Source of the DNA: Paraburkholderia edwinii
Lineage (GTDB): Bacteria; Pseudomonadota; Gammaproteobacteria; Burkholderiales; Burkholderiaceae
Length of the DNA: 64,000 nt
NCBI RefSeq assembly: GCF_019428685.1
Contig: NZ_CP080095.1
Span: forward strand, 2,666,001-2,730,000
Direction of reading: 5' to 3'
How positions within the stretch are numbered: the stretch's first letter is position 1; every line of letters starts with the position of its first letter. The position numbers and the translations under genes are program-made. Positions 1 to 64,000 of the stretch are shown here, piece after piece. The notes beneath the pieces were generated by a model that was not told where the DNA came from, did no database searches, and saw nothing but the letters and a program-made list of their open reading frames with translations.

Positions 1-692
1 ATACCATTTACAGTTCACAATTGTTGTCAAAAGGATTGTCAGCTCGTCCCTATACTGTGTTGTCAGACTTGAGGCATAGCACCATAAGCTGCAACTTCAA
101 TCGCGCTTCCTAAGGCGCACTTCAAAGCGCTTCGTGCTAATTGGCTCAGCGGGTCAAAACTACAATAGCTTTTTCCCCAACACCTTCACCACGACAAACT
201 TAAAGGATTGCAGAGAGGCCGTGGGCATGAGATACCTATAGGCCAGCTTTTCCTTAATGTCGGCATTGCACCTCGCCTTAATGGCATAACGGACTTTCTC
301 CCGGTAATTTTTCGCTTTCCTGCTCTCATGTCCGCCTATATCGGTAGTTGGTGATATGTGGAAAACGAGTATCTGAATTTTTGTGAACTCTGCACTACTA
401 CCTGAATACCGGTTCTAGAATTGGCTCCGTGGACGATTTGATCGTTTGCATAACGGATATCCTGCATCACCATGCGGGTTTGATTTCTATTAAAAGTTAT
501 CGTTTTGTTGTTAAGCATTGCGATATACATATAGTGAAGGTTTTATACATATCCCATTGAAATTCCGTGGTGGGTGGATAAATTCGTCCGTAATTCATGC
601 GATTACTTCGTCGTCGTTGAATTGAAAATCCATCTAACAAGTCGCGGATAAAAAGATAGGCATGAAGAATATTACTTTATAGGGATTTTGAA
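1..692. other. AT-richer non-coding region before the adhesin gene
   Basis: No convincing gene is seen here; the only small open frame (minus strand, about 336-530) has no recognisable domain or ribosome site. The stretch is clearly lower in GC than the rest of the window and probably holds a long leader or promoter for the adhesin downstream. I could not pick a confident -35/-10 pair. Low GC upstream of a surface adhesin is compatible with silencing by an H-NS-like protein, but that is inference. Confidence 0.5.
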
Positions 693-3600
693 ATGAACAA
701 AGTCTACAAGGTAGTATGGCCGGGACACCGGGAGCGCCAGGCGCAACGCAGCAAAATGAGCGCTGCCGCGATCATGTCGATATGTCTAGGGGCAATGGCA
801 GTTCCCCAGCAGGCGTCGGCTCAGTATGTTGCGGGACCAGGCGCAACGGCTACCGGTACTGATGCGACAGCGGTTGGCCCCGTTGCAACGGCTGCGGGCA
901 CCGACGCGACCGCCGTTGGGCCCGGCGCCACGGCGACCGGAGCGAACGCGACTTCATATGGGCACGCCGCATCGGCATCGACCGATAGCGCCACGGCCAT
1001 CGGAGGGAATTCCCAGGCAAGTCAAAATGGTTCGACGGCGATCGGGATCAACTCGCAGGCAACCGGCGTCAACGCAACCGCGCTCGGAGACACAGCGACA
1101 GCGTCCGCAGAGAACGCGAACGCAATCGGGGATTTTTCAACGGCGTCCGGAATTGGTAGCACAGCGCTCGGTGCCGGCGCCAATGCAGTCGCCGATCATT
1201 CTGTTGCCGGCGGATTCGATGCGAGGGCCTCAGGTCTGTCATCGATTGCGATCGGCGACACGTCCGTCGCCGCAAGCAACCAGTCAACGGCGTTAGGGTC
1301 GAGTGCATCGGCGGCGGCAGTAGCTGGAACCGCTTTGGGGAATCAGTCGGTCGTCGCTGCAGGCGCAGATAGCGGCGTAGCGGTCGGAAGCGGCGCAGTG
1401 TCGAGTGGTATCGCGGCCGTCGCGCTCGGTACGAACGCAGGCTCGGCGGGCACAAGTTCGATCGCCATCGGCGCGGGTGGCGGCACGGGGGCCGGACTGG
1501 GCACCCAGGCAACCGGCAATCAGTCGATAGCCATTGGCTTTGGCAGTACGGCAACCGCTCAATCGGCGGTGGTTTTTGGGCCGAACTCCATCGCATCAGC
1601 AGCCAGTTCAGTCGCGATCGGCGACACGGCGACCGCAAACGCGGCCGGCGCGATCGCGATAGGGCAGACCGCCACTGCAACCGGCGGCAAGGCGGTATCG
1701 ATCGGCGTCGGTAACACCGCGTCAGGTGACGGTGCGGTCGCGATCGGCGATCCGAATACCGCGACGGGTACCGGCGCTGTGGCGATGGGCGCAAACAACA
1801 CGGCAAACGGGCAGGGTGCCGTGGCGCTAGGAAACACGTCTGTGGCGACGGGCCAAGGCGCCGTCGCACTTGGCAATGCATCGCAGGCCAACACCGCGGG
1901 ATCGGTCGCGCTGGGCGACACTGCGGCGGTGCAGGCCGCTGGCACGAACGGTGTGGCGCTGGGTTCCGGCGCGACGGTTAGCGTTGCCAACAGCGTAGCG
2001 CTCGGCGCGGGCTCGACGACGGCTGCGGCGGTTCCGGTTGCGGGCGCAACGATCGGCGGAAACAACTACACGTTTGCCGGCGCGGCGCCTGCCGGCGTGG
2101 TGAGCGTCGGCGCCGCTGGCGCGGAACGGCAAATCCAGAACGTCGCTGCGGGCCAGCTGAGTCAGACCAGCACCGACGCCGTGAATGGTTCACAGCTCTT
2201 CGCGACCAACCAGCAGGTCGATGCGAATACGACCGCCATCTCGAACATCAGCAATGGCGGAGGCATCAAGTATTTCCATGCGAACTCCACGGCGGCGGAT
2301 AGTCAGGCCACCGGCACGGACAGCGTGGCCATCGGTCCGCTTTCCGTTGCGGGCGGAGCGAGCAGCCTCGCTGCCGGCAACGGCGCGCAGGCAACCGTCG
2401 ACAACAGTCTCGCGCTCGGCTCGCAATCGAATGTCTCCGTCACGGGGGGCGTGGCGATCGGCTCCGGCTCGGTGTCCGATCGTGCTATCGCGCCAGGCGT
2501 CGGTTCCATTCCAGCGGGAAGTCAGTCGGTGCCGTTCAACACTGCCGATGCCACGTTGCTCGGTGCCGTATCCTTCGGAAGTGCGACCGGCAACACCTTC
2601 CGTCAACTGACCAACGTCGCGGACGGTACCCAGCCGCATGATGCGGCCACGATCCGGCAGCTGACCGGCGCGCTTCAATCCTTTGCGGTGACGCCGACGC
2701 TCTACTTCCACGCGAACTCGGCGGCGGCAGATTCGTTGGCGGTAGGCGCCGAGTCGATCGCGGTGGGCCCGACCACGGTGGTTAATGGCGACAACGGCGT
2801 CGGTATCGGTCACGGTGCAATCGTTCAGCAGACTGCACCGGGTGGCGTCGCAATCGGCGAAGCTGCAAATTCCGGTGATGCCGACGCCATTGCGCTTGGC
2901 AGCGGTGCCACCGCGAACGGCGCTCAATCGATCGCGCAGGGTGCGAATGCGAGCGTGACGGGAGCGGGTGGTGTGGCACTCGGCTCGGGCGCGCAAAGCA
3001 CTGCGACCGATGCAGTCGCATTGGGCTCCGGTTCAAGTGCCACGTTTGCCAATAGTGTCGCCATTGGTGCGGGATCTCAGACCACCGTCGGCGCATTGAC
3101 CAACTATATCGCTTACGGATTGAGCAGCCCTCAGTCGTCGGCGGGCGAGGTCAATGTCGGCAACCGGCAGATCACCGGCGTTGCCGCGGGCAGTCAGGGT
3201 ACGGATGCCGTCAACGTGTCTCAACTGCAGTCGGTGCAAAACCAGCTGACCACGTTGATCCAGAATTCCAATGGTGGCGGCGGTGGCACATTTAACTCTA
3301 ACCCGGGCTCGACCTCGCAGCCCGCGTCGTCAGGGGCCAACTCATCGGCGGGTGGGCTCGGCGCCGTGGCTTCCGGAACCAACAGTTCCGCCGTCGGCAA
3401 CGGTTCGCAGGCGAGCGGCAATAACTCCACTGCGGTTGGCGCGGGCGCGTCCTCAAGCGGCAATAACTCGGCCGCAGTGGGCGCGGGCAGTAACGACGAC
3501 GGCCGCTCGAACGTCGTGTCCGTCGGCACCACCGTGAATCAGCGCCAGGTGACGAATGTCGCCGCGGGTACGCAAGGCACCGACGCGGTGAACCTCGATC

Positions 3601-3911
3601 AGCTGAACGCGGGCATTGCGCAGGCAAACAACTACACCGACTCCCGAATCGATGCGTTGCAGGGAAACATCAATTCGGTTGCACGCAACGCGTACTCGGG
3701 TATTGCGGCAGCCGCCGCTCTGACCATGATTCCGGAAGTGGACAAGGACAAGACGCTCGCGGTCGGCATCGGTACCGCCGGTTATCGCGGCTATCAGGCT
3801 GTTGCGATCGGTGCGTCTGCCCGCATTACGGAAAACATCAAGATGAAGGCCGGTGTCGGCATGAGCCCTGGCGGCGACACAGTTGGCGTGGGCGCCTCGA
3901 TGCAATGGTGA
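693..3911 (+). CDS. YadA-like trimeric autotransporter adhesin
   Basis: A 1072-residue type Vc secreted adhesin. It begins with an extended signal peptide region (MNKVYKVVW) followed by a hydrophobic segment ending QQASA near residue 43. The bulk is dozens of YadA-head repeats of the form AxAxG/AVAIG, the left-handed parallel beta-roll of Hep_Hag/YadA heads. Neck motifs of the TDAVN-SQL type occur near residues 494, 837 and 962. The last ~75 residues are a YadA membrane anchor starting near YSGIAAAAALTM and ending in aromatic Trp, as expected for outer-membrane beta-barrel recognition. A Ser/Gly/Asn-rich linker separates the last head block from the stalk. Coiled-coil stalk is short relative to head. 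The OmpA-like lipoprotein gene starts 58 bases downstream and likely shares the transcript. Ligand cannot be predicted. Confidence 0.95.
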   Translation: MNKVYKVVWPGHRERQAQRSKMSAAAIMSICLGAMAVPQQASAQYVAGPGATATGTDATAVGPVATAAGTDATAVGPGATATGANATSYGHAASASTDSATAIGGNSQASQNGSTAIGINSQATGVNATALGDTATASAENANAIGDFSTASGIGSTALGAGANAVADHSVAGGFDARASGLSSIAIGDTSVAASNQSTALGSSASAAAVAGTALGNQSVVAAGADSGVAVGSGAVSSGIAAVALGTNAGSAGTSSIAIGAGGGTGAGLGTQATGNQSIAIGFGSTATAQSAVVFGPNSIASAASSVAIGDTATANAAGAIAIGQTATATGGKAVSIGVGNTASGDGAVAIGDPNTATGTGAVAMGANNTANGQGAVALGNTSVATGQGAVALGNASQANTAGSVALGDTAAVQAAGTNGVALGSGATVSVANSVALGAGSTTAAAVPVAGATIGGNNYTFAGAAPAGVVSVGAAGAERQIQNVAAGQLSQTSTDAVNGSQLFATNQQVDANTTAISNISNGGGIKYFHANSTAADSQATGTDSVAIGPLSVAGGASSLAAGNGAQATVDNSLALGSQSNVSVTGGVAIGSGSVSDRAIAPGVGSIPAGSQSVPFNTADATLLGAVSFGSATGNTFRQLTNVADGTQPHDAATIRQLTGALQSFAVTPTLYFHANSAAADSLAVGAESIAVGPTTVVNGDNGVGIGHGAIVQQTAPGGVAIGEAANSGDADAIALGSGATANGAQSIAQGANASVTGAGGVALGSGAQSTATDAVALGSGSSATFANSVAIGAGSQTTVGALTNYIAYGLSSPQSSAGEVNVGNRQITGVAAGSQGTDAVNVSQLQSVQNQLTTLIQNSNGGGGGTFNSNPGSTSQPASSGANSSAGGLGAVASGTNSSAVGNGSQASGNNSTAVGAGASSSGNNSAAVGAGSNDDGRSNVVSVGTTVNQRQVTNVAAGTQGTDAVNLDQLNAGIAQANNYTDSRIDALQGNINSVARNAYSGIAAAAALTMIPEVDKDKTLAVGIGTAGYRGYQAVAIGASARITENIKMKAGVGMSPGGDTVGVGASMQW

Positions 3912-3969
3912 GCGTAGCCGGCGAGTGCGTAGCGACAGGTGCCTTCAAACAAACTATATGGAGTACGTG

Positions 3970-4692
3970 ATGACCTCACGAATTTTGCAAATGCTGTTCA
4001 TGTCGATGTCCATGGCGATTTTGCTCGCTGCTTGCACGAGCGCGTCCGGACCGACTTACAACCTGTACACAGAGAAGTCGAGCGACGGCGCGAAGGTGTA
4101 TCGGGTGGAATGCGGTGGGTTGCTGGAATCGTCCGCGACCTGCAGATCGATCGCCGAGCGGACCTGCGGCAATCAGCCCGTATCGGTCGTTCAGGAGCGT
4201 GATCGCATACGCCCCGACGCGGAGAAAGCCAATCCGCGGATGCTGGTTTTCAGATGCGGCGCCGCGCCGACGGTAGCTGCGGCGGCGAGCGAGCCACCTG
4301 CGGCCAAAGAGCTTGAAAATTTCACGCTTAACGCTGACGCGCTTTTTGCCTTCGGGAAGTCCGACCTTGATTCAATGCTGCCGGCTGGAAAGGCACAACT
4401 CACGGATGTCATTGAGAAAATCAGGACGCACAAAGACGCCACCCGCATTCTCGTGGTCGGGCACACGGATCGCATCGGTTCCGATGCCGTGAATAAGCCG
4501 CTATCGATCGCGCGCGCAAATACCGTTCGCGATTTCATGATCTCGCGCGGGCTGGACGGGAGCATGATCCAGGCGCAAGGCGTGGGGTCGACCCAGCCGG
4601 TATCGCACTGCCCGGAGGGACGCAGCCGAGCAGTTATCGCATGCCTCCAACCCGATCGACGGGTGCAAATAACGGTGAACGGTCAACGGTGA
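3970..4692 (+). CDS. OmpA-family outer-membrane lipoprotein
   Basis: A 240-residue lipoprotein. The start is set at 3970 because GGAG lies six bases upstream; upstream in-frame codons lack such a site. The N-terminus is a type II signal peptide with lipobox LLAAC, placing the lipidated Cys at residue 22. The C-terminal half (about 115-240) is an OmpA-like peptidoglycan-binding domain with the usual ALFAFGKSDLD strand, VGHTDRIGSDAVN and SIARANTVRDF motifs and an RRVQITV end. The gene sits directly behind a trimeric adhesin. Paired OmpA-like lipoproteins are common next to Burkholderia trimeric autotransporters and may help anchoring or assembly; that role is inference. Confidence 0.9.
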   Translation: MTSRILQMLFMSMSMAILLAACTSASGPTYNLYTEKSSDGAKVYRVECGGLLESSATCRSIAERTCGNQPVSVVQERDRIRPDAEKANPRMLVFRCGAAPTVAAAASEPPAAKELENFTLNADALFAFGKSDLDSMLPAGKAQLTDVIEKIRTHKDATRILVVGHTDRIGSDAVNKPLSIARANTVRDFMISRGLDGSMIQAQGVGSTQPVSHCPEGRSRAVIACLQPDRRVQITVNGQR

Positions 4693-4880
4693 TGAAGCGC
4701 GACTGGGGTCGTCACTTCGCGTCCTTTAACCGGGCCGGCTCGCTTCTGCGCTGAGCGTCGGCGACGAGATACATCAAACAAGCTAACGCGGGCGCAAACC
4801 TGTTCGTCCAGACTGATGAAGACATAGCATTCATCGGCGCGATCGAAGCCGATTGCCGTTTGTGACCCGCGAAAATTTGG

Positions 4881-5699
4881 ATGGCGATGATGAGACGGGT
4901 AGGGGTTTATGTAGATGGAAACAGCATCGACATGAACGGCGGTCACGGAATGAGGTACGAGGTGTTGCGTGAGCTCGCCGGACGCGCCGGTGCGATGATC
5001 CAGCGCTTGCACGCATATCTGACGTTCGACGAACGTCGCGCAAGCCGCTTTAGCAACTATGAAACGCGTGTAAAGAGCTATCAGGCCGCGCTGCGGGAAA
5101 AAGGATTTCGCGTCACAGTCAAACCGCTCAGACACTACGAAGACGAGGACGGGACGGAAACGGTGAAATCCAATTCCGATCTCGGGATGGCGGTCGACGC
5201 ACTGTCGGCGTCGGATCGACTGGATACGGTACTACTCGTAACCGGGGACGGTGACTTTGTCGAGGTTGTGCGAGCACTCCAGAACAAAGGATGCCGGGTG
5301 GAAGTGCTGGGATTCGATAACGTTTCCCCTGAGCTCCGGGAAGCGGCCGATCAATTCATCAATGGGTACCTGATTCCCAATCTATTGCCGGTTCGCAATG
5401 ATGTAGCGGGCTTGCCGGCATGGGGGCAAATCGGTTCGCGCGTGCGCGGCGTGTGCAATCGATTCGAACACGAGGACGGTTACGGGTTCATCGCGTTCTG
5501 GTCAGCGTTGCCCGATACACCCTTGCTCACTGCAACCGATACCAGCCCCGCTTACTTCAGGAGCAGCAGTTTTCAGGAGCCGTCGTCGCTGGCTCGACTG
5601 CCGTCCAGAAATACCGTTCTCGAGTTCGAACTCGCATCGCCGGCGAAGCAGAACGGTGCGCCAGAAGCGCGTCGGATTCAGGTGATCTCGAGCATGTAG
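4881..5699 (+). CDS. NYN (LabA/DUF88-like) protein with C-terminal cold-shock-like domain
   Basis: A 272-residue protein. Residues 1-165 are a NYN/PIN-like nuclease fold: VGVYVDGNS at the N-terminus with the first acidic residue, SDLGMAVDAL in the middle, and LLVTGDGDFVEVV followed by GCRVEVLGF, which are the conserved acidic metal-binding positions of the LabA/DUF88 family. Residues ~185-270 look like a cold-shock/OB domain: RGVCNRFEHEDGYGFIAF resembles the RNP1 region of CspA, FRSSSF resembles RNP2, and the end LEFELA...ARRIQVI matches the last CSD strands. It therefore probably binds and perhaps cleaves RNA. Start could instead be the Met at 4887 or 4890. It appears to be a single-gene unit. 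Confidence 0.8.
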   Translation: MAMMRRVGVYVDGNSIDMNGGHGMRYEVLRELAGRAGAMIQRLHAYLTFDERRASRFSNYETRVKSYQAALREKGFRVTVKPLRHYEDEDGTETVKSNSDLGMAVDALSASDRLDTVLLVTGDGDFVEVVRALQNKGCRVEVLGFDNVSPELREAADQFINGYLIPNLLPVRNDVAGLPAWGQIGSRVRGVCNRFEHEDGYGFIAFWSALPDTPLLTATDTSPAYFRSSSFQEPSSLARLPSRNTVLEFELASPAKQNGAPEARRIQVISSM

Positions 5700-6127
5700 G
5701 CGTGGCTGTTTCGACCTGGCTGGGTCTTGTGTCAGTTATTACGAAGGGGCCTTGTTGACGTAGTTTGACTACACGAGACTTTGACTGTGCGCTGAAATTC
5801 TTTCGTTTATCAAACGGAATATTTCTAAAGCCTGTCGATTATGCCCCGCTGAGGCTTCGACATGGGCGCTACAAGGGAAAGCACTGACGAGGAAACACGT
5901 ACGAATCGTCAGAAGATTTTGTAAGATGGTTTGGAGTTTTGCTACATCGCCACGCTTGGCGACATCCGTGACGCGATGTTCAGAGTCGCGACACGATCGT
6001 CTGTCAGCCACTCGGGAGCGCGTTGCTCCTTACCTGTGTCTCGCGCCAGAACACCGCTTGCCAAGTCGGTGATGACTGCGCTCGTCTATTCAGTAATCCG
6101 TATATTTAACCATCGATGGAGGGAAAT
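5700..6127. other. Non-coding region before the GH3 gene
   Basis: No supported gene. A strong ribosome site (GGAGGG, 6118-6123) at its right edge serves the GH3 gene. The rest is a mixture of moderate-GC sequence without clear hairpin or promoter that I can defend. Confidence 0.5.
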
Positions 6128-8341
6128 ATGAGGATCGCTCGCTGGCCAGCCGCCGCGCTGATGGTGGCGCTGGTCGCATCTGCGCATGCAACCGTCGGCG
6201 GCAAGGATTCGCCGTATCCCTTGCCGCCTCCGTTGGCGGCCGCCGCTGAAGACTTTGGGGCACACGCGCGCGCCGACATGCTCGTGAAAAAAATGTCGCT
6301 CGATGAAAAGCTCCAGCTCATCCATTCCGAGTATCAGATGTCCGATGTGCCCGGCGGCGGCGCGGGTTACATCCAGGGGGTACCGCGTCTGGGCATTCCC
6401 GATCTGAACATGATCGACTCATCGACTGGTTCGGGAAGCACGACCCAGCCTAGCACGACGTTTCCCGCCACGATCGGCCTCGCCGCGAGCTGGGATCCAT
6501 ATCTTTCGCGTGACTTCGGCGCGGTGATTGCCGATCAGTTGCGCGAGCAGGGTTTCGGCATGGGCCTGGGCGGCGGCACCGATCTCGCGCGTGACCCGCG
6601 CGGCGGCCGCGCGTTCGAATACCTTGGCGAAGACCCGGTGCTTGCCGGTGTGATGCTCGCCGCGCGCACGGTCGGCACGCAGGATCGCCGGGTCATCGCG
6701 ACGATCAAGCACTATGTGCTCAACGATCAGGAAACGGGCCGCAACGGCGGCAACAGCCAGGTTGACGAGCGAACCATGCGTGAGCTGTATCTGCTGCCGT
6801 TCGAGATCGCCGCGAAGGAAGGGCGTCCGGGCAGCGTGATGTGCAGCTACAACCGCGTGAACGGCATCTACGCATGCGAGAACCCGCATATCCTGAACGA
6901 TGTGCTGAAGAACGACTGGGGCTTCGAAGGGCAGGTCCAGTCGGACTGGGGTGCGCCGCAAAGCACGGCGCCGTCGATTAACGCGGGCCTCGACGAGGAA
7001 GAGGATGTCGGTCCGACCGTCTATCTGACGCCCGCTCTCGTCAAGCAGGCGCTCGCGACGCATCAGATCACACAACAGCGGCTCGACGATATGGTCCGCC
7101 GCAAGCTGTACGTGATGATTCGCGTCGGCGTGCTCGACCATCCGGCCAAGGGTGGCGCGACGATCGATTTCGCGAAGTATCGTTCGTTTGCGCAGTCTGC
7201 CGAAGAGCAATCGATCGTATTACTGAAGAACGACAGCAACCAGCTGCCGCTCGCGGCGCCTGCGCTGAACAGGATCGCGGTCATTGGCGGTCACGCCGAT
7301 ACGGCCGTGCTGACTGGCGGCGGGTCCGGCAATACGCGCGATCCGGTTACCGGTCACTTCTCGGGGTGCGGCGGTCTCGTGTTCCCGCGTCAGACCGGCT
7401 GCGGCTGGTGGCCCAATCCGTGGCTGACGGTTCCCGTGCCGATCGTCCAGGCAATCCGGCAGCTCGCGCCTTCGGCGAAAGTGAGCTTTGCGGGCAACAC
7501 CGATCAGACGCAGCCATATCGCAACTACACGCAACAGGAGATCGATCAGGCCGTTGCACTGGCTCGCCAGTCTGATGTTGCGCTCGTGGTCGTCACGCAG
7601 GAGGGCGGCGAAGATTTCGGCGAACTGGAAAGCCTGAGCCTCGCGAATCCGGGCAATCAGGACCAGCTGGTCGAGGCCGTCGCGCAGGCGAATCCGCATA
7701 CGGTGGTCATCATCGAAAGCGGCAATCCGGTGCTGATGCCGTGGAAGGATAACGTGGCGGCGATTGTCGAGGCCTGGTATCCGGGCGAGGGAGGCGGACA
7801 GGCGATCGCGAACGTGCTGTTCGGCAAGGTCAATCCGTCGGGCAAGTTGCCTGTTACGTTTCCGGTTCGCGACCAGGACACGCCGACGTGGGGCGCGAAC
7901 GGTACGATTCCGGCCGATCCGGTGTACTCCGAAGCACTCGACATGGGCTATCGCTGGTACGACTCGAAGAACATCCAGCCGATGTTCGAGTTCGGTTACG
8001 GCCTCTCGTATACGCACTTCAGCTATTCGGACCTGTCGGTCAAGCGCGGTCCGGATCACACGCTGACGGCGTCTTTCAAGGTACGCAACGACGGTCGTGT
8101 CGCGGGAGCGGAAACGGCGCAGGTCTATCTCGGCGTCAATTACAACGGCGAGCCGCCGCGACGTCTCGTGGGCTGGGAGAAGACCTATCTGAAGCCTGGC
8201 GAAGCGAAGCAGATGCACGTGACGGTCACGGAGCGGGGGCAGAGCGTCTGGGATACAGCGCATAACGGCTGGAAGTACGTGCCGGGCAGTGCGGTGTATA
8301 TCGGCGCGTCGTCGCGCGATATCAGGCTGCAAAGCCGCTAG
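6128..8341 (+). CDS. bglX-like: Secreted glycoside hydrolase family 3 (beta-glucosidase-like)
   Basis: A 737-residue GH3 enzyme. Start 6128 is chosen for the GGAGGG five bases upstream; it opens a signal peptide (MRIARWPAAALMVALVASAHA), so the product is exported. The N-terminal TIM barrel shows FEYLGEDPVLAG, the KHYVLNDQETGRN loop and QSDWGA with the family nucleophile Asp near residue 272. The alpha/beta sandwich follows (QSIVLLKND, VVVVTQEGGEDFGELESLSL), then a fibronectin-III-like C-terminal domain (AQVYLGVNY, PRRLVGWEK). Likely removes glucose or xylose from plant-derived oligosaccharides. Exact substrate is not predictable. Flanked by a terminator-like hairpin, so monocistronic. Confidence 0.93.
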   Translation: MRIARWPAAALMVALVASAHATVGGKDSPYPLPPPLAAAAEDFGAHARADMLVKKMSLDEKLQLIHSEYQMSDVPGGGAGYIQGVPRLGIPDLNMIDSSTGSGSTTQPSTTFPATIGLAASWDPYLSRDFGAVIADQLREQGFGMGLGGGTDLARDPRGGRAFEYLGEDPVLAGVMLAARTVGTQDRRVIATIKHYVLNDQETGRNGGNSQVDERTMRELYLLPFEIAAKEGRPGSVMCSYNRVNGIYACENPHILNDVLKNDWGFEGQVQSDWGAPQSTAPSINAGLDEEEDVGPTVYLTPALVKQALATHQITQQRLDDMVRRKLYVMIRVGVLDHPAKGGATIDFAKYRSFAQSAEEQSIVLLKNDSNQLPLAAPALNRIAVIGGHADTAVLTGGGSGNTRDPVTGHFSGCGGLVFPRQTGCGWWPNPWLTVPVPIVQAIRQLAPSAKVSFAGNTDQTQPYRNYTQQEIDQAVALARQSDVALVVVTQEGGEDFGELESLSLANPGNQDQLVEAVAQANPHTVVIIESGNPVLMPWKDNVAAIVEAWYPGEGGGQAIANVLFGKVNPSGKLPVTFPVRDQDTPTWGANGTIPADPVYSEALDMGYRWYDSKNIQPMFEFGYGLSYTHFSYSDLSVKRGPDHTLTASFKVRNDGRVAGAETAQVYLGVNYNGEPPRRLVGWEKTYLKPGEAKQMHVTVTERGQSVWDTAHNGWKYVPGSAVYIGASSRDIRLQSR

Positions 8342-8351
8342 TCTGCGAGGA

Positions 8352-8386
8352 CCCCCGGAGTGCCGGCATGGGCGGAACTCCGGGGT
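8352..8386 (+). terminator. Hairpin after the GH3 gene
   Basis: Arms CCCCGGAGT and ACTCCGGGG pair over nine bases around a ~15-base loop, eleven bases past the stop codon. There is no strong T-run, so it may also act as a bidirectional terminator with the convergent minus-strand regulator. Confidence 0.6.
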
Positions 8387-8447
8387 TGTAGAAGAACGAT
8401 CCGCTTGACTCGATGATGCCTCGCGTGGGAGCTATTTACGATAACCG

Positions 8448-9077
8448 TCACGCACGGTCATCGCGCCGATGTGGGTGAATGTCCAGGGCTTTAGCCTTAC
8501 GTACAAGGTCCGGTATCGATCGCGAGTTCATCTTTTTCATCACCTTGCTGCGATGCAGCTTCACTGAGTCCTCGCTGATCTTCATGACGCATGCGATCTG
8601 CTTGTTCATGAGGCCCGTGATCACGAGATGCATGACCTCTCTTTCCCGAGGCGAAAGTTTCGCATAGCAGATTCTCAAGGGCATCAGCCTGTGCTCTTCG
8701 TCGCGTCGCCAGCTATCGCGTTCGAGCGCATGGTGTACCGCATCGAGCAAGACCTGATCTCGAACGGGTTTAAGCAGAAAATCCACGGCGCCGGCTTTCA
8801 TCGCTTGAACGGACATCGCCACATCGCAGTGCCTCGTCAAACAAACGATCGGCAGATGCAGGTCGAGACGACGGCAATCACGCTGGAAAAGAAGGCTACT
8901 TTCGCCCCGGGACCCGATATCGAGCACGATGCAACTTATGGCATCCGGTCGCTCGAATGACAGAAAGGCCATAGAAGACTCGAACGCTTCTACCCGATAG
9001 CCGATGGAACACAGAAGCGCGTCCAGCGCTGCACGCATCGATGGGTCACTGTCGATGACATAGACAACAGGCTGCAC
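8448..9077 (-). CDS. FixJ/NodW-type two-component response regulator
   Basis: A 209-residue response regulator started at a GTG with GGAG ten bases upstream; longer in-frame extensions lack the receiver fold. The receiver spans ~1-120 with phospho-acceptor Asp53 (VLDIG), switch Thr/Cys region and Lys103 (LLKP). The first acidic pair reads DSD. Residues ~145-205 form a LuxR-type HTH (LSPREREVMHLV, LMNKQIA, VKLHRSKVMKKM). No histidine kinase gene is adjacent, so it is an orphan regulator. It is the last gene of a minus-strand run that starts at the hydrolase near 11.3 kb. Confidence 0.85.
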   Translation of the reverse strand: MQPVVYVIDSDPSMRAALDALLCSIGYRVEAFESSMAFLSFERPDAISCIVLDIGSRGESSLLFQRDCRRLDLHLPIVCLTRHCDVAMSVQAMKAGAVDFLLKPVRDQVLLDAVHHALERDSWRRDEEHRLMPLRICYAKLSPREREVMHLVITGLMNKQIACVMKISEDSVKLHRSKVMKKMNSRSIPDLVRKAKALDIHPHRRDDRA

Positions 9078-9153
9078 GCCGTTCAAACTCCATTCCGGCA
9101 AAGCCTCGCACGACGCCGTGCGAAGCCGACGCTCCGTCGCATTCCGTCTCGCG

Positions 9154-9576
9154 TCATTGCGTAGGAACGGGCACGATCGCTGAAATCTTCCATCCTGCGG
9201 GCGTACGCACGGCGAACTCATTGACGAGGAAGCGGAGCGTGTTCTCTGCGCCACCTTGCGTGCCGATCGTGATCGACGTTGGAGCATAAATGTGCGCGAC
9301 GTCTTCACCGATCGCGATAATCCTGATCTGATCCACCTCCGGTTCGAACCGCCAGGTTCCGGTAAAAACGGTACGGAAATGGTCGAGCACGGCATCGCGT
9401 CCCCAGAAACAGTACGCCCGTCCGACGAAGTTGACTGGATCGTCTTGCCCCGGAGCAGTACGCGCGAGCACTTCGTCCATCGCGTCAATGTCGTGTGCCG
9501 TTTCCGCGGCGGCCTGCCGAAGGAACAACGCGTGAATATCAGCGACATCGGTGTCGGTCAGTGTGTGCGTTTTCAT
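9154..9576 (-). CDS. SnoaL/NTF2-like nuclear-transport-factor-fold protein
   Basis: 140 residues with the cone-shaped NTF2-like pattern: N-terminal helix (DIHALFLRQAAAETAHDIDAM), the central WGRDAVLDHF segment and beta strands ending AGWKISAIVPVP. It resembles YybH/SgcJ-type DUF4440 proteins of unknown function, some of which act on small aromatic or polyketide-like molecules. It lies 48 bases after the crotonase gene on the same strand, so it is likely co-transcribed. No catalytic residue can be assigned. Confidence 0.75.
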   Translation of the reverse strand: MKTHTLTDTDVADIHALFLRQAAAETAHDIDAMDEVLARTAPGQDDPVNFVGRAYCFWGRDAVLDHFRTVFTGTWRFEPEVDQIRIIAIGEDVAHIYAPTSITIGTQGGAENTLRFLVNEFAVRTPAGWKISAIVPVPTQ

Positions 9577-9624
9577 TGACGTCCTTTGCGGTTATTTGCG
9601 GGTTGTTTCGCGCTTGTTTCCCGC

Positions 9625-10413
9625 TTATTTCCCATTAAACCGGATGGCCGGCCGCGGCTCCCCGGCGCGTAACGCGTCGACGGCCGACCGGAGTCCTGTT
9701 TGAACATCGTTCGTCTCGAACAATGGCATGGCGATGTCGAACATCGCTTCGTCCGCGGCACTCACGCCCGCTACCGCCCAGATCCGCAGAAGCGCCTTAT
9801 GCGCGGCGTACGCGCGGGTCGGACCTTGAGCCAGTTTCTGCACGAACGACATCGCTACCGCGTCGAGGTCCTCGTCGGCGACGACGCGGTTCACCACGCC
9901 ATATCGCTCCATCTCGTCCGCCGATACCGGCTGGGAGGTCATAGCCCATTCAGATGCGCGCGCCCGGCCAACGCGCTCCGCTACCCGATAGACTCCGCCC
10001 AGCAGTGTCACGATGCCGAGCGTTTGCTCAGGATGTCCAAACTTTGCACTCGCCGCCGCAAAGATCATGTCTGCACGCAGAACAAGTTCAAAGCCTCCGC
10101 CGAAACAGAGCCCCCTGACTGTAGAAATAACCGGAACCGGAAGACGCTCGAACCGGTTGAACGCGTTCATGTATCGCTCGAAAAGCGATCGAAGTGCCGC
10201 GTTAGATAGCCCATCCCACGGGAGGATGTCGCCGCCAAAACTGAAATCAGGCCCTTCGGCGCGCAGCAGGACGGCCCGTACGTCGCTTTGGCTCACGATG
10301 GTCAAGGAGTCTTCCAGTTCGTCGATCATCTGCTCGGCAAGACGATTCTGCGGTGGATTATTGAGGCTGATCGTCGCGATCTGGTTCGAGACATCGAGAA
10401 GCAGATGAGGCAT
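9625..10413 (-). CDS. Enoyl-CoA hydratase/isomerase (crotonase) family protein
   Basis: A 262-residue crotonase. The oxyanion-hole motifs are visible: FSFGGDI near residue 55 and LCFGGGFELVLRAD near 105-118, followed by AKFGHPEQTLGI with the usual second catalytic Glu position. Length fits the family. It is encoded 15 bases downstream of an alpha/beta hydrolase, in the same direction. The pair could hydrate and cleave a CoA- or ester-linked intermediate, but no CoA ligase or thiolase is nearby, so the pathway is unknown. Confidence 0.88.
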   Translation of the reverse strand: MPHLLLDVSNQIATISLNNPPQNRLAEQMIDELEDSLTIVSQSDVRAVLLRAEGPDFSFGGDILPWDGLSNAALRSLFERYMNAFNRFERLPVPVISTVRGLCFGGGFELVLRADMIFAAASAKFGHPEQTLGIVTLLGGVYRVAERVGRARASEWAMTSQPVSADEMERYGVVNRVVADEDLDAVAMSFVQKLAQGPTRAYAAHKALLRIWAVAGVSAADEAMFDIAMPLFETNDVQTGLRSAVDALRAGEPRPAIRFNGK

Positions 10414-10428
10414 GTTGAACTCCTCGGG

Positions 10429-11325
10429 TTAGGAAAGATGCTCACGAAACCAGTCGACCGCAGCGCTGCTGGACTCGCGGAAATACTTCACGTATCCATC
10501 GAAGTGCCCGCCCGGAAACATCACAAGTCGCTTGGGCTGCAACGCCTTTTCATATGCTGCGAGCGCCAGATCGGTGGCGGTGATGGTGTCGTATGACGCC
10601 ACGACCATCAGCAGCGGCGTCGGCGAGATCCGCGATATCCACGTGCCCGGCTCGTACATTCGTGCCGCTCGCGTCGAACGCAGTGTGACCGTGTTCTCCC
10701 AAATGCCTTGAGAAATCGGCTGGAGGTAGAAGTCCATCGCGTCCTTCGTGCGATACGATGCCGGCACATCCGGATCGACACTGACGATCGCTTGTCGCAA
10801 GGGCGGCTCTCCTCGAGCCTGACCACGCTCGTCATTTGTGAATGCTTCCTCTATCGACCGGGTCGATTCGGGCGGAATCCGCCGCAACCCCTGTTCGTAG
10901 CCACTGATCGTCGGGACTTGCGCCACGACGCAGCGAAGCCGGCGATCCGTCGCGCCCAGTACGATGGCGTGGCCGCCGGCGTAGCTCGTACCCCACAGGC
11001 CGATCCGCGTCGGATCAACCCCTTCGTACGACTCGAGAAAGGAGAGCGCGCGGCGCCAGTCGGCGATTTGTCGCCATGGGTCAATGTCATGCCTTGGCTC
11101 GCCTTCGCTGACACCGAACCCTCGATGATCATGCAGCAGCACGATGAAACCTGCTTCGGCAAACGCGTGGGCGAAACGCGCTATGCCGTGCTCTCTAGTG
11201 CCCGCATAGCCATGCGCCATGGAGATCGCGGGTAGGAGGCCGCCATGGCGCTCCGGCATAAACAGCCAGGCGCGCAATCTGATGCCTCCCTCTGCCTCGA
11301 ATTCGACGTTCAGTCGCTGGACCAT
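10429..11325 (-). CDS. Alpha/beta hydrolase (YcjY/dienelactone-hydrolase-like)
   Basis: A 298-residue hydrolase. Start 11325 is preferred because AAGGAG lies six bases upstream. Motifs: AHGYAGTREHG (oxyanion region), LLHDHRGFGVSEGEPR, nucleophile elbow GTSYAGG near residue 122, Asp in VASYDTIT and His in FPGGHFDGY. This arrangement matches YcjY-like and CocE-distant serine hydrolases with small ester or acyl substrates. It is the promoter-proximal gene of the run hydrolase-crotonase-SnoaL-FixJ. Substrate unknown. Confidence 0.85.
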   Translation of the reverse strand: MVQRLNVEFEAEGGIRLRAWLFMPERHGGLLPAISMAHGYAGTREHGIARFAHAFAEAGFIVLLHDHRGFGVSEGEPRHDIDPWRQIADWRRALSFLESYEGVDPTRIGLWGTSYAGGHAIVLGATDRRLRCVVAQVPTISGYEQGLRRIPPESTRSIEEAFTNDERGQARGEPPLRQAIVSVDPDVPASYRTKDAMDFYLQPISQGIWENTVTLRSTRAARMYEPGTWISRISPTPLLMVVASYDTITATDLALAAYEKALQPKRLVMFPGGHFDGYVKYFRESSSAAVDWFREHLS

Positions 11326-11405
11326 GGACATCTCCTTGTTCGGTGAACTCTGCTGGCGTAGGCGCGGTAAGGAGCCGGGCACTTTTGTCTCGACCGTACA
11401 GCCAG

Positions 11406-11945
11406 TTAACCCCGTGCCGCGGGAGACGGCGCTGGCGCCGGCGGCACAGGCAGAATGATTTCCGACGCCACCTTCCAGTCCTTGCCGACTTTTATCCAGT
11501 TGATCAGCAATAGAAACGGCCTGGGCTTCCCATCCTGACCTGCATAGGAGACCGTGATATCCACAGGCGCATAGGATTGCGCGACGTCCTTCGTCAAGCC
11601 GACAGCCTTGAATTTCGAATAGTCCGGCTGGAGGACGACGGGGCCGGACGTACCGATATCGTGCAGTTTCTGATCGATCGCCTCGTTGCCCCAGAAGCCC
11701 GCCCAGTTCCCTTCGGAAGGGATCGCGCTTTTCGCAACGAGAAGGGCCGAAGGGGATTGCCAGAACATCTCGTGCAATCCTTTGAAGTCGTGGCGATTAG
11801 CCAATTGCATGAGATGGCTGAAATTCGACCGGATTGTGTCCAGTGTCTTCGCGTCCAGAGGATCCTGGTTGACGGCAGGGGTAGCCGCAAGCGATTGAGC
11901 AGAGACAAGCAGTGTGGCGACAACGGTCAATACCATCTTATGCAT
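11406..11945 (-). CDS. Exported SnoaL/NTF2-like protein
   Basis: 179 residues. The chosen start gives a classic signal peptide (MHKMVLTVVATLLVSAQSLA), so the product is periplasmic or secreted. The mature part carries an NTF2-like nuclear-transport fold signature (helix LDTIRSNFSHLMQLANRHDF, MFWQSPSALLV, strands ending KDWKVASEIILP) and a Pro/Ala-rich tail. It is a second, exported SnoaL-like protein near the cytoplasmic one at 9.2-9.6 kb. Function unknown. Confidence 0.75.
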   Translation of the reverse strand: MHKMVLTVVATLLVSAQSLAATPAVNQDPLDAKTLDTIRSNFSHLMQLANRHDFKGLHEMFWQSPSALLVAKSAIPSEGNWAGFWGNEAIDQKLHDIGTSGPVVLQPDYSKFKAVGLTKDVAQSYAPVDITVSYAGQDGKPRPFLLLINWIKVGKDWKVASEIILPVPPAPAPSPAARG

Positions 11946-12171
11946 GTTCGAATCCCATCGGAAAGAGAAGGCCGCACCGGGCAGTGAACACGGATTGATC
12001 ACTCGCGAGCGCAGCACCGCGGTATTCACCGAAGCTGCGCAAGGTGCGTCCGATATGCGGTTGGCCGGTGAGTATCGTAGCGGTTGTGGGGCGGGAAAAT
12101 GGATGGGTTTTCGTCGCCGCTGGTACAGGAATGCTGCTTTTTTGGAGTTGCCAGGAGAGTGAACCGGCGCG

Positions 12172-12744
12172 TCAAGGCTCGGCCGCTCCTGGCGCGAGAC
12201 TGGCACTGGCATCGGCACGCATGCGCCGCCATGCCTTTGGGCTAGTCCCGGTTAGCCGCTTGAACCATCGTCCCAGATGGGATTGATCCACGAAGCCGCA
12301 AGCGAACGCAATGGCCGGCAACGTAAGGCTGGTATGCAGCAACATCTGCTGGGCCTGCAGGATCTTGTTTTTGAGCGCCCATCGGTGCGGCGGTAAGCCC
12401 GTGGATTGCTTGAATTCTCTTGCAAAATGACTCGGCGACAGTCCGCACGCCTTGCCCAGTGCGGTGAGCGTGACCTTGTCATGATCGCGAATCGACAACA
12501 TGGCCTTGGCAAGTTGCAGATGAGTGGGGGAGAGGCCGCCGCGGACCCAGCGCAGTGTGCCCGTGGCATGAGTGTGGCTAAGGCCGTCGAGCACGTATGA
12601 ATGAATGGTGCGCGTCGCGATCTCAAAGAACGGCGCGGACGAAGCACCCGGGTGTTTCCTGCCCAAAGAGAAGCCTTTGACCGCATGCACCTGAACGGTG
12701 ACGAACGAAGGCTCGGGGACGACGGCGTCGGATCGCTCGATCAC
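12172..12744 (-). CDS. AraC/XylS-family transcriptional regulator (short)
   Basis: 190 residues, shorter than the usual ~300. The C-terminal two-HTH AraC domain is complete (GLSPSHFAREFKQSTGLPPHRW, then AFACGFVDQSHLGRWFKRLTGTSPKAWRR). The N-terminal ~75 residues are too short for a full cupin sensor, so this is a reduced form. The ATG overlaps the stop of the DsbA-like gene by four bases (ATGA), indicating translational coupling. It may control the neighbouring oxidoreductase or exported SnoaL gene. Confidence 0.87.
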   Translation of the reverse strand: MIERSDAVVPEPSFVTVQVHAVKGFSLGRKHPGASSAPFFEIATRTIHSYVLDGLSHTHATGTLRWVRGGLSPTHLQLAKAMLSIRDHDKVTLTALGKACGLSPSHFAREFKQSTGLPPHRWALKNKILQAQQMLLHTSLTLPAIAFACGFVDQSHLGRWFKRLTGTSPKAWRRMRADASASLAPGAAEP

Positions 12745-13424
12745 GGCCGGGTTCGCCGCGTCGACCGTGTTTGAACATCGGCTGCGGGCGCATCCGCTAG
12801 CAGCCGGTCCAGCGCGGCTGTCATGTGCTCCAGGGGCGCGACGCCGCGCACCACCACTGGCGTTCCGGTTCGCGTTCCTTCGCTGGTGCGCGACAACATG
12901 ACGAAGGGAAGCCCCGTTACGCCAAGCCGGCCGGCCATGGCTTCGTCATTCTCAATGGCAGTCTTGCATTGCTGCTGGGCGAGGGATGAAGCCAGCTTCG
13001 TGCGATCGACCCCGCATTCGCGTGCTATTTCGAGCAGTACGTCGACGCTGCCGATGTCTCGTCCGTCCTCGAAAAAGGCCTTGAATAAAGCACGATGCAC
13101 GATGTCAAAGCGACCGGCAGTACGACTGAAAAAAGCCATCTCAAATGCGAGGCGGCTGCGTGGCGCAACAGGAGGCATCTTCATCTTTACATTGCGTTCC
13201 GCGGCAAGCGGGTAGACGGCGTTGAGCCAGATGCCCGTGATGTATTCGCCATCGGGTTCAATCAGCGGGATCGGATCGGGGCGCAACTCGAAGGCATGCC
13301 ACTCGCGCTCGATCGGCACCCGGGATTCCTCGATGAACCGGTCGAGGATATCCATCTGCAGATAACAGAAAGGGCAAACATAGTCTGTCCAGCAATCCAT
13401 GCGAACGGTCGGCATCGGAATCAT
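12741..13424 (-). CDS. DsbA-family (FrnE-like) thiol oxidoreductase
   Basis: 227 residues. Start 13424 is chosen for GAGGTG seven bases upstream. The CPFC active site follows WTDYV near residue 15, and GLPFVML supplies the cis-Pro loop near residue 180. A helical insertion lies between them, as in FrnE/2-hydroxychromene-carboxylate-isomerase-like DsbA proteins. There is no signal peptide, so it acts in the cytoplasm. Overlaps the AraC gene by four bases. Likely role is thiol redox handling or glutathione-dependent isomerisation. Confidence 0.85.
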   Translation of the reverse strand: MIPMPTVRMDCWTDYVCPFCYLQMDILDRFIEESRVPIEREWHAFELRPDPIPLIEPDGEYITGIWLNAVYPLAAERNVKMKMPPVAPRSRLAFEMAFFSRTAGRFDIVHRALFKAFFEDGRDIGSVDVLLEIARECGVDRTKLASSLAQQQCKTAIENDEAMAGRLGVTGLPFVMLSRTSEGTRTGTPVVVRGVAPLEHMTAALDRLLADAPAADVQTRSTRRTRP

Positions 13425-13596
13425 GCGAGAGCACCTCAATGTTCCCGCAAGAGCGGTGTGCACTTTGGCTGTGGGGGTTGCGGGGGAACAATCTTACATG
13501 CCGGTCGACTCGTTCCTGGTCCACGTTTCATCCATTTTGGTACAAAAATGCTATTCATTCAGCATGTCTTTCGAGTGGCTTGCATGCTGCCATGGC

Positions 13597-14214
13597 TCAG
13601 CCCGCGTCTCCCGAGCTGATGACCGACTGAACGCTGCGCAGCCGGTCTGCCAGATACCGCAGCAGCCCGACTGTATCGCCAGGCTCCATGAAGCCGGGCC
13701 GCGTTCCGTCGCTGAACAGCAGCGTGCCATTGAGGCTCGCATCGATGACGAGGTCGCCGTACGCCGCATGCGGGCGGTATTCGTCTGTATTGAGCCGGAA
13801 CGTATTGTCGTTGAGCGCCGCGTCGCGCAGACGCATCAAAAACTGCACCTCCGGCGCTCGTGAATCGGACATCTGATGAACCTCGAAGAAGTCGGCCACC
13901 GCCATGATCGCGTTCGTGCACGGAATGCGCATCGCAAAGGCGAGGCGCTGGGCAGCGTCGCTGAACGTCGGCCACTCAGGCATATCCGCCTGCGGCGTGT
14001 GTTTGGTCGGTGCGCCGTCTGCGCTGCGCGCATGGTCTTGACCGGCCGTACGCTTTACCGCGAACACCGGCTCGGCCGCACGCAGATCCGGTGTTTTTTC
14101 GCCTGTGTCGATCCAGTCGGCAAGCAGACCCGCATATGCGGAGAGGCTCAGCACTTGTGCATTGATAAAAGCGATGACTGGATTGCATGAGTTGCGCGAA
14201 TGAGTTTGCGGCAT
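13597..14214 (-). CDS. Protein of unknown function
   Basis: 205 residues from an ATG with GGAG eight bases upstream. I do not recognise a family. Residues ~5-35 are a moderately hydrophobic helix (PVIAFINAQVLSLSAYAGLL), then an Asp/Ala-rich linker, then a mostly helical part (SDAAQRLAFAMRIPCTNAIMAV) and an acidic tail. No signal peptide or catalytic motif is evident. Codon use matches the neighbours, so it is probably real. Confidence 0.6.
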   Translation of the reverse strand: MPQTHSRNSCNPVIAFINAQVLSLSAYAGLLADWIDTGEKTPDLRAAEPVFAVKRTAGQDHARSADGAPTKHTPQADMPEWPTFSDAAQRLAFAMRIPCTNAIMAVADFFEVHQMSDSRAPEVQFLMRLRDAALNDNTFRLNTDEYRPHAAYGDLVIDASLNGTLLFSDGTRPGFMEPGDTVGLLRYLADRLRSVQSVISSGDAG

Positions 14215-14622
14215 GTCGACTTCTCCAGTTCGGTAAGCGTTGCGTGCGTCGTGCAACGCTCGTACCCGCTCGCGATTGTCGATGGTCAGATCAACGCGTC
14301 GCTTTCTGCGCGATGTCGCGGTCCGAACTATGGTGCGCCGTTTCAGCGTCAGCCGGGTGGCCAGTGCGTGTTGGGCGCGGCCCGACTGCGTTCGCGATTT
14401 GTCGGCCGCGTGACGACACTTCGGCCCCCATGTCATCCCGCCATATCGTTGAAACGCCCGCCTGATAAGGACTACGGCGTGATGGCATGAACCCTGCAAT
14501 AAACCTGGTTCCAGCCGTAGCGCGCCCCTCTATTCATCGCCCGGATGCCTGCTGCGGATACCCGCCTCGACCCTTGTGCCTGGGGCAGTTCGGGGGCAAT
14601 ACGCCATTGACCGGAGGACGCC
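14215..14622. other. Intergenic region, no gene seen
   Basis: Several overlapping open frames cross here on both strands but none has a credible start and family. It is GC-rich and holds the promoter for the unknown protein on the left and the ribosome site (GGAGG, 14613-14617) for the DUF3563 micro-gene on the right. Confidence 0.5.
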
Positions 14623-14763
14623 GTGCTCATCCTGCTTATCTATCTGTATCCACTGTTGCGAAAGGCGCTTGATCATGCCGAACACAATCGGCGCGACGCT
14701 TATCTCGCGTCCGCGGCCGACATGGGCGAGCTCGAACGCCGCATGAGCATGCTGGAGATCTGA
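14623..14763 (+). CDS. DUF3563-like micro-protein (46 aa)
   Basis: A 46-residue gene from GTG, with GGAGG five bases upstream. The frame reads a hydrophobic start (LILLIYLYPLLRKALD) followed by NRRDAYLASAADMGELERRM, which matches the hallmark of DUF3563 (RRxAYLAxAxDxxELERR) found in many Burkholderiales. These ~45-65-residue proteins have unknown function. It is short enough to be missed by standard gene callers. Confidence 0.75.
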   Translation: MLILLIYLYPLLRKALDHAEHNRRDAYLASAADMGELERRMSMLEI

Positions 14764-15617
14764 TGTGCGCGATATCGAGGCGCAGACTCGGATATACGAA
14801 GATCGGGAGTTCGGTCCAGTACCTCGGCATCGAGGCAGAGGATGCGCTCGAGATGAGCGGTCGGCGGTCGCTACCGTAGTTCCCCGAAGCGTTTGGCAAT
14901 CTTGGGGTAGACCCCGATTTTTTTTATCTCGCGATTTTGTGTAACCGGCTTATGTACCCGATAGCCGTCGTTATGTCGCGTGAATGTCGTTATGTGTCGT
15001 TCACATTTGTTCACAATTCCGACAAGCCGCTCCGTATCACCCGCGCGATACCAAAAACGTTAGAAAAGCGTAAGAGATGCACACGATACGATGTGCATAT
15101 AAATCATATCGCCATCCTTATTAAAAATCATAGCGGTTGAGCTAATCGACCTCACCATAAACAAATGAACAAAAAGCATTTCCGCCGTTCTCCCACGCGG
15201 CAGACGAGGCAAATGATCTCGATGCGATGACCAGCGCTTGCCGTTGCAAATGCTTTCGCAAAACCCGCTCTGTTCGAGGATTTCACTGACCGCGCGAGCA
15301 CACCTCGCAGGCGCTGTTGACCCCGCCAATCTTGCGAATCGATTACAGATTGTGGCCGCGAAATGGCCTTCGCAAGTCAATCGCGCTACTTAAGAAAGTG
15401 CGAAATAAAACTTACTATTTTTTTGCGAATTAGCCGTCATTTAGTTGACATTGGCCGATGACTAAATGTCAGCACTGGCAGGAAAAAAACAGCGTACTCC
15501 CCACCCGGCCGATCACTCTGCCAGTAAATCTTGATCAATCAGGGACAAAAACCTGACAAAAAGATTAAGGCCGAAATTCATTTTGGCATTTCATCTTTCA
15601 TATTCTGGAGGATCACA
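14764..15617. other. Long leader and intergenic region before the YncE/phosphoesterase gene
   Basis: No gene is supported. Notable content: two copies of GTCGTTATGT near 14968-14998 followed by a TTCACA pair, an AT-rich tract, and a possible Pho-box promoter at 15434-15468. The AT-rich part and ~150-base leader point to regulated transcription of the gene at 15618. Confidence 0.5.
15434..15468 (+). promoter_or_regulatory. Possible Pho box with -10
   Basis: Two direct heptamers CCGTCAT and TTGACAT are separated by four bases (TTAG), the spacing of a PhoB box (consensus CTGTCAT repeated). Eleven bases on is TAAATG, a plausible -10, which is where a PhoB-activated promoter has it. The matches are one and two mismatches from consensus. 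The following gene encodes a phosphoesterase-domain protein, which supports but does not prove phosphate control. Confidence 0.45.
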
Positions 15618-18623
<3,006 letters not shown>

Positions 18624-18815
18624 GCCGGTAGTAGCGTTGAGTCGATCGCGCGCATCGGGTGAAGCTGCATTGCCCTGATACGCGCGACCGGAAGTAGCCG
18701 GTAGTGGCGGGTGGCTGCCCATGTGTGCAGTCACCCGTATCAATCCCCCGATCGATATGTAGGAAATCGACTCATTTTGCACTACATATAACAACCATTT
18801 CATGGTACAGCGTTA

Positions 18816-21026
18816 ATGAGAGCCCCCCCGACGAGAAGCGCAATGGCGGTGTCTGCTGCTTTTACGACAATTTGGCTCGCCAGCACGGCGCAAGCTCAAC
18901 AGAATCAAACCCAGGTTGCCCAACCAACCCAGACGGCTTCCACATTGAAGCCGATCGTTGTCGACGCATCGAAAATAACGACGGCTTCGGACAACGTCAA
19001 CGATCCCAACCAGATCGTCAACGCAAGCAAAACCGGCACCCCGCTAGGCGATCTGCCGATGAGCGTGCAGGAAGTTCCGCGCGCGATTCTCGATGAGCAA
19101 GGCGCCACGTCGCTACAGGAAGCGGTTCGTAACGGCAACTTCTCTGGTGTCAATTATGGCGGCACCGATTCAAAAGGCTTTACCGACCACTTCATGATCC
19201 GCGGCCTGCAGGCGCAGACCTATGACGACGGATTTTCGGATGGCGACCAGGTCAATGGCCCGACGCATTCGCTGCTGGGCGTCGAGCGCATCGAAGTGCT
19301 TGAAGGACCGGGATCGGCACTGCTCGGCAGCGGCCCGCCGGGCGGTTCGATCAACCTGATTCACTACACGCCGTCGGCGCAATTCCACTGGGGCGGCAGT
19401 ATTCAGGCCGGCTCGTTCGGCACGGTCAACGCCACCGGCTACGTCACGGGCCCAACCGGCATCGACGGATTGAACTATCGGCTGGACGTCGGAGGCAACC
19501 GCTCCGACGGCTACCGCGATCTGTCGTCGTGGAACAAGGAAATCCGTCCCGATTTGCAATGGACGATCGGCGACCACAAGATCGAATTCTCAATCGACGC
19601 GCAGGACTATATGGCGACGCCCGATTCATACGGGCTGATCTACTTCAACGGGGCGCCGATTCGCAACGTTCCGTTCGACGCAAAATATTCGACACCGTTC
19701 GCCAACGCCCACGGCAACTACGTACGCACCACGCTTTCGGATGAATGGCGTGTCAGCGACTATCTGACGATCAACAATCGCCTGTCGTACCTGCACCATT
19801 CGCTGGACTTTTTCAGCAACGGCGACAGCACGCACGCGAAGATCAAAGGCAACGCGTTTACGGGCCGCCAGCTGCGCGATCAGGATGATTCGCTGAACTC
19901 TATCGACTACCAGTTAGAGCCGGTGTGGAAATTCTCGACAGGCGGCATTCACCATACGCTGTTGACGGGCTTCGAATACCTGCATCAGGATCTCAACAGC
20001 GCGAAGACGACTGCGGATCTTCCGGACATCGACAACATCTTTGCGCCGGTGCCTCCGGAAACCTCGATCGCGAACCTCAACTTTCAGTGCGCGCCATCTC
20101 ATTCGTGCCAGAACGACCACGTGGTGGCGAATTTCTATAGCCTCTACGCAACCGATCAGGTCGATGTGACGGACCGGTTCAAGGTCCGCGCGGGCGTACG
20201 CAAGGACTGGTTCGGCACATCACTGACCTTGAATCCGGTCGCCGGCGAGCCAAACCGTACCGCCAACGACGGCATCACACTGGTTCCGGGCAATACATAT
20301 ACGCGCAACGATGCGCCGACCAGCTGGAACGCCGGCGTGCTTTACAAGGTCACGCCGTGGATGTCGCCGTACTTCGGCGTGTCGCGCAGCTACCTCGCGA
20401 ACTTCAACTCCGAAAACACCGCGTTTTCCATTGGCCCGCCGGAATCGGCGTTGCAATACGAGCTGGGCGTTAAGTGGGCATTCGACGATGGACGCTACGT
20501 GCTCAACACCGCGCTGTTCGACGTCAAGCGGGATCATGTCGCAACGCCGTTTGGCGACGACCAGATCGCGTTCGATGCGCAACGCACGCGCGGCGCCGAA
20601 GTTTCCTTCGACGCGGATCTCACATCGAGCTGGCATGTCTATGCGAATTTCACCGCGGAGCATGCGCGCATCACCGACAGCCAGGACACGCCGGGCGCAG
20701 TCGGTACGGAACCGCAGGGCGTGCCCGCCTATATGGCGAACCTGTGGACGACGTACAAATTCAGCCTGTTCGGCAGAACGGGCTTTCATGCGGGGGCAGG
20801 CATCAACTACCTCAGCCAGATGACGAACGGTTTCGCCAATGGCTATGACTGGGCGCCTGCGTCGCTGATCGAGAACCTGCAGTTCGGTTACGCGGAGCAT
20901 CACTGGGGCGTCGATCTGAACATCGACAACGTCAGCGACCAGCGCTATTTCACCGCCACCAACGTGGTCGGCGCCTATGTCGGGCCACCGTTGGCGGCTT
21001 ACGTCACGGTGCACGCGGACTTTTGA
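18816..21026 (+). CDS. TonB-dependent siderophore receptor
   Basis: 736 residues of the FhuA/FpvA-type outer-membrane receptor. An Arg-containing signal peptide ends near STAQA. The plug is clear: LGDLPMSVQEVPRAILDEQG, the FMIRGLQ motif and VERIEVLEGPGSALLGSGPPGG. The barrel fills the rest and ends in Phe (YVTVHADF). It should import a ferric siderophore or other large ligand using TonB. No siderophore synthase is nearby, so a xenosiderophore is likely. A weak ribosome site precedes 18816; ATG at 18843 is an alternative but would lose the charged signal start. Confidence 0.93.
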   Translation: MRAPPTRSAMAVSAAFTTIWLASTAQAQQNQTQVAQPTQTASTLKPIVVDASKITTASDNVNDPNQIVNASKTGTPLGDLPMSVQEVPRAILDEQGATSLQEAVRNGNFSGVNYGGTDSKGFTDHFMIRGLQAQTYDDGFSDGDQVNGPTHSLLGVERIEVLEGPGSALLGSGPPGGSINLIHYTPSAQFHWGGSIQAGSFGTVNATGYVTGPTGIDGLNYRLDVGGNRSDGYRDLSSWNKEIRPDLQWTIGDHKIEFSIDAQDYMATPDSYGLIYFNGAPIRNVPFDAKYSTPFANAHGNYVRTTLSDEWRVSDYLTINNRLSYLHHSLDFFSNGDSTHAKIKGNAFTGRQLRDQDDSLNSIDYQLEPVWKFSTGGIHHTLLTGFEYLHQDLNSAKTTADLPDIDNIFAPVPPETSIANLNFQCAPSHSCQNDHVVANFYSLYATDQVDVTDRFKVRAGVRKDWFGTSLTLNPVAGEPNRTANDGITLVPGNTYTRNDAPTSWNAGVLYKVTPWMSPYFGVSRSYLANFNSENTAFSIGPPESALQYELGVKWAFDDGRYVLNTALFDVKRDHVATPFGDDQIAFDAQRTRGAEVSFDADLTSSWHVYANFTAEHARITDSQDTPGAVGTEPQGVPAYMANLWTTYKFSLFGRTGFHAGAGINYLSQMTNGFANGYDWAPASLIENLQFGYAEHHWGVDLNIDNVSDQRYFTATNVVGAYVGPPLAAYVTVHADF

Positions 21027-21030
21027 TAAG

Positions 21031-21129
21031 GCGGGAGCCGCCGGTTGATGACGTCGACGGCGCTCAACCTGCTGGTGTTGCCGACGCTGGCCGTTCGCTA
21101 TGGCCGGTTTCAGAAAACGCGCTGCTAAG
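21031..21129 (+). pseudogene. C-terminal remnant of an RND (CzcA/CusA-like) efflux transporter
   Basis: A 32-codon open frame just after the receptor reads MTSTALNLLVLPTLAVRYGR near its end. This matches the last transmembrane helix of heavy-metal RND pumps (GG..xSTxLxLLVLPxLYxRFGR). No upstream part of the transporter exists here, since the frame is closed by the stop at 21028. It is best read as a deletion remnant marking a former junction. Confidence 0.5.
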
Positions 21130-21136
21130 CCGGCGC

Positions 21137-21985
21137 TTATCTTGCGTTAGCCTCGCGCACGCCGCGACCCGGCATCGATTCAACATGCTGCAGCAGCGGC
21201 GCGAGCGCCTGCGCGGTCTCCTTGAGCTTCGGCACCGTCGCGAGCAGATCGTTGAGGTTGGCTCGCGCGGTCGGCGCGTGAATCGCCAGCGACGCCAGCG
21301 CGTGTCCGTTCGCCGCATCTTTGACAGGCACGGCAACCGCGACCATTCCCCTGACGAATTCTTCGTTATCGATGCCGATGCCGCGTGCGGCGAGGCGGTC
21401 GAGCTCCGCTTCGAGCAAGGTGGTATCGGTGAGCGTGCGGTAGGTCATTCGCTTGAGTGCGAGGCGCGACAGGACGAGCCGCCGTTCGGCCGGAGGCATC
21501 TGCGATAAAAAAAGCTTGCCGCTTGCGGTGCAGTGCAGCGGCACGCGTGTGCCCGGCTGCATCTGCAAACGCAGCGGTTCCGTCGTCTCGACGCGCTCGA
21601 TATACAGCACGGTATCGCCGTCCAGCGCGGTGAGGTTACAGGTTTCGCCTAGCGCCTCGACAAGCGAGCGCAACAGCGATCGGCATGCGCGCGTGAACGT
21701 ATTGTTCGCGAGGGTGGCCAGCGCGAGTTGTGCGGCGCGGGGGCCGAGCGCGATGGCGCGGTCCGCGCCGCGCGAGTCCGGCATATGCGTGACATAGCCC
21801 TGTATTTCGAGCGATTCGATCAGCCGCATCAGCGTCGCCTTCGGAATATGCAGCCGCGCCGACAATTGGGACAGCGAGAACGGCTGGCCCGCCGCTGCCA
21901 GTTCCTCGAGCACGGCTAGCGCACGCAGCACGCGCGTGTTGTCCGACAGACAGTCGATACGGGCGGATTGGATCGAATCTCTCAT
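21137..21985 (-). CDS. iseR: IclR-family regulator, likely of the isethionate unit
   Basis: 282 residues: N-terminal winged HTH (LAAAGQPFSLSQLSARLHIPKATLMRLIESL) and C-terminal IclR effector domain (ALGETCNLTAL, VPLHCTASGKLFLS, GIGIDNEEFVRGMVAVAVPV). GAGGA is five bases before the ATG. It is divergent from a GMC dehydrogenase and MHS transporter, the layout of iseR-iseJ-iseU for isethionate use in Cupriavidus necator. It is one of three IclR paralogues in the 21-33 kb cluster. Assignment of the inducer is inference. Confidence 0.8.
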   Translation of the reverse strand: MRDSIQSARIDCLSDNTRVLRALAVLEELAAAGQPFSLSQLSARLHIPKATLMRLIESLEIQGYVTHMPDSRGADRAIALGPRAAQLALATLANNTFTRACRSLLRSLVEALGETCNLTALDGDTVLYIERVETTEPLRLQMQPGTRVPLHCTASGKLFLSQMPPAERRLVLSRLALKRMTYRTLTDTTLLEAELDRLAARGIGIDNEEFVRGMVAVAVPVKDAANGHALASLAIHAPTARANLNDLLATVPKLKETAQALAPLLQHVESMPGRGVREANAR

Positions 21986-22098
21986 TCGGTTCCTCTTGAT
22001 CGAAGGCCGGTTCTACTGCTTAACGTGCGTGAGCCGTGCTTCGAACCAGGCGTCACGCTGTCTTTCAAGCAGGCCAAACTGAAACAGAAAGGTCAATT

Positions 22099-22121
22099 TC
22101 CGGTCCGGATTGGCACGTGCC
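22099..22121. promoter_or_regulatory. Palindromes in the iseR-iseJ divergent region
   Basis: TCCGG-T-CCGGA (22099-22109) and the perfect 10-mer GGCACGTGCC (22112-22121) lie side by side between the divergent regulator and dehydrogenase genes. They are candidate IclR operators but do not match the GGWAC motif found further along the cluster. Confidence 0.35.
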
Positions 22122-22235
22122 TATGCAAAAGGGGTTGCGGCCGCTGCACTGGCTCAATAAATTCAAACGAAACATACCGCTTTTTAAGGCCGCTGAACCA
22201 TCCGGTCGAACGATAAGAAGCAGGAGACACGTGCA

Positions 22236-23897
22236 ATGCCAGGTACCTTCGACTATGTCGTGGTCGGCGCCGGTTCGGCCGGCTGCGTCCTTGCCAACCG
22301 GCTCTCGGAAGGCGGCCGCTATTCGGTCTGCCTGCTCGAAGCGGGCCCCGCCGACCGCTACCTGTGGATTCATATTCCGATCGGCTACGGCAAGACGATG
22401 TTTCACCCGGTCTACAACTGGGGCTTTCATACCGAGCCGGACCCGAATATGAACAACCGGCGGCTGTACTGGCCGCGTGGCCGCACGCTCGGCGGCAGCA
22501 GTTCGATCAATGGCCTGATTTACGTGCGCGGTCAGAAAGAGGACTACGACCGGTGGGCCGCGCCAGGCAATCGCGGCTGGAGCTGGGACGACTGTCTGCC
22601 GTACTTCCGGCGGCTCGAACACAACGAACTCGGCGCGGGGCCGACACGCGGCGTCGATGGGCCGCTGTGGGCCTCGACGATCCGTCAGCCGCATGCGCTC
22701 GTCGACGCGTTTATCGCGGCGTCGAACCGGCTCGGCGTGCGCACCGTCGACGATTTCAACACGGGCGACCAGGAAGGCGTCGGCTACTACCAGCTGACGA
22801 CGCGTCACGGCTGGCGCTGCTCGACGGCGGTCGCATATCTGAAGCCCGCGCGCCATCGTGCGAATCTGCATGTGGAAACCAATGCGCTCGCTTCGCGTAT
22901 CCGCTTCGACGGCACGCGGGCGACTGGCGTGCGATTTCTACAGCATGGCGAGATGCGCGAGGTCAGCGCGCGGCGCGAGGTGATCCTGACCGCAGGCGCG
23001 TTGCAGTCGCCGCAATTGCTGCAGTTGTCGGGCGTCGGGCCCGCGGCGTTGTTGCGCGAGCTCGGCATTCCGGTGGTCGCGGACCGCGCCGGCGTCGGCG
23101 CAAACCTGCAGGACCATCTGCAAGTCCGTTTGATCTACGAAGTGACGAAGCCGATCACGACCAACGATCTGATGCAGTCATGGATCGGTCGAGCAAAAAT
23201 GGGCCTCGAATGGGCGCTGTTTCGCAGCGGGCCGCTGGCCGTCGGTATCAACCAGGGCGGCATGTTTTGCCGCGCCTTGCCCGAAGAAGCGCAAACGCCC
23301 GATATCCAGTTTCATTTCTCGACGCTTTCCGCCGATTCCGCGGGCGGCGAAGTCCATGCGTTTCCCGGCTGCACGTATTCGATTTGCCAGTTGCGTCCCG
23401 AATCGCGCGGCACCGTGCGAATCAGGTCGACCGATATGCGCGATGCGCCGTCGATCGTGCCGAACTATCTTGCGACCGATCTCGACCGCCGCACGACCGT
23501 GGCTGGCGTGCGCTTCGCGCGCCGCGTCGCGGCCACGCAGCCGATGGCCGCGCTGATGAAGCGCGAAGTGCGTCCCGGCGCCGATGCGCAAACCGACGAC
23601 GAACTGCTGCACTTCTGCCGCGAATACGGGCAGACGATCTTTCATCCGTCGGGCACGGCGAAGATGGGGACGGCAGGCGATCCGCTCGCGGTCGTCGACG
23701 AACGTCTTCGTGTGTATGGAACGCGCGGCCTGCGCGTGGTCGACTGTTCGATCATGCCGACGCTCGTCTCCGGCAATACGAATGTGCCGATCGTGATGGT
23801 GGCGGAGAAAGCGTCCGACATGATTCTCGACGATGCGCGCGCGGCCGATGCGGCGCACCGCGAGAACGTGCCGGCAGCCGCGGCAGCGGAAGTTTGA
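22236..23897 (+). CDS. iseJ: GMC-family flavoprotein dehydrogenase, probable isethionate dehydrogenase
   Basis: 553 residues. FAD-binding motif VVVGAGSAGCVLANRL (G11-G16), GMC signature 1 (PRGRTLGGSSSINGLIYVRG), signature 2 (TAGALQSPQLLQLSGVGP) and the catalytic HPSGTAKMG His near residue 470 with SGNTNVP after it. It resembles choline dehydrogenase, but no betaine genes are present. Its neighbours are an IclR regulator, an MHS symporter and a full sulfoacetaldehyde pathway, matching IseJ, which oxidises isethionate to sulfoacetaldehyde in C. necator. AGGAG lies nine bases upstream. Electron acceptor is probably a membrane cytochrome or quinone. Confidence 0.75.
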   Translation: MPGTFDYVVVGAGSAGCVLANRLSEGGRYSVCLLEAGPADRYLWIHIPIGYGKTMFHPVYNWGFHTEPDPNMNNRRLYWPRGRTLGGSSSINGLIYVRGQKEDYDRWAAPGNRGWSWDDCLPYFRRLEHNELGAGPTRGVDGPLWASTIRQPHALVDAFIAASNRLGVRTVDDFNTGDQEGVGYYQLTTRHGWRCSTAVAYLKPARHRANLHVETNALASRIRFDGTRATGVRFLQHGEMREVSARREVILTAGALQSPQLLQLSGVGPAALLRELGIPVVADRAGVGANLQDHLQVRLIYEVTKPITTNDLMQSWIGRAKMGLEWALFRSGPLAVGINQGGMFCRALPEEAQTPDIQFHFSTLSADSAGGEVHAFPGCTYSICQLRPESRGTVRIRSTDMRDAPSIVPNYLATDLDRRTTVAGVRFARRVAATQPMAALMKREVRPGADAQTDDELLHFCREYGQTIFHPSGTAKMGTAGDPLAVVDERLRVYGTRGLRVVDCSIMPTLVSGNTNVPIVMVAEKASDMILDDARAADAAHRENVPAAAAAEV

Positions 23898-23987
23898 AGG
23901 AAGCGCAAGAGAGAACTAAAGGGGCAGGGGTACGCATAAAAGACGCCGTGCCGAGCGGTACGGCCTTCCATTGAAGAAGGAGCAGCT

Positions 23988-25295
23988 ATGTCAAACGATC
24001 AGCGCGTCGTGCGCCGCGTCGCATTTGCCAGCGTGGTCGGCGCGACCGTCGAGTGGTACGACTTCTTTCTGTACGGCGTCGTGGCGGGCATCGTGTTCAA
24101 CAAGCTGTATTTCCCGGCGAACGATCCGCTTGTATCGACGATGCTTGCGTATTCGACGTTCGCGGTCGGCTTCGTCACGCGGCCGCTCGGCGGCGTGCTG
24201 TTCGGCCACTTCGGCGACCGGGTCGGGCGCAAGTCTGCGCTGATTTTGACGCTCGTGATCATGGGCATTTCGACGGCCGGCGTCGCCTTTGTCCCGACCT
24301 ATGCGCAGATCGGTATCTGGGCGCCGATTCTGCTGTTGAGCTTGCGCGTGCTGCAAGGCATCGGCCTTGGCGGCGAGTGGGGCGGCGCGGTGCTGATGGC
24401 TTATGAATATGCGCCGCCAAATAAACGCGGGCTCTACGCGAGCCTGCCGCAAATCGGCTTATCGATCGGGCTCTGTCTCGCGGCCGGCGTCGTGGCCGGC
24501 ATCTCGCGCATCCTGCCCGATGCGGATTTCTTTGCATGGGGCTGGCGTATCGCGTTCGGCGCGTCGCTGCTGCTCGTGCTGATCGGCTTGTATATTCGCC
24601 TGAAAGTGATGGAAACGCCCGAGTTTCTCGCGCTCAAACGCAACCGGCGCGAAGCGAAGATTCCGTTTGTCGACATGATCACGCGCTATCGCGGCACGGT
24701 CGTGCTCGGCATGGGCGCGCGCTATATCGACGGCGTGTTCTTCAATGTGTTCGCGGTGTTTTCGATCGGCTATCTGACCCAGCACGTATCGATGAGCCGC
24801 ACCGATGCGCTGCTCGGCGTGATGATCGCGGCCGTCGTGATGTGCTTTTTTATTCCACTGTTCGGCAGGATGTCGGACCAGCTGGGCCGGGCGCGCGTTT
24901 ATCGCTGGGGATCGCTGATTTGCGGGCTGTCGGTGCTGCCCGCGTTCTGGCTGATCGAAAGCCATGCGGGCAATACGCTCGTGATCTGGGCCGCGATCGT
25001 CGTGCCGTTCGGCATTTTCTATGCGATGGTTTATGGCCCTGAAGCGGCGCTCTTTGCCGAGCTGTTCGATGCGAACGTGCGCTATACCGGTATTTCGTTC
25101 GTCTATCAGTTCTCGGGGATCTTCGCGAGCGGACTGACGCCGATCATTGCGACCGCATTGATGCGCGTCAATCAGGGCAAGCCGTGGATGGTCTGCGCCT
25201 ACGTGATGCTGTCCGCGCTGATCTCGGCATGGTCCGCGCGCGCGATTGAGCGAAGGGCGAGCACGTATGGCGCGGTGGCGAGCGCGCATTCGTAA
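23988..25295 (+). CDS. iseU: MFS metabolite:H+ symporter (MHS family), probable isethionate importer
   Basis: 435 residues with ~12 membrane helices. MHS signatures: VVGATVEWYDFFLYG at the N-terminus, RPLGGVLFGHFGDRVGRKSAL between helices 2 and 3, and LGGEWGGAVLMAYEYAP at helix 4. It follows the dehydrogenase by 90 bases in the same direction with AAGAAGGAG-type ribosome site. Related carriers take up short organic anions with protons. By context it should import isethionate. Confidence 0.78.
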   Translation: MSNDQRVVRRVAFASVVGATVEWYDFFLYGVVAGIVFNKLYFPANDPLVSTMLAYSTFAVGFVTRPLGGVLFGHFGDRVGRKSALILTLVIMGISTAGVAFVPTYAQIGIWAPILLLSLRVLQGIGLGGEWGGAVLMAYEYAPPNKRGLYASLPQIGLSIGLCLAAGVVAGISRILPDADFFAWGWRIAFGASLLLVLIGLYIRLKVMETPEFLALKRNRREAKIPFVDMITRYRGTVVLGMGARYIDGVFFNVFAVFSIGYLTQHVSMSRTDALLGVMIAAVVMCFFIPLFGRMSDQLGRARVYRWGSLICGLSVLPAFWLIESHAGNTLVIWAAIVVPFGIFYAMVYGPEAALFAELFDANVRYTGISFVYQFSGIFASGLTPIIATALMRVNQGKPWMVCAYVMLSALISAWSARAIERRASTYGAVASAHS

Positions 25296-25339
25296 CGCGC
25301 TTTAAGGGCCTTTATTCAAGGGCGTTCATTCAAGGGCTT

Positions 25340-26104
25340 TCACTCGCGGAACGTCTTCGCGGTTTCGTCGGCGGCAAAGCGCAGGTCGGGCACGAAGGCG
25401 AGCAGGTCGTCGAGCGTAACCCGGCCCACGGGCGCCTGAACCGCGATCGCGGCGCAGGCGCGGTTGCGGTCGAGCATGACCGGCACGGCGATCGCGATCA
25501 GCCCTTGCAGATGCTCCTGATTGTTGATCGCGAGCAGGCGGCGGCGCGTTTCGGTCAGTTCCTTGCGCAGTGCGTCACGGTCCGTGATGGTTTGCTCCGA
25601 ATACGCGCGCAGCGGCAGCGCATCGATAACGCGTTCACGTCTTTCTTTAGGCAGGAAACTGAGCAGCAGCTTGCCGCTTGCCGAGCAGTGCAGCGGCACG
25701 TGCGAGCCGGGCTGCAGATGCATGCGCAGCGGCCATTCGGTTTCGACGCGGTCGACATAGACGACGTCGTTGCCGGCCAGCATCGTCAGATTGCAGGTCT
25801 CTCCGATTTTCGACACCAGCTGTTCGAGCAGCACATGGCGCGCGGCCGCAGGCCCCGCGTGCATGAGCACGTTGACGGCGAGCATGCGCACGCGCGGCGA
25901 GCACTCGTAGAGGCGATTGCCCGCGACGCGCGTGACAAGCCACGCGTCCATCAATTGCACGAGGATCCGATGCACGGTCTGTTTCGGCAAGCCGAGCGCA
26001 TGCACGAGGTCGGTCATCGACAGCGGATGGCCGGCTTCGGCAAGCGTTTCGAGTACACGGAACGCGCGCACGGCGGCCGCATTTGACTGGTTCGAGAACG
26101 ACAT
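25340..26104 (-). CDS. sauR: IclR-family regulator, likely of the sulfoacetate unit
   Basis: 254 residues. HTH at ~10-65 (ALGLPKQTVHRILVQL), effector domain with IGETCNLTMLAG and VPLHCSASGKLLLSFL. It is divergent from the sauS-like gene across a 294-base region containing a perfect inverted repeat. Its mRNA leader contains a long hairpin ending ten bases before AGGAG. Paralogue of the regulators at 21.1 and 32.5 kb. Ligand is likely sulfoacetate or a CoA derivative, by context only. Confidence 0.75.
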   Translation of the reverse strand: MSFSNQSNAAAVRAFRVLETLAEAGHPLSMTDLVHALGLPKQTVHRILVQLMDAWLVTRVAGNRLYECSPRVRMLAVNVLMHAGPAAARHVLLEQLVSKIGETCNLTMLAGNDVVYVDRVETEWPLRMHLQPGSHVPLHCSASGKLLLSFLPKERRERVIDALPLRAYSEQTITDRDALRKELTETRRRLLAINNQEHLQGLIAIAVPVMLDRNRACAAIAVQAPVGRVTLDDLLAFVPDLRFAADETAKTFRE

Positions 26105-26117
26105 TGGGTCTCCTGTC

Positions 26118-26152
26118 GACCAGAGTTGGCGCTTTAGCGCCTTACTCTGGTC
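26118..26152 (-). promoter_or_regulatory. Strong hairpin in the 5' leader of the IclR gene
   Basis: Perfect outer arms GACCAGAGT/ACTCTGGTC and inner arms GGCGC/GCGCC enclose TTTA. It sits a few bases upstream of the AGGAG ribosome site of the regulator gene, so it could limit translation, stabilise the mRNA or be an operator in DNA form. Confidence 0.55.
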
Positions 26153-26251
26153 CCATGCCGCGCCTGCGGCCGGCAGACGCTCTGGCTGCTAACTGCAGCT
26201 GTGCGCCGTCATCAAATTTATAAGAGAGATTTTGCATCGGAATGCACAGTT

Positions 26252-26275
26252 TTCGGGACTCCGGAAAGTCCCGAA
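26252..26275. promoter_or_regulatory. Candidate IclR operator TTCGGGACT-N6-AGTCCCGAA
   Basis: A perfect nine-base inverted repeat with six-base centre lies midway between the divergent IclR and sauS-like genes. A further half-like CGGGACTTCG occurs near 26327, 52 bases before the ribosome site of sauS. Good candidate binding site of the adjacent regulator. Confidence 0.6.
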
Positions 26276-26398
26276 TTTTGCGTTTTTCGATTCACTGCAT
26301 CAGGCAGCACGGAAACGCTTGGAAAACGGGACTTCGTTCGCCGCCGCTCCCGCTAGATTTATTCGCACGACCCGCTATTACCGTTCGGAGCAAAACAT

Positions 26399-27898
26399 AT
26401 GAATGTCAGGGCAAGTCATGCTGAAGTCGGGGCGCACGGGGTAAACGCGAATGCAAGTGCGAAGGCAAGCACGCAGGCAAACGCGGACAGCAACGTCGCC
26501 GAAGAGGTGGCCGCGCTCGTCGGCCGCGCCCGCATCGCGCAACGCGAATTCGAGCGGGCCGGGCAGGACGCACTCGATATGGCCGCTGCCGCTGCCGCAT
26601 GGGCGATCATGGAGCCGGGGCGCAACCGGCAACTGGCGGAACTGTCGGTGCGGGACACCGGCCTCGGCAACGTCGACGACAAATTCCGCAAGAACTATCG
26701 CAAGACGCTAGGTCTCCTGCGCGATCTGCATGGACAGAAGACCACCGGCGTCATTGCACGCGACGCAGCAAACGGCATCGTGGAAATCGCGCGCGCGGTC
26801 GGCGTCGTCGCCGCCATCACACCGTCGACGAACCCGGCCGCGACGCCCGCGAACAAGATCGTGAACGCGCTCAAATGCGGCAATGCGGTAATCGTCGCGC
26901 CATCACCTAAAGGCTATTCGTCGTGCGCGCTGCTAGTTGGCTTTATTCACGCACAGCTCGAGAAGGCCGGACTGTCGCCCGACCTCGTGCAGATGCTGCC
27001 CGCGCCGATCAGCAAGGCCGCCACCGCCGAGTTAATGCGGCAAGCGGACCTTGTCGTTGCAACGGGCTCGCAGGCCAACGTACGCATGGCCTATGCGAGC
27101 GGCACGCCGGCGTTCGGCGTGGGCGCGGGCAATGTCGCATCGATCGTCACCGCATCGGCCGACTTGCATGATGCGGCGCGCAAGATCGCGCTCTCGAAGA
27201 CCTTCGACAACGCGACGAGCTGTTCGTCGGAGAACAGCGTCGTGATCGAAGACGCCGTGTATCAGCCGATGCTCGATGCACTGGCCGCATGCGGCGGTGT
27301 GCTGCTCGACAACGATCAGAAGGCGAAGCTGCAAGCGACGATGTGGCGCGACGGCAAGCTGTCGCCGCAATGCACGGCGCGTTCGGCGGCGGTGATCGCG
27401 CGCGTCGCGGGCCTCGACGAGATTGCCGAGAGCGGCCCCAGGTTTCTGATGGTGAAGGAAACCGGTTTTGGCGAGCGCTATCCGTTTTCGGGCGAGAAGC
27501 TCGCGCCGGTGTTGACCGTCTATCGCGCGCGCGACTTCGAACATGCGGCGGAGATTGTCGGCGACATCTATTCGTATATGGGCGCGGGGCATTCGGTTGG
27601 CCTGCATATCAGCCGGGATGCGGCCGATACCGGGCAGGCGGTCGAACTCGGCGAAACGCTGCCGGTTGCGCGCGTGATCGTCAACCAGGCGCATTGCCTC
27701 GCGACCGGCGGCAATTTCGACAATGGCCTGCCTTTCTCGCTGTCGATGGGCTGCGGCACATGGGGACGCAATAACTTCTCCACCAATCTGAACTTCCATC
27801 AGTACCTGAACATCACGCGCGTCGCGTATCCGATCGAGGAACGCGTGCCCGAAGCGGACGATCTGCTTGGCGAATTTTTCCGGAGGGTCGGACGATGA
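26399..27898 (+). CDS. sauS: CoA-acylating aldehyde dehydrogenase, probable sulfoacetaldehyde dehydrogenase
   Basis: 499 residues, aldehyde-dehydrogenase superfamily of the acylating EutE/SauS kind. Seen: VGVVAAITPSTNPAATPANK, CGNAVIVAPSPKG, GVGAGNVASIV and the catalytic Cys near residue 275 in NATSCSSEN. An Ala/Asn-rich N-terminal ~35 residues are probably disordered. It overlaps the CoA ligase gene by four bases. In C. necator, SauS reduces sulfoacetyl-CoA to sulfoacetaldehyde with NADPH; context here (ligase, transporter, Xsc, Pta) supports the same step. Alternative: a succinate-semialdehyde- or acetaldehyde-type acylating enzyme. Confidence 0.8.
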   Translation: MNVRASHAEVGAHGVNANASAKASTQANADSNVAEEVAALVGRARIAQREFERAGQDALDMAAAAAAWAIMEPGRNRQLAELSVRDTGLGNVDDKFRKNYRKTLGLLRDLHGQKTTGVIARDAANGIVEIARAVGVVAAITPSTNPAATPANKIVNALKCGNAVIVAPSPKGYSSCALLVGFIHAQLEKAGLSPDLVQMLPAPISKAATAELMRQADLVVATGSQANVRMAYASGTPAFGVGAGNVASIVTASADLHDAARKIALSKTFDNATSCSSENSVVIEDAVYQPMLDALAACGGVLLDNDQKAKLQATMWRDGKLSPQCTARSAAVIARVAGLDEIAESGPRFLMVKETGFGERYPFSGEKLAPVLTVYRARDFEHAAEIVGDIYSYMGAGHSVGLHISRDAADTGQAVELGETLPVARVIVNQAHCLATGGNFDNGLPFSLSMGCGTWGRNNFSTNLNFHQYLNITRVAYPIEERVPEADDLLGEFFRRVGR

Positions 27899-29634
27899 AC
27901 ACGCCTGTCACGCTTCGCGCGCTGATCGACGAGCGCGCCGCGCAGTATCCGGACAAACCGTTTCTGCTCGATTGTCCCGGCGACCCCGATGTCTCTTCCG
28001 CCGGCAACGGCACGCGGCGTGCCGCTCCGCTGGCCGTCCTGACGTATGCGGAGTTACGCAACGATTGCCGCGTGATGGAATCGCGTTTTCTCGATGCGGG
28101 CTTGCGGCCCGGCGACACGGTGTCGGTGCTGATGAGCAACGGCATCCAGACCGGCCGGATTCTGCTTGCCGCGATGTACAGCGGGCTCGTCGCCAATCCG
28201 CTCAATCTGCTGTGCCAGCCGTCTCAGCTTCGCTATATCGTCGAACATTCGGATACGCGCGCGATTTTTGTCGAGCGCGATACGCGCGCAACGATCGAGT
28301 CGGCGATTGCGGAATTGCATGGTGGGGCGCGTGCTGAATTGCGTTCTGAATCGCAGGGGAAACGACTGGCGCGGGACATTCTCGTTATCGAAACCGAACC
28401 CGACGCGCGGGCGCTGCCGGTTCTGCCGCATGCCGAACCGGTGCTGGCCGGGGCCGCGCTGCAACGGGCCGAAGCGCAGCGCGCATCGGTCGCGGGCGAC
28501 GATGGTCCGGTCGCGGCGACGTTGAGCGAAACGCCATCTGCGTCGCGCCACGAGCCATGCGAAACCGACATCGCGCTGCTGATGTACACATCGGGCACGA
28601 CCGGCTTGCCCAAAGGCGTGCTGCTCTCGCACCGCAACCTGCTCGCGAACGCGGCGCGCATCACCGACGAACATCGACTGGCCGACGACGACCGCGTGCT
28701 TGCCTCGTTGCCGCTTTATCACATCAACGGTCTCGTTGTGACACTGCTGACGCCGCTGTTTCATGCGGGCTCGGTCGTGATGACGCCGCGCTTCTCGGCG
28801 CGCACGTTCTGGCGCGATGCGGCGTTTCATGGCTGCACGTGGATCAATGTTGTGCCGACCATCGTCGCGTATCTGCTCAATTGCGACGAAGCGTGCGCGT
28901 TCGATCTGTCGGCGCTGAAGTTTTGCCGAAGCGCATCCGCGGCGTTGCCGGTCGAACATCATCGCGCGTTCGAGGCACGCTTCGGTATCGGTATTATCGA
29001 AACGATGGGCATGACGGAGACCGCGGCGCCTATCTTCAGCAATCCGTATGACGCGTCGCGGCGCAAGGTCGGCAGCATCGGCTTGCCGTCGGGCGCCGAA
29101 GCGAAGGTGATCGACCGTGAAGGCCGCGAATGCGCGCCGAACGAATGCGGCGAAATCGTGCTGCGCGGTGAACAGGTGATGCGCGGCTATTACAAGCGCC
29201 CCGAAGAGACGCACGCTGCGTTTACAGCCGATGGGTGGCTGCGCACCGGCGACCTCGGCTATCGCGACGAGGACGGCTACTTCTTTATCAACGGCCGCGC
29301 GAAGGAGTTGATTATCAAGGGCGGCGAAAACATCGCACCGCGCGAGATCGACGAGGCCTTGCTCAAGCATCCCGGCGTGCTCGACGCGGCCGCTGTCGGC
29401 GTGCCCGATAGCGCGTATGGTCAGGACATCGTCGCGTATATCGTGCCGCGTGTGGCGGACGGCAATGTTCAGGCGAACGAATGCGGCGGCCTCGATGTTG
29501 CGGATCTGCGCGCGCATTGCCTGCGCGAACTGGGCCGCTACAAGACGCCGAAGGAATTCCGCTTCGTTGCGGAACTGCCGCGCGGGCCGTCCGGCAAGGT
29601 GCAGCGGTTGAAGCTGTTGCAGACGCAGACCTGA
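27895..29634 (+). CDS. sauT: AMP-forming acyl-CoA synthetase, probable sulfoacetate-CoA ligase
   Basis: 579 residues of the ANL superfamily. Motifs: LLMYTSGTTGLPKGVLLSHR near 230-250, GMTETAAPIFSNP near 370, GYRDEDGYFFINGRAKELII near 460 and the C-terminal catalytic Lys in RGPSGKVQRLK near 570. There is an insertion of ~60 charged residues between ~140 and 225. Start overlaps the sauS stop (ATGA), so the two are translationally coupled. It should activate sulfoacetate to sulfoacetyl-CoA. Substrate assignment rests on cluster context. Confidence 0.8.
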   Translation: MNTPVTLRALIDERAAQYPDKPFLLDCPGDPDVSSAGNGTRRAAPLAVLTYAELRNDCRVMESRFLDAGLRPGDTVSVLMSNGIQTGRILLAAMYSGLVANPLNLLCQPSQLRYIVEHSDTRAIFVERDTRATIESAIAELHGGARAELRSESQGKRLARDILVIETEPDARALPVLPHAEPVLAGAALQRAEAQRASVAGDDGPVAATLSETPSASRHEPCETDIALLMYTSGTTGLPKGVLLSHRNLLANAARITDEHRLADDDRVLASLPLYHINGLVVTLLTPLFHAGSVVMTPRFSARTFWRDAAFHGCTWINVVPTIVAYLLNCDEACAFDLSALKFCRSASAALPVEHHRAFEARFGIGIIETMGMTETAAPIFSNPYDASRRKVGSIGLPSGAEAKVIDREGRECAPNECGEIVLRGEQVMRGYYKRPEETHAAFTADGWLRTGDLGYRDEDGYFFINGRAKELIIKGGENIAPREIDEALLKHPGVLDAAAVGVPDSAYGQDIVAYIVPRVADGNVQANECGGLDVADLRAHCLRELGRYKTPKEFRFVAELPRGPSGKVQRLKLLQTQT

Positions 29635-29772
29635 AGCTCACGCGTAACAGACGGAAAACACAGAATCGACTCAAGTCGAGGAGACGTACAAAGAGGCGGA
29701 CACGATCCGCCCTGCAGTTCGAAAAGCATGCACCGGCGTCACAAACGCCTTAAAAAATACATTGGAGACAAC

Positions 29773-31161
29773 ATGGAAATGCCTAAGCGGCGCGTGAAGA
29801 CGCGTCACATCATTCTGGCGGTCATGTGTGTGATGTATTTCATTTCGTACATCGATCGCGTGAACATCGCAGTGGCCGGCCCGTTGATTCGTCACGAAAT
29901 GGGACTGAGTTCGACGGAACTCGGGCTCGTCTTTTCCGCCTTTGCCTATCCGTACGCGATGATGCAGATCATCGGCGGCTGGCTTTCGGACAAGTTCGGG
30001 CCGAAGCTCGTGCTGACCGTGTTGTCGCTGATATGGGGCGTGGCCACGCTGCTGACCGGTTTTGCCGGCAGCGTGATGATGCTCGTCGTGTTGCGCTTTA
30101 TCCTCGGTATCGGCGAAGGCGGCGCGTTCCCGACGGCCACGCGCGCCTTTACGTACTGGATGCCGGTGGCGGAGCGCGGCTTCGCGCAGGGCATTACGCA
30201 CAGCTTCGCGCGTCTCGGCGGCGCAGTGACGCCGCCGCTCGTGCTGGCGGTGGTCGCGGCAGGCGGCTGGCGCGATTCGTTTATTCTGCTTGGCGTCTTG
30301 AGCCTCGCGTGGACGGTGCTCTATCTGCGCGTCTTCACTAACTCGCCCGAGCAGAACAAGCGCATCACGCCCGAGGAAACGGCCGAAATTGGCTACCGGA
30401 AGGGCGATTGCGAGCGTGCGAAACATGCAGCGACGCCGTGGCGCAGACTGATTCGCCGCATGTGGCTCGTAACCTTCGTCGACTTCTGCTATGGCTGGCT
30501 GCTGTGGGTTTATCTGACGTGGCTGCCGTCGTATCTGAAGGAATCGCGCGGCTTCGATCTCAAGCATCTGGCGCTGTTCACGGCCTTGCCGCTGCTCGCG
30601 GGCGTGATCGGCGATACGCTCGGCGGCGTGGTGTCCGACAAGCTGTACAAGCGCACCGGACGCCTGCGCTTTGCGCGCTGCGCGGTGCTCGTGGTCGGCA
30701 TGGGCGGATCGCTTGCGTTCCTGCTGCCGATGATCTCCGCCACGAGTCCGCTGATGGCCGTGCTGTTCCTGTCGGGATCGTTCTTCTTCCTCGAGATTAC
30801 GAACCCGGTGCTGTGGACGTTGCCGCTCGATATCGCCGGCAAATATGCCGGCACGGCCGGCGGCATGATGAACACAGGCTTCGGCGTGGCCGGGATGGTG
30901 TCGCCGGTTGCGTTCGGCTATCTGATCCAGACGACGGGCAGCTATAACGTGCCGTTTACGATTTCAGCGGTGCTGCTTGGGGTTGGCATCGTCGCTGCGT
31001 GTTTCATCGATACCAGCAAGACAGTCGAAGCGGACGAGGAGCGCGAACGGCAGCAGGGCCTCGACGATGTGGCGGGCATGCCGGCCTTCGCGCATGCGAC
31101 GACGCCGACGCTGCGGCTTTACCGGCATCATTTGCGGCGGCCGTTGCGGTGGCGGAAGTGA
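29773..31161 (+). CDS. sauU: MFS anion:cation symporter, probable sulfoacetate importer
   Basis: 462 residues; start 29773 has GGAG five bases upstream. ~12 helices with the anion-cation-symporter pattern (FISYIDRVNIAVAGPLI, GWLSDKFGPKLVL, GIGEGGAFPTATRAF, AGVIGDTLGGVVSDKLYKR). The family includes hexuronate and phthalate carriers and SauU of C. necator. It lies 138 bases downstream of the ligase and completes the sulfoacetate unit. A His/Arg-rich C-terminal tail of ~30 residues is unusual. Confidence 0.78.
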   Translation: MEMPKRRVKTRHIILAVMCVMYFISYIDRVNIAVAGPLIRHEMGLSSTELGLVFSAFAYPYAMMQIIGGWLSDKFGPKLVLTVLSLIWGVATLLTGFAGSVMMLVVLRFILGIGEGGAFPTATRAFTYWMPVAERGFAQGITHSFARLGGAVTPPLVLAVVAAGGWRDSFILLGVLSLAWTVLYLRVFTNSPEQNKRITPEETAEIGYRKGDCERAKHAATPWRRLIRRMWLVTFVDFCYGWLLWVYLTWLPSYLKESRGFDLKHLALFTALPLLAGVIGDTLGGVVSDKLYKRTGRLRFARCAVLVVGMGGSLAFLLPMISATSPLMAVLFLSGSFFFLEITNPVLWTLPLDIAGKYAGTAGGMMNTGFGVAGMVSPVAFGYLIQTTGSYNVPFTISAVLLGVGIVAACFIDTSKTVEADEERERQQGLDDVAGMPAFAHATTPTLRLYRHHLRRPLRWRK

Positions 31162-31294
31162 GGGCGGTGGTGACTTGATTCGTTAGGCGCGGGCCTGGTA
31201 CGGCCGCGCTACGAACCGCGGCTGAATTGCAGATGAATCGCAGATGCGCCGCGGATGACGTGCGCGCCAACCGCGGCTGAAACGCAGGTAGAAC

Positions 31295-32227
31295 TTATTT
31301 CGCCGGATTCACCTTGCGCAAACGCCAGATCAGGCTCGACGTATCGTAGCGGCTGCCGCCAAGCGACTGCACATCGCCGTAGAACTGATCGACGAGCGCG
31401 GTGACCGGCAACGATGCGCCGTTGCGCTTCGCTTCGTCGAGGCAGATGCCGAGGTCCTTGCGCATCCAGTCGACCGCGAAGCCGAAGTCGAACTTGCCGT
31501 CGAGCATCGTCGTGCCGCGATTGCTCATCTGCCAGCTGGCCGCCGCGCCTTTGCCGATCACGTCGAGCACACGCTGCATGTCGAGGCCCGCGCGCTGGCC
31601 GAAATGCAGCGCCTCGGAGAGGCCTTGCACCATGCCCGCGATGCAGATCTGGTTAACCATCTTTGCAAGCTGACCCGAACCTGCCGGGCCGAGCAGCGTG
31701 ACCGCCGATGCGTAATGTTGAAGCGTGCCCGCGGCGCGCTCGAATGCTTGCGTTTCGCCGCCGCACATGATCGTCAGCGTGCCGTTCTGCGCGCCGGCTT
31801 CGCCGCCCGAGACAGGCGCGTCGATAAAGTGCAGGCCGTGCTCGGCGGCACGCGCGGCGAGTTCGCGCGCGACGTCGGCCGAGGCGGTCGTGTGATCGAT
31901 GAATACCGCGTCTTGCTTCATGCCTGCATAGGCGCCGTCGTCGCCGAGCACGACGCTGCGCAGATCGTTGTCGTTACCGACGCACGACAGCACGAGGTCC
32001 GCGCCTTGCACGGCTTCGCGCGGCGTCGCGGCCGAGCGGCCGCCGTATTCGGACGCCCATTGCTGGGCTTTTTTCGCGGTGCGGTTGTAGACGGTGACGT
32101 TAAGCCCCGCTTTCGCGAGGTGTCCGGCCATCGGGTAGCCCATGACGCCGAGGCCGAGAAACGTAACGTTAGCGGCTTGCGGTTGTGTGCCGGCGGATGG
32201 TGAGGAGGAGGAATGGGTGACGCTCAC
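31295..32227 (-). CDS. NAD(P)-dependent beta-hydroxyacid dehydrogenase (GarR/3-HIBADH family)
   Basis: 310 residues from a GTG with AAGGAG five bases upstream. Rossmann motif FLGLGVMGYPMAGHLAKAG, then IDHTTASADVARELA, the substrate loop DAPVSGGEAGAQNGTLTIM, catalytic Lys in GSGQLAKMVNQI and a helical C-domain. Relatives reduce tartronate semialdehyde, oxidise 3-hydroxyisobutyrate or (YihU) reduce 3-sulfolactaldehyde. It is transcribed in the same direction as the IclR gene upstream and may share its operator-controlled promoter. In this cluster it might interconvert sulfoacetaldehyde and isethionate, or handle a C3 sulfonate; this is a hypothesis. Confidence 0.85.
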   Translation of the reverse strand: MSVTHSSSSPSAGTQPQAANVTFLGLGVMGYPMAGHLAKAGLNVTVYNRTAKKAQQWASEYGGRSAATPREAVQGADLVLSCVGNDNDLRSVVLGDDGAYAGMKQDAVFIDHTTASADVARELAARAAEHGLHFIDAPVSGGEAGAQNGTLTIMCGGETQAFERAAGTLQHYASAVTLLGPAGSGQLAKMVNQICIAGMVQGLSEALHFGQRAGLDMQRVLDVIGKGAAASWQMSNRGTTMLDGKFDFGFAVDWMRKDLGICLDEAKRNGASLPVTALVDQFYGDVQSLGGSRYDTSSLIWRLRKVNPAK

Positions 32228-32369
32228 GGCGACTCCTTCGAGTGACTGGGTGGGGCAGGGAACGGGGATTATCGCAGGAAGGGAAAGACCGCATCGGCCG
32301 CGCGGGCGAGCGCGCGGAGCGGGGTTGGCAGCGGCGGCTGCTTGGGATGCAAAGCGCGGCCTCTGAGCG

Positions 32370-32435
32370 GCGCGAGTGAGGCGCGAGTGAGGCGCGAGTG
32401 AGGCGCGAGTGAGGCGCGAGTGAGGTGCGAGTGAG
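32370..32435. repeat. Tandem repeat, 6 copies of 11 bp
   Basis: Six contiguous copies of GCGCGAGTGAG, the last with one change (GTGCGAGTGAG), lie in the 308-base gap between the IclR gene and the dehydrogenase gene. The period is close to one helical turn. Probably a slippage-prone minisatellite. Confidence 0.95.
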
Positions 32436-32535
32436 GCAACGACGGCGTCGTTCAAACGCGCAGCCGATTCGGCATCGCTGCGCGTTTGAAGTGCAATCTG
32501 ACGTGCGGTGACAGAAAGGTAGCTCGAAGCTCCAC

Positions 32536-33501
32536 TTAGAACGTCGCGGCCAGCTCTTTGGCCGCTTCCTGCAGACGCGGCACGAATTCGAGTGCGCGCG
32601 GCAGCGGCGTGCGCGACACCGGCGCATGCACGGCGACCGCGGCGATGCATTGGCCTTGTTCATCGATCACGGGTGCGGCCACGCATGCAATGCCGATGAC
32701 GAATTCCTCGTTATCGACCGCAATCCCTTTGTGCGCGATGCGATCGAGTTCGCTTTCGAGCAGTTCCGGGTCGGTTAGCGTGTTCGCCGTGAAGCCGTGG
32801 AAGTGCATCGCGCGAATCAGCGCCGAACGCTCGTCGCGCGGCAGCATCGCAAGCAACAGCTTGCCGCTTGCGCTGCAGTAAGCGGGCACATGCGAGCCCG
32901 GTTTCAGATCGAGACGCAATGGCCACGGCGCTTCCATCCGGTCGAGGTAGAGCACCTCGGTTTCGTGCAGCATCGTCAGGTTGCAGGTCTCGCCGAGATC
33001 GGCCACGAGCCGCCCGAGAATCGCGTGACGCAGGCGCCGCGCGCCCGAATGCATCATCACGCCGAGTCCCAGTTGCGACAGGCGCGGACCGATCACATAC
33101 GCGTTCTTTTGCCCCGGTTCGCGAATCACGAGGCCGCCCGCTTCGAGCGACGCGAGCATGCGGTGCAGCGACGCCTTCGGCAGGTCGATGTCGTGAGCGA
33201 TATCGGCAAGCGACACGGGACCGTTCGCCGCGATCAGATGTTCGAGCAGCGAAAACGCGCGCAGTGTCGGGGTATCCGCCTTGTTCATGTCCGCCGTTCC
33301 GGAAAATGGATCGGCCGTATTGTACTGAAATGCCTTGGCCTGCCGTGCGGCGGAATGATCGGCAGGGTGTGTTTCGGGTGTCGAGGGGAATGCGCCGGGT
33401 CGGTTTTCGGAACGCGTGCCTCCTGCGGTTCCGGTGGCATGTGCGTCGGTGACGGGCGTTTGCGGTGGTGCTGCGTCTGCGGTGGAATCGATCGATGACA
33501 C
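32536..33501 (-). CDS. IclR-family regulator of the xsc/cobST module
   Basis: 321 residues from a GTG with GGGAGGG seven bases upstream. The first ~71 residues are a disordered Ala/Thr/Pro-rich extension; a start at the internal Met (33288) would give a normal 250-residue protein but its ribosome site is weak. HTH at ~85-135 (ALADIAHDIDLPKASLHRML type), effector domain with LGETCNLTML and VPAYCSASGKLLLAML. Its promoter is nearly duplicated in front of xsc, so it likely regulates both itself and xsc. Paralogue of the two other IclR genes in the cluster. Confidence 0.85.
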   Translation of the reverse strand: MSSIDSTADAAPPQTPVTDAHATGTAGGTRSENRPGAFPSTPETHPADHSAARQAKAFQYNTADPFSGTADMNKADTPTLRAFSLLEHLIAANGPVSLADIAHDIDLPKASLHRMLASLEAGGLVIREPGQKNAYVIGPRLSQLGLGVMMHSGARRLRHAILGRLVADLGETCNLTMLHETEVLYLDRMEAPWPLRLDLKPGSHVPAYCSASGKLLLAMLPRDERSALIRAMHFHGFTANTLTDPELLESELDRIAHKGIAVDNEEFVIGIACVAAPVIDEQGQCIAAVAVHAPVSRTPLPRALEFVPRLQEAAKELAATF

Positions 33502-33544
33502 GGGGGTTCCCTCCCGGGCGCTAGATTCGTTGAATGAATTTAGC

Positions 33545-33559
33545 GGAACAATTTGTTCC
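33545..33559. promoter_or_regulatory. Operator GGAACAATTTGTTCC (IclR gene, downstream site)
   Basis: Perfect 15-base palindrome (centre base aside) about 25 bases downstream of the predicted minus-strand -10. The same arms GGAAC/GTTCC recur at the matching place before xsc (39504-39518). Probable IclR binding site. Confidence 0.75.
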
Positions 33560-33579
33560 CGACAGCGGGATATGGATCA

Positions 33580-33608
33580 AATGTAGGCCACCAGCGCGTA
33601 TCGGTCAA
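33580..33608 (-). promoter_or_regulatory. Promoter of the IclR gene (TTGACC-N17-TACATT)
   Basis: On the minus strand -35 TTGACC (33603-33608) and -10 TACATT (33580-33585) are 17 bases apart. The identical -10, spacing and near-identical -35 occur upstream of xsc. The promoter is bracketed by two operator-like palindromes. Confidence 0.75.
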
Positions 33609-33626
33609 CTTTATAGATAAATAAAC

Positions 33627-33641
33627 GGTACGATTTGTATC
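33627..33641. promoter_or_regulatory. Operator GGTACGATTTGTATC (shared by IclR and cobS promoters)
   Basis: Imperfect palindrome of the GGWAC-N5-GT type, 82 bases from the other site and preceded by ATAAATAAAC, which is conserved at the xsc copy (39588-39602). It overlaps the plus-strand -35 of cobS, so bound regulator would block or position polymerase there. Confidence 0.7.
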
Positions 33642-33663
33642 TAAAAATGAATCGGTTTATGAT
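33635..33663 (+). promoter_or_regulatory. cobST promoter (TTGTAT-N17-TATGAT)
   Basis: -35 TTGTAT (33635-33640) and -10 TATGAT (33658-33663) are separated by 17 bases. The -35 lies inside the operator GGTACGATTTGTATC. This makes cobST expression likely to follow the same regulator as xsc. Confidence 0.6.
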
Positions 33664-33739
33664 GGCTTGTGCGGTCGAATGGACCGTGTGAGCGGATTGT
33701 ATGAGCGGACCGACGGGCGGGCCGTATGAGGAGAGGGAC

Positions 33740-34729
33740 GTGACCGAGATCGAGACCGGCAAGCCGGACCGCAGCGTCGATGCGCGCAGCGTATTCGGCA
33801 TCGACGTTGACCTGAAGGTGCCGGCCTTCAGCGAACGGGACGACCACGTGCCCGAAATCGACGACGTCTACCAGTTCAACCCGCCAGTCACGCTCGCGAT
33901 TCTTGCCGGCTTTATGTGCAACCGGCGCGTGATGGTTCAGGGCCTGCATGGCACGGGGAAGTCGTCGCATATCGAGCAGGTCGCGGCACGCCTGAACTGG
34001 CCCTGCGTGCGGATCAATCTCGACGGTCATATCAGCCGGCTCGATCTGGTCGGCAAGGATGCGATCGTCGTGCGCGATGGCGCGCAGGTGACCGAGTTTC
34101 AGGAGGGCATCGTGCCGTGGGCGCTGCAGCGGCCAGTCGCGCTCGTGTTCGACGAATACGATGCGGGGCGCCCCGATGTGATGTTCGTGATTCAGCGCAT
34201 CCTTGAAACGGACGGCAAGTTCACGCTGCTCGATCAGAACCGCGTGATTCATCCGCATCCGGCGTTCCGGCTGTTTGCCACCGCCAACACGGTCGGGCTC
34301 GGTAACCTGAACGGGCTTTATCACGGTACGCAGGCGCTCAATCATGCGCAGATCGACCGCTGGAATGTGGTTGCTAATCTCGACTATCTGTCGCGTGACG
34401 ACGAGATTCGCATTGTGCTGGCGCGTGTGCCCGAACTCGCCGATGCACGCGGCCGCGAGCTCGTCGAATCGATGGTGAGCGTGGCCGAGCTGACGCGCAA
34501 GGGCTTTGCGACCGGCGATCTGTCGACGCTGATGTCGCCGCGAACCGTGATCAACTGGGCGGAGAATATCGGCATCTTTCGCGATGCGGGGCTCGCGTTT
34601 TGCCTCACGTTCCTGAATAAATGCGATGAGGCCGAGCGGCCGATCGTGGCTGAATACTTTCAGCGGGCGTTCGACAAGGAGCTTCCGTCGTTCGAAGGCG
34701 CCGGCGCGCTTGCGGTGGAAACGCGATGA
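33740..34729 (+). CDS. cobS: CobS-like MoxR-type AAA+ ATPase
   Basis: 329 residues, the usual CobS length. Start is the GTG at 33740 with AGGAG about six bases upstream; the ATG at 33701 lacks a ribosome site. Walker [10 protein letters not shown] near 68-76, DLVGKDAIV, Walker [15 protein letters not shown] near 134-147, sensor 1 [11 protein letters not shown] and ATG-type CobS motif [19 protein letters not shown]. In aerobic B12 synthesis CobS and CobT drive CobN to insert cobalt; no cobN or other cob genes are here. Overlaps cobT by four bases. Position and promoter tie it to the xsc regulon. Confidence 0.88.
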
Positions 34730-36546
34730 ACGACACGGAGCGTGCCGCGATGCAGCGCGCCGCGCGGGCCGAAGCATTGCGCGCGGCGACCGTGCGCGCG
34801 CTTACCGGCGATGCGGCCTTGCATTACAGCGGTGGCCGGTTGTGCCGGAATATGACGCCGTTGCCGTTTCATGCACCACATCTTCGCGTCACGCAGGACG
34901 AGCGGGCGGCGATGGCGGCATCGGCGGGGCACGTGGTTGCATCGGCGTGCTCGTCCTCAGTGTCGTCCTCAGTTGCGTCCGCAGTGTGGTCCTCAGTTGC
35001 ATCCTTCCGCGGCTCAGCCGATAGCGCCGCGTTGCGCACGCTTCATTCGGATACCGAATGGCACAGGCAGCACATGCCCGCCGATCCCGTCGAACGGCTG
35101 CTGTTCGAATCGTTTGAGCAGTTGCGTTGCGAATCGCTGCTGCCGCCCGGCATGCCGGGTCTCGCACACAATCTGCGCGCGCGTTTTGACGCGTGGTCGC
35201 GCGGCGTCTATCTGTCGGGTGTGATCGATGGCGATGCCGGCCTGCTGCTCTATACCGTCGCGCAGATGTGCTGGTCGCGTTTATCGGGCTGGCCGGTGCT
35301 GGAGGAAACCGAAGGGTTGATCGAAGCCACGCGTGCATCGATCGCGCCGGCGATCGGCGTGGCGCTTGCCGGCATGCGGCGCACGCGTCACGATCAACAC
35401 GCCTTTGCGGTTCATGCGCTCGACCTTGCGCAGCGCGTAAGGTCGATGATGGACGCACGGCGCGCCGCCGGCCTCGAAGACGACGATGCCCAAAACCAGC
35501 AGAACGAAGAAGCGGCGCGCAACGCGTTTTCGCTCTTTCTCGAATTTGACGACGGTGATGACGAAGGCATCGCGCTCGCTCATACGGGCGAGAGCAGGGT
35601 GCTGCGCGCATCGGAGCACGGCTATCGCGTGTTCACGAACCGCTACGACCGCGAAGCTTATGCGGCGAGCTTCGTGCGCAAGGCGCTGCTTGCCGAATAC
35701 CGCGAGCGTCTCGACGAACGCATCCGGGCGCAGCCCGTCAACGTTGCAAGGCTCGCGCGCATGCTGAAGGCGGCGCTTGCCGTGCCGGAACGCGACGACT
35801 GGTCGTTTGGCGAGGAAAGCGGGCGCATCGACGGCCGCCGGCTCGCGCAACTGGTCAGCTCGCCGGCCGAGCGGCGCCTGTTCCGTCTCGAGCGGCACAC
35901 GCTGATTTCCGGAGCGATCGTCGGCTTTCTGATCGACTGCTCGGGCTCGATGAGAGCGCAGATCGAGCCCGTGGCAATGCTTGTGGACGTGCTTGCGCGT
36001 GCGCTCGATTGCGCTGGCATTGCGAGCGAAATTCTCGGCTTTACGACGGGCGCGTGGAACGGCGGGCGGGCGCGATCGGACTGGCTCGCTAACGGACGGC
36101 CCGAACATCCTGGGCGGCTCAACGAAGTGCTGAATCTCGTCTTCAAGGATGCCGACACGAGCTGGCGCCGCGCGCGTGCCGATATTGCCGCCTTGCTCAA
36201 AGGCGACCTGTTCCGCGAAGGTGTGGACGGCGAAGCGGTCGAATGGGCCTGCAACCGGATGCGCGCGCATGCGGCCAACCGCCGTGTGCTGATCGTCATA
36301 TCGGATGGCAGTCCGATGGATGCGGCCACCCATCAGGCCAACGACGCGTACTACCTCGACAATCATCTGAAGCAGGTTGTCGCGCAGCAGCGCGCGTACG
36401 GCGATGTCGACGTGCTGGGTCTCGGCGTCGGGCTCGATTTGAGCCCGTATTACCGGTATTCGCTTGCGGTGGATCTGTCGGTTGCGCCCGATATGGCGTT
36501 GTTCTCCGAGGTGGTCCGCTGGATCGGCAAACCCGCGGCGGCCTGA
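34726..36546 (+). CDS. cobT: CobT-like VWA-domain partner of CobS
   Basis: 606 residues. The N-terminal half is helical with a CobT-type pattern; residues ~75-95 are a Ser/Val-rich repeat absent from typical CobT, encoded by TCCTCAGT-type DNA repeats (34951-35004). An acidic patch ([12 protein letters not shown], then FDDGDDEG) sits at ~248-285. The C-terminal VWA domain has the MIDAS DCSGSM near 404, the [12 protein letters not shown] segment and [10 protein letters not shown] near 525, as in cobaltochelatase CobT. ATGA overlap with cobS. Its 3' end overlaps the convergent pta gene by 97 bases. Likely forms a hexameric chelatase-type motor with CobS; client unknown. Confidence 0.87.
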
Positions 36547-37532
36547 GCCTGCACGCAGGTCACTGCGATCACATAGAAGATATCGTCGGCGCAGCAGCCT
36601 CGCGATAAATCGTTGGCCGGCTTGTGCAGGCCTTGCAGCAGCGGGCCGATCGCCTTCGCGCCGCCGATGCGCTCGGCGAGCTTGTAGCCGATATTCCCCG
36701 CATCGAGACTCGGAAAAATCAGCGTGTTCGCATGCCCCTCGACTTGCGAGTGATGCACCTTGCGCAGCGCGATTTCCGCGACGATCGCGGCATCGAGCTG
36801 CACATCGCCGTCGATCGCGAGGCCCGGTCGGGCCGCCTGCACGAGATGAGTGGCCGCCACGACCTTGTCGACGGCTGCGTGTTTCGCGCTGCCGCTCGTC
36901 GAAAACGACAGCATCGCGACGCGCGGTTCTTCCATCAGCAGACTGCGCGCGCTATCCGCGGCGGCCATCGCGATTTCCGACAACTGCTCCGCGTCGGGAT
37001 CGACGACGAGCGCGCAGTCGGAAAAAATCAGCCCGCCTTTCATGGTGTGGAAGGGCTCGCACAACATCATCAGAAAGAAGCTCGAGACGAGCTTGAACGA
37101 CGGGCGGACGCCGATCACCTGTATCGCCGTGCGCACGACGTCCGCGGTGGTGTTGACGGCGCCCGCAATCGATCCGTCCGCGTGACCGAGCCGTACCATC
37201 AGGTTCGCGAAGCACAGCGGATGCAGCACTTCGTGTTGCGCCTGCTCGAGCGTCATGCCTTTCTTGCTACGCAGAGCGAACAGTTCGTCGGCGCAGGCAG
37301 ATGTGAACGCGGATGCGGCAGGATCGACGATGTCGATGCCGGCAAGATCGACGCTGGCTTTTTGCGCAGCATGCCGCGTGCGCTCGGGGTCGCCGACCAG
37401 CACGATGCGCGCAATGCCCGCGACAGTCGCGCGTTGCGCGGCCTCCAGAATCCGTGCGTCTTCGCTTTCGCACATCACGATACGCATCGGGTGCGCACGC
37501 GCCTGCTCGATGATCCGGTTGATCGCTTTCAT
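36450..37532 (-). CDS. pta: Phosphate acetyltransferase
   Basis: 360 residues of the short, single-domain Pta type. Seen: MKAINRIIEQARAHPMRIVM at the start, VRLGHADGSIAGAVNTTADV, SSFFLMMLCEPFHTMKGGLIFSDC, ARPGLAIDGDVQLDAA, ANTLIFPSLDAGNIGYKLAERIGGAKAIGP. It converts acetyl phosphate from Xsc to acetyl-CoA. The last ~30 residues are a non-conserved extension encoded antisense to the cobT 3' end. The start follows xsc by 117 bases containing a strong hairpin; its own ribosome site is weak, suggesting coupling or leader-dependent translation. Confidence 0.92.
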   Translation of the reverse strand: MKAINRIIEQARAHPMRIVMCESEDARILEAAQRATVAGIARIVLVGDPERTRHAAQKASVDLAGIDIVDPAASAFTSACADELFALRSKKGMTLEQAQHEVLHPLCFANLMVRLGHADGSIAGAVNTTADVVRTAIQVIGVRPSFKLVSSFFLMMLCEPFHTMKGGLIFSDCALVVDPDAEQLSEIAMAAADSARSLLMEEPRVAMLSFSTSGSAKHAAVDKVVAATHLVQAARPGLAIDGDVQLDAAIVAEIALRKVHHSQVEGHANTLIFPSLDAGNIGYKLAERIGGAKAIGPLLQGLHKPANDLSRGCCADDIFYVIAVTCVQAQAAAGLPIQRTTSENNAISGATDRSTASEYR

Positions 37533-37576
37533 GGCTGCGCCGTGCGGTTCGACTTCCTGGTCATCCTCATCGAATC

Positions 37577-37624
37577 GGCATTCCCGGCACGCGCGGTGTT
37601 GATCCGCGCGCGGCCGGAAATGCC
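37577..37624 (-). promoter_or_regulatory. Stem-loop between xsc and pta
   Basis: Arms GGCATTCCCGGC / GCCGGAAATGCC extended by CGCGCGG/CCGCGCG surround a loop of about seven bases. Being inside a likely xsc-pta transcript, it could protect the xsc message or attenuate pta. No T-run follows. Confidence 0.65.
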
Positions 37625-37649
37625 GCGCTCATCCCACTCAGACGCGGAC

Positions 37650-39479
37650 TTAGACGTAGTCCTTGTACTTGTCGAGCAGGCGCACGGGCTTCGAGAGCGC
37701 ATCGCGGCGGAACGGATCGCCGAGTTCACGCGTGCACATGATTTCGACGATCGTGGTTTTGCCGTGATTCATCTGCATGTCGATCGCTTTCTTCAGCGCG
37801 GGGCCGACGTCTTCGAGCCTGTCGACGACGATGCCTTCGGCGCCCATCGCCTTCGCGATGCCCGCAAAGCTCGGGCTATCGAGTTCGCCGGCCACGAAAC
37901 GCCGGTTGTAGAAGTCGACCTGGTTCTTCTTTTCCGCACCCCACTGGCGGTTATGGAACACGACCGCGGTGACAGGGATGTTGTGGCGCACGCAGGTGAG
38001 GGTCTCCATCAGGCTCATGCCCCATGCGCCGTCGCCCGCATAGGACACGGCCGGCCGGTGCGGCGCGGCGACCTTCGCGCCGATGATGGTCGGGAACGCG
38101 TAGCCGCAGTTGCCCCAGCTCATCGCGGCGAAGAAGCTGCGCGGCCGGTTAAAGCGCAGGTAGCTGTTGGCGATCGAATTGATGTTGCCGATGTCGGTGG
38201 ACACCATCACGTCTTCCGGCATGGCTTTTTCGAGCTCGCGCAGCACCTGGCGCGGATGCAGATACTGGCCGCCGGTCGGCGTGCGTTCGTTTTTCTGTTC
38301 CTCGATCATGTCGAGGCTGAACGGGTCGCGTTCGTGCGTCCATTCGTCGAGTTCTTTTTCCCACGCGGCCTTTTCGGCGGCGATCTGGCTCGCACGCGCT
38401 TCGCGCGTCGCATCGCTGGTAAGCGTGCGGCCCTTCAGGCGCTCGGTCAGGGCAATGGCGGTGGCCTTCGCGTCGCCGCAAATGCCGACCGAAATCTTTT
38501 TGACGAGGCCGAGCATCTTGTGATCGGCGTCGATCTGGATGATTTTCGCGTTCTGCGGCCAGTATTCGAGGCCGTGCTGCGGCAGCGTGCCGAACGGCCC
38601 CAAGCGCGAGCCGAGTGCGATCACGAGATCGGCCTGCGCAAGCAGCTTCATGGCCGCCTTCGAGCCCTGGTAGCCGAGCGGTCCGCACCACAACGGATGA
38701 CGTGCCGGGAACGAGTCGTTGTGCAGATAGCTGTTGACGACCGGCGCGCCGAGCCGCTCGGCCAGCGCCTTGCATTCGTCGATGGCATCGGCCATGACCA
38801 CACCGCCGCCCGAGATGATGACGGGGAATTTCGCCTGCGCGATCAGATCGGCCGCTTCGTTAAGGCGCTGATCGCCGCCGGCGCCGCGGTCGAGCCGCTG
38901 CGGCTGCGGAATCTCAGCCTTGATCTGGCCGTAGAAGTAGTCGCGCGGAATGTTGAGCTGCGTCGGGCCCATCTCGGACATCGCGCGGTCGAAGCAGCGG
39001 GCCGTGAACTCGGCCATGCGCGCGGGGTGCGTAACGTGCCCCTGGTACTTGGTGAACTCCTGGAACATCGGCAACTGCTTCGCTTCCTGGAAGCCGCCGA
39101 GGCCGATGCCCATCGTGCCCGCTTCGGGCGTCACGACGACGACGGGGCTATGCGCCCAGTAGGCCGCCGCGATCGCGGTGACGCAATTGCTGATGCCGGG
39201 GCCGTTCTGGCCGATGACCACACCGTGGCGCCCCGAGACGCGCGCATAGCCGTCGGCCATATGGCCCGCGCCCTGTTCGTGGACCACGGGAATGAGGCGA
39301 ATACCGGCCGGCGCGAAGATGTCCATCGCGTCCATAAACGCGGAGCCCATGATGCCGAACATGTCTGTCACGCCGTTGGCGGCGAGGGTTTCGACGAACG
39401 CCTCGGAAGGCGTCATGGCCTGCGGACCGGTGACGGTGGCCGTGCTGGGGTTCGAATGCGCCTGATCGTGCTCGCTCAT
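37650..39479 (-). CDS. xsc: Sulfoacetaldehyde acetyltransferase
   Basis: 609 residues, ThDP-dependent. Catalytic Glu68 in VVHEQGAGHMADGYAR; Xsc-type features EAGTMGIGLGGFQEAKQLPMFQ and TKYQGHVTHPARM near 120-150; the ThDP-Mg motif begins GDGAWGMSLMETL near 481 with HNRQWGAEKKNQ. This pattern separates it from acetolactate synthase. It converts sulfoacetaldehyde and phosphate to acetyl phosphate and sulfite. The first ~21 residues precede the conserved MTPSEAFVETL, so a shorter start is possible. Upstream lies a near duplicate of the IclR-gene promoter with two operators. pta follows in the same direction. Confidence 0.95.
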   Translation of the reverse strand: MSEHDQAHSNPSTATVTGPQAMTPSEAFVETLAANGVTDMFGIMGSAFMDAMDIFAPAGIRLIPVVHEQGAGHMADGYARVSGRHGVVIGQNGPGISNCVTAIAAAYWAHSPVVVVTPEAGTMGIGLGGFQEAKQLPMFQEFTKYQGHVTHPARMAEFTARCFDRAMSEMGPTQLNIPRDYFYGQIKAEIPQPQRLDRGAGGDQRLNEAADLIAQAKFPVIISGGGVVMADAIDECKALAERLGAPVVNSYLHNDSFPARHPLWCGPLGYQGSKAAMKLLAQADLVIALGSRLGPFGTLPQHGLEYWPQNAKIIQIDADHKMLGLVKKISVGICGDAKATAIALTERLKGRTLTSDATREARASQIAAEKAAWEKELDEWTHERDPFSLDMIEEQKNERTPTGGQYLHPRQVLRELEKAMPEDVMVSTDIGNINSIANSYLRFNRPRSFFAAMSWGNCGYAFPTIIGAKVAAPHRPAVSYAGDGAWGMSLMETLTCVRHNIPVTAVVFHNRQWGAEKKNQVDFYNRRFVAGELDSPSFAGIAKAMGAEGIVVDRLEDVGPALKKAIDMQMNHGKTTIVEIMCTRELGDPFRRDALSKPVRLLDKYKDYV

Positions 39480-39503
39480 GGTGTCTCCGTACTTACATTA
39501 AAC

Positions 39504-39518
39504 GGAACGAAATGTTCC
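39504..39518. promoter_or_regulatory. Operator GGAACGAAATGTTCC before xsc
   Basis: Arms GGAAC/GTTCC identical to the site at 33545-33559, located 25 bases before the xsc start and ~25 bases downstream of the predicted -10. Probable repressor site of the IclR regulator. Confidence 0.75.
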
Positions 39519-39539
39519 TGAATATTTGTGCATGAGACG

Positions 39540-39568
39540 AATGTAGGTCATCGATAGTTCGTCGTCAA
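39540..39568 (-). promoter_or_regulatory. xsc promoter (TTGACG-N17-TACATT)
   Basis: Minus-strand -35 TTGACG (39563-39568) and -10 TACATT (39540-39545), spacer 17. Matches the IclR-gene promoter at 33580-33608 in all but one hexamer base. Confidence 0.78.
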
Positions 39569-39587
39569 CCTGTTTCGACAAATAAAC

Positions 39588-39602
39588 GGTACGTATTGTC
39601 TC
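39588..39602. promoter_or_regulatory. Operator GGTACGTATTGTCTC before xsc
   Basis: Upstream site about 20 bases beyond the -35, preceded by AAATAAAC and followed by TAAAAAT, both conserved at 33627-33641. Distance to the GGAAC site is 84 bases here and 82 at the other copy, near eight helical turns, which would suit looping. Confidence 0.7.
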
Positions 39603-40172
39603 TAAAAATTTGATGGATGGTCGTGGACAAGAGGGTGGCGGCCGTGCGGCCGGCACTTTCGTGGCGCAACCCCGTCGCGCGGTAGTGACCCTCGCCGCGC
39701 CGATCGTCAGCCCTTGCCATCCGCGACAAATCGGAACGCGGTAAACGCCTGACAAAAATCCGGGTTACCTGGTATGCACCTTGGGATTAGGGTTCCGCCA
39801 TGAAAGCTTTAAGTCCCTCTTTAAAGCGGCCAATCCGTCAGTGCTGGTTCATATTCAATTCGGATATTCGCATGGGATAACTAACGATTAAATTCGGCAA
39901 GACATTTAATTTGCTTTTTTTGAACAGGAAGATTTCGTAGTGTTTGGGTGGCGATTTAACGAGTGCGCTTCGCGCTGGGACGCTTTGCTTCGTCAGCCCT
40001 CGCGCCACGCATGTGTTTATGCACTAGCCTTGCTTTCCAGCGCAACCGCCACACTGAGGTCGAATCGCCGTGTGACCAGAATCGACTGCTGCTAATCGAG
40101 GGTTGAATGATTAGTCTGAAGATTGATTTGCCACATCAGTAGTGCCAAGAACTGAATAACTTGGGAACTGGC
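39603..40172. other. Non-coding region between xsc and the acyltransferase
   Basis: No gene is supported. The left part is GC-rich; the right part (39820-39950) is AT-rich and may hold the promoter of the acyltransferase gene. A short minus-strand frame across the xsc promoter is discounted. Confidence 0.5.
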
Positions 40173-41216
40173 ATGAGAAACCGATACGAAATAATCGATG
40201 CATTGCGCTTTATTCTCGCCGCGTGGGTGGCGATAGGGCACCTCGGCCATTTCCCCATTTTCGGCAAGCAGGCGATCGGCGCGACCGGCGCCATTCATTC
40301 GCTCGATCGATTCACGCATACGTTGATATGGGGCCTGCCGGCGGTCATGGCGTTTTTCGTGATATCGGGTTTTTGCATCCACACGCCGTTCAGGCGGCCC
40401 GGCAAGATTCCCATCCTGAGGTTCTACCTGCGGCGCTATATCCGCGTGCTTGCGCCGGTCGTGGTGACCGTGTTGCTGATGTCGCATCTGTTCCCGGAGA
40501 TGCATATCCTCGGCAGCGATTCGATCTTGTGGAAGAGCATGCTGTGGAGCCTTGTCTGCGAGGAGATCTACTACGCGGTTTATCCGGTGCTTCGCGCGAT
40601 TCGCTTCAAGGTGGGCTGGTGGCCCGTGATGGGCGTCACGATAGCGACGAGCATCGTGCTATCCGATGTTTATCACCGGGCACCCGAATGGTCCGATATC
40701 GGTCCGGTCGCGACCGCGCTGATCCTGTTTCCCGTCTGGATCAGCGGGTGCATCCTCGCTGAAAAGGCACACGCGCTAAAACCGTTGGAAAGCGCCTGGA
40801 CGATATGGTCGTGGCGCATGGCCGCTTGGCTCACGATGTGGGTCAGCGAGTTCCTGCTGTTCCATGTGGGCGTTTCGAAGGTCGTGAGCATGATGTACGT
40901 CGGCGGCGTGGCGTATTTCTGGATTCGCGCGGAGATCGCGTATCACAAGGACCGGGCGGCGTCTCCGGTGCTCGCGGCGGCCGGTGCGTTCAGTTATTCG
41001 TTGTATCTGGTCCACCCGAGCGTCCTCGAAGGCGTGAAGCGTTACGTGCCCGCGGTCGATGAATACACGCGTTCGGGATGGCTGTTTACGGCGATATTGA
41101 CGCTCGTGTACGCGTACATTTTTTATCTGCTGATCGAGGCGCCGTCGCATCGGCTTGCCAAGGGCGTCAAGCTTTCGCCGGTAAAGCCGGCGGTCGTGAC
41201 CAAAGAACTGGTTTAG
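40173..41216 (+). CDS. Acyltransferase-3 (OafA/YrhL-like) membrane protein
   Basis: 347 residues; start 40173 with GGGA about six bases upstream. About ten membrane helices. Family motifs: RNRYEIIDALRFILAAWVAIGHLGHF with the conserved His, PAVMAFFVISGFCIHTPFRR, an RRYIRVLAP segment, LWSLVCEEIYYAVYP and AFSYSLYLVHPSV near the C-terminus. Such proteins move acetyl or other acyl groups to surface sugars or lipids. It stands alone on the strand, preceded by AT-rich DNA, suggesting horizontal acquisition or independent regulation. Confidence 0.9.
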   Translation: MRNRYEIIDALRFILAAWVAIGHLGHFPIFGKQAIGATGAIHSLDRFTHTLIWGLPAVMAFFVISGFCIHTPFRRPGKIPILRFYLRRYIRVLAPVVVTVLLMSHLFPEMHILGSDSILWKSMLWSLVCEEIYYAVYPVLRAIRFKVGWWPVMGVTIATSIVLSDVYHRAPEWSDIGPVATALILFPVWISGCILAEKAHALKPLESAWTIWSWRMAAWLTMWVSEFLLFHVGVSKVVSMMYVGGVAYFWIRAEIAYHKDRAASPVLAAAGAFSYSLYLVHPSVLEGVKRYVPAVDEYTRSGWLFTAILTLVYAYIFYLLIEAPSHRLAKGVKLSPVKPAVVTKELV

Positions 41217-41414
41217 GCGGGTCAGCGTGGGATCAGGCCGGGGTCAGGCGAGGGGGACAAAAATCGGCAATATTTGCACGCGCGATTGCTGCGATTATTG
41301 CGTCAAATTCGCGTCAAATGAAAGGAACGGGCGGAAAGCCGGGGCGGGATTCGCCTCAACGGGATAGAAATGCGGCTCGCGGGCGAGATAACGCTGCAAG
41401 GTCCAGCCATATGA

Positions 41415-43688
<2,274 letters not shown>

Positions 43689-43696
43689 TGCAACAT

Positions 43697-43721
43697 GGAG
43701 GCGGCTATCGAAGCCGCCTCC
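43697..43721 (+). terminator. Terminator hairpin of isocitrate dehydrogenase
   Basis: Perfect ten-base arms GGAGGCGGCT/AGCCGCCTCC with a five-base loop, eight bases past the stop. No clear T-run follows, so it may rely on Rho or act mainly in mRNA stability. Confidence 0.75.
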
Positions 43722-43874
43722 TGAATTCTCCGGCAATCCAATCCGCGCGACGGGTTGCCGATTCGCTCCTCTCCCGCCAACCGCCTCTTCTTTACTGTCT
43801 CAGCGTAAGGCGACGACTTCCACGTAACGCTGATGATGGTTTGGCGACCATGCAGCTTTCACCCCTGCAGACTT

Positions 43875-44372
43875 TCAGTCTTTGAGCCCCGGTCTCCGCA
43901 CGGATGCGCGGAGCAGACACAGCGACGCAGCGAGCAAGACGAGATCCTTAAGCAGAAACTGGCCAGGCGCAGCGGAAATTGCCGGAAAACCGCCCGCAGT
44001 CGGTTCTGCTACACCGGGTGTGCTCAAAAAGAAGGTGAGCGTAATGAGGTACGTCATTGCGGACATCGCTGCCCCCAACGCGGAGAAGAACGGCTTGAAC
44101 GCGCCAATGATGAGCGCAGCAGCGGTCGATAACTCCAGCACGCCAATGACCTCGCTCGCCCCTCTGACACCGAACACCGTGTGCAGCCAACTCATAAAGG
44201 GACTATGCGCGATGAACGGAGCGATCCCGTTTGCTTCGTACATCGTGAATTTCATGCCGCCGAACCAGAGAAAGACGACGACAAGCGCCCACCTGAGCAG
44301 AACAAATACAGATAGGGATCCAACGCTCTTTTCAGCGATTTGTAGACGAAGTTGATTTTCACCATGGGTCAT
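43875..44372 (-). CDS. RclC/YkgB-family (DUF417) membrane protein
   Basis: 165 residues from ATG 44372 with AGAGAG seven bases upstream. Four membrane helices; the DUF417 signature RWALVVVFLWFGGMKFTMYEA near the N-terminus and GLRGASEVIGVLEL-like and PFFSALGAAMSAMTYLITLTFFLSTPGV segments. E. coli RclC is induced by reactive chlorine and protects against it. An AraC regulator with RclR-like architecture is encoded in the same island (62.2 kb). Likely a redox-stress membrane protein. Confidence 0.85.
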   Translation of the reverse strand: MTHGENQLRLQIAEKSVGSLSVFVLLRWALVVVFLWFGGMKFTMYEANGIAPFIAHSPFMSWLHTVFGVRGASEVIGVLELSTAAALIIGAFKPFFSALGAAMSAMTYLITLTFFLSTPGVAEPTAGGFPAISAAPGQFLLKDLVLLAASLCLLRASVRRPGLKD

Positions 44373-44409
44373 TTGCGGTCTCTCTTTCAAGTCAGTTGTA
44401 TATGCTTGC

Positions 44410-44464
44410 CGTCAGGCAACGATCTGATGCGCTGGAAGCGCGTCATCTGTTTGCGTGCCTGACG
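44410..44464. promoter_or_regulatory. Nested hairpin between cupin and RclC-like genes
   Basis: Outer arms CGTCAGGCA/TGCCTGACG and an inner GATGCGC-TGGAA-GCGCGTC form a long stem just after the degenerate cupin gene and before the RclC-like gene. Could terminate the cupin transcript. Confidence 0.55.
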
Positions 44465-44471
44465 CACCGGA

Positions 44472-44786
44472 TTACTTCACTCCGACGCTCAGCGCCTTGT
44501 CGTCGTTATCGACCATCAGCACCGTCAGCAGCTTCGCGGATTTCGTCTTGCTCGCATTGCGGCTAACACGGTGCAGGGCACCAGGTTCCCCATAAAAGCA
44601 TTCCCCGGTGTGATAGACCCGCTTCGGGCCGTCGCTCACTTGCGACTCGATAGCGCCTGAGACGACGTAGCCAAAGATGAAGACTGACTTTGCATCCTCC
44701 TGCGACAGAGCATCTCCGCCGGGGGCATAGTCAGCGACCACCACAGTCAACGACTTGCCGGGAATGCAGGGGAAAAACAATTTCAT
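44472..44786 (-). pseudogene. Degenerate cupin, truncated paralogue of the next gene
   Basis: 104 residues that align throughout with residues ~40-138 of the adjacent cupin (IPGKSL, YVVSGAIESQV, DGPKRVYH, HRVSRNAS). It lacks the signal peptide, and the cupin metal-ligand stretch SHEHAKSAF is changed to SQEDAKSVF, losing both His. It is therefore unlikely to bind metal or be exported. It may be a decaying duplicate; an intact start (ATG) remains, so expression is possible. Confidence 0.65.
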
Positions 44787-44856
44787 CCGTTGCCAGCCTT
44801 CAGGAGTGGGTCGAAGTTTTCGGATTGTGCGGTATCGATGGAAGGGCTACCCGGTA

Positions 44857-45273
44857 TTACTTAAGCGGGGTGGTCAGCGCCTTGTCGTCGGTATCCACTA
44901 CGAACACCGCGAGCAGCTTCGCGGGTTTTGTGCGGCTCGCATTGCGGCTAACACGGTGCACTCCGCCGGGTTCCTCGAAGAAGCTTTCGCCTGCGTGATA
45001 GACCCGCTTCGGGCCGTCGTTCACCTGCGACTCGATAGCGCCCGAGACGACGTAGGCATAGATGAAGGCCGACTTCGCATGCTCGTGCGACGGCGACGCT
45101 CCGCCCGGGGCATAGTCCACGACTACGGCGATCAACGACTTGCCGGGAATGTTGGAAATAGGGTGATCAAAGGTTGGCATGACCTTTTCGCCGGAGCCAT
45201 GTGCCGCAGCCGGCCACGCTGCAAGAAGCGCCAGGGCCGCAAACGAAGCACCCATCCAGGATCGAATCTTCAT
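44857..45273 (-). CDS. Exported cupin-domain protein
   Basis: 138 residues; start 45273 with GGAG nine bases upstream, a second ATG at 45279 being the alternative. Signal peptide ends near WPAAAHG. The single cupin barrel has motif 1 GGASPSHEHAKSAFIYAYVVSG (His ligands and later Glu position) and motif 2 GESFFEEPGGVHRVSRN with the last His. Small periplasmic cupins of this kind may bind metals or act as quercetinase-like or sensor proteins. A predicted promoter with a CTATAC-type operator lies ~145 bases upstream. Confidence 0.82.
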   Translation of the reverse strand: MKIRSWMGASFAALALLAAWPAAAHGSGEKVMPTFDHPISNIPGKSLIAVVVDYAPGGASPSHEHAKSAFIYAYVVSGAIESQVNDGPKRVYHAGESFFEEPGGVHRVSRNASRTKPAKLLAVFVVDTDDKALTTPLK

Positions 45274-45417
45274 GAACATGCTCTCCTTTAGAACCGTGTT
45301 TAAGACCCTCGTATCGTTGCTTTTTATGCCTGGGCGCAAATAATAAAATCGAAGGTCACGTTTAATAGTGAGGACGGCAATCGAGATAACAGGCGCAACG
45401 TATCGCGTTCTTCATCC

Positions 45418-45486
45418 ATTTTAAGATCACGTCGACCTTTATTCACGGCATCATGAGTACATAGTTGCTATACGCTGGTATGGGCG
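45418..45486 (-). promoter_or_regulatory. Promoter with CTATAC-N3-GGTATGG operator, copy 1
   Basis: Reading the minus strand: an operator-like CCATACC-N3-GTATAG, then GTGAAT (-35, 45441-45446), 17 bases, TAAAAT (-10, 45418-45423). The same blocks with the same spacing occur at 55437-55501 before ridA. Probably an activated promoter for the cupin. Confidence 0.6.
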
Positions 45487-45835
45487 ACGGCAATACGGCT
45501 TGGACCTTAGAATTGCGACGAGCGATGCGAGCAAAGATGATTCGCAGATCCGACCTGGACAGATGTGCCACGAACTGTGCACACGCTGTACCTACACGGC
45601 CGTTTTAATTCTTGAATCATCGGCACACCATAGTCAATAAGGGATGCAGATAATCGCATCCCTTTGTCGTGAAGCTTCGATGGTGCGTTAAAGGAGACGC
45701 GTGCTGGGCGGCGCCTTCTTCGCTCGAGCGAGCCACAACGCGCGGTCCGGCCTGCAACACATGAGTCTCGCTCCCGACGAGGCGACCTCTGCAGGTCCAG
45801 GCCGTCGATAGACGGACGGATCGTCCAGGCTGTTT

Positions 45836-45908
45836 TGATCCTTTTTCGCTTTTTCTTGAGCGAATCCAGTCTCGAAAAGGCTATCGCGGCCGCCTAAAGT
45901 AGAGGCTC
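45836..45908 (+). promoter_or_regulatory. Promoter element TGATCC...TCGAAA-N17-TAAAGT, copy 1
   Basis: A 73-base block that aligns, with identical spacing of its parts, to 63266-63338. Upstream box TGATCC-T-rich-CTTTTTCTTGAG, then AGTCTCGAAA (-35-like TCGAAA at 45872) and TAAAGT (-10 at 45895). Precedes nitroreductase copy 1 with a ~165-base leader. Confidence 0.65.
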
Positions 45909-46071
45909 ACAACTACCTGATGAGGGTTCGCACCACGAGCGGTAACGGTAGTCCTGCTGTCGGATCCACCACCCGCGACGATGTCGAATGCCTGCGGGGC
46001 GGATAAGCCGGCTTGCCGGGCGCATATAGCGCTGCTCAACGTGAATCCATCACCTGCACATAGGAACGCTC

Positions 46072-46707
46072 ATGACAAACGAAATCACCACGACCAACGC
46101 GGTCATCGAATCGATGCTGAGCCGCAGCGCCGCCAAGTACTACGACGCCTCTGCCACCTTGAGCGACGATGTAATCCGCGATCTCGTGCAAATCGGCACT
46201 TCGGCGCCGACGTCCTTCCACTTGCAAAACTGGCGCTTCATCGCGGTACGCACACCTGAAGCCAAAGCACGGCTCAAGCCGATTGCGTGGAACCAGCCTG
46301 CGATTACCGATGCGGCGGTGACTTTTATCGTCTGTGGCCAGTTAGTCGATACGAGCGTCATCCCGGAGCGTCTGGCGCCGCTGGTCAAAGCGGGCGTCAT
46401 GCCGGCAAGCATGGTGCCGGAATGGGAAATCCCCGCACGCAATCTGTATATGGCGTACCCGCAGCGCCGGCGCGACGAGGCAGTTCGTAGCGCGACCTTC
46501 GGCGCAGCCGCGATGATCTATGCGGCCCGCTCGCTAGGCCTGGGGTCGACGCCGATGATCGGCTTCGATGCCGATGCGGTGCATCGCGAGTTCGGACTCG
46601 CTGACGACGAAGTGCCGGTCATGCTGTTGTCGGTCGGACCGGAACGTGCCGGGAACTGGGCGCAGAAGCCGCGCCGTCCGGTGGCCGATGTGCTGGACCT
46701 CGTTTAA
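46072..46707 (+). CDS. Nitroreductase-family flavoprotein, copy 1
   Basis: 211 residues of the FMN-dependent nitroreductase fold: SRSAAKYYD at the N-terminus, APTSFHLQNWRFIAV near 43-57, FGAAAMIYAARSLGLGSTPMIGFD near 140-163 and PVMLLSVGPE. It likely reduces quinones, nitro compounds or similar electrophiles with NAD(P)H. An AhpD-like gene follows after 34 bases in the same operon. A second copy of both genes lies at 60-61.4 kb; the C-terminal 70 residues are identical between copies. Confidence 0.9.
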   Translation: MTNEITTTNAVIESMLSRSAAKYYDASATLSDDVIRDLVQIGTSAPTSFHLQNWRFIAVRTPEAKARLKPIAWNQPAITDAAVTFIVCGQLVDTSVIPERLAPLVKAGVMPASMVPEWEIPARNLYMAYPQRRRDEAVRSATFGAAAMIYAARSLGLGSTPMIGFDADAVHREFGLADDEVPVMLLSVGPERAGNWAQKPRRPVADVLDLV

Positions 46708-47294
46708 TTTTCTTGTGAAGCATTCATCTACGGAGATCATGATGCCGAGAATTACCTTGCCCACGCCGGAACAAGTGCCGGCCGATTCGAAGCCGACGCT
46801 CGATGCGTTCACCAAAAACATCGGGTTCACCCCGACCATGATGGCGATATTCGCGCAGAGCCCGATCGCGTTCAACTCATGGGCCACGTTGCTCGGCTCC
46901 CTGAGCAAGGCGCTCGACGTGAAGACGCGCGACAGCATCGGTCTCGCGGTCTCGGAAGTGAACGGCTGCAACTACTGCCTGACGGTTCACAGCTTTACGG
47001 CCGAGCATATGGCCCGTCTTCCGGCCGATGAAATCATTCTTGCGCGGAAGGGCCATGCCACCGATCCAAAGCGCGACGCCGCGGTGCAGTTTGCGCGCAA
47101 AGTCATCGAGACGCGCGGCAAGGTCAGTGACGCCGATCTGAAGGCGGTCCGCGATGCGGGCTACACCGATGCGAATGTCATGGAGATCATCGCGCTGGTG
47201 GCCCAGTACTCGCTGACGAACTTTTTCAACAACGTGTTCGATCCCGAGAAGGACTTTCCCGCCGTGGCGCCGGCCGGTTCGATCTGAACGCTAT
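46457..47294 (+). repeat. Recent duplication segment, copy 1
   Basis: Two near-identical patches: the last ~245 bases of the nitroreductase gene (about five differences) and ~532 bases covering almost the whole AhpD-like gene (no difference seen by eye, 46763-47294 vs 60827-61358). The 5' half of the nitroreductase gene is visibly more diverged, pointing to gene conversion. Confidence 0.85.
46742..47287 (+). CDS. AhpD-like carboxymuconolactone-decarboxylase-family peroxidase, copy 1
   Basis: 181 residues; start 46742 with GGAG six bases upstream. Helical AhpD/CMD fold with the redox motif EVNGCNYCLTVHS (CxxC and His, near residue 80). The family name is peroxidase-related (uncharacterised peroxidase-related enzyme). 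It probably detoxifies hydroperoxides or reactive electrophiles together with the upstream nitroreductase. Nearly all the coding sequence is identical to the copy at 60806, but the first seven residues differ. Confidence 0.9.
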   Translation: MPRITLPTPEQVPADSKPTLDAFTKNIGFTPTMMAIFAQSPIAFNSWATLLGSLSKALDVKTRDSIGLAVSEVNGCNYCLTVHSFTAEHMARLPADEIILARKGHATDPKRDAAVQFARKVIETRGKVSDADLKAVRDAGYTDANVMEIIALVAQYSLTNFFNNVFDPEKDFPAVAPAGSI

Positions 47295-47355
47295 ACGGTC
47301 TCTGGGACCCTCAAGAGAGGGTTCCAGCAAGTTTCGAGTGATGCGAGCGTCATGC

Positions 47356-47392
47356 GGAAGCCCGGATGCCGCGGGAAAGGCGCCGGGGTTCC
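47356..47392 (+). terminator. Hairpin after AhpD-like copy 1
   Basis: GGAA-CCCGG-GCC arms pair with GGC-CCGGG-TTCC around GCGGGAAA. The element is related to the longer hairpin after copy 2, so terminators were duplicated too. Confidence 0.55.
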
Positions 47393-47424
47393 AGGTATGA
47401 GCCGATCAATGCAGGAGTAGGAAA

Positions 47425-48123
47425 GTGACACTCAATCATCCCATTTTCACGCGCTGGCCCGCGCGGCACGCCGATCGGATCCAGCTCTTTTCGTTGCCGA
47501 CGCCGAACGGCGTGAAGGTCGGCATCATGCTCGAGGAGACCGGCCTCGCGTATGAGCCGCACCGTGTCGATATCACAGCGAACGAGCACCACGATCCGGC
47601 TTTCCTCGCGCTCAATCCGAACGGCAAGATTCCGGCGATCTACGATCCGAATGGGCCAAGCGGCTTGCCACTGGGGCTGTTTGAATCGGGAGCGATTCTG
47701 ATCTATCTCGCCGACAAGTCGCGTCAATTCCTCTCCACGGATCCCCACACGCGGTATGAAACGATCCAGTGGGTGATGTGGCAGATGGGCGGCGTCGGGC
47801 CGATGTTCGGCCAGGTCGGCTTCTTCAATAAATTTGCCGGCAAGGCGTATCTGGACAAACGCCCGCTTGCACGGTACGTGACTGAATCGGCGCGGCTGCT
47901 CGATGTGCTCGACAAACGGCTCGCGGACCGCAGTTGGGTCATGGGCTCGGACTACAGCATTGCCGATATTTCATTGCTGGGGTGGGTGCGTAACCTGATC
48001 GGCTTTTACGAAGCAAGAGAGCTGGTTGGTTTCGACCGCTTTCTTCATGTGCGCAGGTGGTTCGATTGCGGCCTCGAGCGTCCGGCGGTGCAGCGGGGAC
48101 TGCTCGTGACAGCGGCTGACTGA
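47425..48123 (+). CDS. Glutathione S-transferase (Ure2/YfcG-like)
   Basis: 232 residues, GTG start with AGGAG seven bases upstream. N-terminal thioredoxin-like domain (LFSLPTPNGVKVGIMLEETG, LNPNGKIPAI, ESGAILIYLADK) and C-terminal helical domain (WVMGSDYSIADISLLGW). The TPN motif near the start and the ESGAI loop are those of the YfcG/YghU/Ure2 class, which use glutathione disulfide or peroxides. It fits the redox theme of the region. The AhpD-like gene ends 137 bases upstream with a terminator between. Confidence 0.92.
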   Translation: MTLNHPIFTRWPARHADRIQLFSLPTPNGVKVGIMLEETGLAYEPHRVDITANEHHDPAFLALNPNGKIPAIYDPNGPSGLPLGLFESGAILIYLADKSRQFLSTDPHTRYETIQWVMWQMGGVGPMFGQVGFFNKFAGKAYLDKRPLARYVTESARLLDVLDKRLADRSWVMGSDYSIADISLLGWVRNLIGFYEARELVGFDRFLHVRRWFDCGLERPAVQRGLLVTAAD

Positions 48124-48204
48124 CAAGCGCATGCCACGAAGCTTGTCGTGATCGGTGGCACTGTGCGCCAAGGTCGCGTTCCACGGTAACAAAGCGAGGA
48201 AATC

Positions 48205-48675
48205 ATGATTGAAATCACCGCCGACATGCAGGCGATCATCAAGCAGGCAATCCTGTCTTTCGTCGCGACAGTCAACGAGGACGGCACGCCCAATCTCTCG
48301 CCGAAGGCGTCCTTGACGGTGGTGAACGGTATTCTCTTCTTCGCCGATATCGCATCGCCAAAGACAATACTGAACCTGACGCACAATCCGTCCATCGAAA
48401 TCAATGTAGTCGACATCTTCCAGCGGCGGGGCTATCGATTCAAGGGCAGTGCGTCGATACTGTCGCCAGGCGACGACGAATATCTCACGATCGCCAACTG
48501 GGTTAGGGCGACGAACGGCCCGGAGTATCCAGTCGATCACGTAGTCAGGATCGACACCACTTCGATCAACCCGTTGCTCTCGCCGGCGCATGTGTTCGCC
48601 AATCCTCCTCGAAGTCAGGAGGAAATCAGGATGACATACTATAAAAAGTACGCGGTGAAGCCCGTCGGGGAATAG
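48205..48675 (+). CDS. Pyridoxamine-5'-phosphate-oxidase-like FMN-binding protein
   Basis: 156 residues with the PPOX split-barrel: AILSFVATVNEDGTPNLSPK, GILFFADIASPKTILNL, PSIEINVVDIFQRRGYRFKGSA. Such proteins bind FMN, F420 or heme and act as flavin reductases or oxidases of small substrates. It follows the GST by 81 bases, so they may be co-transcribed. No specific substrate is evident. Confidence 0.88.
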   Translation: MIEITADMQAIIKQAILSFVATVNEDGTPNLSPKASLTVVNGILFFADIASPKTILNLTHNPSIEINVVDIFQRRGYRFKGSASILSPGDDEYLTIANWVRATNGPEYPVDHVVRIDTTSINPLLSPAHVFANPPRSQEEIRMTYYKKYAVKPVGE

Positions 48676-48697
48676 GTGAGGGGGCGCGAAGCGTGCG

Positions 48698-49660
48698 TTA
48701 TGGTCGTTCGATATCCACGTATTCGGAAGGATCCATGCCGTAGACTTTCCTGAATGCGCGCAGGAAACTGCTGCGGCTCGCGTAGCCGACGTTTCGCGCG
48801 ATCTGGTCGATCGAAAGTTCCCTGTTCGACGCGAGCGTCGCCGCGGCCTGTCGCATCCGCAATTGCCGCAATACGGCGATCGGCGATTCGCCAACCAGAT
48901 CCGCAAACCGCTGCATGAATGACGACCGGTTAAGGCCGGACAGTTGCGCCAATGAGCGGATCGAATGCGGCGCGCCGGGCCGATTGACCATCTCCGAGAA
49001 CGCGCGTGCGATCTGAGGATCGCTTAGCATCGAGAAGCGCTCGCTCAATACGCTCGTCGAGGTGAGCGAACGGCGCAGCAGCATGACAAGCACCTGCTTG
49101 AGCAAGGTCGTTGTCATCGCGCTAACACCCACCTGCTGCTTCGCCAGTTCGTCGATCACGGACTTCAGCGTTTGATCGAGCCTGTCTTCGACATCGAAAC
49201 GTTCGACGATCGGCGACGTCAGCCCCGAAAACAACTCGATCGTGGTGCCGTAGGTCGCCTGAAAATAGCCGCACACGAGTATCACTTCCGGCTTCTCCGT
49301 GCCAGCCACGAAACGCACCAGCGAGCCGCTCTGTTCGCAGGCCTCCAGATCCACCATCTTTTGCATCGGCACGCGGTTGTCGTGATCGAACGCGGTAATG
49401 TGGAACGGGCGTTCAGCCGGCACGACGATCAGCATATGCGGCGACAGGCGGATCGGCGCGTTATCCCCGACCACCAGTTCGCCGGTGCCGTCCAGGTTGT
49501 AATGCAGGGCAGGCTTTTTCGATGGCGCAAACGACAGGCGCCAACCCGGACTTACGTGGCATTCAGCGAGGTCGACAAATTTCACGTCCAGCCGCGTAAG
49601 CAGGCTGTCGAGGTCGGTCGTCGAGATTCGGGGGAGTCGCGTCATTGCCACGTCCTGCAT
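48698..49660 (-). CDS. AraC-family regulator with N-terminal cupin sensor
   Basis: 320 residues. N-terminal RclR-like AraC_binding_2/cupin_6 domain (FVDLAECHVSPGWRLSFA, LHYNLDGTGELVVG) and C-terminal two-HTH (SIRSLAQLSGLNRSSFMQRFAD, IARNVGYASRSSFLRAFRKVYG). It is convergent with the PPOX gene. Members of this group sense reactive chlorine or aldehydes. Likely controls part of the surrounding detoxification genes. Start near 49660 has GGAG three bases upstream; the downstream Met at residue 6 is an alternative. Confidence 0.88.
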   Translation of the reverse strand: MQDVAMTRLPRISTTDLDSLLTRLDVKFVDLAECHVSPGWRLSFAPSKKPALHYNLDGTGELVVGDNAPIRLSPHMLIVVPAERPFHITAFDHDNRVPMQKMVDLEACEQSGSLVRFVAGTEKPEVILVCGYFQATYGTTIELFSGLTSPIVERFDVEDRLDQTLKSVIDELAKQQVGVSAMTTTLLKQVLVMLLRRSLTSTSVLSERFSMLSDPQIARAFSEMVNRPGAPHSIRSLAQLSGLNRSSFMQRFADLVGESPIAVLRQLRMRQAAATLASNRELSIDQIARNVGYASRSSFLRAFRKVYGMDPSEYVDIERP

Positions 49661-50042
49661 TTTCTCCGCTTAACGGTTGCCGCCAGGTGGTTTGACCCGG
49701 GTTTCTTTGGGGAACTCCAAAGCCCACGCGGCATCGATCTGATCGATTGCATCATTCCTGATTCATCCATTTTTGCATAAACAGCGGCAACGCAGACTCA
49801 ACCTATGTCTACGGCCGCTCTCTCGGGCATGCAGCTCGTTGGCGCGACATTCTAATCAGCCCTGTCAGAGATTTGCTATGTTTAAAGAAGACATCATTCA
49901 AAAATGGACGAATAGCGACTCACTCCGGATTTTTAGCTTCGAAGTGCCCTATAGACTTGCTATTTATCCGTACCCCTCTGCCCAGCATGGCGAGAGCACC
50001 GTGCGCAGAGGTATCCCGCACACCATTTCATAGGAGCCAAGC
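49661..50042. other. Intergenic region before FixJ-type regulator 2
   Basis: No gene seen. It carries GGAGCCAAGC just before GTG 50043. Divergent promoters for the AraC and FixJ genes must lie here but I cannot assign them. Confidence 0.5.
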
Positions 50043-50780
50043 GTGGCTGCATCTGCAATTGGATCAGGCGCTCAACATGCTTCGACGGTTTTCGTTGTCG
50101 ACGATGACGATTCAGTTCGGGAAGCTCTACAAGGACTACTGGCATCCGTGGGCCTGCGTTCGAGGGCTTTTGCAACCGCCGAGGCATTCCTCGACTATGA
50201 CGCGGCCTGCACCGGCACGCACGCGAGCTGCCTGCTGGTCGATATCCGTATGCCCGGCATCGGTGGTCTTGATCTGCAAAGCCGTCTCGCGGAAAGAAGG
50301 CGCGTTCCGCCGATCATTTTCATGTCGGCATTTGGCGACGTGGCCATGACGGTCAGGGCGATGAAAGCCGGCGCGAGGGATTTCCTGTCCAAACCGTTTC
50401 GCGATCAGGACCTGCTCGACGCGGTCTCCTCAGCGCTGAAATACAACGAGCAGATGCAAGCGATCGAGGAATTGCGCGAAAGTCTGGAGGAGCGGTATCG
50501 TTCTCTTTCGGCCCGCGAGCGTGCGCTTCTGCAACTGCTGGGCGACGGGCTGATGAACAAGCAGATCGCATCGAGGCTTTGTTTGAGCGAATTTACCGTC
50601 AAGATCGGACGTCGTTCGCTGATGAAAAAAATGAAGGCTCGCAACTTCGCGCAACTGATCAAGATGGAAAGCCAGATTACCGGACTGGACAGCCAGAAGA
50701 TCCGCGCGTTGTGCGAGGGCGGCGCGAGCGAAGCTGCCTGTCGGCCGGAATTGGCGATCTCGAGCGTTTTGCACGAATAG
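50043..50780 (+). CDS. FixJ-type response regulator 2
   Basis: 245 residues, GTG start with GGAG seven bases upstream. Receiver with VFVVDDDDSVREAL (D20-22), phospho-acceptor Asp67 (LLVDIRMPG), and Lys117 (FLSKPF). LuxR HTH at ~155-215 (LSARERALLQLL, LMNKQIASRLCLSEFTVK, RRSLMKKM). A C-terminal extension of ~25 residues. No kinase gene adjacent, so orphan. Same LMNKQIA and MKKM features as the regulator at 8.4 kb, indicating paralogy. Confidence 0.88.
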   Translation: MAASAIGSGAQHASTVFVVDDDDSVREALQGLLASVGLRSRAFATAEAFLDYDAACTGTHASCLLVDIRMPGIGGLDLQSRLAERRRVPPIIFMSAFGDVAMTVRAMKAGARDFLSKPFRDQDLLDAVSSALKYNEQMQAIEELRESLEERYRSLSARERALLQLLGDGLMNKQIASRLCLSEFTVKIGRRSLMKKMKARNFAQLIKMESQITGLDSQKIRALCEGGASEAACRPELAISSVLHE

Positions 50781-50863
50781 CGGTGCGAATCCGCGATGCC
50801 GATGATGTCTGTCGCTTCGGAAAGCGTCGCTTAAGATCGGGAAATGGACGCGAGCGGATTGCA

Positions 50864-52369
50864 ATGAACACACCTGCAAACGAGAGACAGCAAGCGGGTC
50901 GCCCTAAAGCGCCACCGTTTATCGAGCCTTGCGGCCATGGCGTTATCGATGCAGAACCGTGCGCGCGGGAGCCCGGGCCGGAAGACGTGACCCGGCACCG
51001 CGGCATGGTGCTTGCCGCCTGTGTGCTCGCGTCCTCGATGGCGTTCATTGATGCGACAGCGCTGCCCGTTGCGTTGCCGCGATTGCGCGCAGATTTCGGT
51101 GCGGACCTCGCTTCCGTGCAATGGATTCTTAATGGGTACATGCTGGCACTCGCCTCGCTGACGTTGATCGGCGGCGCGCTCGCGGATGTTTACGGCAAGG
51201 CGCGCATGCTGATGATCGGATGCGTGCTGTTCGGTATCGTGTCCGCTGCTTGCGCGCTCGCGCCTTCGCCTGCGTGGTTGATCGTCGCCCGCGTCGCGCA
51301 GGGGGCGGCCGCGGCGATTGTCACCCCCGCAAGCCTTGCGCTGATCGGGGTGACCTATCCGCGCACGGAGCGCAACCGGGCGATTGGCGTATGGGCTGCG
51401 GCATCGGCACTCACCACCGCCGGCGGTCCGGTCCTCGGCGGGTGGCTCACCGAGACCTTCGGTTGGCGGTCCGTATTCTGGATCAACCCCGCGCTCGCAC
51501 TCGTGGCCGTCGGGGCGTTGCTGCTCTTCGCGCCAAAAGATGGCCGCATCGTGCGCAGGTTCGACGTAATCGGCGCAGCGATCCTCGCTTTGGCCATAGG
51601 GGCGCTCGCCTGGGCGCTCAGTCAGATCGGCCCCGATAAAGCTCGGGCAACAGCGAATGCTCCGTCCCATCCCGGCCCCACGCTGATGATCGTAGCAGGG
51701 CTTGGCATTGTCGGGCTTGGTCTTTACGCATTCTGGGAAAGCAGAAGCAAACACCCGATGATGCCGCCTCGCTTGATGCGGCATCGTGCGTTCCTTGGCT
51801 TGAACGTTGCGACCTTGATGATCTATGCAGGGATATCGATCATGTTCTTCCTGCTCCCTTTCGACCTCATTGATCGCCGCGCCTTGTCGTCGACCGATGC
51901 CGGTCTGGTATTCCTGCCCTTCACGCTTGGCGTCGGGCTCCTGTCGAGAGTCTTTGGCGGGCTGGCGGACAGGATCGGTGCGCGCGTGATGCTTATCGTG
52001 GGACCGGCCGGTGCCGCGCTCGCCTATGTGTGGATGGCGCTCGGTCAGAAGGAATCGCTGCTGTTCGGCGTGATCGTACCCATGGCATTGCTGGGCCTGT
52101 CCTTTGCCGTGATCGTCGCACCGCTCACCGCGTCGGTTCTGTCGAGCGTCGACGAGTCGGACGAGGGGCTTGCCTCGGGCATCAACAATGCCGCGAGCCG
52201 GATTGCGCAACTCGCCGGCGTGGCGCTGGCCGCAGGCGTCGCGTCTTTCGAATCCGGCTATGAAATCAGCCTCGTCGTAGCCGCGGCGACTTCGATCGGC
52301 GGCGCCTTTGCAGCTGCAATGACGCTGGGGCCGGGCAAGACCCAAGCAAGCGGATCAGAAGCGGCTTAG
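50864..52369 (+). CDS. MFS multidrug exporter, DHA2 (EmrB/QacA) family
   Basis: 501 residues; the conserved part starts at MNTPANERQQ and ~13-14 helices follow. Motifs: FIDATALPVALPRLRADFGA at helix 1, GALADVYGKARMLMIG, ARVAQGAAAAIVTPASLALI (motif C region) and GVWAAASALTTAGGPVLGGWLT. DHA2 transporters expel drugs, dyes or toxic metabolites by proton antiport. It follows the regulator gene by 83 bases in the same direction and may be its target. Confidence 0.88.
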   Translation: MNTPANERQQAGRPKAPPFIEPCGHGVIDAEPCAREPGPEDVTRHRGMVLAACVLASSMAFIDATALPVALPRLRADFGADLASVQWILNGYMLALASLTLIGGALADVYGKARMLMIGCVLFGIVSAACALAPSPAWLIVARVAQGAAAAIVTPASLALIGVTYPRTERNRAIGVWAAASALTTAGGPVLGGWLTETFGWRSVFWINPALALVAVGALLLFAPKDGRIVRRFDVIGAAILALAIGALAWALSQIGPDKARATANAPSHPGPTLMIVAGLGIVGLGLYAFWESRSKHPMMPPRLMRHRAFLGLNVATLMIYAGISIMFFLLPFDLIDRRALSSTDAGLVFLPFTLGVGLLSRVFGGLADRIGARVMLIVGPAGAALAYVWMALGQKESLLFGVIVPMALLGLSFAVIVAPLTASVLSSVDESDEGLASGINNAASRIAQLAGVALAAGVASFESGYEISLVVAAATSIGGAFAAAMTLGPGKTQASGSEAA

Positions 52370-52752
52370 CAATCAGGCGTTGAATCAGGAAGTCGGCCAC
52401 GCAAAATACTCACGAGAAATTGCAGTCTCATACATCTGCATGCCTTCGCCGAATTATCGAAGAATTCGGCTCGATTTCCATGTCATCAATCAAAGCGAAG
52501 CGTTGAACTCGCGCGCGACGCTTCCCGATATACCGACGCTTATCCAATAAATACCTGCCGCTGGTTGCCCGGCGCAGCGTGTTGCAGTCAAATGGAACGC
52601 GAGGAGATTCTTCAGTGGAAAGAAAAGCGCTTTATGCCAGTCGTTATGACGGGTTTGCCTTTTGACCACTCCGTGTTTATCGGTCGAGAGCGATCCTCTG
52701 GCAGCGGACGCAATAAATACGCATTTAACCGATAAACCAAAAGGAACTATTT
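52370..52752. other. Non-coding region before ferritin-like gene
   Basis: No gene seen. Arms TTTATCGGT (52676-52684) and ACCGATAAA (52728-52736) form a 9-base inverted repeat with a ~43-base centre just before the ferritin-like gene, a possible regulator site or leader stem. Confidence 0.55.
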
Positions 52753-53352
52753 ATGAACTTCGATTCAGCTAAATTTGCGGATAAGGACGGCAAGCCGCGT
52801 CGGAATTTCTTGCGAAATACGGGCTTTACGATGGCAGCCTTCGGCGCTGCGGCGATTGCTTCCTCGAAGGCCGTTGCCGCAACCTCGCATGGCGGCTCCG
52901 CTGCCGAGCAGGATGTCAAGGTTATGCAAGGCGCGCTTGCGCTCGAGCACGAAGGGATCGCAGTATACCGGCTCGCCGGCGGGAGCGGCTTGCTCACGCC
53001 CGATACAAAGAAAGTCGCGCTCATTTTCCTTGGACATCATCAGCAGCATCGGGATTCTTTAGCGTCCCTCATCAGTAAAGCAGGTGGCGAACCTGTGAAG
53101 CCGAAATCAGATGAGCAGTATGTACAGGAGTTGAATCTCAGCTCGCTAAAGTCAGAAGGCGATGTTGTGGTGTTGGCTACCCGTCTGGAACGAGGTGCAG
53201 CCAATGCGTACGCGCTGCAGGTTCGCGCTTTGCAGGACCGCGATCTGGTGCATCTGTTCACTCAACTTTCAGCCGATGAGGCGGTGCACTGGACGACGCT
53301 CAATAATGCCGCCGGTGTGCCTATCCCGACTACCGCTTATATTTTCGGCTAG
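52753..53352 (+). CDS. Tat-exported ferritin-like protein
   Basis: 199 residues. A Tat-type N-terminus (RRNFLRNTGFTMAAFGAAA) after a short charged leader suggests export folded, probably with a metal cofactor. The mature part is a four-helix ferritin-like bundle (ALALEHEGIAVYRLAGG, LIFLGHHQQHRDSLASLI, LERGAANAYALQVRALQ, DEAVHWTTLNNAAG) with Glu/His positions of a diiron site. It lies 10 bases before a cytochrome c gene, so the two form an operon. Possible role: periplasmic metal or peroxide handling with electron transfer. Confidence 0.85.
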   Translation: MNFDSAKFADKDGKPRRNFLRNTGFTMAAFGAAAIASSKAVAATSHGGSAAEQDVKVMQGALALEHEGIAVYRLAGGSGLLTPDTKKVALIFLGHHQQHRDSLASLISKAGGEPVKPKSDEQYVQELNLSSLKSEGDVVVLATRLERGAANAYALQVRALQDRDLVHLFTQLSADEAVHWTTLNNAAGVPIPTTAYIFG

Positions 53353-53362
53353 GGTGATCGAC

Positions 53363-53785
53363 ATGCGCTCCCCACCGCCAAAGGCGCTCTTGCGTATTTC
53401 AACTGCGTTGCTTGCAATGACTGCCTTGTCGTCGATAAGCCATCTCGCGCTCGCGCAGACAAATAATGATGTCGCTGCCGGCAAATCCCTCTACGAGGCG
53501 AAGTGCAGTGGTTGTCACTCGGTGGACACCAACCGCATCGGGCCCATGCATCGTGGAGTGGTCGGCCGGGAGGTGGCGAGCGTTCCGGGTTTCGACTATT
53601 CGCCTGCAATAAAGCAATTGCACGGCGTCTGGACAAAGGAACGTCTCGACAAGTGGCTGCAGAACCCGCAAGCGGTCGCGCCCGGTACGATCATGTTCGC
53701 GTCGGTCGATAATCCGGTGGAGCGACGCGAGATCATTGCGTATCTGGCTACGCTCGTGCCGACGACAGCCGCCAAGCCGCAATAG
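53363..53785 (+). CDS. Periplasmic class I cytochrome c
   Basis: 140 residues with signal peptide (LLRISTALLAMTALSSISHLALA). Heme motif CSGCH in AGKSLYEAKCSGCHSV near 52-56, RIGPMHRGVVGRE, and axial Met in GTIMFAS near 118. Ends EIIAYLATL as in mitochondrial-type cyt c. Gene spacing of ten bases to the ferritin-like gene indicates co-expression. Likely partner in periplasmic electron transfer. Confidence 0.9.
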   Translation: MRSPPPKALLRISTALLAMTALSSISHLALAQTNNDVAAGKSLYEAKCSGCHSVDTNRIGPMHRGVVGREVASVPGFDYSPAIKQLHGVWTKERLDKWLQNPQAVAPGTIMFASVDNPVERREIIAYLATLVPTTAAKPQ

Positions 53786-54088
53786 GGATAACGCGATGCC
53801 AGCGCGCCTTACTCAGGCTCACGGCCCGTAGACGTGCTGGCATCGGACTGCTGCGACCGATGTTGCAGCAGCTTTCCCAAACACACGCAGGCCGACGTGT
53901 CGGAGAACAAACCGGCATGCACTACTCAAAGCGACAATTCTTGGTACTTATGTGCCGATCGTATCTCATCCACAATATCCGCAGTCGCTACGACATCGAT
54001 CTACGTTTTCATGTTGTACAACGCAGGCCGATCGAAGTCCTCAACACGATCGCGGCTCTAGCGGAACGATCATTTCCCGACTCAATAC
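53786..54088. other. Non-coding region
   Basis: About 300 bases with no credible gene. Short frames here lack ribosome sites. Contains the promoter region of the SDR gene; a weak one since no strong Shine-Dalgarno is visible before 54089. Confidence 0.5.
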
Positions 54089-54799
54089 ATGGGCACATCA
54101 CACAAGGTTGTCGTTGTCACCGGTGCTTCGCAAGGCATCGGCGCAGAGGTCGTCAAGGCATTTCGCAAGCTCGAATATAGCGTCGTTGCGACTGCACGTT
54201 CGATCAAGCCAACGGCCGATCCGAACATTCTGACCATCGCCGGCGATATCGGTGATCGGGATACGGCACGCCGTGTCATTTCCGAAGGCATCGCGCGATT
54301 CGGCCGGATCGATACCCTCGTGAACAACGCGGGCATTTACATCGGCAAGCCTTTCACCGAACACACAGAAGAAGACTATGCTGCGGTGACGAATGTCAAT
54401 CTGGCTGGCTTCTATCACATTACGCAGTTCGCGATAGCGGAGATGGAAAAAAGCTCGGGCGGACATGTGGTCAACGTGACTGCCGGCATTGTTGATGGCC
54501 CGCGCACCGGGCTGTACTCTGTTCTGGCGGCGCTGACAAAAGGTGGGCTTAACGCTGCAACTCAAGCGTTGGCTATCGAGTACGCCAGGAGGCGGATACG
54601 TGTGAATGCAGTCGCACCGGGGATCATCAAGTCGCCGATGCACGCCGTGGAAATCCGTGAAGCGCTGGGCGCCTTTCACCCAATTGGACATATGGGTGAG
54701 ATGAGCGATATCACCGACGCCATTCTCTTTCTCGACGCCGCGCCGTTCATTACGGGAGAAATTCTGCACGTCGACGGTGGCCTGAGCGCGGGATACTGA
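54089..54799 (+). CDS. Short-chain dehydrogenase/reductase with altered active site
   Basis: 236 residues. Cofactor motif TGASQGIG (10-17) and NNAGIY are present. Catalytic Ser/Tyr/Lys are not in standard spacing: the sequence is GLYSVLAALTKGGLNAAT, with Lys eight after Tyr instead of four. This pattern occurs in an SDR subgroup with ALASLTKGG. VNAVAPGIIKSPMH and the C-terminal GEILHVDGGLSAGY are normal. Likely reduces a small carbonyl; activity uncertain. Confidence 0.85.
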   Translation: MGTSHKVVVVTGASQGIGAEVVKAFRKLEYSVVATARSIKPTADPNILTIAGDIGDRDTARRVISEGIARFGRIDTLVNNAGIYIGKPFTEHTEEDYAAVTNVNLAGFYHITQFAIAEMEKSSGGHVVNVTAGIVDGPRTGLYSVLAALTKGGLNAATQALAIEYARRRIRVNAVAPGIIKSPMHAVEIREALGAFHPIGHMGEMSDITDAILFLDAAPFITGEILHVDGGLSAGY

Positions 54800-54925
54800 A
54801 TAGGTTGGCGTGGAGATAGCGACGAACGAATCGACCGGCCGCGCGTTCGATGCGCTTTGCACTGCGCACTTCAAGCTTGTGCGGCGTCTGGATGCCGAAC
54901 GCCGATGTAGCGCGCAGTGTGAGGC

Positions 54926-55360
54926 TTAAACGCCGAAGCGAGGCCCATCGAAATCTGCCGCGAGGTTCGATCCCGGAATGCGAGCGATGGCCTTGATTGC
55001 GAAGTCGAAACCGGAAAGGGCGGTTACGCCGACCGCGGTCCAGTTCGAGAGATGTTCGTTGCCGAACGCTGTCTTGCGAATTGGCTGGACGGTCTCGAGT
55101 TGCGCGTCCAGATCGGTATGGAACATCGTGACGTCAACCACATCGTCGAGCGTGCAACCGGCGGCCTCGAGTACCGCAGCGAGATTATCGAAGGCGAGTT
55201 GAACCTGTCTGGCGAAATTGGGCTCGGGTGAGCCGTCCGCGAGGCAGCCGACCTGAGCGGAGACAAACAGCAGATCGCCCGCGCGGATCGCAGCGGAACA
55301 ACCGCATTTTTTATAAACAGGTTGCCGATCCTTCGAGGAGGTAACTTTGTGCTTGATCAT
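54926..55360 (-). CDS. ridA-like: RidA/YjgF-family imine deaminase
   Basis: 144 residues, trimeric RidA fold: AIRAGDLLFVSAQVGCLADGS, QVQLAFDNLAAVLEAAGCTLDDVVDVTMF, and the Arg of IARIPGS that binds the substrate carboxylate. RidA hydrolyses reactive 2-aminoacrylate and other imines. A flavin amine-oxidase-like gene in the same direction lies 216 bases upstream; that enzyme would make the imine. A CTATAC-type promoter copy lies 77 bases before the start. Confidence 0.9.
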   Translation of the reverse strand: MIKHKVTSSKDRQPVYKKCGCSAAIRAGDLLFVSAQVGCLADGSPEPNFARQVQLAFDNLAAVLEAAGCTLDDVVDVTMFHTDLDAQLETVQPIRKTAFGNEHLSNWTAVGVTALSGFDFAIKAIARIPGSNLAADFDGPRFGV

Positions 55361-55436
55361 GCTCTCTACTTGTCAGGCTTCCGAAGCGAATAGAGTTACT
55401 CGCTCCTGTTAGAGACCGGCGAGACGTGATCAATCA

Positions 55437-55507
55437 ATTTTAAGATTTTACGGACCCTTATTCACGAATTCGTAGTAGATGGTTTCTATACGTGGGTATA
55501 GATGGCG
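55437..55507 (-). promoter_or_regulatory. Promoter with CTATACC-N3-GTATAG operator, copy 2
   Basis: Minus-strand reading: CTATACC-CAC-GTATAG (55486-55501), then GTGAAT (-35, 55460-55465), 17 bases, TAAAAT (-10, 55437-55442). All blocks match copy 1 at 45418-45486. Lies between the amine oxidase and RidA genes, so it drives ridA. Confidence 0.65.
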
Positions 55508-55576
55508 CCCGCGCGCGGCGTTGGTCTTAAGGCGCAAGCGCCATGTTTCGTATGGCTATGGAAAAGACCGGGAGCG

Positions 55577-57415
55577 TTACGGACTATGCCGCGGGTAAGC
55601 GGACTCGAATGTGAAGGCACCGGAGAACGAAGCGTCGTGATTGTGCAGCAGATGCAACACCGCATCGAGCGACATGCGCATCGCGGATTCGACCCAGCCT
55701 CCGTCGCTGACATACGCTTCGCCGGCGAGATAAAGCCTCGACTTCGCGCTATGCGTCTCGTTGTAGCGGAGCAGGGCCTGGTTCGGCTGCGCAATCCCGG
55801 CCCGATACACGCGTGCCGCACCGCGTATGGTCGGTTGCCGGCTCCAGTGGATCACCGCGCATTGCGCTTCATCAACGTAATCGGATATCTTGCCGCCGAT
55901 GCCGCTTTGCTTGAGCATGCCGTCAAGTGTGGCGATGCAGCGCGACACGAGGCCAGTGTCATTGGCTTCGCTTAACAGACTCTCGGATAACTTGTCCCAC
56001 GTGTAGCTCAGCAGCAGCACCCCCGGGTCGGAAATGCGCCGTGTGCTTACGGCGTAACCATACGTTGCCTCAAGAAAATTGTCCGATGCGATCATCTGCG
56101 GAATCGCGGATTGTTCCCAGTAACGCGCCTTCAAAGCGACGAACACCTTTGAACTGGCGAGCCATTCGGACATGCGATCGCCGCCGACGACGTCCGGTGG
56201 CAACTCGGCGTCGGTAAAGCCGTTCATCCGGATCGCGCAACGGTTACCGGCCATCGGTGCGGTGATTAACACCGCGTCGTAATCGCTTCGATGCGTTGCA
56301 CACTCGATACGCACTTCATCATTGATACGGGCGATCGAGTTAACCGGACTGTGTGTGTAGAGCCGGACACGGTATCGGTGGTCGCGCAAAGCATCGTAAA
56401 GGGAAATCGGCGCGACATGTGCGCTCTGAACCGGACAGTACAGCATAGCCTCGGCGATCGATTGCACGCCAAGATATCGCGGTGCGGCAAGCCGATGACC
56501 GAGGCTATCGGTGAGCGCCGGGTCACCGGCATGAGGGCCGCTCGCGTAATCGCCGTCGGCATCGAAGCGGCCTTGAATCAATCGCAGGTTGTCGAAGAAG
56601 CCGAAGAAAATCATTCGGAAGATGAGCATGGCCGAAAAGTCGAGATACGCCGCCCACGGACCCTCGCCGACGCCTGATCGCTCGATCACGCAAAGCTCGT
56701 ATTCATTCATGCCTGCGCCGCCGAAGTCACCGTTCGCATCGCGATCGTCTCCAACGTGCGCCGGCGTCAGCAAGACGTTGCGGAAACTGTCGCGCCAGTA
56801 GCGCTGTTCGATTGCTTGCCATAAGGCAGGCCATCGAGGTGTGCCGAACGAGGCCCGCGCGGCAGTCACGAAGCGCGACGCGAACGCCAGCCATTTTTGT
56901 TGCACGGCCTCGACTTCAGGCGCGATCGGCAATATGCCGCCGCGTGGCTTCACGGTGAACGACGACGAGCGCTCTGAATAGACGCCAAACGACACGTCCG
57001 CGGCGTCGGCGGTCGGAAACGGCTGCGAGGTCAGTCCGAATCGTTGTGCGTATTGCGCGAAGGCGGCGGCAGGGCCTGCCGGTTGTGTGAACATCGGAAT
57101 GCGCATCGCACCGAGCTCGAATACGGTGTGCTGTCCCTCGACCGGTTGTGAGCGCAACCGTCCGCCGATATGCCCGGATGCCTCGTAGATGTCGAGATTC
57201 ATCACGCCGCAACGGAACAGCTCGTGCGCAGCGCTGAGCCCGGCTATGCCCGCGCCGACGATGGCGACGCGCAAGCCGGGTTGCATGTTCTTCGCGATAC
57301 CGGCGTCCTGCGTGTCGCTCAACAGCCGCGAGAAGTCAAAATTGAAGTCGGCGGGATACGGGTAGCCGACGCCCCACGTGCCAGGCGTGACGATGCTCTT
57401 CATGCGCAGTTCCAT
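55577..57415 (-). CDS. Flavin amine oxidase (L-amino-acid oxidase / tryptophan 2-monooxygenase-like)
   Basis: 612 residues. GxGxxG FAD motif VAIVGAGIAGLSAAHEL near 50-66, then EASGHIGGRLRSQPVEG, and the C-terminal RLYLAGEAYVSDGGWVESAMRMS FAD segment. The size and an inserted substrate domain match bacterial L-amino-acid oxidases and tryptophan monooxygenase (IaaM), also VioA/RebO. No IaaH amidase or pigment genes are present, so ordinary imine-producing oxidation is preferred. RidA downstream would clear the imine. Oxygen is likely the acceptor, giving peroxide. Confidence 0.82.
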   Translation of the reverse strand: MELRMKSIVTPGTWGVGYPYPADFNFDFSRLLSDTQDAGIAKNMQPGLRVAIVGAGIAGLSAAHELFRCGVMNLDIYEASGHIGGRLRSQPVEGQHTVFELGAMRIPMFTQPAGPAAAFAQYAQRFGLTSQPFPTADAADVSFGVYSERSSSFTVKPRGGILPIAPEVEAVQQKWLAFASRFVTAARASFGTPRWPALWQAIEQRYWRDSFRNVLLTPAHVGDDRDANGDFGGAGMNEYELCVIERSGVGEGPWAAYLDFSAMLIFRMIFFGFFDNLRLIQGRFDADGDYASGPHAGDPALTDSLGHRLAAPRYLGVQSIAEAMLYCPVQSAHVAPISLYDALRDHRYRVRLYTHSPVNSIARINDEVRIECATHRSDYDAVLITAPMAGNRCAIRMNGFTDAELPPDVVGGDRMSEWLASSKVFVALKARYWEQSAIPQMIASDNFLEATYGYAVSTRRISDPGVLLLSYTWDKLSESLLSEANDTGLVSRCIATLDGMLKQSGIGGKISDYVDEAQCAVIHWSRQPTIRGAARVYRAGIAQPNQALLRYNETHSAKSRLYLAGEAYVSDGGWVESAMRMSLDAVLHLLHNHDASFSGAFTFESAYPRHSP

Positions 57416-57652
57416 CGGAGAGGTGTTTTCGGGTGAACGCGATTCAGCGCCGCCAGGCGCGTGTCATCGCTCCATTTCACATCGCTTTCTGATTCAAATC
57501 GATCATAGCGTTGGTCGCGTTGACGCACGTTCATGAGAGGCGCATGACACATGCATGAGAGTCGCTTTTTCGTCGTCGACGCCATGAAGCGTCTAAAGGT
57601 CGTTCATCTCGCCGAAAATATCGACTCGTTCCCGCAGGCAAGTGGCTTGCCG

Positions 57653-57997
57653 CTACGAATCCTCTGCGCAGCGCGTTGCTCTCCACTCGGAAATGACGCG
57701 TTGCCTGACCTTCAAGTGCGCCGCAGACATTGCACCTAATACTCGCCCGATGGGTTCATTTGTAATCGAAGCGATATCACGAACGCTCAGTCGTTCAAGG
57801 TGTGGGAGCAGAACGACGGCGCGCTCCAGACCCGAAAGAGATCGAATCGCGTCGACGAGTCTTCCTTCCGACGCGACCCTCGCGACACCCGGCGAAGAAT
57901 AGTGGCTCTGAGCCCGGAAATAAGCGCCGCCAAATTCGCATTGCCACACGCGGGTCAACAGAAGACGCGCGCAATTGGGTAACGAACGAGAGCTCAT
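57653..57997 (-). CDS. Sigma-70 region-4-like small protein
   Basis: 114 residues. The middle and C-terminal part resembles ECF sigma region 4: DAIRSLSGLERAVVLLPHL then ERLSVRDIASITNEPIGRVL and HLKVRQRVI, a helix-turn-helix that contacts -35 elements. There is no region 2. It may be an auxiliary DNA-binding factor or remnant of a full ECF sigma factor. Ribosome site is poor. A partial GTATAGAAAC match to the CTATAC promoter lies ~210 bases upstream. Confidence 0.5.
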   Translation of the reverse strand: MSSRSLPNCARLLLTRVWQCEFGGAYFRAQSHYSSPGVARVASEGRLVDAIRSLSGLERAVVLLPHLERLSVRDIASITNEPIGRVLGAMSAAHLKVRQRVISEWRATRCAEDS

Positions 57998-58427
57998 TTC
58001 CGTTATGAAATAAGCACGGTTTTCGCGTTATCGCGTAAACGAAAGAATACCGTGCTATGCGCGTAGCGTTTTCAGCTGGCGTGTTTTCGACTTACTGGGC
58101 GGCTTACTTGTCAGGTTACCTTCGACTAATAATTGGGACGCGACACCGTATGCACCGAGATCAGGCTGCACGCGGCGCCCGCAGTGCAACTCACGTTTAA
58201 AAATTTGACGTATTGCGTTTCTATACCTATGGAACGTTGACTGGACTTCCAAGGTTTAATTTAATTCGGAGACGGAAACGAAGACTGTTGTTTATGGGCG
58301 AAGTGTTGATTCGGTGACGCTTCAGAAATTCGAATCGCTATGTGGCGCGGCCCCATGGTCGTTCTCGATTATCTTGATGTCGTCATTGTGAGTTGAAGTG
58401 CGACGTCCCTTATTGAATCGATCGGCG
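57998..58427. other. Non-coding region
   Basis: 430 bases without a supported gene. On the minus strand near 58210-58240, GGTATAGAAAC resembles part of the CTATAC element copies, without the same downstream -35/-10 spacing. Moderately AT-rich. Confidence 0.5.
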
Positions 58428-58757
58428 ATGATGTCAACTTCTGGTCTGTTTATCCTCGCATTGGCTATTTCTCTCGCCAGCCTTCCATTCGCCGTAAACA
58501 GGTTTTTCGACTATATACCCCTTCGATCAGGTAAGAGACTTCTGATCTGGATAGTGGAATCGGCCCTGATGTATGTGTTTCTGGCCATTATCGCTTACCG
58601 GCTCGTGTCGCATGGGGGTGTGAAACGCTCCCGTCGTCGACGACGAGACAGACATGCGCGTGAGATCCGGCCATCGGATCGCTTGTCGGCTGCCGGGCGC
58701 GCGTGCAGCGCGCATAGGCGTCGGGCGGACCTCAAAACCGGAGCGCGAGGTCTATAG
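58428..58757 (+). CDS. Small membrane protein (DUF2818-like)
   Basis: 109 residues. Two membrane segments (LFILALAISLASLPFAVNRF and LIWIVESALMYVFLAIIAYRLV) separated by a FFDYIPLRSGKR loop. This resembles the DUF2818 family of Burkholderiales (LPF...RLF..IPL.SG), short membrane proteins that often sit near respiratory genes. The C-terminal ~40 residues are Arg-rich and may be the product of a frameshift or low-complexity drift. A GTG at 58398 is an alternative start. Confidence is moderate. Confidence 0.5.
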   Translation: MMSTSGLFILALAISLASLPFAVNRFFDYIPLRSGKRLLIWIVESALMYVFLAIIAYRLVSHGGVKRSRRRRRDRHAREIRPSDRLSAAGRACSAHRRRADLKTGARGL

Positions 58758-58922
58758 CGATCGCCGCTTTGGCACGATGCCCTTCATCGTGCAACCCGGG
58801 AAGCGAACTCGCTGAAAAAGCGTTGCGCCGCCGTCCCTTCCTGAGGCTGCTCATGTCCTTTTGCATGAGATGTCGAATGTGCATTCCAACGCTGCAACGC
58901 TATCAGCAAGGAGGAAATGATC

Positions 58923-59840
58923 ATGAAGGCAATCGTCGTGACGGAGCAGAGCGCCGGAACGGCCGGGATGACGCTGGCGGAGCGGCCCGAGCCGGAGGCG
59001 GCGCTGCTCGACGTGGTGGTTCAGGTTTACGCATCGGGATTTACCTCCGGTGAACTAACGTGGCCGTCAACCTGGACCGATCGCCTCGGCCGTGACCGAA
59101 CGCCGGTCATTCCCGGTCAGGAGCTGGCCGGCGTGGTCCATTCGCTCGGCTATGGCACGACGGGCCTGTCGGTCGGACAGCGCGTGTTTGGCCTTGCCGA
59201 CAGCCATCGTGGCGGCACCCTGGCTGAGTATGTTGCGATCGAGGCGCGCAACCTCGCGCCGCTGCCGGGCGATGTCGACTTCAGCGTCGGCGCGGGCGTG
59301 GCGATGCCGGGCTTGACGGCCTGGCAGGGACTGTTTGACCACGGTCAACTGCAAGCGGGACTGAGCGTTCTCGTGCATGGCGCCGCCGGCGCGGTCGGTT
59401 CGATGGTGTCCCAGCTCGCGCGTGAGCGTGGCGCCTATGTCATCGGCACAGGTCGCGCGGCTGACCGGGATAAGGCGATCGAGTTCGGCGCGCAGGAATT
59501 CGTCGATCTCGAGAACGACGTGCTCGAAGACGTGGGCGGAGTTCATCTGGTTTTCGATGTTATCGGCGGCGAAATCGGCAAGCGGTCTGCGAGCCTGATT
59601 CGGGCTGGCGGAACGCTGATATGCGTCGCCGGGCCGCCCGAGGCGCGACCCGCGGAGGGCCGGGCGATCGACTTTGTGGTCGTGCCCAATCGCGCCCAAC
59701 TGGGTGAGATCGCCCAGCGGGTGCGGGACGGCAGGCTGCGCGCGAACATCGCCAACATTGCGACGCTTGACAACGCCGTAGCCGCTTTTAACCCGACCAC
59801 ACGGATCAAGGGCAAGACGATCATTCGCGTTCGTCCGTGA
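58923..59840 (+). CDS. MDR-type NAD(P)H quinone / zinc-less alcohol dehydrogenase
   Basis: 305 residues; start 58923 with AAGGAGG nine bases upstream. Medium-chain dehydrogenase/reductase: GQELAGVV near 60, VFGLADSHRGGTLAEYVA, and Rossmann motif VLVHGAAGAVGSMVSQLA near 150. No zinc-ligand Cys cluster, so a quinone reductase or enoyl reductase. It precedes the second nitroreductase by ~207 bases on the same strand. Role: reduction of quinones or unsaturated carbonyls in detoxification. Confidence 0.9.
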   Translation: MKAIVVTEQSAGTAGMTLAERPEPEAALLDVVVQVYASGFTSGELTWPSTWTDRLGRDRTPVIPGQELAGVVHSLGYGTTGLSVGQRVFGLADSHRGGTLAEYVAIEARNLAPLPGDVDFSVGAGVAMPGLTAWQGLFDHGQLQAGLSVLVHGAAGAVGSMVSQLARERGAYVIGTGRAADRDKAIEFGAQEFVDLENDVLEDVGGVHLVFDVIGGEIGKRSASLIRAGGTLICVAGPPEARPAEGRAIDFVVVPNRAQLGEIAQRVRDGRLRANIANIATLDNAVAAFNPTTRIKGKTIIRVRP

Positions 59841-60047
59841 ATGACGCGCGTCAATCGATGCGCGCGGTCTGCCATGACCGTTCGCATCGGCCGTCGTGTC
59901 GAGCCAGTCCAGCCAGTTGAGCCAAGGCAACGCGGGGAATGAACCGCGCCACTGAGCATGAGGTGCCGAACGGGCTCGACCCAAGGCATTTCACACAAAG
60001 AGAGCGAAAGCACTCCAGCGTTTATCTATCTATACAGAGGATTCCAG

Positions 60048-60683
60048 ATGAAAAGCGAGACCACCCTGACCAATGGCGTCATCGAATGTATCTTGAGCCG
60101 GACCGCCGCCAAGTACTACGACACTTCCGCCACCCTGAGCGACGAAGTCATCCGCGATCTGGTGCGAATCGGCACCACCGCGCCGACCTCCTTCCACTTG
60201 CAGAACTGGCGTTTCATCGCCGTGCGCTCGCGTGAAGCCAAGGCGCGGTTGCGGCCGATCGCCTGGGATCAGCCGGCGACCACCGAAGCGGCCGTGACGT
60301 TCATCGTCTGTGGCCAGCTGGTCGAGACGAGTGTGATTCCCGAGCGTCTGGCGCCGCTGGTGGCAGCGGGCGTGATGCCGGCAAGCATGGTGCCGGATTG
60401 GGAAATCCCCGCGCGCGATCTGTATATGGCGTTCCCGCAGCGCCGGCGCGACGAGGCAGTTCGTAGCGCGACCTTCGGCGCGGCGGCGATGATCTATGCG
60501 GCCCGCTCGTTAGGCCTGGGGTCGACGCCGATGATCGGCTTCGATGCCGATGCGGTGCATCGCGAGTTCGGACTCGCTGACGACGAAGTGCCGGTCATGC
60601 TGTTGTCGGTCGGACCGGAACGTGCCGGGAATTGGGCGCAGAAGCCGCGCCGTCCGGTGGCCGATGTGCTGGATCTCGTATAG
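60048..60683 (+). CDS. Nitroreductase-family flavoprotein, copy 2
   Basis: 211 residues, ATG with AGAGG seven bases upstream. Same domain features as copy 1 (APTSFHLQNWRFIAV, FGAAAMIYAARSLGLGSTP). N-terminal half is ~80-85 percent identical to copy 1 at protein level; from RRRDEAVRSATF to the end it is identical. The AhpD-like copy follows after 122 bases. Confidence 0.9.
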   Translation: MKSETTLTNGVIECILSRTAAKYYDTSATLSDEVIRDLVRIGTTAPTSFHLQNWRFIAVRSREAKARLRPIAWDQPATTEAAVTFIVCGQLVETSVIPERLAPLVAAGVMPASMVPDWEIPARDLYMAFPQRRRDEAVRSATFGAAAMIYAARSLGLGSTPMIGFDADAVHREFGLADDEVPVMLLSVGPERAGNWAQKPRRPVADVLDLV

Positions 60684-61358
60684 GCGCATCGCAAAGGAAG
60701 GCCTGACCTGCTTCGACCGAGGACCAGGTCTTGAAGTAAGCCGAGGGACGGTTTCCATATGGACCTCTCCCGGCCATCGAATAGCAGTAATCTACGGAGA
60801 ATACGATGTCCAGAGCTGCAGCGCCAACGCCGGAACAAGTGCCGGCCGATTCGAAGCCGACGCTCGATGCGTTCACCAAAAACATCGGGTTCACCCCGAC
60901 CATGATGGCGATATTCGCGCAGAGCCCGATCGCGTTCAACTCATGGGCCACGTTGCTCGGCTCCCTGAGCAAGGCGCTCGACGTGAAGACGCGCGACAGC
61001 ATCGGTCTCGCGGTCTCGGAAGTGAACGGCTGCAACTACTGCCTGACGGTTCACAGCTTTACGGCCGAGCATATGGCCCGTCTTCCGGCCGATGAAATCA
61101 TTCTTGCGCGGAAGGGCCATGCCACCGATCCAAAGCGCGACGCCGCGGTGCAGTTTGCGCGCAAAGTCATCGAGACGCGCGGCAAGGTCAGTGACGCCGA
61201 TCTGAAGGCGGTCCGCGATGCGGGCTACACCGATGCGAATGTCATGGAGATCATCGCGCTGGTGGCCCAGTACTCGCTGACGAACTTTTTCAACAACGTG
61301 TTCGATCCCGAGAAGGACTTTCCCGCCGTGGCGCCGGCCGGTTCGATCTGAACGCTAT
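60433..61358 (+). repeat. Recent duplication segment, copy 2
   Basis: Partner of 46457-47294. The intergenic spacer between the two genes (60684-60805) is unrelated and longer than in copy 1 (34 bases), so the two near-identical patches are separated by non-homologous DNA in each copy. Confidence 0.85.
60806..61351 (+). CDS. AhpD-like carboxymuconolactone-decarboxylase-family peroxidase, copy 2
   Basis: 181 residues with EVNGCNYCLTVHS CxxC-His site. ACGGAGA five bases before ATG. Apart from the first seven residues (MSRAAAP vs MPRITLP) it is identical to copy 1, also at DNA level over ~532 bases. Recent conversion or duplication is the only reasonable reading. Confidence 0.92.
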   Translation: MSRAAAPTPEQVPADSKPTLDAFTKNIGFTPTMMAIFAQSPIAFNSWATLLGSLSKALDVKTRDSIGLAVSEVNGCNYCLTVHSFTAEHMARLPADEIILARKGHATDPKRDAAVQFARKVIETRGKVSDADLKAVRDAGYTDANVMEIIALVAQYSLTNFFNNVFDPEKDFPAVAPAGSI

Positions 61359-61410
61359 CCGGTCGCTGAAACCTCAAGAGAGGGTTCCAGAGAGTTTCAA
61401 ACGATGCGAG

Positions 61411-61481
61411 CGTCATGCGGAAAGCCCAGATGCCACCCGGGAATGATTGTCGGGAGTGCGTCTGGGCTTTCGCATGCGACG
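61411..61481 (+). terminator. Long hairpin after AhpD-like copy 2
   Basis: Left arm CGTC-ATGCG-GAAAGCCCAGA and right arm TCTGGGCTTTC-GCATGCGACG pair over ~20 bases with small bulges around a ~25-base loop. AAAAAAA follows on the plus strand downstream. A likely terminator, possibly bidirectional. Confidence 0.65.
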
Positions 61482-61554
61482 ACAGTGGCATAAAAAAACG
61501 TGGACAGGGTAGGAGAGGGACGAGCGTGACAGGCTCTTCTTTAAGGAGCGTGCT

Positions 61555-62004
61555 ATGCAATCAGTCAAGATAAAAGCCCCTGACAACAACGATTTCGATA
61601 TTTGGCTTCCACTGTGGAAGGGCTATCAGCAATTCTACAAAGTGGACATTCCCGAATCCGTGACGCTCAAGACCTGGGCGCGCTTCCTTGACCCGGTCGA
61701 GCCCGTGCATGCGACGCTCGCCTTCGCGGGCGATCAGGCATTGGGATTAGCGCATTCGATTTACCATCGGTCGACCTGGACGGCGGGCGACGTCTGCTAT
61801 CTGCAGGACCTGTTCGTTTCGCCGGATGCGCGAGGCGGCGGCATCGGGCGCGCACTGATCGAACACGTCTACGCCGATGCCCAACGTCGTGGAGCGTCTC
61901 GCGTACATTGGTTGACACACGAATCGAACCATTCCGCCATGCAGCTTTACGGCAGCCTCGCTGATCGCTCCGGTTTTATCCAGTACCGAAAGCGTTTTGC
62001 CTGA
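61555..62004 (+). CDS. GNAT-family N-acetyltransferase
   Basis: 149 residues with AAGGAG about six bases upstream. GNAT fold: ALGLAHSIYHRSTW, LQDLFVSPDARGGGIGRALIEHVYADA (acetyl-CoA P-loop RGGGIG near 100), and RVHWLTHESNHSAMQLYGSLADRSGFIQY. A small-molecule or protein acetyltransferase; target not predictable. Confidence 0.92.
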   Translation: MQSVKIKAPDNNDFDIWLPLWKGYQQFYKVDIPESVTLKTWARFLDPVEPVHATLAFAGDQALGLAHSIYHRSTWTAGDVCYLQDLFVSPDARGGGIGRALIEHVYADAQRRGASRVHWLTHESNHSAMQLYGSLADRSGFIQYRKRFA

Positions 62005-62200
62005 CACGCTGATGCATGTCCATGATCGGCGCTCAGTCGTCACATCGTTATCCTTGGTGATACCAGTGATCAACGATCGATGCTGCGTGCGGTGAGTTTG
62101 CACGACACGTCCGAATAGCTCGGGCAGTGCGGCGCGTGCCGCGTTGAACCGGCGTGCCACCGCGACAGGATGTTTGAGCGTCTCCAGCTCCCGAGGTCTT

Positions 62201-63169
62201 ATGTCTCAAGTTGACTGGCTAAGCCATCTGCTGCAAATGATCACCATCACCGGCCGGCTGGAGGTTCGCTGCACGTACGGTGCGCCCTGGCGCGTGGCCT
62301 GGCCTCAATCCGCGCGCCACGAGATTCCATATCACGTCGTGCTCAAGGGCAGGGCCATTATCGAGGACCCGACGGAGAAGACGGCCAGGGAGCTCGTGGG
62401 CGGTGACATCGTGCTGCTGCCGCACGGTGTGGCACACGTGCTGCACGACGGCAGCGGACATACGCCGGGGCTGACCTACGAACGCAGAGGTTCCGCCGGA
62501 TTGACCTTCAGCCAGAATGACGGCCCGGGCGAACGCCTCGACATGTTGTGCGGGCGCTTTTTCATTGAGCCGCCTCATGATCGGCTGATTCGCAGTTACC
62601 TGCCCACGAACCTGGTAGTACGGGCGATGGACGCTTATGGTGACGAGGGCGCCTCATCCGCTTCGAACTGCCTGGCCGTTCTCGTGGGACTGATGCGCGT
62701 GGAGTCCGCCAGTGACAAACTGGGTGGCTACGCCATACTGAACGCGCTGAGTTCGGCGCTGTTTACGCTTGTGCTGCGTGCAGCGAGCGAATCCGAGCAG
62801 GCCCCGGCGGGCTTGTTGGCGCTCGCCGGCCATCCGCGGCTGGCGCCGGCCATCGCCGCGATGATCGCTGACCCGGCGCGGCCCTGGAACCTGCCCGAGC
62901 TAGCCGACTTATGCAGCATGTCACGCGCCACCTTCATGCGGCACTTTCAAGACAAGCTGGGTTTTTCGGCCGTCGAGTTGCTGACTGACATACGGATGAG
63001 CCGGGCCGCGAACGAACTGAAGAAGCCAGGCGTGTCCACCGAGGCTGTCGCCGAATCAGTAGGATACCGATCCGTCTCCGCATTCGGACGAGTATTTACC
63101 GAGTGGACGGGTATGAGGCCAGGACGATGGCGCCGTCTCGCGCGCGAGGTCAGTAACGGAAGCAAATAA
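62201..63169 (+). CDS. AraC-family regulator, RclR-like
   Basis: 322 residues; start 62201 with GAGG four bases upstream. N-terminal cupin_6 sensor (GRLEVRCTYGAPWRVAWP, IPYHVVLKGRAII, DIVLLPHGVAHVLHDG, and the RclR-type Cys/His region MLCGRFFIE) and C-terminal two-HTH (NLPELADLCSMSRATFMRHFQDKLG, VAESVGYRSVSAFGRVF). E. coli RclR senses reactive chlorine by Cys oxidation. An RclC-like gene is in the same island at 43.9 kb. It may drive the AhpD-like gene downstream. Confidence 0.9.
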   Translation: MSQVDWLSHLLQMITITGRLEVRCTYGAPWRVAWPQSARHEIPYHVVLKGRAIIEDPTEKTARELVGGDIVLLPHGVAHVLHDGSGHTPGLTYERRGSAGLTFSQNDGPGERLDMLCGRFFIEPPHDRLIRSYLPTNLVVRAMDAYGDEGASSASNCLAVLVGLMRVESASDKLGGYAILNALSSALFTLVLRAASESEQAPAGLLALAGHPRLAPAIAAMIADPARPWNLPELADLCSMSRATFMRHFQDKLGFSAVELLTDIRMSRAANELKKPGVSTEAVAESVGYRSVSAFGRVFTEWTGMRPGRWRRLAREVSNGSK

Positions 63170-63265
63170 AGACCTGACTTTTGACGTGCAGTCACGTTGA
63201 AGCCGAACGACCCGCGGCGTGCGATCCCATACCACATCAGGCAGGATTAATTTGTTCAGTTTAAG

Positions 63266-63338
63266 TGATCCTTTTCGGCTTTTTATTGAGTAGCGCGAGT
63301 CTCGAAATCGGTGGGGCATCGGCCTAGAGTGGAAGCTC
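63266..63338 (+). promoter_or_regulatory. Promoter element TGATCC...TCGAAA-N17-TAGAGT, copy 2
   Basis: Aligns to 45836-45908 with matched spacings: TGATCC to TCGAAA 36 bases, TGATCC to -10 59 bases in both. -10 TAGAGT (63325), -35-like TCGAAA (63302). About 28 bases before the ATG region of the third AhpD-like gene, so that transcript has a short leader. Confidence 0.65.
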
Positions 63339-63365
63339 TTACCCAACCGACGAAAGGGCCGCGAT

Positions 63366-63905
63366 ATGAGCCGAATTTCTGTTCCCGCCATCGAGTCCGC
63401 CACCGGCGCCACCGCTGATATCTACACGCGAGTCAAGAAGATTTCCGGTGGCCGCGTTCCGAACACGTACGCTGCGTTGGGCCATCTTGTACCGCAGTCT
63501 CTTGCCGCGGTGCTCGATGCCCAGGCCGCATTAGCTTCGAGCGGCTTGAGCCGCCAGGAATTCGAAACCATCAAGCTGTTGATCAGCGCAAAGACCGGTT
63601 GCGATGTTTGCGTGGCCGCGCACAGCTTCGTGGGCAAGATGACCGGCCTGCCGGTCGATGCTTTGCGTGCCATTCGCGAGGGGCGAGCCACGGGTGATGC
63701 CAAACGGGATGCTCTCGTGCGTTTCGTGTCCCATCTGCATACCACCAGCGGCACGATCAGCGAGGAAGAGTTCGCCGCGATCCGCGCGGCGGGCTATACC
63801 GACGTCCAGTTGGCGGCGATCTCGCTGACCATGGCGCTCGGTATCTTCACCAATACCTTCAATCGTATCAACAGCACCGACGTCGACTTCCCGTCGGTCG
63901 AGTGA
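63366..63905 (+). CDS. AhpD-like carboxymuconolactone-decarboxylase-family protein 3
   Basis: 179 residues with SAKTGCDVCVAAHSF CxxC-His motif near 76-86. More distant from the two identical AhpD-like copies (shared plan, lower identity). AAAGGG lies about seven bases before ATG. Preceded by the TGATCC promoter element shared with nitroreductase copy 1. Likely redox-stress function. Confidence 0.9.
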   Translation: MSRISVPAIESATGATADIYTRVKKISGGRVPNTYAALGHLVPQSLAAVLDAQAALASSGLSRQEFETIKLLISAKTGCDVCVAAHSFVGKMTGLPVDALRAIREGRATGDAKRDALVRFVSHLHTTSGTISEEEFAAIRAAGYTDVQLAAISLTMALGIFTNTFNRINSTDVDFPSVE

Positions 63906-64000
63906 GCCGCCTTGCCGGGCGTGCAGCGCATCGTATGGGTTCGCGCCCGGCACCCTATGAACGTAGCGTGCGCCAATACGAGGGATATCGACTTATGACC
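63906..64000. other. End of window; possible start of another gene
   Basis: No complete gene. An ATG at 63995 preceded by GAGGGA could open a plus-strand gene that continues beyond the window; this is only a possibility. Confidence 0.35.

Follow-up and report, generated by a model that had tools for sequence, protein, structure and literature searches.

The closest described relatives of the gene pair studied here are CobS and CobT of the aerobic cobaltochelatase CobNST (families TIGR01650 and TIGR01651; PDB 9ujv and 9uka). The pair shares with them the cobS-cobT gene order, the protein domains and the Walker and MIDAS residues, but both of its proteins score below the equivalog cut-offs and branch as a separate clade, which is linked to xsc rather than to B12 genes and occurs in genomes without CobN. 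Two other systems offer a parallel. The Rubisco activase CbbQO likewise consists of a MoxR-class AAA+ ATPase and a VWA protein with a full MIDAS; however, CbbQ matches CobS weakly (E value 1e-7), and the putative client here is a ThDP enzyme, not Rubisco. Similar AAA+/VWA pairs were predicted to bind their target by the MIDAS and to remodel it (PMC4660213). NorQD, which performs metal insertion into cNOR, likewise joins an AAA+ to a VWA protein and serves a single client enzyme (PMC13036017), but NorQ matches CobS weakly (E value 2.6e-4) and its client is the nitric oxide reductase. We propose that the CobST-like pair described below is probably a dedicated, ATP-driven MoxR-AAA+/VWA remodeller of one subtype of Xsc, hereafter type I, working in the mode of CbbQO.

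An intact cobS-cobT pair beside xsc

The window, i.e. the whole stretch of 64,000 nucleotides that was analysed, was initially annotated as carrying an orphan CobS/CobT pair between a third IclR regulator and xsc-pta, and intact open reading frames were indeed confirmed at these positions. On the plus strand, a cobS-like gene (33701..34729) encodes an AAA+ ATPase of 342 amino acids, the motor, with a Walker motif of 11 residues (not shown) and a Walker B motif VALVFDE. It overlaps by 4 bp the cobT-like gene (34726..36546, plus strand), whose product is a VWA protein of 606 amino acids, the adaptor, with an intact MIDAS (D404, S406, S408, T441, D527). Each protein has a single match in the whole genome. 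Upstream and divergent from cobS lies iclR3, encoding the IclR-family regulator (32536..33501, minus strand). Downstream, pta (phosphate acetyltransferase, 36450..37532, minus strand) is convergent with cobT, their 3' ends overlapping by 97 bp, and is followed by xsc (37650..39479, minus strand), the product of which scores 1072 bits on the sulfoacetaldehyde acetyltransferase model TIGR03457 (cut-off 676). Xsc is the enzyme releasing sulfite from C2 sulfonates such as taurine and isethionate. A C2-sulfonate context is also indicated by sauS (26399..27898, plus strand), for an acylating sulfoacetaldehyde dehydrogenase (NF047625, 796 bits, cut-off 600). A GMC oxidoreductase gene (22236..23897, plus strand) has the choline dehydrogenase subfamily as its best model above cut-off; given its context, we take its product to be a possible isethionate dehydrogenase. 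The Rfam scan of the window gave no match at gathering scores.

In profile searches, CobS matched TIGR01650 and CobT matched TIGR01651, and the Pfam domains of both proteins (CobS_N and AAA_5 for CobS, CobT and CobT_C for CobT) all exceeded their gathering scores. With 523.8 bits, CobS narrowly missed the equivalog cut-off of 558.55, and CobT, with 283.1 bits, was far below its own cut-off of 759.05. In public records the two genes are entered under the names cobalt chelatase or cobaltochelatase CobT-related, so that B12 inventories could count them as B12 genes; if the pair serves Xsc, this would create a false B12 signal in many betaproteobacterial genomes. An AlphaFold2 model of CobT was too poor to be used and was set aside (mean pLDDT 62.2, pTM 0.44).

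A separate clade with a diverged CobT

Trees were computed with 90 CobS and 92 CobT of the clade, together with 12 canonical (B12) CobS and 16 canonical CobT, after removal of CobS matches with less than 70% coverage and of proteins with internal stops. The 16 canonical loci comprised 14 picked from about 130 canonical matches of one genome search, and 2 from another. CobS was 62-69% identical to the 12 canonical CobS, and CobT 28-41% identical to the 16 canonical CobT. In both trees the clade split from the canonical proteins with a support of 1.0, on a branch of 1.40 for CobT versus 0.34 for CobS, which argues that the motor has been retained and the adaptor altered. All 92 CobT of the clade have invariant MIDAS residues at D404, S406, S408, T441 and D527, and the catalytic Walker motifs are conserved as well.

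Linkage and co-distribution with xsc

The proposed association of cobST with xsc was checked in 80 loci retrieved with CobT as the sole query, and proved conserved: an xsc gene at least 80% identical was found within 7 kb in 72 of them, at 144-6503 bp from cobST (66 at 90% of the length or more, 6 cut by a contig end). On the same contig, xsc was present in 4 further loci; for the remaining 4, none was found in the contigs searched, which were short or placed the locus at their end. An IclR relative was present within 64 of the 80 loci.

Among 572 distinct genomes, 12 had a CobT of the clade (at least 385 bits), and all 12 carried an Xsc at least 80% identical to that of the window. No CobT of the clade was detected in the 39 genomes having only other Xsc types. 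The CobST-linked Xsc subtype itself occurred in 13 of the 572 genomes, one of which (G133) is without CobST. Fisher tests, in which phylogeny is ignored, gave 5.7e-24 for all sampled genomes and 6.3e-11 for the xsc-bearing ones only. Distances between Xsc proteins and between CobT proteins were correlated (r=0.92 over 73 loci), but this value is due, in part or entirely, to the genes being inherited together as a block, the sole comparison, the linked CobT-CobS pair, reaching r=0.96. A genetic link between CobST and Xsc is well supported by these genome comparisons.

The client might also be another member of the regulon, such as Pta, the GMC dehydrogenase, a TauE/SafE-type sulfite exporter or a transporter. 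We consider this rather unlikely. It is true that pta is near cobST in 71 of the 80 loci, almost as often as xsc, followed by a TauE-like gene (52 loci) and gmc (47 loci), and that MoxR/VWA pairs have been studied with several different clients. However, among distant members of the clade xsc is constant and pta varies: it was not found in L095, is only 28% identical in L096, and was not found in L097, whose contig ends nearby. Moreover, pta accompanies other types of Xsc without this clade in 6 of 9 loci of the other class defined below, and is present in G133, which has no CobST; the window is without any TauE-like gene. Finally, the co-distribution, compared across Xsc subtypes, follows one subtype of Xsc. 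Among the candidate clients named in the initial annotation, Xsc is therefore the most constant partner, whereas the GMC dehydrogenase, encoded nearby in only the 47 loci mentioned, was rejected as a general client.

As a side observation, clustering of open reading frames over the 80 loci produced apparent antisense artefacts, and no argument was built on these clusters.

Xsc subtypes

Since nearly all of the best 120 matches listed in the Xsc homologue search were at least 90% identical, other types of Xsc were drawn from whole-genome searches. Proteins were kept if the tblastn match exceeded 90% of the query and if they had 560-660 amino acids and no internal stop. This gave 82 type-I, 22 type-II and 9 other-class sequences (labels coined in this analysis), plus the one from G133. 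L086 was left out as a copy of the window, whose own Xsc was added, and G149 is counted twice among the 82 type-I rows, as L087 and L092. The other-class genomes are presumably Alphaproteobacteria.

Type-I Xsc, to which the window protein belongs, have an acidic insert at residues 388-404. Within it, Glu398 is present in 82/82 type-I sequences, corresponds to a gap in 22/22 type-II sequences, and is replaced by R or A in 9/9 of the other class. Asn434 of type I takes the place of a Cys conserved in the other types, at a site probably near the Xsc cofactor. The CobST-less genome G133, a single contig, has a type-I xsc with most of the subtype residues, including the acidic insert and E398, but neither CobS nor CobT was found in it, which means that G133 has no strict requirement for CobST.

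Enzymes with ThDP employ a divalent ion, and the pair might, like NorQD, insert or exchange a metal in Xsc or in one of its partners, for instance the ion that holds ThDP. Precedent and cofactor would fit, as NorQD inserts iron (PMC13036017) and Xsc is ThDP-dependent (PMC11382572), ThDP domains being found in the Xsc studied here. However, the other types of Xsc belong to the same ThDP family, and a motif scan detected a VWA gene near none of their 31 loci, versus 80/80 of the CobT-retrieved loci, when the same looser pattern was applied to both sets; a stricter pattern on the other-type loci gave the same result. Metal delivery thus seems improbable.

CobN and B12 synthesis

The initial annotation described the pair as lacking cobN. 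This is true locally, since nothing in the window matched any of 11 proteins of the genome's B12 operon, but not for the genome, where cobN lies in that operon, on a contig (C2) other than that of xsc. There, the genes after cobN encode a ChlI-like ATPase and a VWA protein of its own (ChlI/ChlD-type); unlike cobST, they adjoin cobN and not the xsc locus. It has been suggested that chlI and chlD products can replace CobS and CobT in some species (PMC9227772), which would account for a working CobN in this genome. Furthermore, CobN is missing from 9 of the 18 genomes tested that carry the CobST clade, 6 of these 9 being 99-100% complete. Judged from the sequences, the CobST clade is independent of CobN. 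The initial annotation regarded a complete aerobic B12 pathway elsewhere with these as its only CobST, no co-regulation with xsc and no conserved neighbourhood as speaking against its proposal. We did find a B12 operon elsewhere and no other CobST, but ChlI/ChlD-type genes accompany that operon, and the conservation of xsc next to cobST is strong.

A usual cobaltochelatase motor serving CobN, placed beside xsc by accident, would agree with the identity of CobS to canonical CobS, with both domains of CobT and with a genome having cobN and no second CobS/CobT. This reading is very improbable. We rejected it as the pair's main function since CobN here adjoins ChlI/ChlD-type genes and is missing in half of the 18 clade genomes, and it is further disfavoured by scores below the curated equivalog cut-offs (only slightly for CobS) and by the 19 other-class genomes having both xsc and canonical CobT, in which these genes are on different contigs (11 genomes) or on the same contig (8 genomes) but never less than about 110 kb apart.

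Possible action on Xsc

For a remodeller of type-I Xsc, the action would be activation or assembly of its client. CobS would act as the AAA+ motor, and the diverged CobT would contact Xsc and dock it through its VWA/MIDAS site, possibly at the type-I-specific acidic insert (388-404, Glu398). ATP hydrolysis would then open or reshape Xsc, and this reshaping may finish its assembly, load its cofactor or free an active site from inhibition, in the way CbbQO works on Rubisco. The initial idea of CobST as a member of the Xsc regulon, with a C2-sulfonate enzyme and not B12 synthesis as its target, is supported by the neighbourhood, the co-occurrence, the shared promoter module described below and the genomes without CobN; the physical client and the co-expression of cobST with xsc are predicted ones.

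A more specific proposal, which we hold only tentatively, is that of an Xsc activase repairing or activating a ThDP enzyme. It would act on the Xsc subtype having Asn434 instead of Cys and the acidic docking insert, and C-S cleavage of taurine-derived sulfoacetaldehyde would thus cost ATP for enzyme upkeep. No other AAA+/VWA machine with such an action on a ThDP enzyme is known to us, and our literature search combining Xsc or sulfoacetaldehyde with cobaltochelatase or MoxR/VWA proteins returned no paper linking CobST and Xsc. If Xsc is the client, a B12-type motor would have been re-aimed at a carbon-sulfur-cleaving enzyme, mainly by a changed adaptor, and the pair makes a clear test case for client choice by such motors.

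A promoter module shared by cobS and xsc

The regions upstream of cobS and xsc align as copies of one module. Both contain exactly, on the plus strand, a 30-bp element, AAATAAACGGTACGnnTTGTnTCTAAAAAT (33619..33648 upstream of cobS, 39580..39609 upstream of xsc), which recurred in none of 100 shuffles. The first copy overlaps the proposed cobS promoter, read from the sequence as a -35 box TTGTAT (33635-33640), 17 bp, and a -10 box TATGAT (33658-33663). The -35 box had been placed in a palindrome recurring at xsc; the recurrence is exact, but the palindrome inside the element is imperfect as judged by eye, and a consensus promoter scan did not report this promoter. The scan found instead one minus-strand promoter-like site per module copy, TTGACC-17-TACATT (33580..33608), facing iclR3, and TTGACG-17-TACATT (39540..39568), facing xsc.

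Another palindrome, GGAACnnnnnGTTCC, occurs near both copies of the module and has 2 more exact matches elsewhere in the window; alone, it is modestly above chance (5 matches with at most one mismatch in the window, versus 1.74 expected). Its sites are GGAACAATTTGTTCC (33545..33559) between iclR3 and cobS, a possible IclR-type operator, and GGAACGAAATGTTCC (39504..39518) upstream of xsc.

The module extends to many relatives. The 30-bp element fades in distant members of the clade, scoring at least 17/27 upstream of cobS in 0/9 loci of a first set and 2/3 of a second. In 8 of the CobT-retrieved loci, xsc and cobS are divergent and 178-323 bp apart, and between them the element scores at least 18/27 in 7 loci and 15 in the eighth (L068).

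Genomic context of cobST

The genome holding the window measures 8.3 Mb in two contigs. Within it, cobS (33701-34729, + strand) and cobT (34726-36546, + strand) are intact, and each is the sole such match. They are preceded by the divergent iclR3 (32536-33501, - strand) and followed by two convergent genes, pta (36450-37532, - strand) and xsc (37650-39479, - strand). At their 3' ends, pta and cobT share 97 bp (36450-36546). The wider region also contains sauS, scoring above its equivalog cut-off, an adjoining gene of the CoA-ligase family, sauT-like only by its position, and genes for two MFS transporters and a GMC oxidoreductase. This gene set fits the use of C2-sulfonates, e.g. sulfoacetate or isethionate.

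Starting from 14 aligned CobT relatives, 279 stretches were confirmed, and the best 80 were examined, weaker relatives lying outside this set. By tblastn, cobS was found in 80/80 of these loci, xsc in 72, pta in 71 and gmc in 47, so that the vicinity of cobST and xsc noted in the initial annotation is indeed conserved in other genomes. In 52 of these 80 loci there is also a gene for a TauE/SafE-type sulfite exporter (PF01925), which the window lacks. Among the 72 xsc neighbours, 66 have at least 90% of the full length and 6 are truncated where the contig stops; identity is never below 80%. The distance between cobST and these 72 xsc ranges from 144 to 6503 bp. The named loci belong to Paraburkholderia, Pandoraea, Caballeronia, Burkholderia, Cupriavidus, Ralstonia, Trinickia, Aromatoleum, Thauera and Crenobacter, together with MAGs and unclassified strains. 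In four loci (L050, L066, L075, L081), xsc (90-91% identity) is on the same contig, some 13-17 kb off. Four others (L006, L019, L041, L083) sit on short contigs or where a contig ends, and no xsc was found in the contigs of at least 3 kb of their genomes; a strain bearing the name of the L019 organism has a partial xsc of 595 aa, on a contig no longer than 1.8 kb. A motif scan found a VWA gene in 80/80 named type I loci (type I being the Xsc subtype linked to this CobST), versus near xsc in 0/31 loci with other xsc types. In L081, from a Cupriavidus necator strain, an AbiEi/AbiEii-like pair, identified by reading, lies directly downstream of cobT (11693-13751), on the same contig as the xsc found about 17 kb away.

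Co-occurrence of the CobST clade with one Xsc subtype

CobT and Xsc were searched in the same 250 order genomes and 348 phylum genomes (572 distinct genomes). CobT scores were bimodal, with 12 genomes reaching at least 385 bits over most of the protein, and the other matches listed at 234 bits or less. Xsc matches, counted at E 1e-150 or better, were also split, 13 genomes having at least 80% identity and 39 only 74% or less. All 12 genomes of the CobT clade were among the 13 with type I Xsc, and none among the 39 with other Xsc (Fisher test, not corrected for phylogeny: 5.7e-24 over 572 genomes, 6.3e-11 over the 52 xsc genomes). The 12 genomes are spread over six sampled families (f1, f4, f9, f17, f48, f60), and relatives lacking xsc also lack the clade, namely a genome of the same genus (G237) and the genomes of f1 and f48 listed in both searches. 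This argues for joint gain or loss of xsc and the CobST clade. The cobT and xsc matches are at most 2.3 kb apart in 10 of the 12 genomes; in the remaining two, G501 and G149, a single contig carries both, with spacings of about 21 and 28 kb.

Only G133 breaks the co-occurrence: this single-contig genome has an xsc at 81% identity, and a genome search found neither CobT nor CobS in it. It is a natural test case for the dispensability of CobST. Its xsc locus, as read from the ORFs, contains xsc and pta, then genes for a YeiH-like membrane protein, an FAD-dependent oxidoreductase and a TRAP transporter. CobS was searched in 22 genomes: G133, the clade member G008, where it was present, and 20 genomes of the order whose Xsc are all of other types. 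It was not found in 19 of these 20, and the last one (G081) has a canonical CobS, on a different contig from xsc. All 19 other-class genomes that have xsc also have a canonical CobT. In 8 of them, the two genes are on one contig, at least about 110 kb apart, and in the other 11 they are on different contigs and could be adjacent across an assembly gap.

A putative promoter module shared by cobS and xsc

The promoter link between cobS and xsc put forward in the initial annotation is real in sequence: exact copies of a 30-base element lie upstream of both genes (33619-33648 and 39580-39609), with no occurrence in 100 shuffles. A GGAAC-N5-GTTCC palindrome starts 74 and 76 bases before the element in the two copies, and each copy has a minus-strand promoter-like pair, TTGAC(C/G)-17-TACATT. 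The palindrome alone is modestly above chance in the window (5 matches with at most 1 mismatch, 1.74 expected). Two more exact palindromes, at 3375-3389 and 17854-17868, are distant from xsc and cobST. Over a core of about 110 bases (extent judged by eye), the sequence between iclR3 and cobS aligns well with that upstream of xsc, and the two thus look like copies of a single regulatory module.

Among named relatives, the element scores at least 17/27 upstream of xsc in 58/68 cases and upstream of cobS in 45/78, compared with 0/20 and 0/9 upstream of other xsc types and 1/310 random windows of other-type loci. In 438 random windows from all scored loci, possibly including true sites, scores averaged 12.8 and reached at most 23. 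The element fades in distant members, being found for xsc in 6/14 and for cobS in 0/9 of a first set, and in 2/3 for each gene in a second. Eight named relatives have xsc and cobS in divergent orientation, with 178-323 bp between them; within this gap, the element scores at least 18/27 in 7 of the 8 and 15 in L068. This divergent form is likely an ancestral or alternative arrangement.

Independence from CobN

The absence of cobN noted in the initial annotation holds for the window and not for the genome, where cobN lies on the other contig, C2 (TIGR02257, 1579 bits for a cut-off of 822). The statement that no other B12 gene is near cobST holds for the window against 11 proteins of the B12 operon of this genome, which give 0 matches there. 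On C2, in a B12 operon (L001 1084-6299; L005 768-1346), cobN is preceded by a cobW-like gene, followed by genes for a 400-aa ChlI-like ATPase and a small VWA protein of 192 aa, neither of which reaches the cut-off of its best NCBIfam model, and accompanied by cobG, H, I, J, L, K and M, identified by reading ORFs. One published study mentions the proposal that, in some species, ChlI and ChlD can take the place of CobS and CobT (PMC9227772). Given this suggestion and the genes beside cobN, CobN probably has its own motor here, made of the ChlI-like ATPase and the VWA protein.

Across the clade, CobN was not found in 9 of the 18 genomes searched. Six of these are 99-100% complete (G501, G008, G192, G090, G443, G406), and those of L010, L068 and L080 were covered for contigs of at least 3 kb. 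The 9 others have CobN, one of them (G575) as fragments only. Since clade CobST persists in genomes without CobN, its conserved role cannot depend on CobN.

A conserved motor and a diverged adaptor

CobS falls slightly, and CobT far, under the respective equivalog cut-offs. Identity is 62-69% with 12 canonical CobS (a 13th aligned over 100 residues only), and 28-41% with 16 canonical CobT. The clade stands apart from both canonical groups with a split support of 1.0, and the branch leading to it is four times longer for CobT (1.40) than for CobS (0.34). MIDAS residues are unchanged in 92/92 CobT. Such a pattern suggests a motor that was kept and an adaptor that was re-aimed.

Databases name the protein 'cobalt chelatase' or 'cobaltochelatase CobT-related protein'; the sequence family is therefore already known, and no assigned function was found. 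In the open-access literature, to which the search was mostly confined, no paper was found that connects Xsc with CobS/CobT or with a MoxR/VWA pair; an older sulfonate paper may hold a remark on such a link.

Xsc as a candidate client

A functional link of CobST to C2-sulfonate metabolism is very probable, and Xsc is a fairly likely candidate for the client that CobST remodels. By analogy with two known AAA+/VWA pairs, CbbQO and NorQD, CobT would dock type I Xsc, perhaps via an acidic insert, and CobS would power a change of conformation by which the enzyme is activated or completed. In a study of CbbQO, the VWA protein with a mutated MIDAS did not activate Rubisco, although all but one of these mutants had ATPase activity; an acidic surface residue of Rubisco was required, and the authors predict that similar pairs work likewise (PMC4660213). 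Metal insertion by NorQD relies on such a pair (PMC13036017).

The linked subtype has an insert around residues 388-404, between the central (206-343) and C-terminal (429-580) Pfam ThDP domains. The median length of this stretch is 22 residues in type I, 18 in other-class (intermediate) and 13 in type II Xsc. Glu398 is present in 82/82 type I rows; the position is a gap in 22/22 type II sequences, while the 9 other-class ones have R (5) or A (4). The Xsc of G133 carries the same subtype features despite the absence of CobST, which makes docking of CobST a less convincing reason for their existence.

Two further positions divide Xsc cleanly: Cys99 and Asn434 in 82/82 type I sequences, Phe and Cys in 31/31 of the other types. 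Position 434 is presumably near the cofactor, as in related ThDP enzymes, and the split may mark a difference in chemistry independent of CobST.
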